Notes under the pieces: generated by a model | The model's input: only the letters and a program-made list of their open reading frames with translations | Told to the model about the DNA's origin: nothing | Databases searched by the model: none | In this document: positions 1 to 64,000 of the stretch, one piece after another | Layout of the letters: every line of letters begins with the position of its first letter | Numbering within the stretch: the first letter of the stretch is position 1 | Origin: Flavobacterium sp. 90 | Lineage (GTDB): Bacteria > Bacteroidota > Bacteroidia > Flavobacteriales > Flavobacteriaceae | DNA: 64,000 nt | Assembly (NCBI RefSeq): GCF_004339525.1 | Contig: NZ_SMGE01000001.1 | Location: 6,324,001 to 6,388,000 of the forward strand | Direction of reading: 5' to 3' | Position numbers and translations under genes: made by a program

Positions 1-573
1 ATAAACTTCTGCTACTGATTTACGTGTCAATTGCATTTTTCTGTCTGCATCAGAGATTGGAACAAGAGCCAAGTGATCTACAATTGGAACTCCACCATAT
101 CCCTTTACCAAAGTAAAATACATAAAAGCTCTCAAGAATTTTGTTTCTCCAACTAATCTCGCTTTTAAACTTGGGTTTGCCTTATCTAATTTTGGAAACA
201 TTTCCAATGCTTGATTACATCTGTTTATCCCAGCATAATTAGCTTCCCAAGTAGATTGAAAAGAAGGAGTTGAAGCATTATAAGTCAAAGCATCAACAAT
301 ATCTTTATCTCCACCTGCATCTCCGGGATCAGAACCTTTATCAGCATCATCAGTGATAATACTTGAAACTGCATTCCATCCAAAAGATGACATTTCCCAT
401 CCTAAAAATTGATTGTAAATAGCAGTTACAAAACCTGTAGCTCCAGCATCGCTATTTACTAAAGCTGGATCAGCCGGAATAGCTTCTGATGGCTCTACAT
501 CTAAAAAGTCATTTGAACATCCGGAAAAAAGTATTCCAGATAGTACAAACATTGATATATATAATCTTTTCAT
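1..573 (-). CDS. susD: SusD/RagB-family outer-membrane lipoprotein (N-terminal part, cut by window edge)
   Basis: The reading frame is open from an ATG at 571-573 to the first base of the window, giving 191 residues with no stop. It begins with a lipoprotein signal (MKRLYISMFVLSGILFSGCS), with the lipid-bearing Cys at about residue 19, followed by the FLDVEPSEAIP stretch typical of SusD proteins. Further on come an AIYNQFLG-like helix and a NRCNQALEMFP/KFLRAFMYF region as in the SusD TPR-like core. SusD proteins are surface lipoproteins that bind the ligand and cap the SusC transporter. The start lies only 4 bases after the susC stop, so the two are surely co-transcribed. The ligand cannot be told from this fragment. 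Confidence 0.9.
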   Translation of the reverse strand, partial: MKRLYISMFVLSGILFSGCSNDFLDVEPSEAIPADPALVNSDAGATGFVTAIYNQFLGWEMSSFGWNAVSSIITDDADKGSDPGDAGGDKDIVDALTYNASTPSFQSTWEANYAGINRCNQALEMFPKLDKANPSLKARLVGETKFLRAFMYFTLVKGYGGVPIVDHLALVPISDADRKMQLTRKSVAEVY

Positions 574-577
574 AATA

Positions 578-3500
578 TTAAAATTTTAAATTAGCACCAA
601 TAACAAATGATCTCAATGATGGGTAAGCATCTAACTCAACCCCTTGAGTGCCTTCAACAAGTTTACCATCACTTGTAACATCTGGTGAAAATCCAGAGAA
701 TTTTTGTGAGATAAATGGATTAATTGCATTTACATATATTCGGCAAAAGCTAATAAACTGATCGTCTCTAAGTGGTAGTTTATACCCCAAAGTAATGTTA
801 TTGATTCTGAAAAAATCTGCAGATTCTAAATAATAAGTTGAAGCAACCGGTGTAGCGTTTGAAGGTGCAGGATTAGAAGACGTTGCATTCGTAGGTGTCC
901 AGAAATCACGAGCTACAGAAGCTTCAATGTTTTCTCCTCCAAATCTTTGTGCTTTTTTACCGTTATATACCTTTGCTCCACCTGTTCCGTAACCGTCAAC
1001 AGAAAAATCAATGCTTTTGTAGTTTAATCCTAAACTAACTCCATAATTCGAAGTTGGTAAAAGAGAACCTACATATTTTTTGTCTTTAAGTTCATCCAAG
1101 CCTGTTTGAGCAACTTTAGAACCGTCTGCTTTGTAGTACAACATTTGACCATTTGTTGGGTCAACTCCTGCGTACTCATACATAAAGAAACTTCCTAAAG
1201 GTTGTCCTACTGAAGTATTATCAAGAATTTTGGTGTTTTGACCATTTCCTAAACTTCCTCCAATAATTGGATTTAGCTGTACATTTTTAAGACTTGTAAG
1301 TTCATTTTTATTATGAGAAAAATTTCCTCCTACCCAATAGCTTAATTTGTCGTTTATTTTGTCATCCCAACGCAAAGAAATTTCATAACCTTTGTTAGAT
1401 ACTTCTCCAATATGTGAAGGTGTAGCAACGGTAATTCCAGAAGTAGAATATGGTTTTACATTCAAAATTGTATTGGTTGTGTTTTTATCATACACATCAA
1501 AAGATCCTTTTAATCTGCTGTTCAACACTTCAAAATCAAAACCTCCTGAAAGTTCTTCAACAATCTCCCAAGATAAATTAGGATCTACCTGAGAATTTAT
1601 TGTAGTCCCCGAACCTAAATTAGAATAATCTAATCCAGAAGTTAATAATTGGGTATTAAGAGGTACATTTTGATTTCCTAATCTACCCCAAGATCCTCTA
1701 ATTTTTAATAAATTAATTGGTTCAACATTGCTTAAAAAGCTTTCTTTTGATACAATCCAACCTAAACCAACAGATGGAAATGTTCCCCAACGTTTGTCGT
1801 CAGCAAATTGTGATGATCCGTCACGTCTAACAGTACCTGTAAGTAAATATCTGTCCATCAATTTATATTGAAAACGTGCAAAATATGATGCTAATCTTCT
1901 TTGGTTTAAAGCCTCATCTTTTAAACCTGTAACGTTACTTGCAACATTAACATCTTTTAAAGACCAGTAATTTGAGTTTGCATTTACATTCTTTCTGTCA
2001 ATCGTAAGCTTTTCTCTTGTTCCTTGTACATTTGCCTCAATACCCGCTGTAACTTCAATGTCATGAATATCTGCAAAAACTTTATTGAAAGTCAAGTAAT
2101 TAGATAAATTCCAGTTAAAATACTGATCTCTGGATCTTGTCAAAGTGTTTATATTCAAATCTTTTGGGTAGTCTGCTACTATACGAGTTGGATCTGCAGC
2201 TGACCAAAGAGCTATATTATCTACATAATTATACTGTTTGTAAGTATAAAATTCTCCATTGAATTGAGATGTGAATTTTAAAGATTTGATAATATCATAA
2301 TCTAATTTCAAACCTCCCTGTAAAGTAACCGTTTGTTGTTGCTCATTTGTATAATCTAGTTGAGCTACAGGATTTCCAACATTATTAAAAGAATCACCAG
2401 TTTCACCTACAATTCCATCTTTTACAAATGGCACACCATATTTACCGTCAGCATAACGCACAGGAACTAATGGAGATTGTCTGTAAGCATTTGTGAAAGC
2501 ACTCAAAGGCATTGGTGTATTTTTTATACTACTTACACTAAAGTTTTGAGTTAATTTAACTTTATCAGAAAGTTTAAACTCGTTATTGTTTCTGAAAGTT
2601 GTACGTCCGTAATCAGATCCGTTTAAAATTCCTTTTTCTTCATAATTTCCAACACTAAAAAAGTATTTTACATTTTCTGAAGATCCTGAGATTGAAATAT
2701 TGTTTTGAGTATAAGATCCCGTTCTTGTGATCTCATCAAACCAATTAGTGTTATAAGGCTGATTTGCAGAGAATCTTCCACTTGGATAATCTTTGCTAAA
2801 AGCTGCATTACTGTAACGAACATACTCGTCAGCATTTGCCATTTTTACACTTTTTAGAGGAGTTCTAAATCCTGCAAAACTTTCAACATCAACAGTAAGT
2901 TTTCCTTTTCCTGCTTTGGTTGTAATCATAATTACACCATTTGCACCTCTAGTTCCATAAATAGCTAATGAAGAAGCATCTTTCAAAACTTCATAAGATG
3001 TAATATCATTAGTATTAATGTTGTTGATATTATCAGTTGGCATACCATCTACAACATACAAAGGATTTCTTCCTCCTAATGCAGTACCGGCTCCTCTGAT
3101 TACAACAGAAGGTGTACTTCCTGGAGCATCTGAAGTAGATACCTGAACCCCAGCCGCCTTACCTTGTATGGCTTGAGAAGCATTAATTACCTTCATTTTT
3201 GTAATTTCTTCAGACTTGATTGAGCTTACAGCTGAAGTATTATCAATTTTCTTTCTGGTACCATATCCAATAACTACTACTTCTTTTAAAGCAGTATCAC
3301 CCGCTTCCTTTAGTGTAATGGTCATCGCACCAGATGTCGCTATTATAGTAACAGCATCAAAACCTAGCATAGAGACTTTAAGAGTCTCACCTTCTTTGGC
3401 GTTTATTGTAAAATTACCGTCGAAATCAGCATCAGCAGATGTTCGGGATTGCGGTGCACTAATAACTGCTCCGGGAACTCCCATTCCGCTACTGTCTACT

Positions 3501-3580
3501 ACTTTTCCTTTAATTGCTTGTCCTGACATATAAGCAGGAAGCAGCAAGAGCGCTAAAAAGCTAAAAATAAAATTTTTCAT
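578..3580 (-). CDS. susC: SusC/RagA-family TonB-linked outer-membrane transporter
   Basis: This 1000-residue protein has a signal peptide (about 1-20, ending near YMSGQA). A carboxypeptidase-D-like domain follows (about 22-95, IKGKVVDSSGMGVPGAVI), then a TonB plug with VVIGYGTRKK at about 100-110 and the NPLYVVDGMP and YGTRGANGVIMITTK motifs of the SusC plug. The rest is a long beta-barrel ending in an aromatic-terminated strand (GANLKF). Length and order are normal for the family, which imports glycans or peptides across the outer membrane using TonB energy. It is followed at 4 bases by susD. The divergently spaced regulator at 3824-6589 lies upstream on the same strand and is the likely controller. 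Substrate is unknown: no glycoside hydrolase lies nearby. Confidence 0.95.
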   Translation of the reverse strand: MKNFIFSFLALLLLPAYMSGQAIKGKVVDSSGMGVPGAVISAPQSRTSADADFDGNFTINAKEGETLKVSMLGFDAVTIIATSGAMTITLKEAGDTALKEVVVIGYGTRKKIDNTSAVSSIKSEEITKMKVINASQAIQGKAAGVQVSTSDAPGSTPSVVIRGAGTALGGRNPLYVVDGMPTDNINNINTNDITSYEVLKDASSLAIYGTRGANGVIMITTKAGKGKLTVDVESFAGFRTPLKSVKMANADEYVRYSNAAFSKDYPSGRFSANQPYNTNWFDEITRTGSYTQNNISISGSSENVKYFFSVGNYEEKGILNGSDYGRTTFRNNNEFKLSDKVKLTQNFSVSSIKNTPMPLSAFTNAYRQSPLVPVRYADGKYGVPFVKDGIVGETGDSFNNVGNPVAQLDYTNEQQQTVTLQGGLKLDYDIIKSLKFTSQFNGEFYTYKQYNYVDNIALWSAADPTRIVADYPKDLNINTLTRSRDQYFNWNLSNYLTFNKVFADIHDIEVTAGIEANVQGTREKLTIDRKNVNANSNYWSLKDVNVASNVTGLKDEALNQRRLASYFARFQYKLMDRYLLTGTVRRDGSSQFADDKRWGTFPSVGLGWIVSKESFLSNVEPINLLKIRGSWGRLGNQNVPLNTQLLTSGLDYSNLGSGTTINSQVDPNLSWEIVEELSGGFDFEVLNSRLKGSFDVYDKNTTNTILNVKPYSTSGITVATPSHIGEVSNKGYEISLRWDDKINDKLSYWVGGNFSHNKNELTSLKNVQLNPIIGGSLGNGQNTKILDNTSVGQPLGSFFMYEYAGVDPTNGQMLYYKADGSKVAQTGLDELKDKKYVGSLLPTSNYGVSLGLNYKSIDFSVDGYGTGGAKVYNGKKAQRFGGENIEASVARDFWTPTNATSSNPAPSNATPVASTYYLESADFFRINNITLGYKLPLRDDQFISFCRIYVNAINPFISQKFSGFSPDVTSDGKLVEGTQGVELDAYPSLRSFVIGANLKF

Positions 3581-3621
3581 ACAGTTCGTAATCGTTTAAG
3601 TTAGTTCGACCAAATTAAACA

Positions 3622-3762
3622 ATTACAACGTTGTAGTACATCAAAACCACTACAACACAGATACATCATTATGTTAAATTAATAATCTAATTAATTATAA
3701 ATCAACATTATAAATGTTAATTTCCAGCTTTTAACATTTCGTTATGATGTAGTAATGATGTA
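3622..3762. promoter_or_regulatory. Palindrome cluster upstream of susC (candidate operator)
   Basis: Three overlapping symmetric signals lie in the 243-base gap upstream of susC. TACAACGTTGTA at 3624-3635 is a perfect 12-base palindrome. GTTGTAGT (3630-3637) and ACTACAAC (3649-3656) form an inverted repeat with 11 bases between arms. ATGATGTA is directly repeated at about 3744-3751 and 3755-3762. The shared GTAGT/ACTAC core suggests binding of a dimeric activator, plausibly the LuxR-type regulator encoded at 3824-6589. No convincing -7 box was found in this gap. That these sites bind that protein is inference. Confidence 0.4.
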
Positions 3763-3823
3763 TTAGAATTATATAAAAAAAGAGATGCAAAAATATAATA
3801 TCTTTAAAAATAAAATACAAATC

Positions 3824-6589
3824 TTACAGACTTAATAAAAATTTTGAGAGGTTTTCATCTTGTGTCAGGTTTAATTTCTTTCTTAAGCGATATCTGTGCA
3901 ATTCTACACCTCGAAAAGAGATGTTCATCATAGGTGCAATTTCCTTTGATGAAAGGTTCATTTTAAGATAAACACACAGCTTTATATCTTTTGGAGTAAG
4001 ATTTGGAAATTTCTTAGAAAGGTTAATGATAAACTCATTGTGAATCTGATTTAGATTTGTTTCAAAAGTTTCCCATTCGTGTTTATTGACTTCATTTATC
4101 TTAATCGCCTTTTTGATTTCGCTTTTAAGTTTATTAAAATCTTTCTCTGAATCAAGAATACTTTGAATGTTTTCGATCATTTCGCTTTGCTTTGCAATAG
4201 ACAGCGATTTACCGGCAACTTCAGAAGATTTTGTCTGCAATTCAAGTTCCAGAATATGTTTTTCATATTCCTGAACATTCAGCTCATTTTCTGCTTTCAA
4301 CTCCATTTCCAGAATTTCTCTTTGATGCTTTAATTCCTCTGCTTGCAATTTTAATTTTTGCATATATCGAAATTTATTCCATCTGTAGTAGAAAAATAAA
4401 ACCAATCCTATTACCAACAAATACAAGAAAATCATCCAAATTGAAAAATACCAAGGTTCCGAAACTTTAAAATCAAAATTTGCTACTTTTTCGTAATTGG
4501 CTCCATTATGATTAAATATAGTTATCGAATGATATCCACTGCTTAAATTGTTCAATACAATTAACCCGTCTAAAACCGGTTGATAATCTTTACTATTAGT
4601 AAGCTTGTAAAACAAATTAGGTTTACTCGCTCCGTAAATCCCTGAAATTACATTAACTTTTAATTCCGTATTGAATTTAATGTTAGAATCTTCCTCAACT
4701 AAATTTTCTTCATTAAATGCTTCTACTTTAACATCTGAATTTTGATGATTTTCATATTTTAATGGAAGTGAAATAAAACCATCATCAAGATTCAATAAAT
4801 AATGATTCTGAGTTTTAAAAATTCTAAGATTATCATTGATCAATTTTCCTTTATAATATTTCTGTTGAATAATATTCCATAGAAATTTATTTCCATCAGC
4901 ATAAATATGATACAAAATACCATTTTGCAATACCATAAAATGATCTTCATCGATCGAAACTACATCACTAATATTTTTGAAATTAGAATTAAACAATTTG
5001 TTTTCTTCTAATTTATTACTAAGCGAATTATAAGTATACCATACATTATTTATAAGAAAAAGAATCTCATTTCTGAATTCAAAAATTTTGACTCCAAAAT
5101 CATTTTTTATTTTACTTTGCTGTGTAACGTTCTCTACTTTTTTAGTTTTATAATTATCATCATATAAAACACGATACAAACCGCGATAATTATCTGCCGC
5201 CCAAATTTCATTTTTTCTATTCTGAGCAACATATTTTATAGGTTTCGAAAGGTCTTTAATAGCTTTACTCTGCGTAAAATCTGAAGGATTATCATACAAT
5301 AAAACTCCGTCATAAGTAGACTGAAAATAAGTATTATTAATACTGCTTTTTGATAAATTCCAACCACCGCTTTTATTATTTATTTTTTCTAAAGAACCAT
5401 TGTCATAAGAAAATGTTCCATCGTTATGACCAATAATATATTTATTATCAATTTTTGTAATATTCCACGCTTGTCCCTGAGTATTTGGAAGCATATTAAA
5501 TTTACCGGCATAAAACTCATAAATACCATGATTAGAAGCAATCAAATATCCTTTATTTGTTGTTGCGACGGAATATACAGAACCTAAAATCCCTGAATTA
5601 TCATAAAAAAATGATATTGGCGAATTCACTTCTACATGGGCAATTCCGTTGTCTAATCCCAACCATAAATCATTCTCTTTATCAAAACCAATACTTAAAA
5701 CAGAATTGTTCATCAATACATTGTTTCGATCGATATTCTTAGACGTATTTGTATTAAAATCGTAAATAAAAACACCTCTGTTTCCTGTTCCTACAACCAG
5801 TTTATTGTTTTTAATAAATTTTGCAACATTTATAGTAGCAGCTTTAAAAGTTTCATTTAAAGGATTATTCCAAGGCTGTAAGATTCCGTTTTCCAGAATA
5901 AAAATCCCTTTTTTCTGAGTAAAAACATATGTTTTACCTTGATATTTTTCAATGGCGTGAACTACAGTCTTTTTTAAAACATCCCAACCTTTTGGATTTG
6001 AAATTCGGGAACCGTTCATTTTAAAAATCCCTTTTGCAACAGAAGCAACATAAAGATTGTTGTCTACTACAAAACAATAGGAAATTAAAAACGGAAATCT
6101 GATTTTTTTGATTTGTTTTCCATCATAGATAAAAACATCATTGAAAGATTGAAAATACAATGCACCATTAAATCTGAAAATTTTCCAGATTTCCTCATTA
6201 TCTTTTTCATCAAACAAACGCAGATTTTTGGTAATAGAGACATAATGCATCTTACCATCTTTTCTATACCAGTATCCAAATTCTTTATATGAACCCGAAT
6301 AAATTTTATCACCTTCAATCAAAATAGATCGGATAATGGTTTTATTAGGTAAAGAATATTTTTCCCAAAGAACACCATCATATCGTAATAAATAATGATT
6401 ATTGGCAAAATACATGGCATTATCTTTTCCCTGAACGACATTCCAAATTTGGTTATCACCCTGGTAATCTGATTTATTATAATTTTCTACAAAAGGGAGT
6501 AATTCTTGTGCTTGTATTTGAAAAGCAATAAAAAAGAAGAATATTGTTTTTATAAGTATCGATTTCAAAATATGATATTTTATATTCAA
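3824..6589 (-). CDS. Triple-tyrosine-motif sensor regulator with C-terminal LuxR-type HTH
   Basis: The 921 residues start with a signal-anchor (KTIFFFFIAFQIQAQ). About 620 residues of beta-propeller-like repeats follow (recurring WxxxxGxxxYD and GNRGVFIYD-type blades), then a Y_Y_Y-like domain near 640-720 (FYKLTNSKDYQPVLDGL). One membrane helix lies around 735-755 (MIFLYLLVIGLVLFFYY), then a coiled coil (about 760-850) and a LuxR-type helix-turn-helix (about 860-921, LTPKDIKLCVYLKMNLSSKE). The family senses periplasmic ligands and activates neighbouring susCD operons. There is no histidine kinase module, so signalling is direct across the membrane. The start codon is TTG: an in-frame stop lies three codons upstream and the signal sequence follows at once. 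It probably regulates the susCD pair downstream. Confidence 0.85.
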   Translation of the reverse strand: MNIKYHILKSILIKTIFFFFIAFQIQAQELLPFVENYNKSDYQGDNQIWNVVQGKDNAMYFANNHYLLRYDGVLWEKYSLPNKTIIRSILIEGDKIYSGSYKEFGYWYRKDGKMHYVSITKNLRLFDEKDNEEIWKIFRFNGALYFQSFNDVFIYDGKQIKKIRFPFLISYCFVVDNNLYVASVAKGIFKMNGSRISNPKGWDVLKKTVVHAIEKYQGKTYVFTQKKGIFILENGILQPWNNPLNETFKAATINVAKFIKNNKLVVGTGNRGVFIYDFNTNTSKNIDRNNVLMNNSVLSIGFDKENDLWLGLDNGIAHVEVNSPISFFYDNSGILGSVYSVATTNKGYLIASNHGIYEFYAGKFNMLPNTQGQAWNITKIDNKYIIGHNDGTFSYDNGSLEKINNKSGGWNLSKSSINNTYFQSTYDGVLLYDNPSDFTQSKAIKDLSKPIKYVAQNRKNEIWAADNYRGLYRVLYDDNYKTKKVENVTQQSKIKNDFGVKIFEFRNEILFLINNVWYTYNSLSNKLEENKLFNSNFKNISDVVSIDEDHFMVLQNGILYHIYADGNKFLWNIIQQKYYKGKLINDNLRIFKTQNHYLLNLDDGFISLPLKYENHQNSDVKVEAFNEENLVEEDSNIKFNTELKVNVISGIYGASKPNLFYKLTNSKDYQPVLDGLIVLNNLSSGYHSITIFNHNGANYEKVANFDFKVSEPWYFSIWMIFLYLLVIGLVLFFYYRWNKFRYMQKLKLQAEELKHQREILEMELKAENELNVQEYEKHILELELQTKSSEVAGKSLSIAKQSEMIENIQSILDSEKDFNKLKSEIKKAIKINEVNKHEWETFETNLNQIHNEFIINLSKKFPNLTPKDIKLCVYLKMNLSSKEIAPMMNISFRGVELHRYRLRKKLNLTQDENLSKFLLSL

Positions 6590-6620
6590 AGATACTCACA
6601 AATATTCAATTTTTAGATCA

Positions 6621-6651
6621 AAAAAAGCTCCACGATTGTGGAGCTTTTTTT
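6621..6651 (-). terminator. Rho-independent terminator after ackA
   Basis: AGCTCCAC, loop GATT, GTGGAGCT is flanked by A- and T-runs. Read on the minus strand it lies 20 bases past the ackA stop and ends in a T-run, closing the pta-ackA operon. The symmetric A/T flanks would also allow use on the other strand. Confidence 0.85.
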
Positions 6652-6670
6652 ATAATTTAAATATCAAATT

Positions 6671-7855
6671 TTAGTTTTGAAGTAAATGATAAACCTGATT
6701 TGCAATTTCGTATTCCTCATCTGTTGGAATTACCAAAACTTTTGTTTTTGAACTCGGTACATTAATTTCTCTAACTTCTTTTGAACGAATCTGATTTTTA
6801 TCCTGATCTAATTCTATTCCGAAATAATCCATATCTGTACAAATTAATTTACGCATATGCGAAGAATTTTCTCCAATTCCGGCAGTAAAAACAATCGCAT
6901 CCAAACCATTTAAAGCTGCAGCATAAGAACCAATAAATTTCTTAATACGATAGGCATTCATAAATAAAGCCAATTGGCAATCTTTATTCCCTTTTTCAGC
7001 TTCTGATTCAATATCTCTTAAATCGCTATAACCTGTAAGACCAAGCATACCGCTTTGTTTCAACAAAATTGAATTTACTTCGTCTGGTGTATATCCTAAA
7101 TTTTTAATCATATAAAATACCACAGATTGATCGATATCGCCGCAACGAGTTCCCATAATCAAACCATTAGAAGGCGAAAATCCCATTGTGGTATCAATGC
7201 ATTTTCCGTCTTTAATCGCCGCCATACTGCAGCCATTACCTAAGTGAATGGTTATTATTTTTGATTTTTTTTCTAAAAAGTCAATTGCTTTTTCAGAAAC
7301 ATATTTGTGACTTGTTCCATGAAAACCATAAACACGCACTTTATTCTCTGTTAAAAGATAATTTGGAATTGCATATTTATAAGCTACTTCGGGCATTGTT
7401 TGATGAAAAGCAGTATCAAAAACAGCAATTTGTTCTGCTGAACTAAAGATTTCTTCAGCAACATTAATTCCTTCTAAATTTGCAGGATTATGCAATGGTG
7501 CCAATTCAAAAAGCTGCTTGATTTTTGCTTTTACTTTTTCATCGATTTTTACCGTATCACTAAAATCACTTCCTCCATGTACAACTCGATGACCAACTGC
7601 ACCAATTTCTGATGTTGATTTTATAACACCTTTTTCAGCATCCAAAAGCATACTGGCTACTTTTTGTAAACCTACTTTATGGTTTGGGATTGGCAACGTT
7701 TCTTCTATTGTATTTAAAGCACTTTTGAATGTTACATTTGAAGTTTCCAATCCAATTCTATCAATCATACCAGTACAAATTACTTCGTTTGTTGGCATAA
7801 CCATTAATTGATATTTTATTGATGAACTTCCTGAGTTGATAATTAATATTTTCAT
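6671..7855 (-). CDS. ackA: Acetate kinase
   Basis: Acetate kinase interconverts acetyl phosphate plus ADP with acetate plus ATP in the cytoplasm. The 394-residue length is standard. Family signatures are visible: the N-terminal phosphate-binding INSGSSSIKYQ (about residues 4-14), GHRVVHGG (about 86-93), FDTAFHQTMP with the catalytic Asp, the HLGNGCSM nucleotide loop and MGTRCGDIDQSV. The start ATG is preceded by AAAGGA. The gene lies downstream of pta on the same strand, separated by a 182-base spacer that holds a repeat, and is followed by a strong terminator. Together the two enzymes run the Pta-AckA acetate overflow and substrate-level ATP route. Confidence 0.97.
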   Translation of the reverse strand: MKILIINSGSSSIKYQLMVMPTNEVICTGMIDRIGLETSNVTFKSALNTIEETLPIPNHKVGLQKVASMLLDAEKGVIKSTSEIGAVGHRVVHGGSDFSDTVKIDEKVKAKIKQLFELAPLHNPANLEGINVAEEIFSSAEQIAVFDTAFHQTMPEVAYKYAIPNYLLTENKVRVYGFHGTSHKYVSEKAIDFLEKKSKIITIHLGNGCSMAAIKDGKCIDTTMGFSPSNGLIMGTRCGDIDQSVVFYMIKNLGYTPDEVNSILLKQSGMLGLTGYSDLRDIESEAEKGNKDCQLALFMNAYRIKKFIGSYAAALNGLDAIVFTAGIGENSSHMRKLICTDMDYFGIELDQDKNQIRSKEVREINVPSSKTKVLVIPTDEEYEIANQVYHLLQN

Positions 7856-7875
7856 TCCTTTTTCTTGTTGTTGAC

Positions 7876-8003
7876 ATTAGCACGCGGATGACGCTGATTT
7901 ACTTCGTAAAGACACGGATTAAAACGGATTTTTATTCTGTAAAAAATAAAATCAGTGTAAATCTGCGTTTTCGCGCTAGCGAATCTGTGTCATCCGCGTT
8001 CTA
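7876..8003. repeat. Imperfect inverted repeat between pta and ackA
   Basis: The spacer between pta and ackA is filled by a sequence whose ends mirror each other: CACGCGGATGACGCTGATTT at the left and a complementary AATCTGTGTCATCCGCGTT-type end at the right. Internal matching segments (ACGGATT, AATCAGTG, AATCTGCG) also occur. From general knowledge, sequences of this GCGGATGAC...GTCATCCGC type recur between genes in flavobacterial genomes. Only one copy is in this window, so dispersion is not shown here. Confidence 0.65.
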
Positions 8004-8037
8004 TTTTTTTAATTTTTAATTCCTAATTTTTAATTGA

Positions 8038-10131
8038 CTAAAGTCCTTGCGCCTGAATCGCTGTTATGACAACCGTATTTATAATATCGTCTACAGTACA
8101 ACCACGGCTCAAATCGTTTACAGGCTTGTTTAAACCTTGCAACATTGGACCAATAGCTAATGCTCCGGTTTCCCTCTGAACGGCTTTATACGTATTGTTT
8201 CCTGTATTTAAGTCAGGAAAAATAAGTACACTCGCTTGTCCCGCTACTTCAGAATCCGGCATTTTGCTTTTTCCTACGGCACGATCGACTGCGGCATCAT
8301 ACTGAATCGGTCCTTCGATTTTTAAGTCGGGACGCTTTTGTTTTACAATTTCTGTTGCAGTTCTTACTTTATCAACCTCATCTCCTTTTCCTGATGATCC
8401 TGACGAATAAGAAAGCATCGCAATTTTAGGTTCAATTCCGAAAGCTGAACTTGATTCTGCCGATGAAATTGCAATTTCTGCTAATTGTTCTGCTGTTGGA
8501 TTTGGATTAATCGCACAATCACCAAAAACCGAAACTCTGTCTTCTAAACACATAAAAAATACAGAAGAAACTACAGAAGAATTAGGTTTGGTTTTAATAA
8601 ACTGCAAAGCGGGTAAAATCGTGTGTTGTGTCGTATGTGCAGCACCGGAAACCATTCCGTCTGCGTGACCTTTGTAAACCATCATAGTTCCAAAATACGA
8701 AACGTCTTCCATTAAATCTCTTGCCATTGTAATACTCACATTTTTGGCTTTTCTAAGCTCGTAGTATGTATTTGCATAATCTTCGTAAAGTGGAGATTCT
8801 ATAGGATTGATAATATTTACTTTCGAAAAATCAAATGTAATTCCTAATTCTGCAACTTTACTTTCGATTTGTTTTTTATCTCCAATAATCGAAATATCAA
8901 CTACATCCATATCTAATAATCTTGAAGCAGCGATGATAATTCTCTCGTCATTTCCTTCAGGTAAAACAATATGTTTGCGATGCTGTTTCGCTCTTTTTAC
9001 CATATTGTACTGGAACATTTTTGGCGTCATTCCTTCCGGCACAAAAGTGATTAATCTTTCAGATAAAGCTTCAACCTCTACATACTTTTCGAAAGTAGTT
9101 ATCGAAGTTTCAATTTTATGTGTGTTGTTTGCGTAGATTTCTGATCGTATAGAACCTATTTTATTGGTAATATGATAAGTTCCGCCATCAACAGCAATAA
9201 TTGGCACAATCGCCGAAAGTCCTTCAATAAGCTTTAGAATACTTTCTTCCGGAACAATATTTCCTGTTAGAATAATTCCTGAAATAGTTGGATAATTTGC
9301 AGATTCATTGGCTTGCAAAGCACCTAAAATAATATCTGAACGATCTCCCGGAGTAATCACCAAAGCATTGTCATGCAAATGAACTAAATAATTGTGCAAT
9401 TGCATCGCTCCAACGCTAAAATGTCCAATTTCATTATTCAAATAATTACCTCCAAATAATACTTTTGCATCAAGTGCATTAACAATTTCCTGCATTGTCG
9501 GATTATTCAAACTTGATATAAGCGGAATCGTATTTACTAATACACTTGCAGGTAAACTTTTTTGCAGACTTTTAGTTACTAATTCAATATTCTCTGGCTG
9601 TACTTTATTAGCAAAAACAGATAAAACCTCAACATCTTTCACTTTGAAAGAGTCATAAACTAAATACAAATTATCTACTAATTCTTCTAAAGTTTTTCCA
9701 ACTCCAGATGCCATTATTATAGTTGGAATTCCGAGGTTTTTAGCAATTAAAACATTCAAATCTAATTCTATAGAAGTTCCTTCTCCTGTAAAACTTGTTC
9801 CTTCAACCAAAACAAAATCAAAACGTTCTTCGAGCTTTTTATATTTTTCAATAATTAAGTCCAGAACCTCACCTATCTTACCTTTATTTTTCTTTTTAAT
9901 CAGTTTGCTTTTGGTAATCGCATAAGCATCTTCAAACTTAATATCAAGATTAAAATGCGATAAAACAGTTTCGATATGATTGTCTAATTCTCCATCAACA
10001 AAATCTTCTACAATGGGTCTAAAATAACCTACTTTGGCCGTTTTACCAATCAAAATACTCATCAAACCAAGTGTGATAATTGATTTTCCACTATTCTGAT
10101 CGCTTGTAGCTATATATATTGCTTTACTCAT
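8038..10131 (-). CDS. pta: Phosphate acetyltransferase (long form)
   Basis: This enzyme converts acetyl-CoA plus phosphate to acetyl phosphate plus CoA. The 697 residues match the long class II form. An N-terminal P-loop-like domain (IYIATSDQNSGKSIITLGLM, about 5-24) is followed by a central DRTGG region (about 215-320). The C-terminal catalytic PTA domain begins near 375 with LPEGNDERIIIAASRLLDMD and includes SYSSGSSGKGDEVDKVR and the conserved IQYDAAVD and ANVLIFPDLNTGN-type motifs near the end. It is transcribed ahead of ackA on the same strand. The pairing with a standard acetate kinase makes the assignment secure. Confidence 0.97.
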   Translation of the reverse strand: MSKAIYIATSDQNSGKSIITLGLMSILIGKTAKVGYFRPIVEDFVDGELDNHIETVLSHFNLDIKFEDAYAITKSKLIKKKNKGKIGEVLDLIIEKYKKLEERFDFVLVEGTSFTGEGTSIELDLNVLIAKNLGIPTIIMASGVGKTLEELVDNLYLVYDSFKVKDVEVLSVFANKVQPENIELVTKSLQKSLPASVLVNTIPLISSLNNPTMQEIVNALDAKVLFGGNYLNNEIGHFSVGAMQLHNYLVHLHDNALVITPGDRSDIILGALQANESANYPTISGIILTGNIVPEESILKLIEGLSAIVPIIAVDGGTYHITNKIGSIRSEIYANNTHKIETSITTFEKYVEVEALSERLITFVPEGMTPKMFQYNMVKRAKQHRKHIVLPEGNDERIIIAASRLLDMDVVDISIIGDKKQIESKVAELGITFDFSKVNIINPIESPLYEDYANTYYELRKAKNVSITMARDLMEDVSYFGTMMVYKGHADGMVSGAAHTTQHTILPALQFIKTKPNSSVVSSVFFMCLEDRVSVFGDCAINPNPTAEQLAEIAISSAESSSAFGIEPKIAMLSYSSGSSGKGDEVDKVRTATEIVKQKRPDLKIEGPIQYDAAVDRAVGKSKMPDSEVAGQASVLIFPDLNTGNNTYKAVQRETGALAIGPMLQGLNKPVNDLSRGCTVDDIINTVVITAIQAQGL

Positions 10132-10178
10132 AATTTATATTTTAAAACTTTTCAAGTTTTTTAATTGTATGATAAACG

Positions 10179-11249
10179 CTAAAACCAGCGTCGTTTTTTG
10201 AAATAAATAATCAAGGCTATAACCAATAAAAACATGGCTCCCATGACAATAAAATAGCCGTTTTTTGCCCGTAGTTCCGGCATGTATTCAAAATTCATTC
10301 CATATACTCCAACAATAAAAGTAAGCGGAATAAATATGGCCGAAATAATAGTCAGGGTTTTCATAATCTCATTCATTTTTCGGCTTTGTTCCGAGAAATA
10401 AAAGTTTGAAGCACTTTCTAACGAACTCATATCCGATTCGATTTGCTCTAGTAATTCAAGGCTTTTTTGATGCAATCTAATAAAGAAACTAAAAGTCTCT
10501 TTCTGGATTCCATTGTAAGTATCGTCGTCTTTAATCGTTTTTAAATAATACAAAGAATCTCTTAACGGAATAATAGAACGTTTTAAGAAATTAAAATTAT
10601 CGCGATGATTTTCAATCTTTTCCAAGATAACCGGATCAGCACCTTTTTTCGTTAAATTGATTAATTCTTCAATTTTATCTTCTTCGTCTTCAATCGTAAT
10701 ATAAAAATTCTCCATTACAGCATCCAGCAATAAATAGAGTAAATAATCAACCTTTTTTGTTCTAACAATTCCTGCATGAGTACGAAGACGTTCGCGAATA
10801 TGAGTAAAGAAATCACTTCGTTTTTCCTGAAAAGAAATTAGAATTCCATCTTTCAGAATAAAACTTATTTGCTCAACGCTAATATTATCTGAATACTCCG
10901 AAGGTAAAAGTGATTTTATATTAAAGAATAGGATATTTTTTTGTTCTTCAAGCTTCGTTCTTTTCGCAGTATTTAAAATATCTGCCAATAAAAAATCATC
11001 CAGTTTAAAATGTGTTCCTATTGTTTTGAGTAAATCGATATTATTTAATCCGTGAACATTGAGCCAATTATTTTTATTATAATCAATACAGGTATTTAAT
11101 GCCAGAACCGTAAACTTATCATATTCAACAACATCGTTATCATCGTATACAAAAAGCTGCATCTCTGTCTGATGCTCTTTATGCGTCCCGGTATACTCTA
11201 AAGTGATGTGCTGAAGCTTGCGTCCCTTCTTGTATTTTATCTTTCTCAT
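10179..11249 (-). CDS. corA: CorA-family divalent metal (Mg2+/Co2+) channel
   Basis: The 356 residues have the CorA plan. An N-terminal alpha/beta cytoplasmic funnel is followed by long helices (about 200-290, rich in E, K and L) and two C-terminal membrane helices (about 295-315 and 330-350). The signature GMN is present in VGVYGMNFEYMPEL just after the first membrane helix. The C-terminal FKKRRWF is a typical positively charged cytoplasmic tail. The protein forms a pentameric inner-membrane channel for magnesium or cobalt. It lies 48 bases upstream of pta on the same strand but has no known functional link to it. Confidence 0.95.
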   Translation of the reverse strand: MRKIKYKKGRKLQHITLEYTGTHKEHQTEMQLFVYDDNDVVEYDKFTVLALNTCIDYNKNNWLNVHGLNNIDLLKTIGTHFKLDDFLLADILNTAKRTKLEEQKNILFFNIKSLLPSEYSDNISVEQISFILKDGILISFQEKRSDFFTHIRERLRTHAGIVRTKKVDYLLYLLLDAVMENFYITIEDEEDKIEELINLTKKGADPVILEKIENHRDNFNFLKRSIIPLRDSLYYLKTIKDDDTYNGIQKETFSFFIRLHQKSLELLEQIESDMSSLESASNFYFSEQSRKMNEIMKTLTIISAIFIPLTFIVGVYGMNFEYMPELRAKNGYFIVMGAMFLLVIALIIYFKKRRWF

Positions 11250-11406
11250 TCAATAATATTTTCAATAGTAATATTACGAAAAAGAATCTGAATGAGAAAT
11301 GACATTTATCATTTTGGCAGGAATCTATTGTCGCGTAATTTAAAATAATCATTACTTTTATAAACAGTAATTTGTTTTAGAATACATTTATACAGCATAA
11401 AATAAA

Positions 11407-12054
11407 ATGACGAACAAAATAAAAATCTCAATTCCAGAACCTTGCCACGAAAACTGGTATGAAATGTCTCCAACAGAAAAAGGGAAATTTTGCAGTAGCT
11501 GTCAAAAAAATGTAATTGATTTTACAAAATCTTCGGATAGGCAAATTATTGTGGCTTATAAAAAAGAGGAAAACCTCTGTGGTAGATTTAGAATATCGCA
11601 ATTAGATCGTGAAATGATTATTCCTAAAGAAAAAAAATCAATTTGGATACTTGCAGCGGCTTCACTCATTGCATTTCTTGGTTTAGGAAATCAAACCGCA
11701 AAAGCCCAAGGTAAAATAAAAATAGAGCAAACAGATCAAAAGCAACTTAGCGATTCGGTAAACGTTAAATCTAACGGTAAAATCAAATATTCAGGGGTTG
11801 TATATGATGAAAAGAACAATCCTTTACCTGGTGCATTTGTCTCAATTAAAAACACAAAAAACGGAGTTTCAACCGACATAGATGGAAAATTTTCAATAGA
11901 AGCTAATAAACAAGATGTATTAAGAGTTTTATTTGTAGGTTATAAAGAGGTCGACATTACTTTGAAAAAAAATCCAAATATAACCATCAAAATGAAAATT
12001 GACGAAGTAGAATTACAAGGTTTCTCAATTATAAAAAGACCAGAAGACGAATAG
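11407..12054 (+). CDS. Membrane protein with Cys-rich N-terminus and carboxypeptidase-D-like domain
   Basis: The 215 residues start with a cytosolic segment carrying CHENWYEMSPTEKGKFCSSC, a Cys cluster that may bind metal. One membrane helix follows (about 80-98, WILAAASLIAFLGLG), then a linker and a CarboxypepD_reg-like beta-sandwich (about 135-205, YSGVVYDEKNNPLPGAFVSI). Similar small proteins are common in Flavobacteriia and are usually annotated only by the carboxypeptidase-like domain. The beta-sandwich resembles the N-terminal domain of SusC proteins but no barrel follows. The actual role is unknown. A convergent lipoprotein gene lies downstream. Confidence 0.8.
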   Translation: MTNKIKISIPEPCHENWYEMSPTEKGKFCSSCQKNVIDFTKSSDRQIIVAYKKEENLCGRFRISQLDREMIIPKEKKSIWILAAASLIAFLGLGNQTAKAQGKIKIEQTDQKQLSDSVNVKSNGKIKYSGVVYDEKNNPLPGAFVSIKNTKNGVSTDIDGKFSIEANKQDVLRVLFVGYKEVDITLKKNPNITIKMKIDEVELQGFSIIKRPEDE

Positions 12055-12080
12055 ATTGAATTCTAGTAATTATAAAACAT

Positions 12081-12109
12081 AAAAAAAACCGGACTATTGC
12101 TAATCCGGC
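12081..12109 (-). terminator. Terminator between convergent genes
   Basis: CCGGA and TCCGG arms flank a loop of about ten bases. Read on the minus strand the hairpin ends in eight T residues, so it mainly serves the lipoprotein gene ending at 12137. The T-run on the plus strand is weak. Confidence 0.7.
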
Positions 12110-12136
12110 TTGTCTTTATTACGTTTTTTGTAATTA

Positions 12137-12709
12137 TTATGGAGTTTTAATTACTGTATAAGATAAATTGGTAAATACTCCATTTGTAACTTCAACTACT
12201 GTTGGAGTTGGATTTGTTGTAACTTTTATTTTAGCTCCTTCATCCTGACTTTTTTCATTTCTAAAACTAAACGTTCCCGATACTGTTTTTTTCGAAGCAT
12301 CCATAGAAGTAATTGTAATTTTTCCTGATACAGGAAAATGCTCTGTCAAAGAATTTCCATTTGCATATAAATAAGTATTTAGAAACAAAGCATTACTAAC
12401 TTGATTATCTGTTGGATCTTCAAAAAAGTTATATTGTTTCAATGGCATTGCGTCATTGTTTGTTAATTCGCTTTCACAAGCCAATGCCAGCAAAATTGAA
12501 TCATCCTGAACATTAATATCAAAACGCTGACCAGAACCTGGAACTTTTATCAAAGTAACCATATTAATTTTTGTTGGCTTCCATTCTTTACCGTTAATGG
12601 TAGCCGAAAACGAACTTTCCGGATCTTTGTTATCATTGTTATCATCACTGCTGCAAGCGGTGAAAACTACAGACAATACAAGTAATGCAATAGGCAGAAT
12701 TTTTTTCAT
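12137..12709 (-). CDS. DUF6252-like secreted lipoprotein
   Basis: The 190 residues open with a lipoprotein signal (MKKILPIALLVLSVVFTACS, Cys at 19), then an Asp/Asn-rich linker. The globular part begins FSATINGKEWKP, continues with a central KQYNFF-type strand, and has a GKITITSMDASKKTVSGTFSF segment near the C-terminus. This N-terminal NGKEW motif and the VSGTFSF motif match the DUF6252 family of Bacteroidetes lipoproteins, whose function is not known. It stands alone, ending convergently with the gene at 11407-12054. It is probably exposed on the periplasmic or outer face. Confidence 0.8.
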   Translation of the reverse strand: MKKILPIALLVLSVVFTACSSDDNNDNKDPESSFSATINGKEWKPTKINMVTLIKVPGSGQRFDINVQDDSILLALACESELTNNDAMPLKQYNFFEDPTDNQVSNALFLNTYLYANGNSLTEHFPVSGKITITSMDASKKTVSGTFSFRNEKSQDEGAKIKVTTNPTPTVVEVTNGVFTNLSYTVIKTP

Positions 12710-12905
12710 AAATTGGTTTTAGGTATTAATTGTTTTAGGTTAGTTTTTAACAAATTAAACAATAAAAAACCTAGTATATTTGAGGAAAACCACATTTACG
12801 CAAAATAAATTTTTAAATATTTTCTTAAATAAATTCATAAAAACCATTTAATAAAATACTGTATTTCTATAACTTCTTTTTTTCAACAACTTAGCTATAG
12901 TCCAT

Positions 12906-12941
12906 AAAAAAACCGAGTCATTTCTGACTCGGTTTTTTTTT
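12906..12941. terminator. Bidirectional hairpin terminator
   Basis: AACCGAGTCA, loop TTTC, TGACTCGGTT is flanked by A-run and T-run, a near-perfect ten-base stem. No gene ends beside it on either strand, so it may be the leftover of a gene whose body is gone or that was displaced by insertion. Confidence 0.8.
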
Positions 12942-12949
12942 ATTCAATT

Positions 12950-12977
12950 GTAGAGACGCAACGCAGTGCGTCTTTAC
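12950..12977. repeat. Palindromic repeat (GTAGAGACGC type)
   Basis: GTAGAGACGCA and TGCGTCTTTAC are near-perfect inverted arms (one mismatch) around a six-base centre. From general knowledge this palindrome type is scattered through many Flavobacterium genomes. Only this copy is in the window. Confidence 0.6.
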
Positions 12978-13298
12978 AGAGTAAATTATTTTACTTCTTC
13001 AAAAATAACAAACTATATAAATCAATACCGTACAAGTCAATGGTACAAATAGGGTACAAAATAAATCTCATCTATTATTAAATAAAAATTTAAACGTATA
13101 CCAATAAAGTGAAGAAGATGACGTCTAATACATAGATGCAAATCGGCAAGTCTTTAAGATATAACGGCTACCTCTAAACAATAAAATGCCTAAATTTACA
13201 TTACGTCCATTAATAATGCGCTAAAGAAAATAGAAATTAATAAAAAGTACCTGTCATGATTACGAGCAGATACTGATCTGGAGTTACCTCCAAAATTG

Positions 13299-13458
13299 CC
13301 ACAAAAATTAAGTCGTTTTTAAGATCTTAGCCGTTCTAAGTTTTGTGGGAGAATCGAGGCATATCGGTATTTGGACTTGATACCACTTCTACCACAAATA
13401 ATTAAGGCGAATTTTAAAGATTTTTCACAGAGATAAGTTTTGTGGTAACATCGTGGCA
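13299..13458. repeat. Two diverged tandem copies of a hairpin-like unit
   Basis: Copy 1 (13299-13361) and copy 2 (13392-13458) share the order CCACAAAxAATTAAG, a T/A-rich middle, TAAGTTTTGTGG, then ATCGxGGCA. Within each copy CCACAAAA and TTTTGTGG are inverted, so each can fold. The spacer differs. The copies are too diverged to be recent and have no reading frame in common. Confidence 0.5.
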
Positions 13459-13634
13459 CAATGAATTCTAAAACAAGAAAAATTCAGTAAAATCAGTTAC
13501 TAGGATGCTTAGCTTCGAGTATATTAAACATCCAAATGTCTTAAATATTACTCGTTGTTCAACCGATGCCAAAAGTTGGTTTATTTCAATTGTTGTTAAA
13601 TCGATACCAGAAATTGCATTATTTCTGTATACGA

Positions 13635-15239
13635 TTAATTTTTGTTTATTTCTTTAATAATCCTGTCACAAGTGTCAATTATCTTTCTCAAATCACACTT
13701 AAAAAATTCTCTTCTATCGCTTAATCTATAAAACTTAAGTTCCTCATGAATTTTCTTTTCCGCCTCTACACAATCTTTTGTATAATAACTATTTACGACA
13801 AAAAATTTATCAACAGAGCTGGTATTGGAAAGTTCCCTGCTTCTAGTTTCAATGTTTCGTTTAGTTAATCCAATTTTAAAAATATTCTGTTCATGAGTTG
13901 GTTGTCTCATAACGTATACATATCCTGCATTTTCATTTTCATATATTTCCACCTCTTCAATTTTTGTAATTCCTTTGGGTGCAGTGTAATATACATCATT
14001 TCTTTCTACCCAAGTTTTTCCAATAATTTTGCGTCCATTTTTATCAAATCCTTCCTCATTGATTCCAATTCTTTTCCAGAAACCAGATTTTTCGATATTG
14101 AAACTGTCATCATCTAATTCAGTTTTTTTAAGAACTAATTGATTATCGGACTCTAAATAATAAAATGGTTTTGCATAAATTTTAAAATTGCCAGGAACAG
14201 TATTATACTTTCTTTTTGAAAGGACACCACCAAGTATTGACTTTAATCCAGTTTCGTATGTAGTATCAATAATTCTTTCTTCATTCTCGAAAACATAATA
14301 CGGTAAAGCCATACAATATTTGGCAAAGTCAAAAACAGCATTGTAATTGCTTAATTTTTTTTCATTATTTTCGATAAATTCTTTCTTTTCCTGTTCAGAA
14401 GTTTCGGCTCTTAAGAATATAGCATTGTAATCATCGGTATACACCACAAAACTTAAATTTTCATCTCTTGCGACGTGTCTTATGTCGATCGATTTTTTCT
14501 CTATGTCAAATAATAGTGACACTGAGTGCGCCCATAAATCTTCATTATCATCAAAAAAAACAACTTTTGGAATTTCGTCGTTTTCTTCTATAGTAAGTCC
14601 AAGTGATTTCTTATAAGGGCTTATGGAATCTTCAACAGTCTTTCTTGTTATCTCATTAAAATACTCAGACGCTTTTTCTTTGTCATAAGATTCTCCAGCT
14701 TGTAATAATATTGACACTTCATTTCCTTGTCTCACTAATGACAATCCCCCAACGTGAAATTTTGTACTTTGATTATTAGAAAAATTAATTTCATCAAAAC
14801 CTGTTGCAAAGGTAAAATGAAAGATGACTTTTTCTGGTATGTTTTCATAAAAATCAATTTCTTCCAAATTGAAGTGTGCCCCAGTTACAAAGTTGAGAAA
14901 GTCGATTAAAGACACACCATAAGATTCTTCTTGATCAACTAATTGTATAATAGAATTATGATGATTGTAGATAAAAAATGGTTCAAGCGCATTAAAAGAT
15001 GTTGGAAAAGAATTTGGCCCGATTTTAAGATATCTGTGAGCATATTCCATAAGATAATATCTTAATGTTTTCTCGTTTAATCTATCTAGTCCATTATGAA
15101 GTTGAACTGCCACAATTTGTCTACCAGTATCAAACTGTTGCTTTAATTTTTTCCAATATTGTGGGTTTTCCTTTTCTAATCTTTCTGCATCAAAAGATGA
15201 TTCTTCGCTGATTTTGGAAAATATCTTTTTAACTCTCAT
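13635..15239 (-). CDS. GIY-YIG (T5orf172/Mug113-like) nuclease-domain protein with unknown N-terminus
   Basis: The 534-residue protein ends in a GIY-YIG-superfamily domain of the T5orf172 type (about 440-530). GYVYVMRQ is the first strand, FKIGLTKRNIETRSREL carries the catalytic-type Arg and the IGLT strand, and REFFKC supplies the late Glu. Residues 1-430 match nothing I recognise: they are mixed alpha/beta, highly acidic, and have no signal or membrane helix. T5orf172 domains occur in phage proteins and in defence genes, often as the C-terminal nuclease of a larger protein. It stands at the edge of the mobile region, ahead of other likely defence genes on the same strand, which suggests but does not prove an antiviral role. 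Confidence 0.7.
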   Translation of the reverse strand: MRVKKIFSKISEESSFDAERLEKENPQYWKKLKQQFDTGRQIVAVQLHNGLDRLNEKTLRYYLMEYAHRYLKIGPNSFPTSFNALEPFFIYNHHNSIIQLVDQEESYGVSLIDFLNFVTGAHFNLEEIDFYENIPEKVIFHFTFATGFDEINFSNNQSTKFHVGGLSLVRQGNEVSILLQAGESYDKEKASEYFNEITRKTVEDSISPYKKSLGLTIEENDEIPKVVFFDDNEDLWAHSVSLLFDIEKKSIDIRHVARDENLSFVVYTDDYNAIFLRAETSEQEKKEFIENNEKKLSNYNAVFDFAKYCMALPYYVFENEERIIDTTYETGLKSILGGVLSKRKYNTVPGNFKIYAKPFYYLESDNQLVLKKTELDDDSFNIEKSGFWKRIGINEEGFDKNGRKIIGKTWVERNDVYYTAPKGITKIEEVEIYENENAGYVYVMRQPTHEQNIFKIGLTKRNIETRSRELSNTSSVDKFFVVNSYYTKDCVEAEKKIHEELKFYRLSDRREFFKCDLRKIIDTCDRIIKEINKN

Positions 15240-15411
15240 TGTTATCGTTAAATATTTAATATGATTGTTTTAGTTTTTATTGCACTCAACGATTACCGGC
15301 GTCATGAAGTTCCAAAAAACATTACATTAGGACTTAAGCCAATTATACAAAAAGACCTTTTCATAATTCGACCATTACCCCAAATTCTTAAACCTGCTGT
15401 TACCTTTCGTT

Positions 15412-16104
15412 TTATACCAAAATTAAAATTTCGCTACGATCTTTTATCTTTCTTTTCTTTTTCAACGCTTCCACTATATAATCAGATAATAGAGTTCGTT
15501 CAATTTTGTCATTTTCCGATAAATAATCAACAAATGAGCTCTCAAAAAATTCATTATCCTCACCATAATCCAAATCATCATATTCATTTTCGAATATTAC
15601 TGCTTCCCATGGTGTTTCTAAAATGATATCACGGAAATTATCGGGAACTCCCCAAATTAGGGATTCGTCTTCTAAATCTATCTCAAACTTTCGATTGTTT
15701 TTTGAGTCATATCGAACCGCAATTGCACTATTTTTTCTTAAAATCTTCTTCCACAAATTATAAGATCCCGGTAAAGTGTTGATGCAATCAGAAACTAAAT
15801 TTCCTTTATGGAGATTAAAACACAAGTTATAAAGTGTTTCTCCATAGCCTTTTTGCGCAATTACTGAAAATGATTTAGAAATTTGATAATATTTAATACC
15901 ATGTAATGCGATCTCTACTAATCGCATGATTGCCAGATCTGTTTCATTTGCATCAGTTAGCAAATAAAGATGCACTCCATTACCTTCAAAATGAAATAAC
16001 TTAAAATCATTTTCTCCTAAAGCAATTTCCTCGAAATCATAATATAGCCTAATGTCTGGGTGATAGTATTCGGAAGCATCTATGTATGAAACTAAATTTG
16101 GCAT
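15412..16104 (-). CDS. Hypothetical cytoplasmic protein
   Basis: The 230 residues belong to no family I recognise. There is no signal peptide or membrane helix. It starts MPNLVSYIDASEYYHPDIRL and is mixed in character, with an acidic stretch near the C-terminus (FENEYDDLDYGEDNEFFE) followed by a basic tail (LKKKRKIKDRS). It is transcribed toward and 172 bases upstream of the GIY-YIG gene, so the two may be co-transcribed. An opposite-strand frame at 15261-15626 overlaps it but has no credible start or composition. It may be an accessory or partner protein in the same cluster. Confidence 0.6.
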   Translation of the reverse strand: MPNLVSYIDASEYYHPDIRLYYDFEEIALGENDFKLFHFEGNGVHLYLLTDANETDLAIMRLVEIALHGIKYYQISKSFSVIAQKGYGETLYNLCFNLHKGNLVSDCINTLPGSYNLWKKILRKNSAIAVRYDSKNNRKFEIDLEDESLIWGVPDNFRDIILETPWEAVIFENEYDDLDYGEDNEFFESSFVDYLSENDKIERTLLSDYIVEALKKKRKIKDRSEILILV

Positions 16105-16309
16105 TGATGAAAATTAAAATAACAACTAATTTGATTTTTTTTACCGATTAAATTCGACACATCATACCTGAATTGGGTAGTCATGTATTGAAAAGGAAAG
16201 CCTTACTTTATCTTCAAATATATAATATTAAGCTAATAAAGTATTCGATTTGAATTATGGTCGTAGTCTATTAAAGTTAAAACCAGAATATTTTGTTGAA
16301 AAGCGATGA

Positions 16310-17152
16310 CTACAGCTTTTTTGTCATTCTCAACACGGCATGCAGCGTGGCCAAATAATGGTAAAACATATAGCTGTACCATATTGCCTTATCGTAATCG
16401 GTCTGCTGTTTTTCATTATGGTGCCGGATACCAAAGTTGTTCGCGATATTAAAAAGATCATTTTCGTCTTTCCTATTCAGACATTTTTTAATCTCAGGCC
16501 TTAAAAATTCTAATACGTCGGCAAGTTCCCTTACTGCTTCTTTTCTGTCATCCAAAGTTGCCTTGTGACGTCTAAATTTTAGAATTGCTGAATCAATCCT
16601 ATCAGAGACATTTTCCTTATCAAGTGTCGGAATATTAGCATCAAATAGATTTGAAAGGCCGCTATCCGATAAAATCAATATCTCGCCCTGCTCAGAAATC
16701 TCGAATCCATTTTGATAGTCCTGCAAAATAGGATTCATTGACTCTCTAAATTTTTTTTGTCCCTCCAGATCATTAAATTCATTATAGTGGGTACCGCAAT
16801 TGCCATAACTATGGTAATGCCCGTCTATCCCTTTTGAGCAATGGTCGTGCAAAAACTCAATCATATCAAAGAGATCATCCTCCGTATAATCCACAAGATT
16901 GGCATAAACAGGATAAAGTCCCCTCCTCCTTAGATTCATAAAGATGTATTCAGCAATATAATTACCCAATTCTCCTTCGCGATAGCCGTCTATACAGTCG
17001 ATGCCAAAATACTTTTGAAAGTAGCCTCCTTCATCAAGCATCTTATAAGAAATCAGAAACAATTCCTTTAGCTCCTCGAAATTAATTTTCGAATCCTTTC
17101 CCAAAGTTCCTTTGCGGGAAGAATAGTATCTCCTTTTAATCATTGTTTTCAA
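16310..17152 (-). CDS. Hypothetical protein, possibly HEPN-like
   Basis: The 280 residues have two parts. The N-terminal half (about 1-165) contains FHDHCSKGIDGHYHSYGNCG-like His/Cys-rich sequence (near residues 98-118) of unknown role. The C-terminal part (about 185-280) is helical: KATLDDRKEAVRELADVLEF, then FGIRHHNEKQQTDYDKAIW and a final aromatic helix. The Arg-His-His segment before a helix recalls HEPN-fold RNases and AbiJ-type proteins, but the RxxxxH motif is not clearly met, so the fold is a guess. It is divergent from the large STAND gene across a 347-base promoter region. Confidence 0.55.
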   Translation of the reverse strand: MKTMIKRRYYSSRKGTLGKDSKINFEELKELFLISYKMLDEGGYFQKYFGIDCIDGYREGELGNYIAEYIFMNLRRRGLYPVYANLVDYTEDDLFDMIEFLHDHCSKGIDGHYHSYGNCGTHYNEFNDLEGQKKFRESMNPILQDYQNGFEISEQGEILILSDSGLSNLFDANIPTLDKENVSDRIDSAILKFRRHKATLDDRKEAVRELADVLEFLRPEIKKCLNRKDENDLFNIANNFGIRHHNEKQQTDYDKAIWYSYMFYHYLATLHAVLRMTKKL

Positions 17153-17499
17153 ATTTTGTATAAGCCAAAGATAATCATATAACTACGCATTGATTTTGCG
17201 CAGATTTTTTTTCTTATTATTTTATCATTTTTTCCTTTACGGAAAACCGTAATTGGAATTTATTTATATTATCTAAATTGCCCTCCATCTTTTAGCAATA
17301 AATCTTATTTTCTGTAAATGATATTTATCTTGAAGCTTCATTGCTTATAAATATATATAACATCGATCCACTAAAATGCCAGTATAAATACCTGTTTTTT
17401 AAAATATCTTTTGTAAGTATTTTTATTTAGTTAGTTTTATGATCAACTTCAATTTAATATCTAGTTTTTAGATAATCCATCAAATTTTAATTAATCGAT
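17153..17499. promoter_or_regulatory. Divergent promoter region with inverted repeat
   Basis: This AT-rich gap separates the divergent genes at 16310-17152 and 17500-21423. It holds a perfect inverted repeat TTACGG-AAAA-CCGTAA (17237-17252). On the minus strand TATCTTTG (17166-17173) fits the TAnnTTTG -7 box, about 14 bases before the 17152 start, though no good -33 TTG was seen. No open frame of note is present. The repeat could be an operator shared by both genes. Confidence 0.4.
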
Positions 17500-20400
17500 A
17501 TGCAGCCTCAAAACAAAAAAATAAAAACATTAGATATCATAGAGGATTTAAATACTCTCTTAAAAAAAAGAAGTGGTGGAGCGGTTAACTTTAGGGGAAT
17601 TCATTACCAGGTCCTGTATTCCTGCCATTTAATTCTTGAAAAACTAAATAAACCGGCAGGTAGTGAAAATATAAGACTTGAAGGAATTGAAGATATAGAC
17701 TCAATACAAACTTCCTTGACTACCAGCTCAAGTGAGTTTATACAATTAAAATCATCTGATAATAAATTAAACGCAGGTGATTTTTGGAACTGGAATATTC
17801 TTCAGAACTTCCTGCACGTTTATTTAGCAGATAATTCAAGTACTTTCAGACTAGTGTATAATTTCCAAGTATCGGACGGCGCTTTGAAGCATCTCTTTGA
17901 AAAAAAGCTGGCATCGAATTCACTGGAACATTGGAAAACAAAAATAACTAGTTACTACAAACCTACTTTTGATACTGAAGATTTTTTAAGCAGGATATCA
18001 TATGAAAGAATATCATTTGATGATATTACAAACAGCATTGCACAGCTATTAATTAAATATTGGGACGTCAACATCGGTACAGAAAGACAATTTATAAATG
18101 CATTGGTCAATAATGTTTTACAATGGTCTAAGGAACGTGCAACAATAAACTATCAAAGTGTTCGTGGTGTATTTGAAGAAGTCAGAGACTCCTATTCCAA
18201 GGCTGTCAAAAATGAAGCTGTCAAAAACAACTGGATAGAGCAGGTAAATTATTCAAATGAATCTCCTTCGGGCCTTTTAAATTATTATGATGGTAAAGCT
18301 GCCAAGCCTTATCATATTTCAAACGGGCTCCCAGCGAGAAGAAAATTATGGGAAAAAGAAATAATTAATGCCGTCAAAACTAATGATGTGGTACTTATCA
18401 GGTCTTCAAGCGGGCAGGGAAAATCTACCCTTGCATGGCAGACGGGATATACGTTAAGAGAAAAACGAAATATTTACCAACTTCATCTGGCAAATAGTTG
18501 GGAACAGGCTAATTCAATAATGGAATTCCTTCATTCCCGTGTTCTTATAGGTGAATTCCCAGTTGTGATTATCGATGGCCTAGATGCATCGGTAGACCAC
18601 TGGCAGAAACTAGTACAACGTACATCAATACTTCCTATTCAATATATTATCACTACTAGACACGAAGACTGGATAAGATATGGAGGTGATATATCCACTA
18701 TCAGCCTCCAACCAATAGACATCAGCATTGGAAAAGAAGAAGCACAGGAAATCTTTATTCAATTTAAACAAAAAGGAAAGCTGCATAAGGAAATTAAAGA
18801 ATGGCAGCCTGTCTGGGAACAAGTTTTAGAAAAAGGCCTGCTGATTGAATACACTTACCTGCTGACGCGCGGTGAGATGATAAGAGAACGACTTTCCACA
18901 CAAATTAAAAAATTAAAAGATGACCGAAGTCCTGCCGCTAAAGCTGAAATTCTTAGAATCGTATCCGCAGCAGATTGTCTCCAACTAAAAATAGAAACTA
19001 AAAATCTTGTCAGCTACATTGAAAAATCTGTAACATTTGCTAATCAGGATCGCGGAGAAGTTCTGCAAGAACTTCAAAACGAGTATTTTCTTAATTTCGA
19101 CAGTAAAAATATTGAAGGACTGCATCCCATTCGTTCTTCTCATATTCTAGAACTGCTGCATAATACACTGGCTCTTTCGGATACGTTAATTAATCTATAT
19201 CAATTATTACAGGATTCTGATAAGCAGAATTTCTTTCAGAATGCAGCGCTGTTACTCAAAAAGGAAGAATCTTTTGAATTCTACAATAGTATTTCAGAAA
19301 TCCTCAGTCAAGGTACATATATGGATATGGTATATGCTCTTAATGGTGTTTCTCATACTGAACCCCAAAAATACTGGCTCGAGAATCAGCTCCAGTTTGA
19401 TAAAGCATTCAAAATTGGAGCATTGGATCTATTTGTAATGCATACTATTCCAGGCAAGCAAATCAATACTTATGATGAACTCATAAAAGTCATGCCTAGC
19501 CAGTTTACTCAAAACATGACCCGACAACGAGATCTTCTAAAAAATCTATCAAAATATGATTTTAAGGAAGGTGATATAGATTTTTTGGCAACAGCATTAC
19601 TGAAGAAAATCAATAGCTCTAATTGCTTCAAACCTTCGTATCTCGGGCTGGGTCATTTAGCAAAATGGTTTTTAAAGCTTGATCTCAAACTAACCATTCC
19701 CTTTGATTCAACTTTCTTATCCGAAAACTTAAAAAATCTTTCAATCGAAGAAGCGGTAGGACTTTTTCAATATGCCTTCATATCAGATCCCCGAATATAT
19801 GAAAATTATGTATTAGAGAACAAACAAGACATTGTAAACTTTCTTAGAAAAAACACAGAGTCGTTATTAATCGAAGAAAATGGCCATCATATTGATATAC
19901 ATTATATTTGGGATGGTGAATCTTCAAAAACAACGGTTAATCAAAGTATGAATAGGATTGAATACGTTTATAATTTTCTTCCTTATTATCTAAAATATAA
20001 TACTCATCCCATAATACTCCCTTTTCCTACAGAGGAAATAATTAGTGTAACCAGAAGTGATGCCACAAAAAGCATCAGTCCAGAGTATATTCCCGATTCC
20101 TCCGAAGCTTCATATACTAACATCTGGATTGAAACTATCAGCAGAAATTATTATGAGAAATCAGCTTTTGAATGGCAGAAAAAAATTCTGCAGATACGAA
20201 CTGCAGCTATGGAATGGTGCAAAAGTGTACTGCGCATTATAGATTCTTCTTTTGAAGGAAATGTGTCAAAAAGAAACAAGGAAACGCAAATCTATGTGGT
20301 AGCCAGCGAGAAACTAAGTGCGTCAATGACGCCCATCAGGCCCTATCCGAAATATGCCAATACAATGCCTGATAAAGAAGAATTAAAAAAAGCAGAAAAA

Positions 20401-21423
20401 TCCGTTAATTCTTGGTTTGGTGCAATTAGGAGTTCAAATTCGCAATTTGTTAACTTATTTAATCCCAAAGGAGAAAATGACCAATACGTTGCTTCAAACA
20501 ATTTCAAGTCTATTTTTCTGAAGCTTAAAGAAATGCAGACTGCTTTTCATGATATTGAAAACATTACTGCCGTTCACTTTGATTCTTTATCAGTAGATAA
20601 AGACGAAAACATTGTATATGAGCGAATTTACAAAAGTATAAACTACTTAATGAACCATTTTCCATTCAGTAGTCAGATTCCTGTCAAAGTAGGACGTCTG
20701 GCAATTGAAAACTGGTATACTGAATTCATTGCTAGTGAAATGTCAGAGCTTAAAATAATTTTGGAGGATGCTGCACTAGAATTAGGATATGATTTCATAG
20801 TACCGAAGAGAATTAACAGAATGGAAGGTGCCTCCACAGTTGTAATTGGAATTAAGGATTTTGATTTGGCAAAAGAAAATAACATCCTTCTACTCGCTTA
20901 TTCACTTCGCGCTTTAGCCAATTATCCAGCTTATTTTTTCACAATATTATCAATCCAGAACAACATAGCAGTAAGCGGATTTAGATTCAAAAAAGAACTT
21001 TTTGATATTTTAAATAATTTTGATGATACGAAATTTGATGAGTTAAATTTAAATCTCCCTTTACCTATAATGCCGGATCATGAGCATGCTGATTTGTTAA
21101 ATGTCGAAATAAGGCAACAACATACTGAGTCTACGGCAGATCTCAAATACAGAATTTTACTAGATCTATGGAAGTTATCACAGACAAGATCAAAATTAAG
21201 CAGTAATGAAATGTTTGAGAATGAATGGCTTAAAGAACTGGAATACAAATATAATCAAGCAATCGAAAAAAATATTAAATTAATTCCTGAAAGCTCGATT
21301 AACCAAATATTCATTGAGTGGTACTATAAAAACTGTGAATCAAAAAAGCAGTGGTCTGATCAGGATATCATTTCTAAAATCATTGAAACTGCACAGGAAG
21401 AAATAAAACAATCCGCAAATTAA
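17500..21423 (+). CDS. Avs-like STAND NTPase with N-terminal Cap4/DUF4297-type nuclease
   Basis: The 1307-residue protein has three parts. Residues about 25-130 look like a Cap4/DUF4297 PD-(D/E)xK nuclease: FRGIHYQVLYS, then EGIEDID with acidic residues 61-66, then IQLKSSD with the QxK at 82-84. Residues about 285-480 form a STAND/NACHT-type ATPase with Walker A SSSGQGKST (302-310), Walker B VVIIDGLD (355-362) and an ITTRHED sensor-like strand (384-390). Residues about 480-1307 are helical and probably serve as the sensor arm. This is the plan of Avs-family antiphage proteins, which detect a phage protein, assemble and cut DNA. The exact Avs type cannot be told by eye. A divergent unknown gene and a GIY-YIG gene lie beside it. 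Confidence 0.75.
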   Translation: MQPQNKKIKTLDIIEDLNTLLKKRSGGAVNFRGIHYQVLYSCHLILEKLNKPAGSENIRLEGIEDIDSIQTSLTTSSSEFIQLKSSDNKLNAGDFWNWNILQNFLHVYLADNSSTFRLVYNFQVSDGALKHLFEKKLASNSLEHWKTKITSYYKPTFDTEDFLSRISYERISFDDITNSIAQLLIKYWDVNIGTERQFINALVNNVLQWSKERATINYQSVRGVFEEVRDSYSKAVKNEAVKNNWIEQVNYSNESPSGLLNYYDGKAAKPYHISNGLPARRKLWEKEIINAVKTNDVVLIRSSSGQGKSTLAWQTGYTLREKRNIYQLHLANSWEQANSIMEFLHSRVLIGEFPVVIIDGLDASVDHWQKLVQRTSILPIQYIITTRHEDWIRYGGDISTISLQPIDISIGKEEAQEIFIQFKQKGKLHKEIKEWQPVWEQVLEKGLLIEYTYLLTRGEMIRERLSTQIKKLKDDRSPAAKAEILRIVSAADCLQLKIETKNLVSYIEKSVTFANQDRGEVLQELQNEYFLNFDSKNIEGLHPIRSSHILELLHNTLALSDTLINLYQLLQDSDKQNFFQNAALLLKKEESFEFYNSISEILSQGTYMDMVYALNGVSHTEPQKYWLENQLQFDKAFKIGALDLFVMHTIPGKQINTYDELIKVMPSQFTQNMTRQRDLLKNLSKYDFKEGDIDFLATALLKKINSSNCFKPSYLGLGHLAKWFLKLDLKLTIPFDSTFLSENLKNLSIEEAVGLFQYAFISDPRIYENYVLENKQDIVNFLRKNTESLLIEENGHHIDIHYIWDGESSKTTVNQSMNRIEYVYNFLPYYLKYNTHPIILPFPTEEIISVTRSDATKSISPEYIPDSSEASYTNIWIETISRNYYEKSAFEWQKKILQIRTAAMEWCKSVLRIIDSSFEGNVSKRNKETQIYVVASEKLSASMTPIRPYPKYANTMPDKEELKKAEKSVNSWFGAIRSSNSQFVNLFNPKGENDQYVASNNFKSIFLKLKEMQTAFHDIENITAVHFDSLSVDKDENIVYERIYKSINYLMNHFPFSSQIPVKVGRLAIENWYTEFIASEMSELKIILEDAALELGYDFIVPKRINRMEGASTVVIGIKDFDLAKENNILLLAYSLRALANYPAYFFTILSIQNNIAVSGFRFKKELFDILNNFDDTKFDELNLNLPLPIMPDHEHADLLNVEIRQQHTESTADLKYRILLDLWKLSQTRSKLSSNEMFENEWLKELEYKYNQAIEKNIKLIPESSINQIFIEWYYKNCESKKQWSDQDIISKIIETAQEEIKQSAN

Positions 21424-21498
21424 AGCACACAAAAACGCAGAAAAACATTCTGGATATTATTAGTATAAAGTACGGCTTAATTACCTGATTTTTTAAAT

Positions 21499-21792
21499 TC
21501 AATCTTCAAAATCATTAAAATATATTTTGCTTGCTTGAGTTTTTTTAAATGATCGGACATAAATGATGTATCCGTAGTCATTAAGATCCTGAACACATTT
21601 AATATAGGTATATGTAGAAGAAATTTTAGCAATCGATATTATATCGCGGCTAAATACATCTACTGGATTTATAAAGCCCTTTTCTATTCTAAGCTGTAAC
21701 AATGCCGCATAAATGGCGATATGCGTCGTACTGATTCTAAAATCTTTTTCGATTGCAGCAAAAAAATCAGATAAGGGCTTTAAATTCTCCAT
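21499..21792 (-). CDS. Small winged-helix-like protein of the conjugative element
   Basis: The 97-residue protein has a helix-rich N-terminus (LSDFFAAIEKDFRISTTHIA), a middle resembling a DNA-binding helix-turn-helix (VFSRDIISIAKISSTYTYIK) and a C-terminal wing-like pair (YGYIIYVRSFKKTQASKIYF). Small proteins of this sort are common beside tra genes in Bacteroidetes elements. It is the last gene of the leftward tra operon, six bases after the DUF3945-like gene. A regulator of element functions is plausible but not shown. Confidence 0.5.
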   Translation of the reverse strand: MENLKPLSDFFAAIEKDFRISTTHIAIYAALLQLRIEKGFINPVDVFSRDIISIAKISSTYTYIKCVQDLNDYGYIIYVRSFKKTQASKIYFNDFED

Positions 21793-21797
21793 TTGTA

Positions 21798-22937
21798 TTA
21801 GATTGAATGAGATTTGCTTTTCCTGTTATTATTTTTTTTTTCAGTTCCGGAAGAATCGGCATCAAGATCAGTACTTTTTCTCTGCTCTTTCGAAGCAGAC
21901 TGGTTTTCTAATATCGATTTTTTTTCCTCTTTACTTTCCCTATGATTAATTCTCTCCATGTTTTCATCATAGACTTTTACCGTTTTAAACTGCGGATTTG
22001 CCTCAATATACATCTTACTCTCGACACCTCCTACCACAAATGTGACTGACTGAAGATTTCCTTTTTTAAGGGAATTCAATAAATCATCCTTAAATTTGGG
22101 ATTTTCAAGCTCCTTAATGGAGTGTTTTGCCAGGCTGGCTTCCAGGTCATAACCATAATTTTGATGATAATGATTAAGTTTGAAATTGCCCGCCTCATCT
22201 GTTTGTTTAAAGTCAATTTTTATCCACGAATTATACAGCTCACCGTCTTTGTTCTTCAGGTCTTTATTGACAGAACGTCCTTCCATTAAATTGTAGGCTT
22301 CTTTTAGTGTAATATTACCGCCCGTGCTGTTAATGTAAAAAGTCTGATCTAATGATTCTTTTGAATTTTCTTTTTGAAGACTTACATGGTAGGAATTAAA
22401 AAAATACATATCGGTCTGATCTGATTTTTTAAAATTCAATACAGCATTCATAGAATCTGCGCCGTATACACCTTCTCTACTAATCTTAAATTCTTTCTCG
22501 CCCTGCATCATCTTTTCTTTCAGGTCTATATCGAATGTCTCTCCAAAACCAGTATATTTTAACTGGTCTTTCAGGTATTCTAAATTTTTCTGATTCATAA
22601 TGTTTGAATTTAAATTATTATCTAACAGTTCATTTTTTTCCCTTCTATTTGCAAATCCTGTAATTTCAATTGCCTCCTTAAATGAAGTATCAATACCACT
22701 ACTTAATAGCGCCTCAAGGTCCTTTATTAGAGAATTTGTAGGCAAGTTTTCAAAATATCCAGCATCATTGGTCATAACACAACAATACTCTTGAGCGTCC
22801 AATATATTTCTAAAAAACTCAATTGTGTTGCTGTTATTTACAACTTCTATATCAAAAGCTACATAATGATATCCGAGAGAAGCCATCTCCTGAGTAAAAC
22901 TCAGCATCATCTCACTGTCACTTAAATCGATTGTCAT
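21798..22937 (-). CDS. DUF3945-like accessory protein of conjugative element
   Basis: The 379 residues have no signal peptide. The middle and C-terminal part (about 190-335) has the pattern of DUF3945-type proteins in Bacteroidetes conjugative elements: FYINSTGGNITLKEAYNLME, a SWIKIDFKQTDEAGNFKLN stretch, and GVESKMYIEANPQFKTVKVY. The last 50 residues are a low-complexity charged tail rich in K, E, S and N. The N-terminal 180 residues are of unknown type. It lies directly downstream of traN in the tra operon. Its role is unknown; the tail suggests binding to nucleic acid or another protein. Confidence 0.6.
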   Translation of the reverse strand: MTIDLSDSEMMLSFTQEMASLGYHYVAFDIEVVNNSNTIEFFRNILDAQEYCCVMTNDAGYFENLPTNSLIKDLEALLSSGIDTSFKEAIEITGFANRREKNELLDNNLNSNIMNQKNLEYLKDQLKYTGFGETFDIDLKEKMMQGEKEFKISREGVYGADSMNAVLNFKKSDQTDMYFFNSYHVSLQKENSKESLDQTFYINSTGGNITLKEAYNLMEGRSVNKDLKNKDGELYNSWIKIDFKQTDEAGNFKLNHYHQNYGYDLEASLAKHSIKELENPKFKDDLLNSLKKGNLQSVTFVVGGVESKMYIEANPQFKTVKVYDENMERINHRESKEEKKSILENQSASKEQRKSTDLDADSSGTEKKNNNRKSKSHSI

Positions 22938-22969
22938 AACATTTATCTTTAAGATTCATTGCTTTATTC

Positions 22970-23809
22970 CTATAATGAAGATATTTTCTTTGTCAGGTTA
23001 TTGTTAATATCCACCTCAAGCTGTCTGCCCCCATTCTTTTCAATTAGCTGGATTGTCAGATATTTTTTTTCGGGTATTGTAAATTTTGGAAGTGCATACA
23101 CAAAAGTCACTTCAGATCTGTCGGCGATAACTTTCCCGCCATTGGTTGTGTAAAGGGGCACAAGTTCAATTTCCTGTGACGCTGTTCGTTTTGACTTTTT
23201 CTGATCGCGGATAAAAAAACGCAGCTGATCAATCTCGTAATTGATTTTTGAAGTATTCTCCACTGCAATCCTGAAATACAGAACATCCTGATTAACAAAA
23301 ATGCCGTCCACTGCAACCTTCATTTCAGATTTGGCTTGCTGCAGTCCCTTTGTCTTTTTCTTTTTAGACAACACTAGAGACGCTAACTGCTCTATCTTCT
23401 TCTGATTTTCATTTTCCAGTGAAAATACTATATCCTCATTTACCACAGACAGATTATCAGCGTTTACATTTAAATCAGGACAATCTTCGTTGTAATTTAA
23501 GACAAATACAAAAAGCCTGCTGTCTGCCGTGACTATAGTGACATTCGTCTGAATGAAATCAACTTTGCCGGCTTTAAGAAGAAGTATATTTTCAACGCCT
23601 TTTGCTTTCTGAATTATAATATCTGAACTTCCTTTATCCATACTTTTAATTGCGTAGGGAAAAACAAGACTTGTTGTTTTTGAATAGCCAATATTCAGAT
23701 TTACAAGATTATCGGCATTATAATTCGTCTTTCTATTATTCAGCTGCGCAAAGCAAGTTATGGAAACAAGGACCAAGCAGATCAAATAAATCAAGTTATA
23801 TTTTTTCAT
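22970..23809 (-). CDS. traN: Conjugative transposon protein TraN (DUF4138, VirB9-like)
   Basis: The 279-residue protein has a signal peptide (MKKYNLIYLICLVLVSITCFAQ) and a VirB9-like beta-rich body. YSKTTSLVFPYAIKSMDKGS (about 43-62) leads to IIQKAKGVENILLLKA (about 65-80), both typical of TraN/DUF4138. The protein ends with the domain seen in VirB9 homologs (PLYTTNGGKVIADRSEVTF). It acts at the outer-membrane end of the mating channel with the TraM scaffold. The order TraK-TraL-TraM-TraN is that of CTnDOT-type elements. Confidence 0.9.
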   Translation of the reverse strand: MKKYNLIYLICLVLVSITCFAQLNNRKTNYNADNLVNLNIGYSKTTSLVFPYAIKSMDKGSSDIIIQKAKGVENILLLKAGKVDFIQTNVTIVTADSRLFVFVLNYNEDCPDLNVNADNLSVVNEDIVFSLENENQKKIEQLASLVLSKKKKTKGLQQAKSEMKVAVDGIFVNQDVLYFRIAVENTSKINYEIDQLRFFIRDQKKSKRTASQEIELVPLYTTNGGKVIADRSEVTFVYALPKFTIPEKKYLTIQLIEKNGGRQLEVDINNNLTKKISSL

Positions 23810-23825
23810 CTTTAAATTCTTTTAG

Positions 23826-25115
23826 TTACTTCAAATTCTTTTGTTTCTCATCATAAAGCAGTACCTGATAACCCGACTTTAGCACAACTTTAATGAGCTT
23901 GACCTTTTTGCTCAGCAGACTTTTTGCTGCCTCAACTCCCATACCGGCAGCCTGTGCGCCCCACGAATCTGAAACGCCCGTAAGGCCCAGAGTCTGTATC
24001 GACCGATCGGCAGAGGCTTTTGCGACATCCCTGTTTATAGCGCCCGGAATATAAATCCCACTAATCCCGTCCAGATCATATACTGTCAGTTCAACTGGAA
24101 AAATTGAGTTTCTAAACTGGATATTATCCACCTTAACCTCGAGCCGCTCCCCTTTCAGCGATGCCATTCCATACAGGAATGTATTCTTAGGGATTACAGT
24201 CCCCTGCAGGTTAATATCACTGCTTAGTCTCAGTTTTACAATTGATCCGTTCACAATGATCTGCATCTCATGTATTACAGCCTGAACAGCATTCGGCGGG
24301 CTGTCAAATTCTGCGCTCTCATCTGCGGAATAGAATGAATTACTTTTTGAATTATCTAACAAGCTTGTGGTATTCTGTAATGATGTGGAAATATCAATTT
24401 CTTTTTTAGGATCAACAGTAAATACTTTCCCTTTTTTACTTTCAGCGGACTGTTTTAATTTTTCCTGTACACGCTGCGGATGCTGGATATCCAGTATATT
24501 CTCAAGCATTCCGCCAAGCTGCTGCAGTTCGGGATCAGGTTCCTCTGCAGCTCCCATGGATGCCATCATCCGCTCGAGATTTTTTATCTCCTGTGAACTT
24601 TCTTTTGATCTGCCATAGGATTCAAATTCGCTCATGTCCTGTCCATAACTATCGGCAGTAACAGGCTGGCTGATTATCTTTTGAAGTGCTTTTATCTTTT
24701 CGTATATTTTCTTTTCATTTCCCTGCTCTAGTGGAGTTGAATTGAATCCTTTAATGCCTTTTGAAAACAGGTGCTTCTCAAAATCTTCTGCCGTAAATTC
24801 ATCATCGAGTCCCTTTGAAATTGTACTCGTTGAATAATTAGGATCCTTTTTAATCTGTTCCAAAAGCTTTAATGAGTCGGTGGCAGCCTGATCATAATAA
24901 CTCAATTTATCAAGGGCAGAATCTTCTTTAAATTTTGGCATGGGCAGCTTAAAATTAAACCCTTTTTTATGCTCGCTGGAAGATATCGCCGCTTCCATTC
25001 TGCCGCCTCCCAAAACGTAAAATAATAATGTTATAAATGGAAGTGTTATTAAAGGCAGAACCAAAAGCATTTTTCTTTTTTTTACTTCTTTTATCGATAG
25101 TGTTTTTGTTTCCAT
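23826..25115 (-). CDS. traM: Conjugative transposon protein TraM (VirB10-like)
   Basis: The 429 residues have one N-terminal membrane helix (about 17-36, LLVLPLITLPFITLLFYVLG). A long, low-complexity, charged periplasmic region follows, and then a C-terminal beta-barrel domain (about 270-429) with IHEMQIIVNGSIVKLRL and GVSDSWGAQAAGMGVEAAKS motifs characteristic of Bacteroidetes TraM. VirB10-type proteins span the envelope and gate the mating channel. It sits between the small TraL gene and traN, with spacings of 3 and 16 bases. Confidence 0.9.
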   Translation of the reverse strand: METKTLSIKEVKKRKMLLVLPLITLPFITLLFYVLGGGRMEAAISSSEHKKGFNFKLPMPKFKEDSALDKLSYYDQAATDSLKLLEQIKKDPNYSTSTISKGLDDEFTAEDFEKHLFSKGIKGFNSTPLEQGNEKKIYEKIKALQKIISQPVTADSYGQDMSEFESYGRSKESSQEIKNLERMMASMGAAEEPDPELQQLGGMLENILDIQHPQRVQEKLKQSAESKKGKVFTVDPKKEIDISTSLQNTTSLLDNSKSNSFYSADESAEFDSPPNAVQAVIHEMQIIVNGSIVKLRLSSDINLQGTVIPKNTFLYGMASLKGERLEVKVDNIQFRNSIFPVELTVYDLDGISGIYIPGAINRDVAKASADRSIQTLGLTGVSDSWGAQAAGMGVEAAKSLLSKKVKLIKVVLKSGYQVLLYDEKQKNLK

Positions 25116-25118
25116 AAT

Positions 25119-25385
25119 TCATTTCTTTTTTTGATTAATTGGCAAAACTGTAGAGACTTCAATTCTATTTTTAGCAGAAAAACTCTCTGCAAAAACAATC
25201 CTACAGATATTATAAATGAGATAACCGGCACTTAAAACCACAAATGCAAAAAGAAGCGCAATCTGCTTTTTCTTTGATAAACCAGCGGTCAGACTACTCA
25301 TTTTAATGGACCACAATTTTTGCAGTTTCAGGTAGTAAGCCGAATAGATATAATCCTCATCCCGTTTTTTAAATAATTGCTTCAT
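25119..25385 (-). CDS. traL: Small membrane protein, TraL-like
   Basis: The 88-residue protein has an N-terminal basic helix and one membrane segment (about 40-62, IALLFAFVVLSAGYLIYNICRI), then a short soluble tail. Position between traK and traM, size and topology match TraL (DUF3989) of CTnDOT-type systems. The call rests mostly on synteny because the protein is short. It is separated by 3 bases from traM and 6 from traK, so translation is likely coupled. Confidence 0.7.
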   Translation of the reverse strand: MKQLFKKRDEDYIYSAYYLKLQKLWSIKMSSLTAGLSKKKQIALLFAFVVLSAGYLIYNICRIVFAESFSAKNRIEVSTVLPINQKKK

Positions 25386-25391
25386 GATTAC

Positions 25392-26012
25392 CTATTTCCT
25401 GTTCTCTACTCCAATATCACTATTCTCTATGGTTTCCCAGCGTTCAATAAGAAAACCATGCGGATTGTTGTCGCTTCTTGAGACGTTGCGAAGGCATCCT
25501 CTGGTAATGAGGTTTCTTTTCGAAATACTCGTAGTCCTGATTATATTCTGTTTGGCATAACAGCTGAACGTGTATGGATATTCTTTGATATCGATGGCTA
25601 CGCTGTCAATCTGAATGGTCTGGCTGATGTTGCCCGAAATTATTCCTGAGTAAAAGCCATTTTCTTTCAGGTCATCATAGATCCGCTTTGCACTGTCATC
25701 GGCCAGATAAAGTGCCTTTGTAATATTTGTTTTAATCACTTTATCATCCGGATCAAGGGTAAAGAAAAGCTTGTGAAATGTTCGTACGTGGTCTCTTGCT
25801 TCTACCGGGACATTATCCCTGCGGTCAGAAGCATACGCTTCAAGCGCCTTACCGTTCGCCAGTATGTATACCTTATCGCGTGTCAGGGACACAGATTCAA
25901 AACTTTTATAAACAGTATAGCAGCAAATCATTACACATCCGACAATAACAAGCATTGTAAAGCCTCTTACATATCTGAATGCCGAATCAATATTTTTCAT
26001 TTTAGTAAACAT
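25392..26012 (-). CDS. traK: Conjugative transposon protein TraK (VirB8-like)
   Basis: TraK is a VirB8-like inner-membrane protein. From the ATG at 26010-26012 it has 206 residues: MFTKMKNIDSAFRYVRGFT as the usual family start, a membrane helix (about 18-36, FTMLVIVGCVMICCYTVYKS), and a periplasmic part including LTRDKVYILANGKALEAYAS and HKLFFTLDPDDKVIK. A longer frame begins at 26084 but would overlap traJ by 59 bases and add an untypical leader, so the inner start is preferred. It links the mating channel core to the inner-membrane complex. Neighbours are traJ 13 bases upstream and traL 6 bases downstream. Confidence 0.9.
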   Translation of the reverse strand: MFTKMKNIDSAFRYVRGFTMLVIVGCVMICCYTVYKSFESVSLTRDKVYILANGKALEAYASDRRDNVPVEARDHVRTFHKLFFTLDPDDKVIKTNITKALYLADDSAKRIYDDLKENGFYSGIISGNISQTIQIDSVAIDIKEYPYTFSCYAKQNIIRTTSISKRNLITRGCLRNVSRSDNNPHGFLIERWETIENSDIGVENRK

Positions 26013-26025
26013 AGTAAGGATTTTT

Positions 26026-27234
26026 TTAGGTATGCTTTGAGTTCCCGCTGAGTTTGTCGCCCATATAATTTCCCTTTTCCGCAAAGTATGGACCGCTGCC
26101 TGCTGAAGAAGCCATGCTTCTAGTCATTCTTGTATCTGCGTCGCCCATTGCATCGAGAACCATTCCGGCACCCTGAGTCGTTCTGGAAACTATCGAATTT
26201 GCAGAGCTGCCAAATAAACTGGTAACTTTCTGTCCCAAAGCACCACCTCCCGCGGCATGTACAATATAGTTTGCTACCGAGGGAACGGTGAAGTAGCCAA
26301 TAATACCGATAATCATAAATATTAAATAAGCAATGTCTGTCCTGCTGAAAAATGTATCTCCGGTTGACTGCACCTGCGAGAGATCAAGCTTCAGCATTAA
26401 TTCCTGAATTTTCCCGATAATACTTCCAAAAATATTGGCTACAGGGAGCCAGAGATAAATATTGATATACCTGGCCAGCCATACAGTCAGAGTGTGCTGA
26501 AAACCATCAAAAACGGCTATTCCAAATACAAGAGGGCCGAGAATTGACAATACAACCAATTGAAATGTTCTTAACGTATCAATACATAGCGCAGCCGACT
26601 CAAAGAGCACTATGAGCACTTCGCTCATCCATTCCTTTACCGAATTCCTAAAGTTATAGGAGGCCTTTTCCATCGCAAATTTGACATCGTTGCCAATTCC
26701 AGCCAGCATGCTTTCATCCGACGGATCTTCATCATGCGTATATTTATACCATCTGTCCCTGTCACCCGATCCTGTTACGCCAACATACATTTTCCAGGGA
26801 TCGGTTTCTTTAATCGCTTTTTCCTTCTCCTTTAAAAGCACAGCAACCGCGTTATTAGATCCTGATACCATTGCTGCCGTCGCAGTTACAGTGGGTTTCA
26901 TAACCCCATTGATAAGGGACAGGACAGACGGGAAAATCATAATGCAGAATCCTATTACAAAAGGCCTGAAAAGAGGATAAAAGTCAATTGGTTCGGCATT
27001 TGCAATATGGCGCCACACACGCGAGGCGATAAACCAGATCGCTGCAAAGCCTGCTATCCCCTGCCCTACAGCTATTAAGTTACTGCATAAAGGCATCATC
27101 TCGTCGTAAAGCTGTTCTAATACCGAATGAAGACTCTGTATGTCGTCTCCTAGTCCCTGAGCCTGTATAGTAGATTGAAAAAGCAGCGACCCAATTATCA
27201 AAAACAATTTTTCAAATTTTTTCAATAAAATCAT
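26026..27234 (-). CDS. traJ: Conjugative transposon protein TraJ (VirB6-like)
   Basis: The 402-residue polytopic protein has a signal-type N-terminus (LFLIIGSLLFQSTIQAQ). Several membrane helices follow: about 55-80 (LIAVGQGIAGFAAIWFIAS), 95-115 (PFVIGFCIMIFPSVLSL), a run in the 205-330 region (LVVLSILGPLVFGIAVFDGF and IAYLIFMIIGIIGYFTV), and a soluble Gly/Ser-rich tail. The motif IDFYPLFRPFVIGFCIMIFP and the FQHTLTVWLARYINIYLWLP stretch match TraJ of Bacteroidetes conjugative elements. It is thought to form the inner-membrane channel, as VirB6 does. It sits between the TraI-like genes and traK. Confidence 0.9.
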   Translation of the reverse strand: MILLKKFEKLFLIIGSLLFQSTIQAQGLGDDIQSLHSVLEQLYDEMMPLCSNLIAVGQGIAGFAAIWFIASRVWRHIANAEPIDFYPLFRPFVIGFCIMIFPSVLSLINGVMKPTVTATAAMVSGSNNAVAVLLKEKEKAIKETDPWKMYVGVTGSGDRDRWYKYTHDEDPSDESMLAGIGNDVKFAMEKASYNFRNSVKEWMSEVLIVLFESAALCIDTLRTFQLVVLSILGPLVFGIAVFDGFQHTLTVWLARYINIYLWLPVANIFGSIIGKIQELMLKLDLSQVQSTGDTFFSRTDIAYLIFMIIGIIGYFTVPSVANYIVHAAGGGALGQKVTSLFGSSANSIVSRTTQGAGMVLDAMGDADTRMTRSMASSAGSGPYFAEKGNYMGDKLSGNSKHT

Positions 27235-27238
27235 ACCC

Positions 27239-27874
27239 TTAGTTTTTTAATTCGTGAAATTGCTTGGAAGCGGAAATATCATTTGATTCTTTTGCTCTCT
27301 GCAGAAGCAGCACGTTTGATGATGCATTAAAATCTCTAAGAAAGGAGATCTTATCCTGCATCTCCAGATAGACAGCATCTATTGCCTCGAGCCTTTCGTC
27401 GTCTGACATCCTGAGTTTATCAGCCGTTACAACCATTATAAGCTGGTCAAGATTTCTTAGGCTCTGATCCAGAAGATTGCCGTACACTTTTTCAAAATAA
27501 CTGAGTTCCTGCTGGCTGAAACTGCCGCTTTTTGCAAAGCTGCTGAACCCTTTTTTACTTTCCCTGACCAGAAGGATCTGCAGATTTACAATTTCACCTA
27601 CTCTTTTGTAATTTTTTACCGTCGATGATACCTGCATCAGGGCATCCAAAAAAGTTTTATGGAGGCTGAAATTCCCTTCAGTCATATCTTTTACAGTCTT
27701 GTACCCTCCCGAAAGAAGTTCATAGCCTTTTTTCATATCACTTAAAATCTTCTTGAACTGGGATAACTTTTCAATATTTAAGATCAGCTGCTGGATTTCA
27801 GCAGACTGGGCTTCTGCTTTTAACGGAACTAAGAATAACAAGATCATGACTACTGTAAACACTGTTTTTTTCAT
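27239..27874 (-). CDS. TraI-like secreted helical protein, copy 3
   Basis: From the preferred ATG at 27872-27874 the protein has 211 residues with a clear signal peptide (MKKTVFTVVMILLFLVPLKA). A longer frame starts at 27901 but would overlap the upstream gene and puts nine residues before the signal. The mature part is all helix: LILNIEKLSQFKKIL, GEIVNLQILLVRESK, LDQLIMVVTADKLRMSDDER and a C-terminal RAKESND. Some databases name such proteins TerB family; the shared pattern here is with the two genes upstream. They probably form part of a periplasmic, VirB5-like set. Confidence 0.7.
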   Translation of the reverse strand: MKKTVFTVVMILLFLVPLKAEAQSAEIQQLILNIEKLSQFKKILSDMKKGYELLSGGYKTVKDMTEGNFSLHKTFLDALMQVSSTVKNYKRVGEIVNLQILLVRESKKGFSSFAKSGSFSQQELSYFEKVYGNLLDQSLRNLDQLIMVVTADKLRMSDDERLEAIDAVYLEMQDKISFLRDFNASSNVLLLQRAKESNDISASKQFHELKN

Positions 27875-27884
27875 CGTGCATAAA

Positions 27885-28496
27885 TTATTGATACATAACA
27901 CTTAATTGCTCCGCTTCTTTTAAATGCTTTGCTTTAGACAAAGACAAAAGTCCAGCTTCACGGCTGAAAGAAATACACAAATTATAATCCTCAAGCATAC
28001 TTTTATGAAGCCCGTCAATGCGCTCAATTCGCTGGTCATCGTTTAATTCCATTTTTGAATCTGCAATAACCAATAAAAGGTGATCCAAAGTATCGTTGCA
28101 ATTCTCAAGTAACCGCTTCAAAGAACGCTCTACATAATCCAGTTCAGTACCATGAAACAAATCGGCCGCATTTAGAGTCTTGATCGTCTTGCTACTTACT
28201 TTGATTATCTTCACCTGCATGGAAATTATTTCTGCTATCTTGTAGTAATTCCTGACTTTGGGATTAACTTTCAAAAGCGAAGAAAAATAATCTCCGTGCA
28301 GGCTCACTTCTCCTTTCTTCACATCACCGATAAAATTCAGTCCCTTGGAAACCGCAGAGTATCCCTTTTTTGCATAATCAATGTATACCTTAAGCGCAGC
28401 TATCTGAAGAAGAAGTTCTTTCCTCTGCTTGGCCTGCCCAGTCATTTGATGGGAAAAAACCAGTACAGCAGTTAGAATTAAAATTATTTTTTTCAT
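27885..28496 (-). CDS. TraI-like secreted helical protein, copy 2
   Basis: The 203 residues include a signal peptide (MKKIILILTAVLVFSHQMTGQ). The mature all-helical domain shares with its neighbours a KKGYSAVSKGL/KGEVSLHGDYFSSLLKV stretch, an EIISMQVKIIKVS helix, LDHLLLVIADSKMELNDDQR and a C-terminal SKAKHLKEAEQ helix. It is clearly a relative of the gene at 27239-27874 and a more distant one of 28511-29200. The gene lies in the tra operon between those two and is probably secreted to the periplasm, where it could help build or stabilise the mating apparatus. Its exact part is unknown. Confidence 0.7.
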   Translation of the reverse strand: MKKIILILTAVLVFSHQMTGQAKQRKELLLQIAALKVYIDYAKKGYSAVSKGLNFIGDVKKGEVSLHGDYFSSLLKVNPKVRNYYKIAEIISMQVKIIKVSSKTIKTLNAADLFHGTELDYVERSLKRLLENCNDTLDHLLLVIADSKMELNDDQRIERIDGLHKSMLEDYNLCISFSREAGLLSLSKAKHLKEAEQLSVMYQ

Positions 28497-28510
28497 GATT
28501 TTTAGCTTAT

Positions 28511-29200
28511 TTACGGAATTCCGTAAAATTGTTTTGTTTGATTTACTTCCGACTCTGTTTTGGCTCTCTGAAGACTAAGCAAAATATTCTGCTGATTAAA
28601 CAGTTTAAGGTCATCGTAGTTCGAGTCGATTTCATCAGAGGCCTTATTAATGATTTCAAGTCTTTTTAAATCACTCATCTCAGTGGTGAAAGATTCCAGT
28701 ATTAAAAATATCTGATCCATATTCTTTACACTTTCTTCCAAAATACCGTTGTACACATGCTCCATGTAGCGAATTTCATCTTCCTTAAAATGAAAATCCT
28801 GGCGAAACAGGTTCCATGCTTTTTCATACTCCTGAACCAGTTTGGTCTGCTTCTTGGTAATTTCCTTTATTCTTTGATAATAGGTAATTACAGATTTGAC
28901 TTTACTCAGCTCCTGGTAATAACCTTTATAAAGTTCTTTTTGTTTCTGTGTCCAATCCGAGATTTCATCCAGTTTTAATTTAGACAGCACATTTTCAAGC
29001 TGTTTCTGTGCATTTTGAAGCCAGATTGTTTTGTTCTGCAGTCTCTGGATTCGCAGATCTATCGCTTTGATTACTTTTTTAGTGACTGCTTTTACAATTT
29101 CAAGTATCGGCAGTACAGCGCTTTTTTCTGCCGGTCTTGCAGGAGTGCTAACTAGCAGCAGACAGATCAGACAGGTAATTATTCTTGTTTTCATTTTCAA
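28511..29200 (-). CDS. traI: Conjugal transfer protein TraI (VirB5-like position)
   Basis: The 229-residue protein has a signal peptide (MKMKTRIITCLICLLLVSTPARPA) and an all-helical mature part: RIQRLQNKTIWLQNAQKQLE (about 52-71) begins a coiled coil, followed by QKELYKGYYQELSKVKSVI, RYMEHVYNGILEESVKNMDQ and a LQRAKTESEVNQTKQF end. The WLQNAQK and LYKGYYQEL motifs match TraI proteins in Bacteroidetes conjugative elements. It follows traG by 3 bases. It is periplasmic and may act like VirB5 at the pilus or channel tip. Confidence 0.8.
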   Translation of the reverse strand: MKMKTRIITCLICLLLVSTPARPAEKSAVLPILEIVKAVTKKVIKAIDLRIQRLQNKTIWLQNAQKQLENVLSKLKLDEISDWTQKQKELYKGYYQELSKVKSVITYYQRIKEITKKQTKLVQEYEKAWNLFRQDFHFKEDEIRYMEHVYNGILEESVKNMDQIFLILESFTTEMSDLKRLEIINKASDEIDSNYDDLKLFNQQNILLSLQRAKTESEVNQTKQFYGIP

Positions 29201-29203
29201 TTT

Positions 29204-31672
29204 TTATTTTCCGATTCTTATTTCATTTGCCATTGCAGCAATTCCTTTTTTAATATCTCCGCCAAACTTTGCCGCATATTGGTTCATTTTCATCTTCTCG
29301 CTCTCTTCGGTTGTATAGGCAAGATATTCCTCCAGCGAGACCTCTGTCCGGTATACTTTGGAAGACATGCCCCCCAAGGATATAAATACTTCTTTGTATT
29401 TTTTTGAGGGATCATTGGCTTTGTTGACTGACAGTACGAGCGCTTTTTCTTTTTCCGTCAGACCCAGAAGTTCCTGAATCTGGTCAAATTTGTTCTGGTA
29501 TTTGCTCTGATCCAAAAGTATTTTACAGTCGCTGTTATTGATGATTGCCTGTTTGACAACCGGCGAAGAAATGATATCTTCCACTTCCTGCGTTACTACT
29601 ATAGCTTCTCCAAAGAACTTACGCACAGTTTTGAATAAATACTTGATATATTCTGCCATTCCTTCTTTTGCGATTGCCTTCCAAGCCTCTTCGATCAAAA
29701 TCATTTTCCGGATTCCTTTGAGTTTTCTCATCTTGCTGATAAAAACCTCCATAATGATGATTGTGACCACTGGAAAAAGTATGGGATGATCTTTGATATT
29801 ATCGAGTTCAAATACAATGAAACGTTCTTTCAAAAGTTCCAGATTCTCTGTTGCATTCAGTAGATAGTCAAACTCACCGCCTTTATAATAGGGCCTGAGA
29901 ACGTACAGAAAATTAGTAATGTCAAAATCTTTCTCCTTTACTTTATCATTCTCCAGAATTCTGACAAACTCATCTCTTAAAAATTCATAGAAGCTGTTAA
30001 AACACGGGAAAATCTCCTTTTTACTATCGAGTTTTTCATAGTATAACTGCAGCGCATTGGAAAGCGCCACATACTCGCTTCTGTTAAATGTTTCATCACC
30101 TTTCTTCCAAAGTGCCAAAAGGAGTGTTTTGATGCTTTCTTTTTTCTCAGTATCCAGACTGTGCCCTTCTGAAATGTAAAAAGGATTGAAGCGTATGGGA
30201 TTCTTCTCATCATAAGTAAAGTAATATCCGCCAACCATATCACATAGCCCTTTATAGCTGTGACCAACATCCACAAGCACTACATGTGTTCCCTGCTCAT
30301 AATAGCTTCGAACCATATGATTGGTAAAAAAGGACTTGCCGCTTCCCGATGGCCCAAGTATAAACTTATTGCGGTTGGTGCATATTCCTTTTTTGACGGG
30401 CTCATCACTTATGTCTACATGTACTGGTTTTCCAGTCAGCCGGTCTCCCAATCGGATTCCCATAGGACTTAATGAAGAACGGTAACCCGTTTCCATATTC
30501 AGAAAGCAGACTGCCTGCTCGGTGAAAGTATCAAAAGTGTCATTCATTGGAAAATCAGCAGCATTACCGGGAAGTCCCGCCCAGTATATCTGCGGAGCTC
30601 CAACGGTTTCCTGTTTGGCGGCAGCATCCATCTGAGCCAGAGCAGATGAAACCTGGTTTTTTATTTCCTTTAGGTTTTCCTCACTATGGGTCCACGCCAA
30701 TACATTGAAATGTGCTTTGACAGGCAGTCTCTGCTGCGAGATCGATTCATTGAGAAAATCGTTTGTCGCATCACGGGCTATCATATTCTCACGGCTGTAG
30801 GCTGATAACGATTGAAGCCTTAGTCTTTTGCTCTCCAGTTTCTGGATAGTTTTCTGTGCATCTTCAATAAAAATATACTGGTTATAGATGTGATTACAGG
30901 ATAAAAGCTGTCCCAGAGTTGAAGCAAAACCGATGCTGAACTTAGTTTTGTCCGTAGAGTAACGGTCAAAATTTATACGTGATCCACACAGTCCCGGAAG
31001 ATCAGCCGCATCCCCGAGAGTAAAGAGCTGACTATACTTATCCCCTATTCTCAGACCGTCTTTAAATGAGATATCATTAAATACAAATTCACTTTCCCGC
31101 TCTGATAAGAAACAGTATCGTTCAATTAGTCCAATCTTTCTGCTCTGGCTCTTCAGATCTTCATTTTTAAGCCTGTTGAGCTTTACAAACCCACTGTCTT
31201 CCAGTACTCTTTTGAACTGTCCTGCCGAATCCAAAAAATCCTGCAGCAGCTGGGGCTTCAAAGTTTCCTCCGGCACAGGAGTATTTTTGATCAGAGTTGA
31301 AAATAATGAGGTGGAACTTTTTCTTCCCGCCGGCTTTTTAGTCAGCATAATGTAACAGCTGTGATCCAGAAACGGTCTTTCATTGAAAAAACTTTCACTG
31401 CTCCTGCTCAGGAAACTGTTATCATCATTTGAAAAATCAGCTTTGTATCCTTTTTCCAAAAACCAGTCCTGCTTGTGAAATACGCAGAATTTCGGCAATA
31501 ACTTAACTGCCTTAATCCAGGACTGATGAAATGCCTCATATTCCTGATCAGACAATGTGAATATTTCAGGCAGTTCTACTTTAAATACGATGGTAACGTC
31601 TCCCTGTTTCGAAAGGATGCAGTCATGTTCGACATCCAGTATCGGTAAAATTTCTTCTATCTTCTTCTCCAT
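29204..31672 (-). CDS. traG: Conjugative transposon ATPase TraG (VirB4-like)
   Basis: The 822 residues are the usual length of Bacteroidetes TraG. The N-terminal VirB4/CagE-like part (about 1-390) precedes the motor domain, with Walker A GPSGSGKSFF (440-449), Walker B-type MILIEEAWKAI (near 645) and the KYQNKFDQIQELLGLTEKEK C-terminal helices. A QDWFLEKGYKAD motif lies near residue 70. The enzyme powers assembly of, and perhaps substrate passage through, the mating channel at the inner membrane. It is 36 bases after traF and 3 bases before the TraI gene in the same operon. Confidence 0.95.
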   Translation of the reverse strand: MEKKIEEILPILDVEHDCILSKQGDVTIVFKVELPEIFTLSDQEYEAFHQSWIKAVKLLPKFCVFHKQDWFLEKGYKADFSNDDNSFLSRSSESFFNERPFLDHSCYIMLTKKPAGRKSSTSLFSTLIKNTPVPEETLKPQLLQDFLDSAGQFKRVLEDSGFVKLNRLKNEDLKSQSRKIGLIERYCFLSERESEFVFNDISFKDGLRIGDKYSQLFTLGDAADLPGLCGSRINFDRYSTDKTKFSIGFASTLGQLLSCNHIYNQYIFIEDAQKTIQKLESKRLRLQSLSAYSRENMIARDATNDFLNESISQQRLPVKAHFNVLAWTHSEENLKEIKNQVSSALAQMDAAAKQETVGAPQIYWAGLPGNAADFPMNDTFDTFTEQAVCFLNMETGYRSSLSPMGIRLGDRLTGKPVHVDISDEPVKKGICTNRNKFILGPSGSGKSFFTNHMVRSYYEQGTHVVLVDVGHSYKGLCDMVGGYYFTYDEKNPIRFNPFYISEGHSLDTEKKESIKTLLLALWKKGDETFNRSEYVALSNALQLYYEKLDSKKEIFPCFNSFYEFLRDEFVRILENDKVKEKDFDITNFLYVLRPYYKGGEFDYLLNATENLELLKERFIVFELDNIKDHPILFPVVTIIIMEVFISKMRKLKGIRKMILIEEAWKAIAKEGMAEYIKYLFKTVRKFFGEAIVVTQEVEDIISSPVVKQAIINNSDCKILLDQSKYQNKFDQIQELLGLTEKEKALVLSVNKANDPSKKYKEVFISLGGMSSKVYRTEVSLEEYLAYTTEESEKMKMNQYAAKFGGDIKKGIAAMANEIRIGK

Positions 31673-31708
31673 TTCTCATTCTATTACCTTTATTACGTCA
31701 TACGGCTA

Positions 31709-32020
31709 TCATATTATAAAAATACCTCTGCTGTTGACTCTTATATTTTTGGGAAGCTGCTTCCGGGCGAGCGCTTTCATCATGCCGTGTTCGCCATAAG
31801 TATTACTCATCTTATAGATTTTTACTACCAGAACAGTTCCAGAGCCCGCAATAATTCCAATACACATAATTGATGGAATACCCATAATGTAAAGGATTGC
31901 AAAAACAATCATGAGCGATACGCCCCCCCCGCCCAAATACCAGATGTACTGCGCCTTTAGTCCCTTGAATTCAATACTTTTATTGATTCCTTTGTTGATT
32001 TGGTATACGCTTACTGCCAT
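31709..32020 (-). CDS. traF: Conjugative transposon protein TraF (DUF4133, VirB3-like)
   Basis: Starting from the ATG at 32018-32020 the protein has 103 residues: MAVSVYQINKGINKSIEFKG is the family N-terminus, followed by two membrane helices (about 25-45 and 50-70) and a soluble KQLPKNIRVNSRGIF tail. The start overlaps the traE stop by one base (TAATG), which points to translational coupling and rules out a longer frame reaching back to 32086. It resembles VirB3, a small inner-membrane partner of the VirB4-type ATPase TraG encoded next. Confidence 0.9.
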   Translation of the reverse strand: MAVSVYQINKGINKSIEFKGLKAQYIWYLGGGGVSLMIVFAILYIMGIPSIMCIGIIAGSGTVLVVKIYKMSNTYGEHGMMKALARKQLPKNIRVNSRGIFII

Positions 32021-32361
32021 TATACTCCAAAGAATGATTTGATAACAGTTGCCACTACAACAAGAAAAACACAGCTGCCGAACCATGCTGCCGCCACTTT
32101 ACCAGTATCAGGATCACCGGCATTCCATTTCTGGTATACCTTCACTGCTCCAATAAGGCCCAGTATAGCTCCAACAGCATACATAAGTTCTGTACCTGCA
32201 TCAAAATAACTCCTCACTTTCTGATTCGCTTCATTTATTCCGGCTACTCCGTCCTGGGCAAATCCATTTCCGTTGATGAGTACCCCTAAAAGAAAAGAAG
32301 TAATTAGTACCTTTCTTTTCTGTAAAAAACTCCTTAATTTCCATCTCCACTTTTTCATCAT
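32020..32361 (-). CDS. traE: Conjugative transposon protein TraE (DUF4134, VirB2-like)
   Basis: The 113-residue protein has a signal peptide with a basic N-terminus (about 1-35, ending GNGFAQ). The mature part has two membrane helices (about 55-75 and 85-110) around GAVKVYQKWNAGDPDTGKVA, the DUF4134 signature. Its size and topology resemble VirB2-type pilins. It is the first gene after the intergenic hairpin in the operon and overlaps traF by one base. Confidence 0.9.
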   Translation of the reverse strand: MMKKWRWKLRSFLQKRKVLITSFLLGVLINGNGFAQDGVAGINEANQKVRSYFDAGTELMYAVGAILGLIGAVKVYQKWNAGDPDTGKVAAAWFGSCVFLVVVATVIKSFFGV

Positions 32362-32379
32362 TCATCAATTAAAGGTTAA

Positions 32380-32490
32380 TATATTTGCAATAAAAAACAG
32401 AGGAATATCGCCGTCTCATCAGCTATTTCCTTGTCACATTATACCATACCGCACTAGAGCGGACGGGGAATATTCCTCTGTAAGTTTTTT
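32380..32490 (+). ncRNA. Candidate hairpin RNA or attenuator inside the tra operon
   Basis: CAGAGGAATATCGCCGTC (32398-32415) can pair with GGACGGGGAATATTCCTCTG (32461-32480), making a long stem about 83 bases across. On the plus strand a TATATTTG box (32380-32387) precedes it and a run of six T (32485-32490) follows, the pattern of a small RNA with its own terminator, antisense to the operon. On the minus strand the same stem is also followed by TTTTTTATT, so it could instead be a terminator or attenuator for tra mRNA. No -33 TTG was seen. CTnDOT has a tra-repressing small RNA, RteR; no sequence link is claimed. Confidence 0.5.
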
Positions 32491-32959
32491 ATGAAATGGT
32501 CTCATCCCACAAGCCATCCATTTCCGGGTAAGTTAAAATCAGCTGTGGGTGCTTTTCGCATTCTGAGACCATAAGGGCATTGATTTTTTCCCGAAGGGTA
32601 GATTTCCTTACATACGGGTATTCTTCAAGAATAAATTTCACATAGTTTTTGAATTCAATTCCAGAGAAATTATTTTGAACTGCTTCTGAAATTGCCTTTT
32701 CCAATTTAGAAAAGAGTTCCCTTGCATCTTGCAGAGTGTCAAATGGCTCTTTAAATTCAGCGAATAAATCCTTTAATTGATCAACTGCCGGAGCCTTTGG
32801 AGTTTTAAAGAATTTTAATTTTGTATTGCCCTTTAGCAGCTCTTTAAGAGGATCCAAATAAAATTTAAGAATTACAACAATGTACCAAAACAGTACCACT
32901 ACTAAAACTGTAACTGCATAGTCACCCCATGAAATATTAGAAAGCATAATCATCTTCAT
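32489..32959 (-). CDS. Hypothetical membrane protein, first gene of tra operon
   Basis: The 156-residue protein has one N-terminal membrane helix (about 12-34, DYAVTVLVVVLFWYIVVILKFY). A cytoplasmic helical domain follows, including KLFFKTPKAPAVDQLKDLF-like sequence (about 46-66), a middle FSGIEFKNYVKFILEEYPYV and a C-terminal KINALMVSECEKHPQL. I recognise no named family, though similar short proteins precede traE in Bacteroidetes elements. It is probably an accessory factor of conjugation. The 127-base gap to traE, unusual in this tight operon, contains the hairpin described at 32380-32490. Confidence 0.6.
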   Translation of the reverse strand: MKMIMLSNISWGDYAVTVLVVVLFWYIVVILKFYLDPLKELLKGNTKLKFFKTPKAPAVDQLKDLFAEFKEPFDTLQDARELFSKLEKAISEAVQNNFSGIEFKNYVKFILEEYPYVRKSTLREKINALMVSECEKHPQLILTYPEMDGLWDETIS

Positions 32960-32986
32960 TTATCGTTACACACTAACTCTTGCTTT

Positions 32987-33009
32987 AAATCGTCAACACG
33001 TTACGATTT
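32987..33009. promoter_or_regulatory. Inverted repeat in tra operon leader
   Basis: AAATCGT (32987-32993) and ACGATTT (33003-33009) are perfect arms around nine bases, located 28-50 bases upstream of the first tra gene. The place fits an operator or an RNA-leader hairpin where operon control could act. No clear -7 box was found nearby. Confidence 0.35.
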
Positions 33010-33104
33010 ATTTACAGGTCAAAGGAACGATAAGAACAAAATCTCTACAAGGACAACTTTTAGCTGCTCCCCAAGTTGCTCCCCAAATTATCTGAAATAA
33101 CAAA

Positions 33105-33130
33105 ATAAAAAAACCTCCTTACGGAGGTTT
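33105..33130 (-). terminator. Terminator after RteC-like gene
   Basis: On the minus strand AAACCTCC, loop GTAA, GGAGGTTT is followed by a T-run. It lies about 20 bases after the stop at 33149 and separates that gene from the tra operon leader. Confidence 0.85.
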
Positions 33131-33148
33131 AATAAGCGGATGAACCCG

Positions 33149-34348
33149 TTAATATTGCTGTATATGTTTAATTATTCGCTCCAGGGTCTTTATAGCAATT
33201 TCCTTGTCTCTTTCCTCTGCAGTATAGGATTTGCTTCTCATGGATTTGTAGGAGAGATCCCTTTTCTGTGAGGTAGATAGATAAGGAACAATTGATTTGA
33301 AAACCTGGTTCATTGATTTTGCCTTTAATATTCTCGATTCATCCCCTGCCCGGAGAATTAATCCGATCTGGTCTGTTGACAATATGCATTCTACTTTTTC
33401 CTTTAGCAGATCGTGCTGCAGTTCCTCTTTCGATACGGTCATCTCTTTTTGGCCAATATTCAGCTCTATACTTTTTTCAATATATTCAGTTTCATATTTT
33501 ATCCAATTGGTTACTGAAACTTTTATATTGCTTTGACATGGATCGAAACAAATCTTTTCACTAGTTTCCATCTGATTTAATTCTTTGAAAACAATCAGTA
33601 AAAAACCTAATTTTCCAGATTTTTGATTTTTAGCTGTCAAATGGGTTGCAATTCTTGTGATTATATAACTGTAATAATCAGCTGAATTGAAATTTAAATT
33701 TATCAGCCTTTCATCCAGAAGCGAAAAAAAATTCCCATCCTTTTGTTCAAAATTGAATTTCTCAATGAGGTGCAGCAGGTTCTTTTGGTATCTTAACTGC
33801 CTGTATGTAGTTTTAGGAGCGTTACGGGATTGAAACTGCTGATTAAAGCTATCTATTATAATCTTCAGGGTCTTACAATCGTCACTGATATTAGATTTTA
33901 GATCTTTTATGTTTCGAAGCCTGAGCATAAGTTCACGTCTAGAAACCTGCAGGTATGTTACAGGCACTCTTTGATCCACGTTTAAGAATTCTTCAAATCG
34001 CGTTTCTATAAAAGAAAGTAAATCAGATAAGGTATCTACTATAGTTTGTGAGATCTGCAAAATGCTTTTTGTCTTATACCGGTCATTTTTTCTGTTCTCC
34101 GCAATCTTGTCTATCAGGAATATAAAATAGGAATGGTATTTCCGGATCAAAAGCCTGACCTCGCTTTTCTTTCTGGTTGAAAATACCTCGTCTTTGATTT
34201 GAATTTCAATATTGAGAGCTTCTTTCTGTATAGCAATGCAAATAGTGGTTAACTCCTGCTCCGTAATATTAATCACATTACGATTTTGAACAAGGTTGCG
34301 CAATATCAAAGCATCTAGCCACTGTAACGGATATTTTCTAATCATCAT
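33149..34348 (-). CDS. RteC-like regulator of conjugation
   Basis: From the ATG at 34346-34348 the protein has 399 residues; a longer frame to 34411 overlaps the preceding AraC gene and is less likely. It is soluble and helix-rich. The C-terminal part (about 320-399) resembles RteC: LSTDQIGLILRAGDESRIL, then FKSIVPYLSTSQKRDLSYKS, then a basic RSKSYTAEERDKEIA helix. RteC in CTnDOT activates excision genes and the RteR small RNA. Here it lies just upstream of, and is transcribed toward, the tra operon, with a terminator between them. The N-terminal 250 residues give no further clue. Confidence 0.6.
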   Translation of the reverse strand: MMIRKYPLQWLDALILRNLVQNRNVINITEQELTTICIAIQKEALNIEIQIKDEVFSTRKKSEVRLLIRKYHSYFIFLIDKIAENRKNDRYKTKSILQISQTIVDTLSDLLSFIETRFEEFLNVDQRVPVTYLQVSRRELMLRLRNIKDLKSNISDDCKTLKIIIDSFNQQFQSRNAPKTTYRQLRYQKNLLHLIEKFNFEQKDGNFFSLLDERLINLNFNSADYYSYIITRIATHLTAKNQKSGKLGFLLIVFKELNQMETSEKICFDPCQSNIKVSVTNWIKYETEYIEKSIELNIGQKEMTVSKEELQHDLLKEKVECILSTDQIGLILRAGDESRILKAKSMNQVFKSIVPYLSTSQKRDLSYKSMRSKSYTAEERDKEIAIKTLERIIKHIQQY

Positions 34349-34382
34349 ACTATTGTTTTGATTGACAATTATGCAACAAAAA

Positions 34383-35270
34383 CTAGCGAGTCTTAATTTT
34401 TTCCATTGCACTTAAACGATACTGAGATGGGGACAAATTGGTGTGTCTTTTAAAAAAAATGGTAAAACTGTTTGAACTTGAGAATTCCAAATCTTCAGCA
34501 ATTTGCGATACTGTATTTTGAGGGTCTTCTAGCAGTTTTTCCGCTTCAGAGATAATAGTCTCTACAATTAGTTTCTTAACGGTTTTACCTGTTATTTCCT
34601 TTACCATTTGATTTAAATAGCCGGCTGTAACAAAAAGGGAGCCGGCATAAAACTGGGCGTTGTGCTGTTTTCTGTAATGAATGGACAAAATAGTGAGAAA
34701 TCGAATTATTAAACTTTCTTTTCTCGTAAACTGCAGAGCAAAATCATTTGAATGTTTTGCGTAGAGTAATCTCAGTTCATACATAAAGAGGTTAAAACTT
34801 ATGCGATGCAGTTCATTATCATTGCTGCTAACTGCTGGATCTCTGGTGACAAAATACAGCACTTTATATATCAAGGAAAGAATTAACATCTCCTTTTCAT
34901 CCAATTTTATCTTAATTGATGCTCTTGTAATTATAAATTGTAAGGCCTCAATTAGTTCCTGTCGCAAACTATTTTTTATTGCGTATTCGAAGCTGAAAGT
35001 GATCAGGTAAAACTGAAGCTTTCCTTCAAACTGCACGATGCTGCAATATGAATCGCTTGGTATCACCAGCAAATCCATATCTGACAGAACCTGATCAGCC
35101 TGCTGAAAGTGGACAGTTAGTTTTCCGGATTTAATTAATAAAATTGAATAGTTTGATACCCGAAATGATTCACCCACAGGGGACTTTAATACATAATTTT
35201 TGATAATATGAATTGCTAATCCCCTAATGGGCAGATCATCCAAGTTGGTATTGATCAAATCTCTGATCAT
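34383..35270 (-). CDS. AraC-family transcriptional regulator
   Basis: The 295-residue protein has a cupin-like N-terminal sensing domain (about 20-110, including SYCSIVQFEGKLQFYLITFS) and a C-terminal AraC double helix-turn-helix (about 190-290). In the latter, FYAGSLFVTAGYLNQMVKEI is the first HTH and SQIAEDLEFSSSNSFTIFFK with HTNLSPSQYR is the second, as in the PROSITE-type signature. It lies 35 bases from the RteC-like gene and shares its direction, so both may be co-transcribed. The ligand is unknown. A role in controlling transfer is plausible from position. Confidence 0.85.
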   Translation of the reverse strand: MIRDLINTNLDDLPIRGLAIHIIKNYVLKSPVGESFRVSNYSILLIKSGKLTVHFQQADQVLSDMDLLVIPSDSYCSIVQFEGKLQFYLITFSFEYAIKNSLRQELIEALQFIITRASIKIKLDEKEMLILSLIYKVLYFVTRDPAVSSNDNELHRISFNLFMYELRLLYAKHSNDFALQFTRKESLIIRFLTILSIHYRKQHNAQFYAGSLFVTAGYLNQMVKEITGKTVKKLIVETIISEAEKLLEDPQNTVSQIAEDLEFSSSNSFTIFFKRHTNLSPSQYRLSAMEKIKTR

Positions 35271-35313
35271 AATTTCTACATTTAAACTGAAAATTAAAAT
35301 TGAGTTAATTTGG

Positions 35314-35544
35314 TTAATCCTTTTCGCCGAAAGCTCTTTCCATAATTGTAAAGGCCATAAAATATAGATTTGATAAGATCGTTATATAAAGGAGATAGGT
35401 CAGCTTTCGCGGATGGGTTATTCTTTTCTCACCGTTTAAAAGGTATTCCACTATTTCATCATAACTAAATAGATCGATTATAAAATAAAGACATACAATA
35501 TTCAGTATGATAAGTAAAGTGTAGAATATAGTTCGACGTTTCAT
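35314..35544 (-). CDS. Small two-helix membrane protein
   Basis: The 76-residue protein has two membrane helices (about 6-27, TIFYTLLIILNIVCLYFIID, and 48-68, YLLYITILSNLYFMAFTIM) separated by a short charged loop (DEIVEYLLNGEKRITHPRK). No family was recognised. It lies 15 bases downstream of the lipoprotein gene at 35560-36258, in the same direction, so the two are likely a small unit. Confidence 0.55.
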   Translation of the reverse strand: MKRRTIFYTLLIILNIVCLYFIIDLFSYDEIVEYLLNGEKRITHPRKLTYLLYITILSNLYFMAFTIMERAFGEKD

Positions 35545-35559
35545 TTTCAGTTATATTTT

Positions 35560-36258
35560 TTAATTTCTAATGAGTGCAGGCAGTAAAGCGATTACGGTAA
35601 CTAGTGACGCCTGGTTATTTTTAAAGAAAGGTCTGGCCGGTTTTGTACCAACTGATTTTTCCCAGTCGCGATCCTTGCGTTCGGCCTCCGCAAATAGTGC
35701 GTAACTTGAAATAGTGGACACCGTAAGTATGGTTTCTTTTTCATCCTCATTCAAATCCACACTTGCTACAATATCTGCATCAAAATCAATTATGTAATCT
35801 CTGACTACAGCGTATTCCGCGTCTTGCTGAACTATTAGATTTTGAACAAATGTGGTCAGCATAATTTTGCTTGAGGAACTTATAAAACTATTTTGAATAA
35901 TTTCAATTAGTTTGGTATCGGGATCATTTAAGATGTCTAGAATTTCCTGATCAGAATAGCCCAGATTGGACTTTTTAGCAGAACGATTTACATTTAGAGA
36001 CGTTAGTATAAATGAAATTTGGTTATTAATTTCTCCTACAGAATTAGGAGCGTTATTATTCCTTAAATATTCCTGAATAATGTTATAATATTCTTTGCCC
36101 TTATTATCAAAAGGATTTTTGGAACTCAAAGGAGAAGTTTCATTGCGTTCAATATTTTCAGGGTTAGAAATTTGATTTTTGTCCATTCCCTCTTCCGAAT
36201 CAGTTGAGCAGGCAGTAATTAATAGAAATACGAAACTGGTTAATAAAAAATTTTTCAT
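35560..36258 (-). CDS. Secreted lipoprotein of unknown function
   Basis: The 232-residue protein has a lipoprotein signal (MKNFLLTSFVFLLITACS, Cys 17), then a Glu/Asn-rich linker and a helical body: KEYYNIIQEYLRNNNAPNS (about 55-73), LGYSDQEILDILNDPDTKLI, and VASVDLNEDEKETILTVSTI. The C-terminal RKDRDWEKSVGTKPARPFF leads into a hydrophobic end (LVTVIALLPALIRN). I do not recognise a family. Divergent from the TPR-AraC gene across a 331-base gap with hairpin-like repeats, it may be its target. Confidence 0.6.
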   Translation of the reverse strand: MKNFLLTSFVFLLITACSTDSEEGMDKNQISNPENIERNETSPLSSKNPFDNKGKEYYNIIQEYLRNNNAPNSVGEINNQISFILTSLNVNRSAKKSNLGYSDQEILDILNDPDTKLIEIIQNSFISSSSKIMLTTFVQNLIVQQDAEYAVVRDYIIDFDADIVASVDLNEDEKETILTVSTISSYALFAEAERKDRDWEKSVGTKPARPFFKNNQASLVTVIALLPALIRN

Positions 36259-36589
36259 GATTTGTTTGTTTGATGTGAATAAGAATTTCTTCTTAGTTCA
36301 TTTCATCCGGATTAGCAGAACCTCTATCTGGCACGATGCCCGATATTTTGCTGTTGAATTCGAAGCAAATCTACTCCCACCGAAAATCCCAGACAAGCAT
36401 AGTAGTGTGGGTTTTCGGTAAATCACGTATGGATTTTCGGTAAATCCATACCCTATTTTCAAAATTAATCCACTACTATTCAGTGTTTTATGTAAGTTTT
36501 ATGTTACTTTTATGTTATGGAGACGTTAATGAGACTAGAATAGCGTTTGATTCTCCTTTTACGATAGATTCGCCTCAAAAACATCAAAT
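36259..36589. promoter_or_regulatory. Divergent regulatory region with hairpin repeats
   Basis: The gap lies between the lipoprotein gene (leftward) and the TPR-AraC regulator (rightward). TATGGATTT-TCGGT-AAATCCATA (36428-36450) is a perfect nine-base inverted repeat. A second, imperfect copy with the same TCGGT centre lies at 36407-36426. The inverse form ACCGAAAATCCC lies near 36379-36390. Near 36485-36517 TTTTATGT is repeated three times in tandem. No other gene was found here. The repeated TTTTCGGT core looks like operator sites for a dimeric regulator. Confidence 0.45.
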
Positions 36590-38266
36590 ATGACTCAGCA
36601 TCGTTATCTCTTTCTCCTTATTGCTACTCAGATAATGCTATCGCAAAGAAATAATTTCCATGTACCTGATTCTTTAAGGAACAAAAACTTTGAATATCTG
36701 GATGATAAAATATACAGTTACAAAGGAGATAGCAGCAAAGCTGCAGTTTATATGTATACTTTTCTATATAAGGCAAAAAAAGAACAGAATTACAAAGAAA
36801 TTGTCAATGGCTATCAAAATATCCTCCATGAGTCTCCGGAAAAACAAAGACTAGTTTATGCTGACAGTATGATATTAGCCGCTGAAAAATCCGGTATGAA
36901 TTCTTTACTGGGTTCAGCCTATCTGTCTAAAGGGATTGTATATTATAGTAGAAAAGAGCTTCATGAGGCCTTAGATAATTACATAGAAGCAAACAAATAC
37001 ATTTCCAAAACTTCGGACCAATATTTAAAGTTTAAGGTTAAGTATAATATTGCCATCATTAAATCCTATTTAGGCTATTATGATGAAGCTATTGCGTTAT
37101 TGACTGAGTGTGTGGATCATTTTAAGAATGAGGGATCAAGACCCTATTTAAATTCTCTTCATGCCCTGGGACTTTCCTACAATAAAATTGGAAATTATGG
37201 CAAATGTACTCAGACCAATCTTTTAGGAATATCCGAAAGCGAACGACTGGAAAATAACGACATGGTCCCCTACTTCATTCATTCAGAAGCAGTCAATCAA
37301 TTTTTTAAGGAAGATTACAATGACGTTATAAAAAATCTTAAATCAGTTGCAGACCAGATCAAAAAAAATGAAGATTTTGCCAGTGAATCTATAAGCTGTT
37401 TTTACATCGGTAAAAGTTACTGGAAATTAAAAAAGTATGAAGATGCCGTTTCTTATTTTTTAAAAGTAGATCAAATTTATAAAAGTCATGGCTATATTAG
37501 ACCTGATCTGCGAGAGGCTTATGAATTATTAATCAAATATTATAAAACACAAAATAACTTAGATTCACAACTATATTGTATTGAACAATTGCTGCTGGCA
37601 GATAACTACCTTAATGAAACCTATAAATATTTGGTAAGCAAACTGCACAAGGAATACGATACAAATGAGCTTATCTTTGAAAAAGAACAAATCCAGCAGC
37701 AGTTCATAAAAGAAAAAAAACAAGGGTATGTATTTACTGGTTTGGCAATTGCACTTCTCCTGTTGTCATCATTTTTGACCTTTAATCACTTTAGAAATAG
37801 AAGACTTTACAAAAAAAACTTTGATCAGTTAATGCTGCAATTGAATACTGGTAAGGCTCCTAAAGATAAATTCAGATCATCTGGTGATAATCTGACAGAT
37901 ATAAATCCTGAAACGGTTTCCTATATAATTAAACAGCTGGAAAAATTTGAAAACGAAAAAAAATTCCTGCAAAAGGATTTAACTATCTCTAAATTGGCCG
38001 TAATGTTTAATTCAAATCAAACCTATGTATCAAGAATCATCCGTCATTACAGCGGAAAAGCATTCAAAGATTATATAAATGATCTGAAAATTGAGCACAT
38101 TATCGCCTTGCTTCACAATAACAAAAAAATAAGAAAATATAATAATTTAGCGTTGGCAGAAGAAGCTGGTTTCAGCAGCAAACAACTCTTTGCACAATTA
38201 TTTAAAGCCAAAACAGGTATGCCGACAGCTTACTTTATCGAACAGCTTAAAACGGAAAGTCTGTGA
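36590..38266 (+). CDS. Membrane TPR sensor with C-terminal AraC-type HTH
   Basis: The 558 residues begin with a signal-type hydrophobic run (YLFLLIATQIMLS). About 300 residues of tetratricopeptide repeats follow (roughly 40-345; e.g. AYLSKGIVYYSRKELHEALD, DEAIALLTECVDHFKN, SCFYIGKSYWKLKKYEDAVS). One membrane helix lies near 377-399 (VFTGLAIALLLLSSFLTFNHF), and the C-terminal AraC HTH (about 455-555) includes ISKLAVMFNSNQTYVSRIIR and LALAEEAGFSSKQLFAQLFK. Such proteins join periplasmic sensing to DNA binding in Bacteroidetes, often beside susCD loci. The susCD operon at 39346 lies about 1.1 kb downstream and is a candidate target. Confidence 0.85.
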   Translation: MTQHRYLFLLIATQIMLSQRNNFHVPDSLRNKNFEYLDDKIYSYKGDSSKAAVYMYTFLYKAKKEQNYKEIVNGYQNILHESPEKQRLVYADSMILAAEKSGMNSLLGSAYLSKGIVYYSRKELHEALDNYIEANKYISKTSDQYLKFKVKYNIAIIKSYLGYYDEAIALLTECVDHFKNEGSRPYLNSLHALGLSYNKIGNYGKCTQTNLLGISESERLENNDMVPYFIHSEAVNQFFKEDYNDVIKNLKSVADQIKKNEDFASESISCFYIGKSYWKLKKYEDAVSYFLKVDQIYKSHGYIRPDLREAYELLIKYYKTQNNLDSQLYCIEQLLLADNYLNETYKYLVSKLHKEYDTNELIFEKEQIQQQFIKEKKQGYVFTGLAIALLLLSSFLTFNHFRNRRLYKKNFDQLMLQLNTGKAPKDKFRSSGDNLTDINPETVSYIIKQLEKFENEKKFLQKDLTISKLAVMFNSNQTYVSRIIRHYSGKAFKDYINDLKIEHIIALLHNNKKIRKYNNLALAEEAGFSSKQLFAQLFKAKTGMPTAYFIEQLKTESL

Positions 38267-38295
38267 TGAATAAACTATAACGAATTTTAAAATTA

Positions 38296-38303
38296 TATAT
38301 TTG
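38296..38303 (+). promoter_or_regulatory. Bacteroidetes -7 box (TATATTTG)
   Basis: TATATTTG fits the TAnnTTTG -7 consensus and lies 27 bases before the ATG of the Hc1-like gene. A matching -33 TTG was not seen, so the box is only a candidate. Confidence 0.45.
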
Positions 38304-38330
38304 CCCGCGTAATTAAAAAAACAATTTATC

Positions 38331-38507
38331 ATGAACGATCTTATTGCAAAAATTAACGCAGAAATCGAAACATTTAAAAATGAATCTGAATCATTATCAG
38401 AAAAAGGAGTAAAAGCCGCTGGAGCTAGAGCTCGTAAATCTTCTTTAGAAATTGAGAAACTTTTAAAGGAGTTTAGAAAAGTATCTATTGAGGAATCAAA
38501 AAAGTAA
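38331..38507 (+). CDS. Hc1-like small histone-type protein
   Basis: This short gene encodes 58 residues: MNDLIAKINAEIETFKNESE, then KGVKAAGARARKSSLEIEKL and an FRKVSIEESKK end. The pattern of an acidic helix, the AGARARKSS basic hinge and a Lys-rich helix matches the Hc1-like histone H1 small proteins common in Flavobacteriia, which bind DNA. It lies 27 bases after a TATATTTG box and is followed by a strong terminator, so it is an independent unit. Confidence 0.85.
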   Translation: MNDLIAKINAEIETFKNESESLSEKGVKAAGARARKSSLEIEKLLKEFRKVSIEESKK

Positions 38508-38523
38508 TTAAAATTTAATTATA

Positions 38524-38556
38524 AAGCCCTTCAAATAAATTTGAAGGGCTTTTTTC
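38524..38556 (+). terminator. Terminator after Hc1-like gene
   Basis: AAGCCCTTCAAAT and ATTTGAAGGGCTT form a strong stem followed by a T-run, starting 17 bases past the stop codon. Confidence 0.9.
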
Positions 38557-38611
38557 ATTGTTTATCTATAAAAATACTTTCTAAATATTAAATAGTTAAA
38601 GAAAATCATCT

Positions 38612-38845
38612 TTACATACCTTTATCGGGCCAAAAATCTTTCGGGGAACAATTTAAAACTTTTGCAATGTCATTTAAATGTTGAACATTATACTTTGCTT
38701 TTTTTGAAGATTCAATATCTCCTATAAACCCCACACCCTTATCCAATCTAAGAGATAATTGTTCTTGAGTAAAGCCCTTTTCCTTGCGGATAGTTCTAAC
38801 CCTATCAATTATATAATTTTCTATTTCGGATAATTTCTCATTCAT
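38612..38845 (-). CDS. Small XRE-family regulator, C-protein-like
   Basis: From the ATG at 38843-38845 the protein has 77 residues; a TTG three codons upstream is a less likely start. It is little more than a helix-turn-helix: VRTIRKEKGFTQEQLSLRLD, then GVGFIGDIESSKKAKYNVQH and a DIAKVLNCSPKDFW end. Size and plan resemble controller (C) proteins of restriction-modification systems. Its upstream region contains ATGGACTATAGTCCAT, whose GACTATAGTC core is like a C-box. No restriction or methylase gene is near. It may repress its own promoter and the rightward transcript that holds the structured RNA at 38984-39115. Confidence 0.8.
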   Translation of the reverse strand: MNEKLSEIENYIIDRVRTIRKEKGFTQEQLSLRLDKGVGFIGDIESSKKAKYNVQHLNDIAKVLNCSPKDFWPDKGM

Positions 38846-38881
38846 ATTATACAAATAGCCAACATTATTTGTTAAATTTCA

Positions 38882-38897
38882 ATGGACTATAGTCCAT
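38882..38897. promoter_or_regulatory. 16-base palindrome, candidate operator for the XRE regulator
   Basis: ATGGACTATAGTCCAT is a perfect palindrome 37 bases upstream of the XRE start. Plus-strand -7-like boxes TATATTTG occur at 38914-38921 and 38934-38941, so the palindrome sits near the -33 position of a rightward promoter. Its GACTATAGTC core resembles C-boxes bound by C proteins. Confidence 0.65.
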
Positions 38898-38983
38898 ATT
38901 TGTTGTTTTTTATTATATTTGCATTCTATTACATATATTTGCGATTCTTCAGAAAAATATTTGAAGCACTCGCTTTGAATCTC

Positions 38984-39115
38984 GCGTTAGGAAACTGGTA
39001 ATTTTTGCAACGAGATGATAAGTAAGATGCTCACGTCTTTTGGCGTGGGCTCACTTATTGTTGCAACGGTATACCAGTACCTCTAACGCAGTAAGATGAG
39101 TTCCACGCCTTTTTT
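38984..39115 (+). ncRNA. Structured RNA with switch-like terminator upstream of susCD
   Basis: Six paired segments stack into one long hairpin: GCGTTAG/CTAACGC (38984/39083), ACTGGTA/TACCAGT (38994/39072), TTGCAAC/GTTGCAA (39005/39060), ATAAGT/ACTTAT (39018/39053) and GCTCACG/CGTGGGC (39029/39044). A competing fold pairs GGCGTGGGCTC (39042-39052) with GAGTTCCACGCC (39098-39109), followed by a T-run (39110-39115), making a terminator. The two folds exclude each other, as in an attenuator or riboswitch. A TATATTTG box at 38934-38941 could start it. It resembles neither a tRNA nor any named riboswitch I can recall. A stand-alone RNA or a mobile hairpin remains possible. Confidence 0.55.
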
Positions 39116-39345
39116 GTTAAAACTCCCTTTCTATTCATAGCGGCATTACTCTTATTTCAAGTTTCGCAACTTCTGACAAGTTGAACTTTTTAATTTTTCA
39201 TTGCCTGTGTCTTAAACAAAAAATTACTTTATGATCGTTAAGCCGTTTACTTAATGCATAAAAAATGGCCCTCAGCTGCAGCGACCAAACTAGAGCAGAG
39301 GACCTTAGCTAATCAAAATCTCTTTAACTAACCAATTCCAATATT
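39116..39345. other. Leader region upstream of second susC
   Basis: These 230 bases between the structured RNA and the susC start hold no gene. GGCCCTC (39267-39273) and GAGGACC (39298-39304) are imperfect arms of a weak hairpin about 40 bases before the ATG. No clear -7 box was seen, which leaves open that susC is read through from the upstream structured RNA. Confidence 0.4.
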
Positions 39346-42300
39346 ATGAATTATTTTTCATTCTACAAGGGTGGAAAAACGCTTTATTGCCTAACTTTAA
39401 CGGCAATTCTGTTTTCTTTTTCCTCGTCGTTTGCCGGAAATACTTACCGGAAATTTTCTTCTATTTTTCAACAGCATCAGGTACATGGTACCATAACCGA
39501 TGGCACCGCTCCACTGCCCGGAGTCACTATCGTCGTAAAAGGTCGTGCATCCGTTACAGCTATAACAGATTACACGGGGCAGTACTCAATAAATGTTACG
39601 GCTTCAGATACTCTTATTGTATCATTTATTGGATTCAAAACCTTAAAAGTTCCGGTTTCCGGCCGTTCGAAAATCGACATTACACTGCAATACGATACTA
39701 CAACCCTTCGAGAAGTTAAAATAAATGCTGGTTATTACTCTGTTAAAGAAAGTGAACGAACGGGAAGCATTGCCCGTATAACTTCCAAAGATATTGAGAC
39801 CCAGCCCGTCACTAATGTGCTCGCCACAATGCAGGGAAGAATGGCGGGAGTTGAAATAACTCAAAATACCGGTCTTCCCGGAAGCGGATTCGAAATTCAG
39901 ATCCGCGGGCAGAACAGTTTACGTTTCAATGGAAACAGCCCGCTGTATATTATTGACGGTGTCCCCTATTCTTCCCAGAGCATAGGAAGCAATATGACAT
40001 CCGGCAATATGCCAGCCGAAAACAGCCCACTGAACAGCATTAATCCAGGCGACATAACAGCCATTGAAGTACTTAAAGATGCCGATGCAACAGCAATATA
40101 CGGGTCTCGGGGCGCCAACGGAGTGGTCCTGATTTCAACAAAAAAAGGCAAACAGGGCAAGACGGCTTTCTCCACAACATATTCGTATGGCTTCGGCCAG
40201 GTGGCCCATTTCATGGATGTTCTCAGGACGCCCGATTATTTGGCCATGAGAAGGGAAGCATTCGGCAACGACGGCTATAACGAATATCCAGATTATGCCT
40301 ATGATGTTAACGGCACATGGGATCAGAACCGAAATACAGACTGGCAGAAAGAGCTCATTGGAGGGGTTGCGACATACAGCAATCTACAATCCTCACTTAC
40401 AGGCGGCACCGAGCGCACCAGTTTTCTTCTGAGCGGAAACTATAGCAGGGAAACTACCGTATTTCAGGGAAGCTTTGATTATGTGAAAGCGGGAGGGCAT
40501 TTGAGTCTGAACCATGAATCTCAGGACAGCAGATTCAAAATCAGCTTTTCGTCAATTTATACCTCACAGTCAAACAGCCTGCCGGCCATAGATATCACCT
40601 CCACAGCGCTTCTGCTTGCTCCCAATGCTCCCGCACTGTATGACGGATCGGGCAACCTAAATTGGGAGAACAACACCTTTGACAATCCTGTGGCTGCGCT
40701 TGAGGGAAAAATTAAAGGCCAGACTAACGATTTGGTGGCTAATGCGCTTTTGACCTACGATCTTGGAGCGGGATTTACCGCAAAGGGAAATTTCGGATAT
40801 ACATTCCTTACCCAGAAGCAATTGAACTTGCGCCCATCCACCGCCTTAAATCCCGCATACGGAGCAGGCAGCGAAAGCTCCATCGTATTTACAAACAGCT
40901 TGGGAAGGAATTCATGGATTATCGAGCCTCAGCTAAACTGGAACCATAAATTCGGCAAGCTGTCTCTTGACGCATTGGCGGGAACCACTTTCCAGCAGCA
41001 GAAAGGTACCAGACAGGTAAATTATGCAATTGGATTTGCCAATAACAGCCTTATGGAAAATCCCGCATCGGCATCCCGAAATCTGGTTTTAAGCAGTGAT
41101 GAAAATCTGTATAAGTATGAGGCTTTTTATGCAAGGCTGAATTTTAATTGGGAAAGCAGGTATCTTCTTAACGTGACTGGCCGCCGTGATGGCTCGAGCC
41201 GTTTTGGCCCCGGCAATCAATTTGCAAACTTCGGTGCCGTCGGTGCCGCATGGGTATTCAGCCAAGAAAATATGATAAAAGACGATATGCCTGTTCTAAG
41301 TTTCGGCAAACTTCGCGCCAGTTATGGAACTACGGGAAACGATCAGATTGGAGATTATCAGTACTTGGACACCTACAGCGTGGCCGCTGCAAAATATCAG
41401 GGCATTTCAGGGCTTCAGCCAAGTAGGCTGTTTAATCCTGATTTTGGATGGGAAACAAACAAAAAATTGGAAGTTGCGCTCGAAACAGGCTTTTTTAATG
41501 ATAGGATATTTTCAACCGTTGCCTGGTTCCAGAACCGTTCCTCCAACCAGCTTGTCGGAATTCCGTTGGCGGGAACAACTGGATTCTCCACCATGCAGGC
41601 TAATCTTGATGCAGTAGTGCAGAATAGAGGTCTGGAGCTTACATTAAGAACCATAAACATTAAAAACGGCGAATTTAGCTGGATCACCAGCTTTAATATA
41701 ACAAGCAACAAAAATAGACTTATTTCTTTTCCAGGACTTGATGCATCAACGTTTAAAAACCAGTATGTGATTGGTCATTCTTTAAATATCACCAAAGTAT
41801 TCCACTACACAGGACTTGATTCTTCTTCTGGGACTTACCAATTTTTGGACGTGGATGGAGACGGATCTGTAAATTTTGGAGATGACCAAAAAACCATTAA
41901 GGACCTTAGCCCTAAATATTATGGAGGCCTGCAGAATCAGCTTAGATATAAAAATATAGAGCTCGATTTTCTGTTTCAGTTTGCCAAACAGGAAAATTAC
42001 AACCCAAATTCGTACTCCCCTATGCCCGGCACAATGGCAAATCAGCCATCGGCCGTCCTGTCTCGCTGGCAAAATCCAGGCGATACTGGCCCTTATCAGG
42101 CATTTAGCGATAGTGATGCAAGCCGTACGATTGCCTATTACCAGTTTTCTTCAAGTGACGCTGCCATAAGCGATGCCTCATACATCCGCTTAAAGAATAT
42201 TTCGCTTACCTACCAGCTGCCGCAAAGCCTCACTAAAAAATTCAATTGTAAAATCGGGCTTCAGGGACAGAATGTCTTCACCATAACTAAATACAAAGGA

Positions 42301-42378
42301 ATTGATCCTGAATTTAAATATACGGGATATCTGCCTCCTTTAAGAGTATTCACAACCACAATACAGTTAACTTTTTAA
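39346..42378 (+). CDS. susC: SusC/RagA-family TonB-linked outer-membrane transporter (element-borne)
   Basis: The 1010-residue protein has a signal region (TAILFSFSSSFAG). A carboxypeptidase-like domain follows (about 44-125, VHGTITDGTAPLPGVTIVVK), then a TonB plug with the LREVKINAGYYSVKESERTG segment, SPLYIIDGVPY and YGSRGANGVVLISTKKG. The barrel carries RRDGSSRFGPGN and KLRASYGTTGNDQIGDYQYL motifs. It is 13 bases before susD, and a peptidase gene follows at once, so peptide rather than glycan uptake is plausible. It is richer in G and C than the chromosomal susC at 578-3580, which suggests separate origin. Confidence 0.95.
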   Translation: MNYFSFYKGGKTLYCLTLTAILFSFSSSFAGNTYRKFSSIFQQHQVHGTITDGTAPLPGVTIVVKGRASVTAITDYTGQYSINVTASDTLIVSFIGFKTLKVPVSGRSKIDITLQYDTTTLREVKINAGYYSVKESERTGSIARITSKDIETQPVTNVLATMQGRMAGVEITQNTGLPGSGFEIQIRGQNSLRFNGNSPLYIIDGVPYSSQSIGSNMTSGNMPAENSPLNSINPGDITAIEVLKDADATAIYGSRGANGVVLISTKKGKQGKTAFSTTYSYGFGQVAHFMDVLRTPDYLAMRREAFGNDGYNEYPDYAYDVNGTWDQNRNTDWQKELIGGVATYSNLQSSLTGGTERTSFLLSGNYSRETTVFQGSFDYVKAGGHLSLNHESQDSRFKISFSSIYTSQSNSLPAIDITSTALLLAPNAPALYDGSGNLNWENNTFDNPVAALEGKIKGQTNDLVANALLTYDLGAGFTAKGNFGYTFLTQKQLNLRPSTALNPAYGAGSESSIVFTNSLGRNSWIIEPQLNWNHKFGKLSLDALAGTTFQQQKGTRQVNYAIGFANNSLMENPASASRNLVLSSDENLYKYEAFYARLNFNWESRYLLNVTGRRDGSSRFGPGNQFANFGAVGAAWVFSQENMIKDDMPVLSFGKLRASYGTTGNDQIGDYQYLDTYSVAAAKYQGISGLQPSRLFNPDFGWETNKKLEVALETGFFNDRIFSTVAWFQNRSSNQLVGIPLAGTTGFSTMQANLDAVVQNRGLELTLRTINIKNGEFSWITSFNITSNKNRLISFPGLDASTFKNQYVIGHSLNITKVFHYTGLDSSSGTYQFLDVDGDGSVNFGDDQKTIKDLSPKYYGGLQNQLRYKNIELDFLFQFAKQENYNPNSYSPMPGTMANQPSAVLSRWQNPGDTGPYQAFSDSDASRTIAYYQFSSSDAAISDASYIRLKNISLTYQLPQSLTKKFNCKIGLQGQNVFTITKYKGIDPEFKYTGYLPPLRVFTTTIQLTF

Positions 42379-42391
42379 TTCCTCTTTTATC

Positions 42392-43783
42392 ATGAGAAGC
42401 GATAATATTAAAATATACATTTATCCTATGCAGTTTGTTCTGCTATGGCTCTTTTACGGATGTTCAAATTTTACAGACGTAGATCTTCCTTCATCTCAGC
42501 TGACCTCCGGAACCGTATTTGAAGAAAAGTCAACCGCTAATGCCGCCATGCTCGACGTCTACTCTAAAATAAGGGAAAGCGGCATATTGACTGGCTATAC
42601 ATCAGGCATATGCAGCCAGCTTGGCCTTTATGCGGACGAGCTCCAATTCTACGGAGCGTCAGGAACAGGGCTTGCAAATTATTACAACAACAGCCTTTTG
42701 GCCACAGACCCTCAGATTGCAGCAACATGGAACAGCAGCTTTACTCAAATCTACTCGGCCAATGCAGTAATTGAAGGACTTGATAGGTCTAAAGCTTTGC
42801 CCGCCGATTTTAAACAGCAGCTAAAAGGGGAAGCGCTGTTTGTGCGGGCATTGCTTCACTTTTATCTCCTGAATCTATATGGCCCTGTTCCCTATATCAC
42901 ATCAACTGACTATAAAATTAACAGCAATGCGGCTAGAATGCCCGAAAAGATAGTATATGATTTAATTGAGAAGGATTTAGAGGAGTCAATTAACCTATTG
43001 CAGAAAGTATATAATGGAAGCTATAGGGTTCGTCCCAATAAAGCGACAGCCCAGACGCTGCTGGCAAGGGTTTATCTGTATTCAGAAAAATGGGAGGAAG
43101 CCTCAAATATGGCCTCCGCAGTGCTCAATCAGTCGGATTTGTATGTGTGGCCAACGTCTTTGGATTTGGAGTTTAAGAAAGAAAGCAAAGCTACAATATG
43201 GCAGCTGATGTCCAATATTGAAGGCGCTAACACATATCAGGGCAATGTTTTTATTTTTATTCAGGGCCCTCCTCCATCAATGGCTCTTACAGAGAATCTA
43301 GTTAATGCCTTCAGCAACGGTGATCTGCGAAAAACCAAATGGCTGAAAGCCGTAAGCAACGGAACAGTAACTTGGTACCATCCATACAAATACCAGGAAA
43401 AATCAAATACAGCCACTTCATTGGAGTATCCTGTAGTTTTTAGAATGGCGGAACTGTATCTAATCAGGGCTGAGGCACGCGCCCGCGCTGGTGATCTGAT
43501 AGGCGCAAAGCAGGATCTAAATAAAACCAGAAATCTTGCAGGTTTGGGCGATACTGCTGCAGTCGAGCCTGCTGAAATTATTGATGATGTGCTAACAGAA
43601 CGCCGTCTGGAATTTTTTACTGAATTCGGACACCGTTTTTTTGACCTTAAAAGGCTAGGAAGACTAGATAAGGAACTTTCGCCTTTGAAGCCGCAATGGA
43701 AGACTACCAATAGATTATTGCCTTTACCGCAAAGCGAATTAACGTTGAACCCAAATCTATCTCCTCAAAATGCAGGCTATTAA
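42392..43783 (+). CDS. susD: SusD/RagB-family surface lipoprotein
   Basis: The 463 residues start with a lipoprotein signal (about 1-24, ending WLFYGCSNFTDVDLP). The SusD fold follows: YSKIRESGILTGYTSGICSQ, a KGEALFVRALLHFYLLNLYG helix (about 150-168), a TPR-type ATAQTLLARVYLYSEKWEEA repeat, and the C-terminal LIRAEARARAGDLIGAKQDL, then ERRLEFFTEFGHRFFDLKR, as in all SusD proteins. It partners the SusC encoded 13 bases upstream. The gene overlaps the S9 peptidase gene by 14 bases, showing tight coupling of uptake and hydrolysis. Confidence 0.95.
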   Translation: MRSDNIKIYIYPMQFVLLWLFYGCSNFTDVDLPSSQLTSGTVFEEKSTANAAMLDVYSKIRESGILTGYTSGICSQLGLYADELQFYGASGTGLANYYNNSLLATDPQIAATWNSSFTQIYSANAVIEGLDRSKALPADFKQQLKGEALFVRALLHFYLLNLYGPVPYITSTDYKINSNAARMPEKIVYDLIEKDLEESINLLQKVYNGSYRVRPNKATAQTLLARVYLYSEKWEEASNMASAVLNQSDLYVWPTSLDLEFKKESKATIWQLMSNIEGANTYQGNVFIFIQGPPPSMALTENLVNAFSNGDLRKTKWLKAVSNGTVTWYHPYKYQEKSNTATSLEYPVVFRMAELYLIRAEARARAGDLIGAKQDLNKTRNLAGLGDTAAVEPAEIIDDVLTERRLEFFTEFGHRFFDLKRLGRLDKELSPLKPQWKTTNRLLPLPQSELTLNPNLSPQNAGY

Positions 43784-46391
43784 CGTACCTACTGGCCGTT
43801 TTTTTAGAGCTGTCATTTTTGTTTTTGTTTTAGTTACCTGTCCCCTTTTATGGGGACAGGCTAAACAGAAAAAAATCATGACCGTAAAGGATTATGATTT
43901 GTGGAGCACCCTAAGTCCCGGGCAGTTATCCAGTAATGGTAACTGGTCCAGCTACGCTTTAAATTACTATAATAGGAATTCAAATGCCGATACACTTTTT
44001 GTCCAGCACAACAGTTCGCGTAAAAAATATATTTTCCCTGGTGCCACAGATGGAAAATTCAACGGGGAATCGGATTTTGCCTGCATTTTAAGAGATTCCC
44101 TTATCGTGCAGAATCTTAAATCTGGGAAGACCTATTCTGCACCATGCAATACCGATTTTAATTTTTCAGCAGATCATAAGTTTCTGGCAGTTTTTACCGT
44201 GCAGAGCGGGAAAAAGTTCAAATTGGAAATTAGAAATGGGCAAGGAATGATCGTCCGTGAAATTCCAGATATAAACAATTATATTTTCGATCCGGAAAAA
44301 AACGGCATTGCATATTGTTTTGAAAAAGATAATGCATATGGAGTAGAAATAATGCTGTTTAAAAATATAATTGCAGTCACAAAAGTTATAGAAGATCATG
44401 AAGTGCCGCTTCTTGGTCTGGTATGGAAAAACAATACGATTGCTTTTAATGAAGATAAAATTTCAGATTCAAGACTATATAGTTTCAATATATCCAAAAA
44501 CAGGCTCAGTACTATGGATCCAAAGACCACAGCTGGATATCCAAATGACATGACGGTCTCCAATCCGAAATATCAAAAAATCATCCTCTCCACTGACGGC
44601 AAAAGCGTATTTTTTTGGCTAAAGGAAAAATCAGACGCCTCTAATGCTATTGATCCATCTGCTGTACAGATCTGGAATTCAAAAGACAAGCTCTTGTTTG
44701 ATTTCAGAAAATACAAAGGTGACTACAGGTTAAACAGCAAAATGGCAATCTGGTCAGTAGAAGAAAATAAAGTGCAGCAGATAACTGACAGGGAATATCC
44801 GCTTGGATTTTTAAGCGCTGACTATAAGCACGCATTCATATATGACCCCGCTGCCTATGAACCTAATACCAATCAATCACAGCCATTTGATTTATACATA
44901 CAGGATTTAGAAACTGGTAAAAGAAAACTTGTGATAGCTCATCGAACGGGTGATTTCCTCCCTTTGGGATCACCTGATGGGAACTTCCTATTTTATACAA
45001 AATCCAAGCAATGCTGGGTCTATAACATCTCAAAAGATTCGCACACCAATATAACGCATGGCCTATCTGAGTCGTTTTTCTTCGAGGACTATAATATGCC
45101 TATTGAAGCTCCCTCCTATGGAATTGGAGGATGGACAAAAAATAATGAAATTATACTTTACGACAAGTATGATTTGTGGCTGATCTCACTTGACGGAACC
45201 GTAAAAGAAAGGCTGACGAAAGGACGGGAAATGCAAAAATCATATCGTATTAAAGTCTTTAATTCTGACCCCTATTTTAGCTTGACAGAATCCAAGAAAC
45301 ATTTTCTAGATCTCAACAAAGGCTTTCTTCTCCAGACTTCAAACCGTGAAACAGGCCAGAGTGGACTTAGCTACTGGAACCAAAAAAATGGAGTGAAGGA
45401 TATGGTCTGGGAAAATAAGAAAGTTGATGAGATCAGAAAAGCCTCCAATAAGGATGTTTACCTCTACACGGATCAAAGCTTTGAATTATCTCCAAGACTT
45501 ATGTTTTTTAACCATAAACCAACTGAGATCATAAAGAGCAATCCTCAGCAGAAAAATTTTTATTGGGGCAGAAACGAGCCTATTGAATATCAGGTAAACG
45601 GCGTAAAAGCAAAAGGATTTTTATGCTATCCTCCAGATTTTAAAGCCGGATTAAAATATCCAATGGTGGTTCATATCTATGAGCGCCAATTTTCCTATAT
45701 GAATGAGTATGTAAATCCTTCCCTGCTGACTGAAGACGGATTTAACGTCACAAATGCGATTAATAACGACTATTTTGTACTGTATCCTGACATGGTTTAT
45801 GATTACGGCAACTTGGCGGAATCAGTTACCAAAAGCGTGCTTAGTGCAGTTGATGAAGTCATTAAAAAAGGTGATGTGGATTCCAACCGTGTCGGATTGA
45901 TTGGACATTCCTTCGGAGGCTACGAGGCGGACCTGATTATAACGCAGACCAACCGCTTTGCGACCGCAGTAGCCGGGTCTGCTTGGACGGATCTTGTGAG
46001 CAGCTATCTGTATGTAAGCGGATCCAGACGACAGCCAGATTTTTATCGTGCTGAAGAGAATCAGATACGCATTGGAAAATCGCTATTTGAAGATATGCAG
46101 AGCTATCTAAAAAATTCTCCTGTGCTTTTGGCTTCAAAAGTAGAAACTCCTCTATTGGGATGGGTAGGCGAAAATGACAGGCATATCCATTCCCTGCAGA
46201 GCATGGAATTTTATCTGGCGATGCGCCGTCTAAACAAGGATCACACTCTTCTAGTATATCCGAATGAAGGGCATGAAATGGGCACAAAAGAAAACGCAGA
46301 AGATCTCAATGTTCGAATCCTGCAATGGTTTGACCGTTACTTGAAAAATGGCAAGCATCAAGACTGGATGAACGCTGATTTCAAAAGATAA
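43770..46391 (+). CDS. S9-family (prolyl oligopeptidase-like) serine peptidase, secreted
   Basis: The 873 residues have a signal-type region (about 12-30, AVIFVFVLVTCPLLWGQ). A beta-propeller domain of roughly 600 residues follows, then an alpha/beta-hydrolase domain (about 610-873). The catalytic triad is visible: Ser714 in GHSFGGYE, Asp803 in GENDRHIH and His835 in EGHEMG. S9 enzymes cut short peptides, often after proline. The gene overlaps susD, so the enzyme likely processes what SusCD imports, in the periplasm. A four-Cys peptide gene (46449-46715) faces it across a terminator. Confidence 0.9.
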   Translation: MQAINVPTGRFFRAVIFVFVLVTCPLLWGQAKQKKIMTVKDYDLWSTLSPGQLSSNGNWSSYALNYYNRNSNADTLFVQHNSSRKKYIFPGATDGKFNGESDFACILRDSLIVQNLKSGKTYSAPCNTDFNFSADHKFLAVFTVQSGKKFKLEIRNGQGMIVREIPDINNYIFDPEKNGIAYCFEKDNAYGVEIMLFKNIIAVTKVIEDHEVPLLGLVWKNNTIAFNEDKISDSRLYSFNISKNRLSTMDPKTTAGYPNDMTVSNPKYQKIILSTDGKSVFFWLKEKSDASNAIDPSAVQIWNSKDKLLFDFRKYKGDYRLNSKMAIWSVEENKVQQITDREYPLGFLSADYKHAFIYDPAAYEPNTNQSQPFDLYIQDLETGKRKLVIAHRTGDFLPLGSPDGNFLFYTKSKQCWVYNISKDSHTNITHGLSESFFFEDYNMPIEAPSYGIGGWTKNNEIILYDKYDLWLISLDGTVKERLTKGREMQKSYRIKVFNSDPYFSLTESKKHFLDLNKGFLLQTSNRETGQSGLSYWNQKNGVKDMVWENKKVDEIRKASNKDVYLYTDQSFELSPRLMFFNHKPTEIIKSNPQQKNFYWGRNEPIEYQVNGVKAKGFLCYPPDFKAGLKYPMVVHIYERQFSYMNEYVNPSLLTEDGFNVTNAINNDYFVLYPDMVYDYGNLAESVTKSVLSAVDEVIKKGDVDSNRVGLIGHSFGGYEADLIITQTNRFATAVAGSAWTDLVSSYLYVSGSRRQPDFYRAEENQIRIGKSLFEDMQSYLKNSPVLLASKVETPLLGWVGENDRHIHSLQSMEFYLAMRRLNKDHTLLVYPNEGHEMGTKENAEDLNVRILQWFDRYLKNGKHQDWMNADFKR

Positions 46392-46405
46392 AATCAATGT
46401 ATAGA

Positions 46406-46445
46406 AATGCCGGCACCCAAAAGATACAGGCCGGCATTCTTTTAA
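46406..46445 (+). terminator. Terminator between convergent peptidase and peptide genes
   Basis: AATGCCGG and CCGGCATT arms about 17 bases apart are followed by CTTTTAAAA. The stem begins 14 bases after the peptidase stop and ends about 3 bases before the stop of the opposite-strand peptide gene, so it may serve both. Confidence 0.75.
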
Positions 46446-46448
46446 AAT

Positions 46449-46715
46449 TTAATTATTAGTGCTTCTTTTCAGAGGGGTTACACAATTTGAATCATAAAGC
46501 TGGGCGCCAGAACCGCTGGATGCTCCAATTTTACAATTAAAATTTCCTCCTTCATCACACTGCTGAACAGCGTTACAGCTGTCTGGATTTGCAATGTGCT
46601 GGTAGCCCTGTTGGGCCACGGATTTTGAGCTTAGAGACGAAGTGCTTGCCGCACTAGTCAAACCAACCGCAACAACTGCTAGCGGCAAAATGGTTTTTAA
46701 AACATTAGATTTCAT
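46449..46715 (-). CDS. Short secreted four-Cys peptide (DUF6520-like)
   Basis: The 88-residue protein starts with a hydrophobic signal-type run (VLKTILPLAVVAVGLTSAAS). A Ser-rich linker follows, then a mature part with four Cys: DSCNAVQQCDEGGNFNCKIG, then NCVTP. The ILPLAVVAVGLTSA start and Cys-rich body recall the DUF6520-type small proteins of Flavobacteriia. It is just upstream of a MauE-type redox protein on the same strand order (the MauE gene precedes it). Its spaced Cys residues could be oxidised by that protein. It could be a signalling or antimicrobial peptide; no function is known. Confidence 0.75.
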   Translation of the reverse strand: MKSNVLKTILPLAVVAVGLTSAASTSSLSSKSVAQQGYQHIANPDSCNAVQQCDEGGNFNCKIGASSGSGAQLYDSNCVTPLKRSTNN

Positions 46716-46766
46716 AATAATATAATTTATATGGTTAATGACCTACTCTTTTTTACAGGTTTTCGA

Positions 46767-48320
46767 TCAGTCCCCTGCTATTTGGCCAATAGATTTTTTT
46801 GCATTTTGATCAGCGTAATATGATGTGATTTTTGGCTGCAGTTTATAAAGGATAATATGCGAACCTATCAGCACATACATTTTATCATTTATGACCTTCA
46901 TATAACGCATTTTTTTCCCTCTAAGATTGCTGATAGTGAAACTCAATGCATAACTTTTTTTGTTGAGATCATAGACATCAATGATGCTTGAATTTTTCCA
47001 CATTCTATCGTCTTCAAATCGGCCAGGTATTGCCGAATGAACAAATAGTAAATTGTTATATGAAGCGCAATTATTATTGACAAATAATGGCGGTTTGGAA
47101 AACTGCCTCTGATGATGACTTTTGTCATTTTCAATATGCAGTTTTGCTTTTGTAATAGTATCAATCGTATTTCCTTTCCAGACTATATTCAGATGGTTGT
47201 CGGCTAGCGCAAATTGATTGCGATAGGCATACAGGTAAATGATTCTCTCCATCTCCTTGTTATAAAGTAATATGCCGTCGGTATCAAAAACTCCGTCTGC
47301 CTGTTTTTGCAATATTGCAGGGTTTAGAATTGTATTTCCATTCTTGTGGAGCTGGATAACACCAAGTACATTATCGCCGTTAATCCTGTTTGCGGCCACC
47401 ACTGCAATTGCATTGGAATCTATGGCCCTAGCCGTTGTGAAATATTCTCCTTTCAGATGGATCAATTTGGCATTCCAATTATCAATCTTACCCCTAAAGA
47501 CACACGGTACTGTTCCGTCAGCCACAAAAAAATAAGGTGGCTCAACCATAATTGAAACTCCTCTGAAAGGAAGTTCTTTATGATCCAGATCAATCATCGT
47601 TTTCTTATTTTGCAACAGTTCTGAATTCAAAATTGTCAGAACTAATGGAGATGTTGTATTGCCAAGGTAGACATTTTTGTTATCAACACCTGCAAAATAA
47701 AACGAGTTCAGCTTTAAATCTTTAGATATAACCTGAAGGATTGGTGTCTGCGGAAAACGTCTGGTCAATTTATTATGATAATGGATGATATTTTCAGAAA
47801 GTAAAAATAATATTACCACTATACTAATACTGCTGATGGTTATAACAGAAAACAGCGTTACTAAACCCCTACTGTTCACTGAATGAATATTTACTAATTT
47901 TTTGTCTTTATGAAGAAATATTGCCAGTATTCCAAGGCATACAAAGACAAGATTAAAAATCATGTGTGATTGCCAGTCCAGCTTCTCCAGCACTCCTCCG
48001 CAGGAACACGGCACAAATGAAGTATAATGAAGAATAATAAAAATGTAGACCGTAAACATTACCATTAACCCGTAAGCGAAGAATAGTCCCGTCAGCATAA
48101 ATCTTGGAATAATGATTAGCAGGCATGTAATATATTCAGTAGCAGGCACCAGTACTGCTACCCATTCTGCAAACGCACTCAGTAGAGGGGATTGCCCAAG
48201 CTCAATTTTAAAATGCTGAAAATCCAATAATTTGCTCGTTGCAGCATAGATAAAAAGCAGTATATATAACATACAGATAATTTCAATAACTACACTCCTA
48301 AAATTAAACTGGACTTTCAT
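46767..48320 (-). CDS. MauE/DoxX-type redox membrane protein fused to propeller-like domain
   Basis: The 517 residues have two parts. Residues 1-180 contain about five membrane helices (near 9-30, 50-70, 72-98, 117-137 and 153-177) with the redox-like motif PCSCGG (Cys 105 and 107) between helices, as in MauE-type proteins linked to disulfide formation. Residues about 190-500 are periplasmic and beta-rich, like a six-bladed propeller: GVDNKNVYLGNTTSPLVLTI, YFFVADGTVPCVFRGK and MYVLIGSHIILYKLQP. The gene is 51 bases upstream of the four-Cys peptide and shares its strand. A role in folding, sensing or delivering that peptide is inferred. Confidence 0.75.
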   Translation of the reverse strand: MKVQFNFRSVVIEIICMLYILLFIYAATSKLLDFQHFKIELGQSPLLSAFAEWVAVLVPATEYITCLLIIIPRFMLTGLFFAYGLMVMFTVYIFIILHYTSFVPCSCGGVLEKLDWQSHMIFNLVFVCLGILAIFLHKDKKLVNIHSVNSRGLVTLFSVITISSISIVVILFLLSENIIHYHNKLTRRFPQTPILQVISKDLKLNSFYFAGVDNKNVYLGNTTSPLVLTILNSELLQNKKTMIDLDHKELPFRGVSIMVEPPYFFVADGTVPCVFRGKIDNWNAKLIHLKGEYFTTARAIDSNAIAVVAANRINGDNVLGVIQLHKNGNTILNPAILQKQADGVFDTDGILLYNKEMERIIYLYAYRNQFALADNHLNIVWKGNTIDTITKAKLHIENDKSHHQRQFSKPPLFVNNNCASYNNLLFVHSAIPGRFEDDRMWKNSSIIDVYDLNKKSYALSFTISNLRGKKMRYMKVINDKMYVLIGSHIILYKLQPKITSYYADQNAKKSIGQIAGD

Positions 48321-48468
48321 ATTCTCGTATCTAAATTAATATTCCGTTACACAGGACTGAAACAATGTGAAATCTTTTACAAATCTATATCCAATAACTT
48401 GAAAAGCAGGTTTCAAAAACGTGCGAAAATATGTCTAAAACGAGGCAGTTTAGTTTGCTGAAAAACTA

Positions 48469-48512
48469 AAAAAAGATGCGTACCGAATATTTTTTTCAGC
48501 ATGCACCTTTTT
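48469..48512 (-). terminator. Terminator after the 48531 gene
   Basis: On the minus strand AAAAAGGTGCATGC pairs with GTACGCATCTTTTT across an A/T-rich loop and ends in a T-run. It lies about 20 bases after the stop of the leftward gene at 48531. Confidence 0.7.
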
Positions 48513-48530
48513 ATTTCTTAGGAACCTTTC

Positions 48531-48821
48531 CTAATCTTTTACAGCTTCGGAAAGTGACATAAGCTTTAAATTCAATTCCACAAGATTGGCTTTCACCAGA
48601 CACTCCTGGGCAATGTTTTTCAGTTCGTTTAAATCTTCCGCAGAAATACTCTCTGCAAGAATCGAATTGTCTTTTTCTGTCGATAATCCGTGGTGGATCA
48701 AATGGCTTAAAAGCAGTACGTTTTTTCTTGAAATCTTCAAATCCATTCTCACTGGTTCATTCATGGAAGGGATACTTAAAACAGTATCATAAACCTTTGC
48801 CGCATCATTTTTTGTCATCAT
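48531..48821 (-). CDS. Small hypothetical protein next to mobilisation genes
   Basis: The 96-residue protein is soluble and helical: AKVYDTVLSIPSMNEPVRMD, then SRKNVLLLSHLIHHGLSTEK and a C-terminal LNELKNIAQECLVKANLVEL helix. No family was recognised. It is divergent from the mob genes, with the candidate oriT in the 292-base gap between them, and ends at a strong terminator. An accessory role in mobilisation is possible. Confidence 0.55.
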   Translation of the reverse strand: MMTKNDAAKVYDTVLSIPSMNEPVRMDLKISRKNVLLLSHLIHHGLSTEKDNSILAESISAEDLNELKNIAQECLVKANLVELNLKLMSLSEAVKD

Positions 48822-48978
48822 AATTTCAATGTTTTTAATTAATAATTTAAAACTGTAAAGTTAGTTTTTGACTCCTTAAACACCCTACTCAAAATTTGAT
48901 AGGGATAGGATCAATCCAAACGCCCGCCGTATCTTCGCCAGGACTTTAAAAATGAGCTTTTATCATAAAAGCGCTGTA

Positions 48979-49065
48979 AGATTGCCCCGCTTGCTGCAAT
49001 CTGCCAGATGTCCGGTTGTATCACAACCGAAATCCGGCTGCCTTTTCGCTCGGAACTCGCTGGCA
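48979..49065. other. Candidate origin of transfer (oriT)
   Basis: Three nested or adjacent inverted repeats lie just ahead of the MobC and relaxase genes: AGATTGC/GCAATCT (48979/48996), CGGTTGT/ACAACCG (49013/49023) and TGCCAG/CTGGCA (49002/49060). Such stacked repeats upstream of relaxosome genes are typical of oriT regions. The sequence is unlike its neighbours in GC content and has no reading frame. The nick site cannot be placed by eye. Confidence 0.55.
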
Positions 49066-49113
49066 GTGATTTTTAAAGGATTCAAAATGGGATAGAAATG
49101 AAAATGATGCAAA

Positions 49114-49506
49114 ATGAAAGAGAAAAACACCACCCGTACCAAATGGATCCACCTGCGTCTGACAACAGATGAAATGAAGTTTTTACAAAGAGGATTTGAA
49201 AAATCGCTGTGCCCAAAACTGAGTGATTATGCCCGTAAGAACATGCTTGGAAAACCCGTCGTTTTAAAATACAGAAATACATCCGTTGATGAACTGGTCC
49301 TGGAGATAAGCAGACTTAGAACTGAGCTCAATGCCATTGGAAACAATTACAATCAGGCAGTAAAAAAACTGCATTCTCTTGGGCAGATTTCTGAATTTAA
49401 AAACTGGATTTTATCTTCTCAGCAGGACAGAGACAAACTGTTTGAAGCCATTGAAAACATAAAAAACTGTATGCTGAAACTCGTTGACAATGGTCGCTGT
49501 AATTAA
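49114..49506 (+). CDS. MobC-like relaxosome protein
   Basis: The 130-residue protein has an N-terminal DNA-binding region of ribbon-helix-helix type (KWIHLRLTTDEMKFLQRGFE) and LSDYARKNMLGKPV, followed by the LVLEISRLRTELNAIGNNYN helix that marks MobC-like mobilisation proteins. The C-terminus is a coiled coil with an amphipathic end. MobC-type proteins bind oriT and help the relaxase nick DNA. It overlaps the relaxase start by 17 bases. Confidence 0.85.
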   Translation: MKEKNTTRTKWIHLRLTTDEMKFLQRGFEKSLCPKLSDYARKNMLGKPVVLKYRNTSVDELVLEISRLRTELNAIGNNYNQAVKKLHSLGQISEFKNWILSSQQDRDKLFEAIENIKNCMLKLVDNGRCN

Positions 49507-50755
49507 AACAGGAACATCGATCCGTCGCATTTTTCATTACAATGAAAACAAAGTTTCACACGATGGTGCCCTGTGTATCGGAGCTGAAAACTACCCTGCC
49601 GATCATGATAAAATGACTTCTTCATTTAAAATAAACCATCTGCTTTCACAGCTTGAATTAAACGAAAACGTTAAGAGGGGAAGCGTGCACATTTCACTTA
49701 ATTTTCATCCGTCTGAAACAGACCTGGATGCTGAAAAACTAATTGATATTGCCCGAAGTTATATGTCTGGAATCGGCTTTGGCCATCAGCCCTATTTAGT
49801 CTACCAGCACTTTGATGCGGCGCATCCCCACATTCATATCATTTCGGTAAAGGTGAGACCGGATGGAAAAAGGATTGACATGCAGAATATCGGACGCAAC
49901 CAGTCTGAGGCAGCGCGTATCAAAATAGAAAATGATTTTAACCTGGTAAAAGCACAGGGAAGGTTTAAAGAAATCGGTTATGGAATTAAACCAATTGAAA
50001 CAACTGCTGTACACTATGGAAAAATACAGTCCAAAAAGGCGGTCTCGAAGGTGCTTGATTTTGTACTAAGCAATTATCAGTATAGAAGTCTTCCCCAGCT
50101 CAACGCGGTTCTGAATCTTTATAATGTCTGTGCCGACAGGGGCTCTGAAAATTCAAGAACGTTCAAAGCTGGAGGGCTGGTCTACCGCATACTGGACAAG
50201 GAAGGAAATCATACTGGAGTTCCCATTAAGGCAAGTGATTTCTACAGCAGCCCTACACTTAAATTTCTGGAGATAAAATTTGAGCAGAACAGACTTAAAA
50301 ATCAGCGTCCGGGGCTCCGGATAAAAAATGCAATAAGGAATATATTTGAGCATGATCGCCCTTCCCTGCCGCAGCTTTCAGAAGAGCTTGACAAGATTGG
50401 GATTTCCATGATAAAAAGGATCTCTTCAGACGGCAGATTGTTTGGGCTGACCTATATTGATCATGTTACAAAACAGATCTGTAACGGAAGCGAACTCGGA
50501 AAGGAATTTTCTGCCGCTGCCATCTCAATAAAATGCAGCGATTCCGATAGTGAAATAAAAAATAGGGCTTCCTCTCCACAGCTTAAGGCACTTTTTGAAA
50601 TAAAGGAAATTCTGGAGATGAAAAAAATTCCGACAGCCGGCCTGAATGAGTTTATACAGTCCCTGTTCGAAAAGGAATTTTACTCCGGACATATTCCAAA
50701 AGAATTCAAAAGAAAAAGGAAAAACAGAAAAAGAAAAGGACTCTCCAATAATTAA
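49490..50755 (+). CDS. Relaxase (MobB-type mobilisation nuclease)
   Basis: Relaxases nick oriT and lead the strand into the recipient. From the ATG at 49490 the protein has 421 residues; a TTG six bases earlier opens the frame but is less likely. The N-terminal half holds the relaxase/mobilisation nuclease domain with HISLNFHPSE and the three-His motif HPHIHIIS (about 110-117). The C-terminal half is basic and ends in a KRKRKNRKRKG tail that likely binds DNA. The coupling-protein gene follows 19 bases later. Confidence 0.9.
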   Translation: MVAVIKTGTSIRRIFHYNENKVSHDGALCIGAENYPADHDKMTSSFKINHLLSQLELNENVKRGSVHISLNFHPSETDLDAEKLIDIARSYMSGIGFGHQPYLVYQHFDAAHPHIHIISVKVRPDGKRIDMQNIGRNQSEAARIKIENDFNLVKAQGRFKEIGYGIKPIETTAVHYGKIQSKKAVSKVLDFVLSNYQYRSLPQLNAVLNLYNVCADRGSENSRTFKAGGLVYRILDKEGNHTGVPIKASDFYSSPTLKFLEIKFEQNRLKNQRPGLRIKNAIRNIFEHDRPSLPQLSEELDKIGISMIKRISSDGRLFGLTYIDHVTKQICNGSELGKEFSAAAISIKCSDSDSEIKNRASSPQLKALFEIKEILEMKKIPTAGLNEFIQSLFEKEFYSGHIPKEFKRKRKNRKRKGLSNN

Positions 50756-50774
50756 TCATTTAAATTTTACAGTT

Positions 50775-52763
50775 ATGAACACAGGGGAAAATGAACAGGC
50801 ACTGAGAAAAATTTTAGATATGACCCGCCTGATAAGCCTCGTGCTTCTGGCAGTCCATTTTTATTACTACGGCTACTTTGTTTTCAAACAGCTTGGTCTG
50901 GTCTCGCAATTCAGCGACAGGATTCTTGAGAATATCTCCAAGGCAGGATTATTCAGTTTTTTCCACAAATCAAAACTGCTGGCGCTGCTCTTTGTTTTTA
51001 TTTCGCTTCTCGGTGCAAAAGGAAGGAAAAATGAAAAATTAAAATTGAAAAACGCTGTGCTTTTTCTTCTCTTTGGACTGTTTTTTTATTTTGCCAGCTG
51101 GTTTATTCTGCAGATTGGCTACAATATAGAAATCGTTTTTCTGATTTATGTTTTAACCACCACCTCTGGTCTGCTTTTAATAATTACAGCTGGTACCTTA
51201 CTGACAAGGATCATCAGCAGAAGGCTGAACAACCGTGATATATTTAATAAAGAAAATGAAACCTTTCCACAGGAAGAAAGACTCCTTGAAAATGAATATT
51301 CTATTAATCTTCCGGCGCAGTATTACCTTCGTGACAAGATTCGAAAAAGCTGGATCAACATCATAAACCCTTTCAGGGGCGTTCTGGTCTGCGGTTCGCC
51401 GGGATCCGGAAAATCATACTTTGTGATCCGTCATATTATTACCCAGCATATAGCAAAAGGATTCAGCATGTTTGTCTATGATTTTAAGTTTAATGACCTG
51501 ACCAGAATTGTATATAATGCTTTTCTAAAGCACAGACATTTATACAAGGTTTTACCAGAGTTCTATGTCATTAATTTTGATGACCTCTCCCGCACTCACA
51601 GATGCAATCCCCTAGACCCTTCTTCCATGACAGACATCACCGATGCTGCAGAATCAGCCCGTACCATTCTTCTTGGATTAAACCGCGAATGGATCAGAAA
51701 ACAGGGAGATTTCTTTGTCGAGTCACCAATAAATTTCCTGACGGCGGTGATCTGGTATCTCAGAAAATTCAACGATGGAGAATTCTGCACCCTGCCGCAT
51801 GTCATCGAACTTATGCAGCTCGATTACAAGATTCTCTTCACACTGCTGCGCTCGGAGAAAGAGATTGAGGTGCTGATCAATCCATTTGTAAGCGCATTTT
51901 TAAATAATGCCTCCGAGCAGCTGGAGGGCCAGATTGCATCAGCAAAAATTTCAATGGCAAGACTTTCTTCGCCCCAGCTCTATTATGTGCTTTCCGGAAA
52001 TGATTTTACCTTGGACATCAATAATCCCGACGCTCCGAAAATTGTGTGCATGGGAAATAATCCCCAGAAAATACAGACCTACGGAGCGGTACTTTCACTC
52101 TATATCAGCAGGCTTGTAAAACTCGCCAATAGAAAAGACAAACTCAAAAGCAGTCTTATTTTTGATGAGTTCCCTACTGTCTATCTAAACAATATCGACA
52201 GCCTTATTGCCACTGCGCGAAGCAACAAAGTAAGCACGACTCTGGGCATTCAGGACCTGAGCCAGCTTAAAAAAGATTACGGCCGTGAACAGGCAGATGT
52301 GATCATGAATATCACCGGAAATATTATTTCAGGACAAGTGACCGGCGATACCGCAAAACAGCTCTCCGAGCGTTTTGGAAAAATAATGCAGGAACGTGAA
52401 AGTCTTTCCATCAATAGCTCCGATACCTCGATAAGCCGTTCCAGACAATTGGAATACGCAGTCCCGGCCTCAAAAATAGCGTCATTAAGTTCAGGTGAAT
52501 TTGTGGGTATGACTGCCGATAATCCGGACTGTAAAATTGACCTTAAGACATTCCACTGCGAGGTTTTAAATGATCATAATGCACTGCAGCAGGAAACAAA
52601 CAACTACAGGGAAATCGAGCCGATTCGTATCCTGGACAATGCGCAGGTAAACAGGAATTATAACCTGATCAGAGAGGATATCCATGAACTTTCTGAATCT
52701 GAAATGGACCGTATTTCCGAAAGCCGTGATCTGAGACACCTCATCATTAAAAAGAAAAATTAA
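50775..52763 (+). CDS. VirD4/TraG-type coupling protein
   Basis: From the ATG at 50775 the protein has 662 residues; a longer frame starting at 50646 overlaps the relaxase C-terminus and adds no known sequence. The N-terminal part has about four membrane helices (near 18-38, 68-80, 94-114, 118-140). Walker A GSPGSGKS lies at 207-214, and Walker B-type LIFDEFPTVY lies farther on. The SNKVSTTLGIQDLSQLKKDY segment and the C-terminal ISESRDLRHLI end are as in TraG/VirD4 of Bacteroidetes elements. It brings the relaxase-DNA complex to the TraE-N channel. Confidence 0.92.
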   Translation: MNTGENEQALRKILDMTRLISLVLLAVHFYYYGYFVFKQLGLVSQFSDRILENISKAGLFSFFHKSKLLALLFVFISLLGAKGRKNEKLKLKNAVLFLLFGLFFYFASWFILQIGYNIEIVFLIYVLTTTSGLLLIITAGTLLTRIISRRLNNRDIFNKENETFPQEERLLENEYSINLPAQYYLRDKIRKSWINIINPFRGVLVCGSPGSGKSYFVIRHIITQHIAKGFSMFVYDFKFNDLTRIVYNAFLKHRHLYKVLPEFYVINFDDLSRTHRCNPLDPSSMTDITDAAESARTILLGLNREWIRKQGDFFVESPINFLTAVIWYLRKFNDGEFCTLPHVIELMQLDYKILFTLLRSEKEIEVLINPFVSAFLNNASEQLEGQIASAKISMARLSSPQLYYVLSGNDFTLDINNPDAPKIVCMGNNPQKIQTYGAVLSLYISRLVKLANRKDKLKSSLIFDEFPTVYLNNIDSLIATARSNKVSTTLGIQDLSQLKKDYGREQADVIMNITGNIISGQVTGDTAKQLSERFGKIMQERESLSINSSDTSISRSRQLEYAVPASKIASLSSGEFVGMTADNPDCKIDLKTFHCEVLNDHNALQQETNNYREIEPIRILDNAQVNRNYNLIREDIHELSESEMDRISESRDLRHLIIKKKN

Positions 52764-52828
52764 ACAGCTTTTACCCTTAGAATATTGGTTTCCTTTTTCA
52801 AATATTTAGGACTATCCGCTGTAGTTTT

Positions 52829-53257
52829 TTATAAAATTCCAAGTATTTCTAAGGTTTTCCCATCCCTTTCTCCCTTATAGTATTTATGAAGAACGCGTGA
52901 AAAACAATCAGATGAATTGGGCAGCAGGCTGAACAGGGTCATGCAGGATTTGAGTTTTCTCTCATCCGGCCTGCCGAGGACTTCCAGTGCCGTTTTGTTT
53001 TCGATTTTAAGCATTGCGCTGGTAATTTCCACCAGACGTTTTCCCAGTACCGGATGGTTAAGATACAGTGAGGCTTCCTCTAGGCTTTCTATGCCGTAAA
53101 AGATGTTATAATCCGTGAATCCCAGTCCTCTCAGCTGGGGGAAAATAAACCACATCCAGTGGGTCTGTTTGCTGCCCTGCCTGATCTCGCGCAGTGCGTT
53201 GTTATACGTTTCCCTTTGTGCCTCTAAAAAACGGTCCAGATCATATTGCTTTTCCAT
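52829..53257 (-). CDS. DUF1810-family protein
   Basis: The 142-residue protein matches DUF1810: YDLDRFLEAQRETYNNALRE, then QTHWMWFIFPQLRGLG (about 31-46) and GIESLEEASLYLNHPVLGKR. It ends with a FSRVLHKYYKGERDGKTLEI helix. The family is small and soluble, occurs widely in bacteria, and has no proven function. It sits on the minus strand amid rightward mob genes, so it is likely an independent cargo gene. Confidence 0.9.
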   Translation of the reverse strand: MEKQYDLDRFLEAQRETYNNALREIRQGSKQTHWMWFIFPQLRGLGFTDYNIFYGIESLEEASLYLNHPVLGKRLVEITSAMLKIENKTALEVLGRPDERKLKSCMTLFSLLPNSSDCFSRVLHKYYKGERDGKTLEILGIL

Positions 53258-53573
53258 TGCATTGCTTTTTTGTCACCTGAAATTACAAAATTTTTCAATG
53301 CCGATCCCAAAACAAGCATCTGAAATAGGGGTTCAGCCTGCTGTAAAACTAATAGGAAATTTTCAATAAAAACGGATTAAAAGAGCCGCGAAAATAGCAC
53401 CCACAGGCTCCTGCATGCGCATAACGGCCTTGCCGCCCTTCGGGACTTATAGCACTCCGGAGCCTTTATCGGGCGCTTGATTTTGTGCTTTCTTTTTTCC
53501 CGTTTTTCTTTTGAAAAATTTTATGCGGGGCTTGAGAAAAGACAGAAAAAATACTCACTTAAAATTTTGCATC
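53258..53573. other. Intergenic region with GC-rich structure before ssb
   Basis: This 316-base gap holds no gene. Around 53400-53470 it turns GC-rich with GGCTCC (53406-53411) and GGAGCC (53459-53464) as arms and an inner CCC-TTC-GGG hairpin. It may be a leading-region promoter, an RNA or a single-strand origin; no -7 box was clear. Confidence 0.35.
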
Positions 53574-53963
53574 ATGGAAATCTCAGGACGAATTACAAAA
53601 GATGCCGTAACGGCAAAAGTTTCAAATTACAGGGAGGTGGTAAATTTCTCCATTGCCATAAACGACAGCTACAGACCAAAAGGCTCCGGCGAGCTTAAAA
53701 AGATTGTAACCTACATCGACTGCTCCTATTGGATGGGTTCCAAAATGGCGCAGTGGCTAAAAAAAGGCACTGTGGTCGAACTCTTCGGGCGCATAGGTCT
53801 GAATGTCTACAATAATGCCGAGGGCAAAGCGCTCGGTTCGCTGACCTTTCACACCAGTAACATAAAAATACTGGTTTTCCCAAAAACAGAAAACGCTTCA
53901 GCTGTTCCTGCAGTCCAAAAGAAAAATGCGCCAAAAGATGAACCCGACGACCTGCCTTTCTAA
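53574..53963 (+). CDS. ssb: Single-stranded DNA-binding protein
   Basis: From the ATG at 53574 the protein has 129 residues; a longer frame at 53511 adds 21 residues with no family match. The OB fold runs over about 1-105: MEISGRITKDAVTAKVSNYR, then a NFSIAINDSYRP strand, IDCSYWMGSKMAQWLKKGT and VVELFGRIGLNVYNNAEGK. The C-terminus ends in DDLPF, the acidic tip that binds partner proteins. Conjugative elements often carry their own SSB to protect transferred single strands. Confidence 0.9.
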   Translation: MEISGRITKDAVTAKVSNYREVVNFSIAINDSYRPKGSGELKKIVTYIDCSYWMGSKMAQWLKKGTVVELFGRIGLNVYNNAEGKALGSLTFHTSNIKILVFPKTENASAVPAVQKKNAPKDEPDDLPF

Positions 53964-54001
53964 TTGGAATATATACCGTTTCACATCAAAATTTATACGC
54001 C

Positions 54002-54361
54002 ATGAAAGCCTTTGAAAAATCAGTTTACATAGAATATCCCGTATCTGCTCAGTTTAAAAAAATAGTCCTTTCCAATATGGAATCTTATGACGGGACAAAA
54101 AAAGAGCAATTGAAATCTTTCCTCGAAGACCTGCAGAAAAGCGGATGCATCTGCGGTATGATTTCAGAGTTTGTCTACAGCTCGGACTGCAAGAAATTCT
54201 ATATACAGCATTTGGATGATTTGGAAAATATCCGATACGAAATTGAAGATTCCCTTGAGGAATCTGTCAAAAACCGCCACCGAATGCCCCATTACACTTT
54301 TGTATGCTGGCTCTGCTTTGAAGAATACTGTTTTGACATCTACAGAAACAGTTTTGAATAA
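54002..54361 (+). CDS. Hypothetical protein between ssb and pcfK
   Basis: The 119-residue protein is soluble and mixed in fold, starting MKAFEKSVYIEYPVSAQFKK and containing GCICGMISEFVYSSDCKKFY and a C-terminal TFVCWLCFEEYCFDIYRN stretch. It has an unusual share of Cys and aromatic residues. No family was recognised. It is co-directional with ssb (38 bases) and pcfK (27 bases), so it is part of the same leading-region operon. Confidence 0.6.
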   Translation: MKAFEKSVYIEYPVSAQFKKIVLSNMESYDGTKKEQLKSFLEDLQKSGCICGMISEFVYSSDCKKFYIQHLDDLENIRYEIEDSLEESVKNRHRMPHYTFVCWLCFEEYCFDIYRNSFE

Positions 54362-54388
54362 CGCTTTTTCAATCTTAAATCTTCCTTT

Positions 54389-54769
54389 ATGAAAGCATCA
54401 GAGAAATTTAGAACCGCCATAGAAAGCTACCTGAGCGAAAAAGCGCAGAACGATGCCCTGTTTTCAGCGGACTATAAAAAAGAGAGCAAAAACCTTGAAA
54501 GCTGTTTTAACTACATTTTCGGCGAGGTCAAAAAAACAGGGGAATCCGCCTTTGACAATCAGGAAATCTTTGACATGGCTGTGAAGTACTACACAGACGA
54601 CACGATTGGAACGCCTGCCCCTGTTCAATGCAGAGTAGCAGTAAGCCCCACTGCTAAACCTGATTTATTCTCGACTGCCCCCGCAGTATCTCAAAACACA
54701 GTTCAAAAAACAGTGGCAGTACAATCCGTGAAGCCTGTACAGAAAACCCTAACACTCTTTGACTTATGA
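54389..54769 (+). CDS. PcfK-like protein
   Basis: The 126-residue protein has the PcfK N-terminal pattern MKASEKFRTAIESYLSEKAQ, the CFNYIFGEVKKTGESAFDN middle (about 40-58), and YYTDDTIGTPA near 70-80. A Pro/Val-rich linker leads to a short LTLFDL end that may bind a partner. PcfK and PcfJ genes occur as neighbours in Gram-positive and Bacteroidetes conjugative elements. The stop overlaps the start of pcfJ (ATGA), so translation is coupled. The role is unknown beyond association with transfer. Confidence 0.8.
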   Translation: MKASEKFRTAIESYLSEKAQNDALFSADYKKESKNLESCFNYIFGEVKKTGESAFDNQEIFDMAVKYYTDDTIGTPAPVQCRVAVSPTAKPDLFSTAPAVSQNTVQKTVAVQSVKPVQKTLTLFDL

Positions 54770-56082
54770 TACCCAAAACAGTTACAGAAAAAGAAATCAG
54801 CGCCTTAAGTACCACCCTAGCCCCAATCACAGCGCAGATGCATCATTGGGCGGAAAAAAACATTTTCCTGAAATGGGCGGTGCTCTCAAGGGGAAAATTC
54901 CATTGTCTGGAATGCACCCATTCGTGGAAGCCCGACAGCCAAAGCCAGTCTTGCCTGAATTATATCAACTGCACCGCCTGTCAAGGGAAACTCAAAATGC
55001 ATCAGTACAATCAGGTGCATTTCAGGGAAATCGAATACTGCGCCCTCACCGAAACCTGCTCTGGGTATCAGGTGGTGCGTATCATCTGCTCGCACAAGAA
55101 CATGAAAAAGAATGTTCTTCCCGCCTATTCCCACACGGAAGTCATGCAGCATTGGATAAATCCAAAAGGGGAAGTGCGCACCATCTCAAGAAGCACCAAT
55201 GTTTTTTCCAATGCCTATGATGCATGGCAGTACTATTCCCCTTTGGAAATCCGTCCAAAGGATTTTCAGAACTCGCCAAAATACCGCATCAATCCCTATA
55301 AGGTTTATCCGCACATGAAAGTGATTCCGCTTTTGAAAAGAAACGGTTTTAAGACTTCCACATATAGCATTGCACCGCAGATACTCTTTACTGCCCTGTT
55401 AAAGGACTGTATTGCAGAAACCCTTTTAAAAAGTTCGCAGACCACTCTGCTCAAGCATTACCTGACTTCGCATGAACAGCATCTGCGTGAAAACTGGCAG
55501 GCAGTAAAAACCTGCCTTAAACAGCGTTATCAGATTCAGGACATAAAAATTTGGGAGGATTATATTGCCCTGCTCCGATGGTTCAAAAAAGACCTCAGCT
55601 CCTCTGAGCTTGTCTGCCCTGAAAATTTAGACCAGGCACATGACAGGCTTGTTGCCAAAAAAAGGGACATACAGCGCAGAAAGCATCTTGCGCAGTTGCG
55701 TGCTGAAATACAGAAAGCAGAGCCGATTTATGAAAATGATAAAAAACAGTTCTTCGGACTTTCTTTTACCGATAATGACCTTACCGTAAAAGTCCTTGAC
55801 TGTGTGCAGGATTTTCTTCAGGAGGGCGACACGCTCCACCACTGCGTATTTACCAACGAGTATTATAAAAAGAAAGATTCGCTGATACTCTCGGCGCAGA
55901 TTGAAAACAGACCCGTGGAAACCATTGAAATCTCCCTTTCAAAAATGGAAATCATCCAGTGCAGGGGGCTTCGCAATAGAGCCACTAAATATCACAACAG
56001 GATTCTTAGGATTATAAATAAAAATCTGCCTGAGATTGCCGGGCGGTTGAAAAAACGAAAAAAGCAGACTGCTCCCGCTTAA
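54766..56082 (+). CDS. PcfJ-like protein
   Basis: The 438-residue protein shows the PcfJ pattern. The C-terminal third holds GDTLHHCVFTNEYYKKKDSL (about 353-372), then ETIEISLSKMEIIQCRGLRN. Residues about 35-80 carry Cys pairs (LECTHSWKP and NYINCTACQGKLKMH) that may bind zinc. The gene overlaps pcfK by four bases. PcfJ proteins are common in conjugative elements; their exact job is unknown, though the HHC and N-rich motifs suggest an enzyme or nucleic-acid binder. It ends at a strong terminator. Confidence 0.8.
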   Translation: MIPKTVTEKEISALSTTLAPITAQMHHWAEKNIFLKWAVLSRGKFHCLECTHSWKPDSQSQSCLNYINCTACQGKLKMHQYNQVHFREIEYCALTETCSGYQVVRIICSHKNMKKNVLPAYSHTEVMQHWINPKGEVRTISRSTNVFSNAYDAWQYYSPLEIRPKDFQNSPKYRINPYKVYPHMKVIPLLKRNGFKTSTYSIAPQILFTALLKDCIAETLLKSSQTTLLKHYLTSHEQHLRENWQAVKTCLKQRYQIQDIKIWEDYIALLRWFKKDLSSSELVCPENLDQAHDRLVAKKRDIQRRKHLAQLRAEIQKAEPIYENDKKQFFGLSFTDNDLTVKVLDCVQDFLQEGDTLHHCVFTNEYYKKKDSLILSAQIENRPVETIEISLSKMEIIQCRGLRNRATKYHNRILRIINKNLPEIAGRLKKRKKQTAPA

Positions 56083-56097
56083 CCCATTTAACTATTG

Positions 56098-56129
56098 ATA
56101 CCGCAGATTTTACACTGCGGTATTTTTTT
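56098..56129 (+). terminator. Terminator after pcfJ
   Basis: ATACCGCA and TGCGGTAT arms flank GATTTTACAC, followed by seven T. It lies 16 bases past the pcfJ stop. Confidence 0.9.
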
Positions 56130-56352
56130 GCGCGCGCAGACACTTTAAGGTTCACTGGCTGATCTTGATTTAGGGGCTATTGTGGAATGTTAAGTCAATT
56201 TCATCACAAAGTTCGGGCACGGCCTTCGGTTCTCCGCAAAAAATTCCCCCATAAATGCAGGGCTGCGCTCCTGCTTTATTGCGTTGCTTTCTGCGTTCGC
56301 TTGTCCCTGCCCGCACGGCGGTGCTGTAATTAATCTTAAAACTGCAGCAATT
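56130..56352. other. Intergenic region with GC-rich structure before radC
   Basis: No gene was found. The part around 56205-56320 is markedly richer in GC than its flanks, with CGGGCACGGCC and a TGCAGGGCTGCGCTCCTGC hairpin-like run (GCAGG/CCTGC). It resembles the region before ssb in style, but the two are not copies. A promoter or RNA leader is possible. Confidence 0.35.
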
Positions 56353-56823
56353 ATGAAAAATCAACATCAAAACACAGACTGGCAGAAAGTATCAGAAATC
56401 GAACTGATCTATAAAACCAAAGTAAAAAGCACTGAAAGACCGTGTATCACTTCTTCCAGAGATGCTTACCGACTGCTGCTCGACAGCTGGGATCCCGGCA
56501 AGATAGAATTCTTTGAGCAGTTCAAAGTGCTGCTGCTCAGCCAGTCCAACAGGGTTCTTGGAATCTACGAGGTTTCCTCAGGAGGCATTGCAGGAACTGT
56601 GGTTGATATGCGCCTGCTTTTCGCGGCAGCCCTGAAAGCTGCCGCCGTCGGGATCATTATCACCCACAACCATCCCTCCGGAAAAACATCACCTTCCGAA
56701 GCCGACAGGAATATGACCCGTAAAATCCGCGAAGCAGGAAAACTGCTGGATATTCCGCTGCTCGACCACCTGATCGTGACACCCGATACCTATTACTCTT
56801 TTGCAGATGAAGGCGCCCTTTAA
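56353..56823 (+). CDS. radC: RadC-family JAB-domain protein
   Basis: From the ATG at 56353 the protein has 156 residues, the size of short element-borne RadC proteins without the N-terminal helix-hairpin-helix. The JAB/MPN metal site is present: HNHPSGKTSPSEAD with the H-x-H, Ser and Asp in the usual order, and LLLSQSNRVLGIYEVSSGG before it. RadC family members are common in mobile elements; a nuclease or deubiquitinase-like role has been proposed, with no settled function. It ends in a hairpin terminator overlapping its stop codon. Confidence 0.9.
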   Translation: MKNQHQNTDWQKVSEIELIYKTKVKSTERPCITSSRDAYRLLLDSWDPGKIEFFEQFKVLLLSQSNRVLGIYEVSSGGIAGTVVDMRLLFAAALKAAAVGIIITHNHPSGKTSPSEADRNMTRKIREAGKLLDIPLLDHLIVTPDTYYSFADEGAL

Positions 56824-56834
56824 GGGCGTTTTAA
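56814..56834 (+). terminator. Terminator overlapping the radC stop codon
   Basis: CGCCC, loop TTTAA, GGGCG is followed by TTTTAA; the stop TAA lies inside the loop, so termination follows translation end closely. Confidence 0.65.
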
Positions 56835-56846
56835 TCTTTCATACCC

Positions 56847-56877
56847 TTGCGCTTTTCTGGTTTTTTAAGTAATTTTG
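56847..56877 (+). promoter_or_regulatory. Promoter of the 56882 gene (TTG, 20 bases, TAATTTTG)
   Basis: TTG (56847-56849) and TAATTTTG (56870-56877) are 20 bases apart, fitting the Bacteroidetes -33/-7 consensus. The predicted start of transcription falls within a few bases of the ATG at 56882, which would give a leaderless or nearly leaderless mRNA. Confidence 0.7.
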
Positions 56878-56881
56878 CCCT

Positions 56882-57121
56882 ATGAATCATGAAGAAATAA
56901 AACGCCATTTTGAGAGCAATCCGCCGCCAAAGGAAGTAGTATGGACCGAATGGGCGAAGATCACCGACACTCAGGTTTTCCTCAACAGCTGTTATACCAC
57001 CATCAGAAATTTTAACGGCCCGATAGACCGCTGTCCGGCATGGTGGCATTTAAGAGATTTTTACCTGCTTATGAAAAAAACAGCAGGCCAGCCGATCAGC
57101 GAAGAACCTGCTTCAGAATAA
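56882..57121 (+). CDS. Small hypothetical protein
   Basis: The 79-residue protein is soluble: MNHEEIKRHFESNPPPKEVV, then EWAKITDTQVFLNSCYTTIR and CPAWWHLRDFYLLMKKTAG. No family was recognised, although similar short proteins occur near radC and polymerase genes in Bacteroidetes elements. It has its own consensus promoter just upstream and a strong terminator after it, so it is a separate transcript. Confidence 0.7.
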   Translation: MNHEEIKRHFESNPPPKEVVWTEWAKITDTQVFLNSCYTTIRNFNGPIDRCPAWWHLRDFYLLMKKTAGQPISEEPASE

Positions 57122-57152
57122 TTCTGATCCTTCCGTAAATTCTTAATAAAGG

Positions 57153-57181
57153 AAAAAAGCACCGATTTGGGTGCTTTTTTT
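57153..57181 (+). terminator. Terminator after the 56882 gene
   Basis: AAAAAAGCACC and GGTGCTTTTTTT form a stem with a six-base loop and a T-run, starting about 30 bases past the stop. Confidence 0.9.
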
Positions 57182-57290
57182 ATGCCCCTAAAAATAAGGC
57201 TTTTTAAACTTTGTTATTATTTGGAACATTTTATTTTTAAAATTTGTTACCAACTGTACTAATTTTGGTCTGTATAAAATGATTAAGATT

Positions 57291-58472
57291 ATGAGCCGGG
57301 CTATTGTACATATCGACATGAACACGTTTTTCGTATCCTGCGAAAGACTGACAAATTCTGAACTTAACGGCATACCGCTTATCATTGGAGGCGGTGAGAG
57401 AGGCGTTGTGGCTTCGTGCTCCTATGAAGCCAGAAAATTCGGCGTGCGCTCGGCCATGCCGATCCATATGGCCATGAAGCTCTGCCCTCAGGCAAAAATT
57501 ATGAAAGGAGATATGGAACTCTATTCGAGACTTTCACACGACATTACAGAAATCATTCAAGAAAAAGCGCCCGTGGTGGAAAAAGCCAGCATTGACGAAT
57601 TTTATCTGGACATCACCGGCATGGATAAATTCTACGGCAGCTATAAATGGACCGATGAACTCGCACAGCGCATCACAAAAGAAACTGGTCTTCCCCTCAC
57701 CTTTGCGCTTTCTGTGAACAAAACCGTTTCGAAAATCGGAACCGGTGAGGGCAAGCAGAAACAGAACCTTGAAATTCCCGAGCATCTGGTGCAGTCCTTT
57801 TTGAATCCGCTCTCCATTAGAAAAATCCCGATGGTCGGACAGAAAACCTTCGAGCTTCTTTCCCGCATCGGCATCCGCACCATCCGCACACTCTCTGAAA
57901 TGCCTGCCGAATCCCTGCAGCAGATGATCGGCAAAAACGGAACCGAACTCTGGAAAAAAGCCAATGGAATTGATAACGCCCCTGTAGAGCCTTATACGGA
58001 GAGAAAATCAATTTCAACTGAACATACCTTTTCACAGGACACTATTGATGTTCTGAAACTAAACAGGATTCTTCAGGGCATGGTGGAGAAACTGGCTTAT
58101 CAGCTGCGCGCCGAGCAGTGGCTCACCTCAACGGTGACTGTCAAAATAAGGTACGCCAATTTTGATACCGAAACCAAACAGTCCAGAGTCCAGTACACCT
58201 CAGCAGATCACCTTCTGACCCAGACAGTGACAGATCTCTTTACCAAGCTCTACCAGCGCCGCATGAGGCTGCGCCTTATCGGAGTCCGTTTCAGCGGCCT
58301 TGTCAGGGGAACCTACCAGATTGACCTTTTCAATGATACCGAAGAAATGCTTTCACTCTATCAGGCAATGGACAGGATGAAGACCCGTTACGGCTTTGAT
58401 GCCGTTATGAGATGCGCCGGCGCATCTTTCAAACCCAACAATAAAGACGAAATTTTAAAACGCAAAAAATAA
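57291..58472 (+). CDS. dinB: Y-family DNA polymerase (Pol IV/ImuB-like position)
   Basis: The 393 residues (ATG at 57291; an ATG four codons upstream is also possible) have the Y-family pattern: IVHIDMNTFFVSCERLTN (first catalytic Asp in HIDMN), YEARKFGVRSAMPIHMAMK, and KASIDEFYLDITGM with the SIDE catalytic acids. The helix-hairpin-helix GTGEGKQKQN-like thumb and little-finger parts follow. A complete catalytic site points to an active Pol IV-type enzyme rather than a dead ImuB. Three bases separate it from the DnaE-type gene, so the two are co-expressed. Together they could act in translesion synthesis or in copying transferred DNA. Confidence 0.92.
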   Translation: MSRAIVHIDMNTFFVSCERLTNSELNGIPLIIGGGERGVVASCSYEARKFGVRSAMPIHMAMKLCPQAKIMKGDMELYSRLSHDITEIIQEKAPVVEKASIDEFYLDITGMDKFYGSYKWTDELAQRITKETGLPLTFALSVNKTVSKIGTGEGKQKQNLEIPEHLVQSFLNPLSIRKIPMVGQKTFELLSRIGIRTIRTLSEMPAESLQQMIGKNGTELWKKANGIDNAPVEPYTERKSISTEHTFSQDTIDVLKLNRILQGMVEKLAYQLRAEQWLTSTVTVKIRYANFDTETKQSRVQYTSADHLLTQTVTDLFTKLYQRRMRLRLIGVRFSGLVRGTYQIDLFNDTEEMLSLYQAMDRMKTRYGFDAVMRCAGASFKPNNKDEILKRKK

Positions 58473-58475
58473 ATC

Positions 58476-61400
58476 ATGTTTCTCAACTGCCACTCCTATC
58501 ATTCCCTGCGCTACGGCACTATTCCATTGGATGATCTGATCTGGCAGGCAGCCCATTGCAGTGTCACGGCAGCAGCCTTGACCGACATCAATACCGTAAC
58601 AGGGATTTATGATTTTATAAAAGGCTGCCAGGCTCAAGGCATAAAACCGCTTGTCGGGATAGAATTCCGCTGCAGGCACCACCTGCGCTATATCGGTCTT
58701 GCAAAAAATGCAGCAGGGCTTGCCCAAATGAACCGCTTTCTGACCGATCATAATTTCAGCGGTGCTCCGCTTCCTGAAAAGGCCCCGGCTTTGGAATCGG
58801 TATATTTTATTTATGGTCTGGAAAATGCGCCTGACCAGCTCGGCGAAAATGAATTTATAGGCATTGAGCCTGACCAGCTCGGCAGGCTTTTTATGCCTGA
58901 GCTTAAAAAGAAGATTTCCAAAATGGTTATCCTGCGGCCAGTGGTATTCCGTACCAAAAGGGAATACAACCTGCACCGAATCCTGCGTGCAGTCGACCTC
59001 AATGAGCTTCTCTCCAAACTCGGCCCTGATGACTGTTGCCGAAAATCGGATATCATGATTCCCGAAGCGGAACTTATCGCCCTGTATAAAGATTATCCCG
59101 AGATCATCGAGAATACCCAGTACATCATCGAGCACTGTAATTTTAAATATGATTTCGAAAGCCCGAAAAACAAAAAACACTACACCAAAAATAAAGCTGG
59201 GGACATTGCCCTTTTAACCACACTGGCCGAGGAAGGTCTGGTGTGGCGCTACGGACGCCATAATATCGAAGCGAAAGCGCGTGTGGAAAAAGAGCTAAAA
59301 GTCATCAATGACCTTGAATTCAGCGGCTATTTTCTCATTACCTGGGATATCATACGCTACAGCAACAGCCGCGGTTTCCTTCATATCGGAAGGGGATCTG
59401 GCGCCAACAGCATTATTGCCTACTGTTTGGGAATAACGGATATCTGCCCCCTGGAACTTGATCTGTATTTCGAGCGCTTCCTGAATGAAAACCGTAAAAG
59501 CCCTCCCGATTTCGATATTGACTGGTCTTGGAAAGAAAGGGATGTGATCCTGAAATACATCTTTGACCGCTACGGTTATGAGAATGTAGCTTTCTGCGGT
59601 ACCAATGTGGAATTCAAATACCGCTCGATTTTCCGGGAGGTCGGCAAGGTATTCGGCCTTCCCAAAGATGAGCTGGATATGCTGGCAAAAAATCCCATGA
59701 AGCTCCACCAGACCAATTCTATTGTCAAGCTGGTGCAGGAATACGGCATGATGCTCGAGAAATACCCCAACATGCGAAGCATGCATTCCTGCGGGATTTT
59801 GATCTCGGAAGAACCGCTGACCAATTACACGCCGCTGGAAATGCCTCCGAAAGGATTTCCCATAGTGCTCTTTGATATGCATACAGCTGAAGATATCGGC
59901 TTTGATAAATTTGACATCCTCAGCCAGAGAGGCATCGGACATATTGATGATACCGTGAAGATAATTGAGCAGAACAGAGGCATTCGCATCAATATCCGCG
60001 ACACGAGACTGTCAAAAAACGAACAGTCCGCAAACGTGTATCTTGCCGAGGGCCGGACAATCGGATGCTTTTACATTGAAAGTCCTGCCATGCGCGGCCT
60101 ATTGCGCCGCCTGAAATGTGATAATTATAAAACACTTGTGGCCGCCTCTTCGATTATCCGTCCCGGAGTGGCGCAGTCGGGAATGATGAAGGAGTACATC
60201 TTCCGACATAACAACCCGTCAAAATTTGAATATTTTCATCCTGTTTTCGAAAAGGAGCTTGGAGAAACCTACGGGATTATGGTCTATCAGGAAGACGTGA
60301 TCAAAATTGCCCTGCATTACGGCGGGCTTTCAGCCGCCGACGGAGATATCTTAAGACGTGCCATGTCAGGCAAGGGACGCTCAAAAGCGGCACTTCAGAA
60401 AGTAAAGGATGATTTCTTTATTTCAGCCGCCGCAAAAGGGCATCCCGAAGCGCTGAGCCATGAAATCTACCGCCAGATCGAGTCCTTTGCAGGTTATTCC
60501 TTCTGCAAGGCGCACTCGGCATCCTATGCCGTTGAAAGCTACCAGAGCCTTTACCTCAAGGTACACTACCCTGTTGAATTTATGGTTGCTGTGATCAATA
60601 ATCAGGGAGGTTTTTACCGCACTGAAATCTATGTGCACGAAGCCAGAATGGCCGGCGCTGTTATCCATACTCCCTGCGTGAATAAAAGCGGATATGAGAC
60701 TGCTCTTTACGGCAAAGATATTTATCTGGGTTTTATGCACCTGCAGGGCCTTGATTCCAAACTCTCGCACTTCATCGCTTATGAGCGCGAGAGAAACGGA
60801 GTTTATAAATCGCTCGAAGATTTTATAAACAGGGTTCCTATGGGCATCGAGAATATAAAGGTGCTTATTTTCATCGGCGCTTTCCGCTTTACGGGAAAAA
60901 CCAAAAATCAGCTGCTGGTGCAGGTAAGCCTTCTGATGAATAATTTTAAGCCCGAGAACCGCGGGCTCATGCTCATTGAACAGCCCGCCAAAGAATTTAA
61001 GCTGCCTGTTCTGGAGCGTTCGGTATTCGAAGATGCCTTTGATGAAATCGAGCTTTTGAATTTCCCTGTATCCTGCACCGTTTTTGATCTGCTGCAGACC
61101 AGACACCGCGGGGATGTGATGGTGCGCGACCTTTTGAAATACCATAAAAAGCAGGTCCGCATGCTGGCTTACCTCATCTCGACCAAGCAGGTGCCGACCA
61201 AAAGGGGCAATATGTATTTCGGGACATGGATCGACCATGAAGGAGCCTATTTTGATACGGCGCATTTCCCTGACAGTCTGGCAAATAATCCTTTTCAGGG
61301 AGGCGGCTGCTACCTGCTTTTGGGAACCGTGGAAATTGACTATCATTTTCCGACCATCACCATTTCAAGGATGGCGAAAATGCCTTTCATTCCTGATCCA

Positions 61401-61529
61401 AGATATTCGGACTCGGAAAAAAGATATACCACGCAGCACAATATAAAACAGGATATCAGCAGCACCCACCGCCAGCCTTATCCACAGGAACATGAAATCA
61501 ATCTGCCGCGCCACAGAATGAAATTCTAA
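58476..61529 (+). CDS. dnaE: DnaE-type DNA polymerase III alpha subunit (element-borne)
   Basis: The 1017 residues begin with a PHP domain (MFLNCHSYHSLRYGTIPLDD). The catalytic core contains FLHIGRGSGANSIIAYCLGI, then RKSPPDFDIDWSWKERD with the catalytic Asp pair. GIMVYQEDVIKIALHYGGLS and GYSFCKAHSASYAVESYQSL follow, all DnaE motifs. It is shorter than chromosomal DnaE (about 1150 or more) and close to the DnaE2 length, and it sits beside a Y-family polymerase as in mutasome operons. It probably helps copy or repair element DNA. It has a noticeably higher GC content than the chromosomal part of the window. Confidence 0.92.
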   Translation: MFLNCHSYHSLRYGTIPLDDLIWQAAHCSVTAAALTDINTVTGIYDFIKGCQAQGIKPLVGIEFRCRHHLRYIGLAKNAAGLAQMNRFLTDHNFSGAPLPEKAPALESVYFIYGLENAPDQLGENEFIGIEPDQLGRLFMPELKKKISKMVILRPVVFRTKREYNLHRILRAVDLNELLSKLGPDDCCRKSDIMIPEAELIALYKDYPEIIENTQYIIEHCNFKYDFESPKNKKHYTKNKAGDIALLTTLAEEGLVWRYGRHNIEAKARVEKELKVINDLEFSGYFLITWDIIRYSNSRGFLHIGRGSGANSIIAYCLGITDICPLELDLYFERFLNENRKSPPDFDIDWSWKERDVILKYIFDRYGYENVAFCGTNVEFKYRSIFREVGKVFGLPKDELDMLAKNPMKLHQTNSIVKLVQEYGMMLEKYPNMRSMHSCGILISEEPLTNYTPLEMPPKGFPIVLFDMHTAEDIGFDKFDILSQRGIGHIDDTVKIIEQNRGIRINIRDTRLSKNEQSANVYLAEGRTIGCFYIESPAMRGLLRRLKCDNYKTLVAASSIIRPGVAQSGMMKEYIFRHNNPSKFEYFHPVFEKELGETYGIMVYQEDVIKIALHYGGLSAADGDILRRAMSGKGRSKAALQKVKDDFFISAAAKGHPEALSHEIYRQIESFAGYSFCKAHSASYAVESYQSLYLKVHYPVEFMVAVINNQGGFYRTEIYVHEARMAGAVIHTPCVNKSGYETALYGKDIYLGFMHLQGLDSKLSHFIAYERERNGVYKSLEDFINRVPMGIENIKVLIFIGAFRFTGKTKNQLLVQVSLLMNNFKPENRGLMLIEQPAKEFKLPVLERSVFEDAFDEIELLNFPVSCTVFDLLQTRHRGDVMVRDLLKYHKKQVRMLAYLISTKQVPTKRGNMYFGTWIDHEGAYFDTAHFPDSLANNPFQGGGCYLLLGTVEIDYHFPTITISRMAKMPFIPDPRYSDSEKRYTTQHNIKQDISSTHRQPYPQEHEINLPRHRMKF

Positions 61530-61818
61530 TTTTTTTTATGTAAAGTCCTAAGAATGAATTAAATTTGATAGAGAAGCAAGAAAAGGAAAAGAAAAATAAG
61601 CATAAGGCACATCAGTTTTCTGCTGTTTCTTTTCCAAAGCTTTTGTTTTCGCTTTTCATTTTCTTTTATAAGCCTTTCAATGCGTCTGATGTCTATTGGG
61701 TAAGATTCCATAAGATCGTTTTGCCAAACTTAAGCGCAATGAAAAAAATAAAAGCCCCCTTAATGATATATTAGTATCAGAATAAGACATTTTTAAAACA
61801 GCCTTATAACGGAAAATT
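61530..61818. other. 289-base gap with no supported gene
   Basis: A plus-strand frame at 61565-61774 begins with TTG, lacks a ribosome site and has no recognisable protein. No hairpin or clear -7 box stands out. Only the AT-rich run before the SRAP gene suggests a promoter. Confidence 0.5.
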
Positions 61819-62445
61819 ATGTGTTATTATACCCAGCAGAATGCCTCGATAGAAGATCTAAAAAGACGCTTTAATGCAGAACTCGACAATGAGGAGACTT
61901 ATCTGCAGTCGGATTTTATAAATGGGTTTTCACACCCCAACATCCCTGTGATACTCAATTCCTCTCCGCACCTTATCACAACGGATTACACTTGGGGGCT
62001 TCTGCCGTCCTGGGCAAAAGACATTGAGTTCAGAAAAAACACGCTCAATGCCCGCATAGAAACCATTGACGAGAAAGCGTCATTCAATAATATAACCCAT
62101 AACCGCTGCCTGATAATCGCTTCGGCCTATTACGAATGGCACTGGAATGACGAAAAGGGAAAAAGCAAGGACAAGTACCAGATCAACTCGCAGGATGATG
62201 AAATCTTCACTTTTGCAGGCTTGTATTCCACGTGGACGGATCCGGTAACCGATGAGATTAAAAACACCTACACCATGGTGACCACTAAAGCAAATAAGTT
62301 AATGGACTTCGTGCACAACCACAAGCACAGGATGCCTATAATGCTTAAAAAACAGGATGAAACGGCTTGGCTGGACCAGTCGGTTAAAATAGAAGACTTT
62401 GCCTTCCCCTATGAAGGGAACCTTATCGCATTTCAAACTAAATAA
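61819..62445 (+). CDS. SRAP (HMCES/YedK-type) SOS-associated protein
   Basis: The 208-residue protein starts MCYYTQQNASIEDLKRRF, so the catalytic Cys is residue 2 after Met removal. Other SRAP landmarks are TTDYTWGLLPSWAKD, NARIETIDEKASF, ASAYYEWHWND with the Glu, and HNHKHRMPIML with the active-site His. SRAP proteins link covalently to abasic sites in single-stranded DNA and protect them. This fits an element that passes through a single-stranded form and carries SSB and polymerases. Gene order within this module is as expected. Confidence 0.95.
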   Translation: MCYYTQQNASIEDLKRRFNAELDNEETYLQSDFINGFSHPNIPVILNSSPHLITTDYTWGLLPSWAKDIEFRKNTLNARIETIDEKASFNNITHNRCLIIASAYYEWHWNDEKGKSKDKYQINSQDDEIFTFAGLYSTWTDPVTDEIKNTYTMVTTKANKLMDFVHNHKHRMPIMLKKQDETAWLDQSVKIEDFAFPYEGNLIAFQTK

Positions 62446-62456
62446 AATATCGTATT

Positions 62457-62903
62457 ATGGGCAATAAAGTATTTTCTGCAGATCATTTTGTTAAATTCTT
62501 TCTGGATGAACTCTATTCCAAAACACATTTCAAATATGAACACAACCCGGAAGTTATGGGGTTCTTTGAAGAAGATGATCCATATACAGACCATATCATG
62601 TCTGCTCAGGAACATCTCAAAGAATTTATTTTATCCTCTGTCAAGGATAACTCAGAGAATTTAACACCGGAAGATATTCAAAAACTATATGAGAAAAAAA
62701 TGGAACAAGTTTTTGATATTGTGCTGCCTGAAATCGAAAAATACATAAAAGACAAAGTTACTGTTGATGTAATTTGGCCAGATTCCATCAGATTAATTGA
62801 CGATGGCAATGGCGGATTTAGATATTTTCAGCCGGGAATTGATGACCCCGCTCTTCTGGGCAGTTCAGATAATAGTACTGATATTGAGCATGGCCAGGAA
62901 TAG
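62457..62903 (+). CDS. Hypothetical acidic protein
   Basis: The 148-residue protein is soluble and acidic: VFSADHFVKFFLDELYSKTH, then LTPEDIQKLYEKKMEQVFDI (about 73-92) and a C-terminal WPDSIRLIDDGNGGFRYF. No family was recognised. It starts 11 bases after the SRAP stop in the same direction, so it could be co-transcribed, and its stop abuts the convergent gene at 62904. Confidence 0.6.
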   Translation: MGNKVFSADHFVKFFLDELYSKTHFKYEHNPEVMGFFEEDDPYTDHIMSAQEHLKEFILSSVKDNSENLTPEDIQKLYEKKMEQVFDIVLPEIEKYIKDKVTVDVIWPDSIRLIDDGNGGFRYFQPGIDDPALLGSSDNSTDIEHGQE

Positions 62904-63266
62904 TCACAGATAAATCAAAATGTCTTTCCCATCGGATTGAAGTTTAATTCCATCGGATTTTTCTATTGCTTCGAACAAAATATGATCAACCTGTTTTTCA
63001 GAAAGCATGTCATAATCTATTGGAAATTCCGTATCAAAATAAAACTCAAAATAACAGTTCTGCTCATTGACTTGCGCCATATCTTCCTCCAAATAATCTT
63101 CACAGTGGTCTATCTCAAATCCAAAATATTCTACCATTGCAGCACCTGTGTTGATCAGGGATGTAACAAAATCTATACAAACCTCATTTGGAATGGGTGC
63201 TCTGGCAGTAGATAATGTAAGTGTGTGGCTGTACATACTGCATTTTTTTACTAAATTTACAATCAT
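62904..63266 (-). CDS. Hypothetical protein
   Basis: The 120-residue protein is soluble: MYSHTLTLSTARAPIPNEVC (from an inner Met) is followed by VEYFGFEIDHCEDYLEEDMA and a FYFDTEFPIDYDMLSEKQVD segment. It is acidic and ends in LQSDGKDILIYL. Start could be 63266 or an ATG ten codons in. No family was recognised. It ends base-to-base with the convergent gene at 62457-62903. Confidence 0.55.
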   Translation of the reverse strand: MIVNLVKKCSMYSHTLTLSTARAPIPNEVCIDFVTSLINTGAAMVEYFGFEIDHCEDYLEEDMAQVNEQNCYFEFYFDTEFPIDYDMLSEKQVDHILFEAIEKSDGIKLQSDGKDILIYL

Positions 63267-63349
63267 ATCACAAATCGCAGTAATTCAATTAATTATCAAA
63301 CTAAAGCAAAGTATTTGCAATTTAAAAGAAGTTCACATTTGACTAAACC

Positions 63350-63991
63350 TTAATTGTCAATGGAAAGTATTTGATAAATTTTTGTGCCGATACTTGTTCT
63401 GTAAATTAAAGTTTCTCCTCCCTTGACAACATATTTCTCGCTGGATTTCCAATCATCCTGATCTTCAACACTAACAGAGTTTGATTCTGCTGAACATAAT
63501 CCGGCATTTATAAGAAAATTATCTAGTTCCTCTAGACCAATTCCATTAGTTCCGTTTTGACCATACGCATTATCAGGCAGTTTCAAAAACTCTTCAAGGT
63601 CATAGAAATCAATCCTATTGATTATCATTGATGCTTTACAAAATTCCTGATAAGAAAGTTTCTCCTCAATAAAAGCAACAAAAAGTTTTGCTATTAAGGC
63701 AGAGGAAACATGATCGTGAGCATTGTTAATTATATGCAGCAATTTACTGCCAACCGATTGTCCATATTTTTTGCTTGAATTAATTCTCAAAACAGCATCT
63801 TTCCTTACTTCCATATCAACCTCTGATAATCCCTTAAGAAACGATAGCAGTTTTTTGGTAAACAAATAATTTTGAACCGAAAGTATCGTTTTTCCGGCTC
63901 CAATTATAGCTCCAATAACTGGTAGATCTTTTAAGATTCCTTCAACTCCTGAATGCTGATCCAATACCGCTTCTAAAACCTCCGTTGACAC
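63350..63991 (-). CDS. Hypothetical protein with glycine-zipper-like segment (start at window edge uncertain)
   Basis: The frame runs to within nine bases of the window edge and could begin further out; within the window its first start is GTG at 63989-63991. Residues about 20-50 (LKDLPVIGAIIGAGKTILSV) are hydrophobic and Gly-rich, as in a membrane-inserting or zipper segment. The NYLFTKKLLSFLKGLSEV helix follows, as in a set of small proteins of unknown function I have seen in many bacteria. The rest is helical and soluble. A toxin or membrane-damage role would be speculation. Confidence 0.55.
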   Translation of the reverse strand: MSTEVLEAVLDQHSGVEGILKDLPVIGAIIGAGKTILSVQNYLFTKKLLSFLKGLSEVDMEVRKDAVLRINSSKKYGQSVGSKLLHIINNAHDHVSSALIAKLFVAFIEEKLSYQEFCKASMIINRIDFYDLEEFLKLPDNAYGQNGTNGIGLEELDNFLINAGLCSAESNSVSVEDQDDWKSSEKYVVKGGETLIYRTSIGTKIYQILSIDN

Positions 63992-64000
63992 CTTACTTAA

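Follow-up and report, generated by a model that had tools for sequence, protein, structure and literature searches.

Gene content of the cassette

We analyzed a window of 64,000 nucleotides from Flavobacterium sp. 90. Positions 38612-48821 form one cassette, comprising an HTH gene, a proposed operator, a leader RNA and a susC-susD-S9 peptidase operon that faces a DUF6520 peptide gene and a MauE-propeller gene (Table 1). The HTH gene is divergent from the susC-susD-S9 operon, and the arm encoding the peptide and the MauE-propeller protein is convergent with it. An earlier sequence-only reading had described the susCD-peptidase genes facing an 88-residue, signal-bearing peptide with four cysteines and a membrane protein that joins a MauE part (Cys105/Cys107) to a propeller-like domain. 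The profile matches and the structural model bear out this arrangement and the nature of both proteins. The cassette is larger than that reading described: its list of genes stands, but it had missed the divergent HTH gene, the operator, the leader RNA and the mobile-element setting.

Table 1. Features of the cassette and the adjoining mobilization genes (window positions).
Feature	Position	Strand	Evidence or remark
XRE-type HTH gene, divergent; likely regulates the uptake operon	38612..38854	-	HTH_3 35.9 bits, cut-off 23
Palindrome ATGGACTATAGTCCAT, proposed operator	38882..38897	.	40 nt before leader RNA
Pseudoknotted leader RNA of susC, competing terminator-like pairing, U-run	38938..39116	+	
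susC, TonB-linked outer-membrane transporter	39346..42378	+	TIGR04056 708 bits, cut-off 368
susD, surface lipoprotein lid	42392..43783	+	PF14322 100 bits, PF07980 91.1 bits, both above family cut-offs
Secreted-type S9 peptidase, exchangeable third gene	43770..46391	+	PF00326 87.3 bits; Ser714, Asp803, His835 by motif
Hairpin (terminator) between convergent operons	46403..46443	.	
DUF6520 four-Cys peptide gene, 88 aa	46449..46715	-	PF20130 31.4 bits, gathering cut-off 25.4
Propeller domain of fusion protein, residues ~186-500	46821..47765	-	AlphaFold2 model and PDB comparison
MauE domain, residues 10-135, Cys105-x-Cys107	47916..48293	-	PF07291 91.2 bits, cut-off 27
Conserved 96-aa ORF	48531..48821	-	In 3/3 own copies, 18/80 loci
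MobC-like mobilization protein	49114..49506	+	PF19514 38.1 bits, cut-off 27.5
Relaxase	49484..50755	+	PF03432 93 bits
Coupling protein	50646..52763	+	Domains YWFCY, T4SS-DNA_transf

The Flavobacterium sp. 90 genome carries three copies of the cassette, diverged from each other, and mobilization genes adjoin each one. We also considered a polysaccharide utilization locus and set this assignment aside; a glycoside-hydrolase-type match was absent from the nine proteins scanned (E up to 1).

Linkage and exchangeable parts across genomes

We compared the window with 80 loci selected by similarity and, separately, with an even draw of 100 genomes from the family. At all 80 selected loci the four-Cys ORF follows MauE and faces the S9 gene, and mobile genes are present at 56 of them. 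In the family sample, 21 of 22 peptide matches lie at most 200 bp from a MauE or propeller match, and susCD is present at each of the 24 loci where the contig extends far enough to show it. The convergent arrangement recurs in many genera of three families, and its flanks differ. These genes had been proposed to form one system, and the linkage strongly supports that claim: the peptide, MauE and susCD stand together in nearly every scorable locus, and we did not find the parts occurring apart in most genomes. At three loci (L034, L038 and L063), MauE and the peptide are kept with only a remnant of the S9 gene and no susCD.

What persists is the pairing of MauE with the peptide. The CxC motif of MauE is invariant (53/53), and 23 of 24 MauE ORFs in the family sample have CxCG. 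The propeller is an optional part of the cassette, which is new here: of the 25 loci that could be scored in the family sample, 4 have it fused and 13 have it as a gene of its own, and at 8 we did not find it. Co-occurrence of the peptide with a MauE-propeller gene, which the sequence-only reading had proposed to test, thus extends to MauE at nearly every scorable locus but not to the propeller.

The four cysteines of the peptide are invariant in 47 of 47 sequences. The four-Cys description fits the window and the 80 selected loci, but some peptides of the family sample have two cysteines; six loci carry tandem peptide genes. If cleaved near residue 22, the mature peptide has a mass of ~6.7 kDa. 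In a distance analysis of those 69 of the 80 loci in which every gene is complete, the mature peptide is the least conserved part (32%), and partial correlations of its distances with those of the S9 enzyme (0.24) and the propeller (0.18) are both weak. The predicted peptide structure is poor (pLDDT 65), and comparing this model with the PDB gave no match. We identified no outer-membrane exit for the peptide.

The third gene of the susCD operon is swapped between lineages, mostly among enzymes of peptides or disulfides, a second feature new here. Its Pfam domains at 24 of 24 loci are M16 (9), AhpC-TSA/thioredoxin (6), S9 (4), Met-zincin (4) and amidohydrolase (1), and the operon at one locus (L164) additionally holds a DsbD_N ORF. 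The S9 peptidase is part of the system in the window and one of several exchangeable enzymes. Among 75 full-length S9 ORFs, 67 have the strict Ser motif, and cruder patterns for Asp and His are found in 19 and 31, respectively. Activity of the M16 proteins is not assured, because in three of nine only the C-terminal M16 domain passes the cut-off. Elsewhere in the Flavobacterium sp. 90 genome, a susC-susD-thioredoxin-S9-M16 run (L023) has no such peptide that we could see; therefore, these enzymes also serve SusCD loci that lack it.

Leader RNA and proposed operator of the susC operon

Upstream of susC lies a conserved RNA structure, as expected of a transcription-attenuating leader. Strong covariation shows that it contains a pseudoknotted domain. 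The window leader has a fold z of -6.2 (38945-39115) and scores 198 bits against our model R1, and an Rfam 15 search gave nothing at the leader elements. We used 50 of 56 anchored leaders, leaving out three not cleanly bounded and three duplicates. A terminator-like pairing followed by a U-run is possible in 99.3% of 550 cells, a value that shuffles also reach, with one-sided changes only. Judged from sequence, the leader may switch between pseudoknot and terminator. A second class of leader is found at ten loci.

It is possible, though on balance doubtful, that this RNA is instead a stand-alone small RNA acting on other mRNAs, for example a relative of the F. psychrophilum RNA Rfp18. It would then end at a terminator of its own, and susC would simply be read through. 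Its U-run end would fit, as would R1 homologues that lie outside cassettes, before unrelated genes. We read the loci of 31 of 46 RNA matches, and their positions argue for a leader: 18 of the 20 with high scores have susC within 1.5 kb, and for 7 of the 11 with lower scores an ORF on the same strand begins 20-51 nt further downstream, as it would after a leader. Structured flavobacterial RNAs without Rfam matches are, according to an excerpt of PMC9723704, already a reported class in F. psychrophilum. Our leader resembles those 5' elements and sRNAs in this respect; none of those named in the excerpt is said to precede susC, a distinction by description only. The leader-RNA literature also includes PMC7366714 and PMC2864571.

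A small divergent ORF occupies the HTH position in most loci, as judged by eye. Of 12 such ORFs scanned, five pass an HTH cut-off, five match below it and two match nothing. The window palindrome recurs at L084, and the HTH proteins of the two loci are homologous. Operators were compared across 51 distinct leaders, and HTH proteins with operators across the 44 leaders that have a palindrome arm of at least 6 and a divergent ORF. Homologous HTH pairs agree in their operator to a degree that none of 1000 permutations reached.

A possible release-and-recapture system

The reading we favor, at somewhat less than even confidence, is a mobile, self-contained cassette for peptide release and recapture. 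We infer its chemistry, uptake and purpose as follows. The leader of the DUF6520 peptide suggests export by Sec; the membrane MauE protein would form its disulfides through the CxC motif, and the propeller, where present, may hold or check it. Across the outer membrane, the convergent susC-susD-enzyme operon would take in this peptide or small disulfide peptides related to it. The product of the third gene, an S9 peptidase in this cassette, would then dismantle them, a role suggested by the enzymes encoded at that place in other lineages. Control of uptake would lie with a private HTH regulator, acting at the cassette's own palindrome, and with the leader RNA, through either the pseudoknotted domain or the terminator-like hairpin. 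The mass of the mature peptide counts against uptake, as it exceeds the total size limit of ~5 kDa suggested for SusCD in an excerpt of PMC7782687. We also count against this reading the lack of an identified outer-membrane exit, the poor peptide model, the weak distance correlations, the three loci without susCD, the RNA homologues before unrelated genes and the partial M16 proteins.

The peptide might instead stay in the periplasm, neither exported nor imported, as a subunit or ligand of the MauE-propeller protein or an inhibitor of the neighboring enzyme. A Sec-type leader without an outer-membrane route fits such a role, as does a peptide gene that lies next to MauE also at loci lacking the propeller. 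Methylamine dehydrogenase, which pairs MauE with a propeller subunit and a small subunit rich in disulfides, offers a precedent. We consider this unlikely: one inhibitor would need to fit unrelated enzyme folds, 8 of 25 loci have no propeller that we could find, and the reading gives no reason why susCD is always there. Antagonism seems less likely again; here the peptide would be a toxin that acts on relatives much as a bacteriocin does, and SusCD and the enzyme would confer immunity by taking it up and destroying it. Mobile, multi-copy, diversifying cassettes and the tandem peptide genes would suit it, and third-slot enzymes could destroy a disulfide peptide; yet among and next to the conserved genes we recognised neither a dedicated exporter nor a small immunity gene, and a TonB-driven importer would be an odd immunity device. 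Least probable is ordinary peptide scavenging by susCD with a peptidase or thioredoxin, the peptide-MauE pair being a neighbor kept by co-transfer, for which the peptide-less L023 run and the frequent mobile genes speak, but not the convergent arrangement kept despite differing flanks or the threefold diverged copies.

Within the release-and-recapture reading, private regulators, diverging mature peptides, multiple copies and mobile neighbors are easier to reconcile with self-recognition or signalling than with feeding, and this is its least certain element. More tentatively, the cassettes could mediate Gram-negative peptide communication or self-recognition borne on mobile elements, each with a regulator and operator private to it and a pseudoknotted RNA switch. 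Insulated in this way, and making, recapturing and dismantling their own disulfide peptides, several could coexist in one cell without crosstalk. The cassette may represent an unrecognised way of exchanging or policing peptides among these bacteria. If so, DUF6520, a family without assigned function, would gain a partner in MauE and a system, SusCD uptake would be tied to a self-encoded peptide instead of food, and a new leader RNA family would control surface transport in Flavobacteriaceae.

Literature searches returned no paper under the names DUF6520 or NVEALA in full text and none combining most terms for a SusCD-peptidase pairing. Among the matches listed for the cassette genes together, none had MauE or DUF6520; those listed for MauE with Flavobacterium and SusC had titles on fish or other pathogens, the term probably being an author name. 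The closest systems are as follows. Methylamine dehydrogenase maturation by MauE/MauD and the MauE-bearing candidate RiPP clusters of PMC7794033 likewise place MauE beside a small secreted Cys protein, and an excerpt of that paper speculates that MauE forms disulfides. The candidates it describes, from Streptomyces, have Cys-rich precursors with at least 8 Cys and no SusCD, whereas cassettes of the window type have 2 or 4 Cys, face an uptake operon and often include a propeller. The lasso peptide isopeptidase AtxE2 is among the PDB matches of the window S9 enzyme, and NF033523 is the best NCBIfam match; we rejected this assignment at 84.8 bits against a curated cut-off of 400, and no lasso biosynthesis genes were recognised in the window cassette. 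The NVEALA peptides of Bacteroides are also short, leader-bearing Bacteroidetes peptides, but their family PF14055 does not match the window peptide up to E 1 and gave one sub-threshold match in 99 phylum genomes. In the Rap-Phr cassettes of Bacillus, a secreted peptide is taken back up, and these too occur in several diverged copies and on mobile elements; the comparison concerns how they work, as route, receptor and regulators differ. Finally, the window SusC and SusD pass the cut-offs of their families, like the RagAB-type importers; the excerpt of PMC7782687 mentions that RagAB and Bt2261-64 import oligopeptides. The window locus differs in that it also encodes a MauE protein and a secreted Cys peptide of its own.

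Linkage of peptide, MauE and susCD genes

The five cassette genes lie where the sequence-only reading had placed them, and family profile matches bear out its susC, susD and S9 peptidase. Its 88-residue peptide belongs to Pfam family DUF6520, and its membrane protein carries an N-terminal MauE domain (Pfam). The C-terminal part of that protein, which gave no match in a Pfam scan, adopts the anticipated propeller fold in an AlphaFold2 model. A hairpin between the convergent operons corresponds to the proposed terminator.

Features by coordinate (window, or named individual locus)
Feature	Source	Coordinates	Strand
TPR-AraC regulator adjoining cassette	window	36590-38266	
Weak PyrG_leader match	window	38492-38563	
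Terminator-like hairpin	window	38523-38552	
Leader RNA	window	38938-39116	+
DUF6520 peptide	window	46449-46715	-
susC-to-M16 run	L023	3293-15883	
Segment with inverted leader RNA	L039	19192-20715	
Neighbour-set example	L047	8428-9348	
Neighbour-set example	L055	8433-8816	
Neighbour-set example	L067	5850-8273	
Five tandem peptide genes	L078	10530-12957	
Five tandem peptide genes	L105	5201-7626	
Met-zincin	L154	6627	
Met-zincin	L155	6774	

The same reading joined these genes into one system. The genes are indeed linked, and the Cys residues are invariant. A genome scan with three MauE-propeller proteins gave 303 relatives, of which we kept the best 80 loci (by title 78 Flavobacterium, one Galbibacter and one [Flexibacter]). 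Among these best 80 of 303, an ORF encoding four or more Cys follows MauE in all 80, a whole or partial S9 gene faces it in all 80, and susC and susD come next in 74. Loci L034, L038 and L063 retain MauE and peptide, with a C-terminal S9 remnant only and susCD missing; in L071, L076 and L096 the contig stops before susCD could be seen. By eye, recombinase-like ORFs lie close by in L038 and L063. Two or more peptide genes stand in tandem in six loci (L069, L070, L074, L078, L080 and L105); in L078 and L105, five diverged copies follow one MauE.

We also drew 100 family genomes evenly (99 genera) and searched them with a peptide profile (22 matches in 14 genomes) and a MauE-propeller profile (matches in 17), grouping matches by coordinates into 32 loci. 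A check for lone peptide or MauE-propeller genes favored linkage: 21 of the 22 peptides lie within 200 bp of a MauE-propeller profile match (MauE itself, MauE fused to the propeller, or a propeller gene adjoining MauE), and the remaining one lies 4.4 kb off in the same cluster. We inspected 26 of the 32 loci, leaving out three of the window genome and three of genome G020 (one a fragment). Partly by eye, 25 have a leader-bearing small ORF with at least two Cys beside a MauE or propeller gene; at the exception, L151, the contig stops 92 bp past MauE. susCD is present in 24 of the 26, the contigs of L151 and L167 being too short to reach it. Of the 25 loci, 4 have the propeller fused to MauE and 13 have it as a separate gene; in the other 8 it was not found. 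Peptide, MauE and susCD occur together in nearly every scorable locus of both sets, but the propeller fusion is not a constant part of the system. Outside the family, one locus (L111) holds MauE-propeller, peptide and S9, another (L113) MauE, a two-Cys peptide and a propeller, and a third (L114) MauE and a 130-aa ORF facing SusD.

The window genome (6.65 Mb, single contig) carries ~500-aa MauE proteins, DUF6520 peptides and the same S9 type together at ~0.54 Mb, at ~5.33 Mb and in the window. The first two copies share the window's gene order and have a divergent small ORF 5' of susC, a 96-aa ORF, and MobC-like and relaxase-sized genes; Pfam confirmed the relaxase in the 0.54-Mb copy and a coupling protein in the window and the 5.33-Mb copy. 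Because their S9 proteins are only 36% identical to that of the window, the three are not recent duplicates. At L023 of this genome, one run joins susC and susD to genes for a thioredoxin-fold protein, an S9 relative and a protein labelled M16 by eye; no DUF6520 peptide was seen in it. Several other loci have relatives of the TPR-AraC regulator beside the window cassette at their right end.

A structured leader RNA and a probable divergent regulator

Covariation demonstrates the predicted structure of a conserved RNA 5' of susC (fold z -6.2). Across 50 sequences, the structure with its pseudoknot pairs 98.5% of 1834 cells and shows two-sided changes in 145 cells; neither value was reached by any of 500 shuffles. 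A more varied set of 54 matches shows two-sided changes in 27 of 37 pairs. The pseudoknot helix was not part of the search model; in this set it is 93.9% paired and 4 of its 5 pairs have two-sided changes. An alternative pairing, possible in 99.3% of 550 cells versus 32-57% for slid versions, would join the central hairpin's 3' half to a segment just 5' of a U-run; since changes there are one-sided only and shuffles score equally, covariation does not prove this pairing.

The leader model has three strong matches in the window genome, at the three cassettes (next E values 0.15 and 0.76). Among the 80 selected loci, 61 have this class, 53 recognised by anchor and a further 8 by the model; the inverted leader of L039 is one of the 61. 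A second class, ~242 nt and ending in a hairpin and U-run, precedes susC in 10 (L040, L043, L050, L052, L055, L060, L061, L073, L091 and L101); an alignment of nine of these shows compensation at 12 of 68 pairs. Of the 9 loci with neither, only L067 offers testable sequence 5' of susC. In other genera, 12 of 17 loci with at least 700 bp upstream have the RNA (missing in L147, L149, L156, L161 and L162). Across 41 genus genomes, 24 contain 46 matches; among the 31 read, susC lies within 1.5 kb of 18 of 20 scoring at least 145 bits versus 1 of 11 scoring lower. Rfam gave no match at either class (three loci scanned for the second). For F. psychrophilum, an sRNA named Rfp18 and structured 5' elements that lack Rfam hits have been described (PMC9723704), and one of these could conceivably be our leader.

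Several minor observations concern leaders. Diverged homologues (L186, L188, L190-L194) lie 20-51 nt 5' of ORFs for other proteins; the ORF of L192 encodes an M4-type peptidase, and that of L194 a lectin bearing a type IX sorting tail. In L039 the leader is inverted relative to susC between 50-nt inverted repeats, 88% complementary, as would be an invertible promoter segment. The PyrG_leader match (33.9 bits, cut-off 65), over the terminator-like hairpin, is probably chance.

A palindrome separates the divergent ORF from the RNA, often 40-50 nt before it; arms of at least 8 occur in 28 of 51 regions versus 30 of 540 shuffles. Its sequence varies among loci and agrees where the divergent proteins are homologous (mean similarity 7.3 versus 5.9; 0 of 1000 permutations), which suggests private regulator-operator pairs. 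Among 12 divergent proteins scanned, five lie above the HTH cut-off, five below, and two, including that of the 0.54-Mb copy, have no match.

An exchangeable enzyme and a proposed function

The gene after susD is replaced from locus to locus. Pfam scans of 24 found M16 (insulinase family) in 9, an AhpC-TSA/thioredoxin fold in 6, S9 in 4, Met-zincin (DUF4953) in 4 and an amidohydrolase in 1; in L147, L170 and L171 the C-terminal M16 domain alone passes the cut-off, and L164 also has an ORF with the N-terminal domain of the thiol-disulfide protein DsbD. Because unrelated peptidases and a disulfide-active fold share one slot, we infer that the operon may dismantle small disulfide peptides; it is mainly this swapping that would tie the peptide arm to the uptake arm. 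Close to their N termini, the Met-zincins of L154 and L155 have the motif C[PS]LWGQ in common with S9 proteins (37 of the 75 full-length S9 ORFs match the pattern), which looks as though one enzyme had replaced another behind a shared signal peptide.

Across 69 complete loci, mean identity is lowest in the mature peptide (32%), followed by its leader (37%), S9 (38%), propeller (44%), SusD (55%), and SusC and MauE (60%). Partial correlations with mature-peptide distances are 0.24 for S9, 0.18 for propeller, 0.08 for SusC, 0.06 for MauE and -0.02 for SusD; because the loci share ancestry, the tracking of S9 and propeller is suggestive only.

In the mechanism that we propose, the peptide would be exported by Sec, oxidised by MauE, imported by SusCD and destroyed by the third enzyme, with the leader RNA perhaps switching; any purpose assigned to the cassette is likewise conjectural. 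Two points count against this proposal: the mature peptide (~6.7 kDa) exceeds the SusCD limit of ~5 kDa suggested in excerpts of PMC7782687, and no outer-membrane exit route was recognised. Each protein family is known, loci that combine SusCD with peptidases have precedents, and for Streptomyces a prediction places MauE next to Cys-rich precursors (PMC7794033). Our literature searches gave no account of a SusCD locus that encodes its own Cys peptide together with MauE and has swappable third enzymes and the leader RNA.

Mobility and neighbors

Mobile-element genes, typed by similarity to representatives (relaxase, MobC, coupling protein, RteC, topoisomerase-type, HTH_17, recombinase), occur in 56 of the best 80 of 303 loci. 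The 26 even-draw loci include RteC or HTH_17 relatives in 15 and relaxase or coupling-protein matches in none; the cassette matched no plasmid record. Beside MauE we saw an AraC-type regulator, DUF7793 and an ~800-aa Aminotran_1_2 plus GNAT protein (29, 24 and 22 of 80 loci; 14, 11 and 9 of 26; examples tabulated, with equivalents elsewhere). The AraC-type regulator of L034 has a PAS match under the cut-off. This set is possibly a small-molecule synthase and its regulator.
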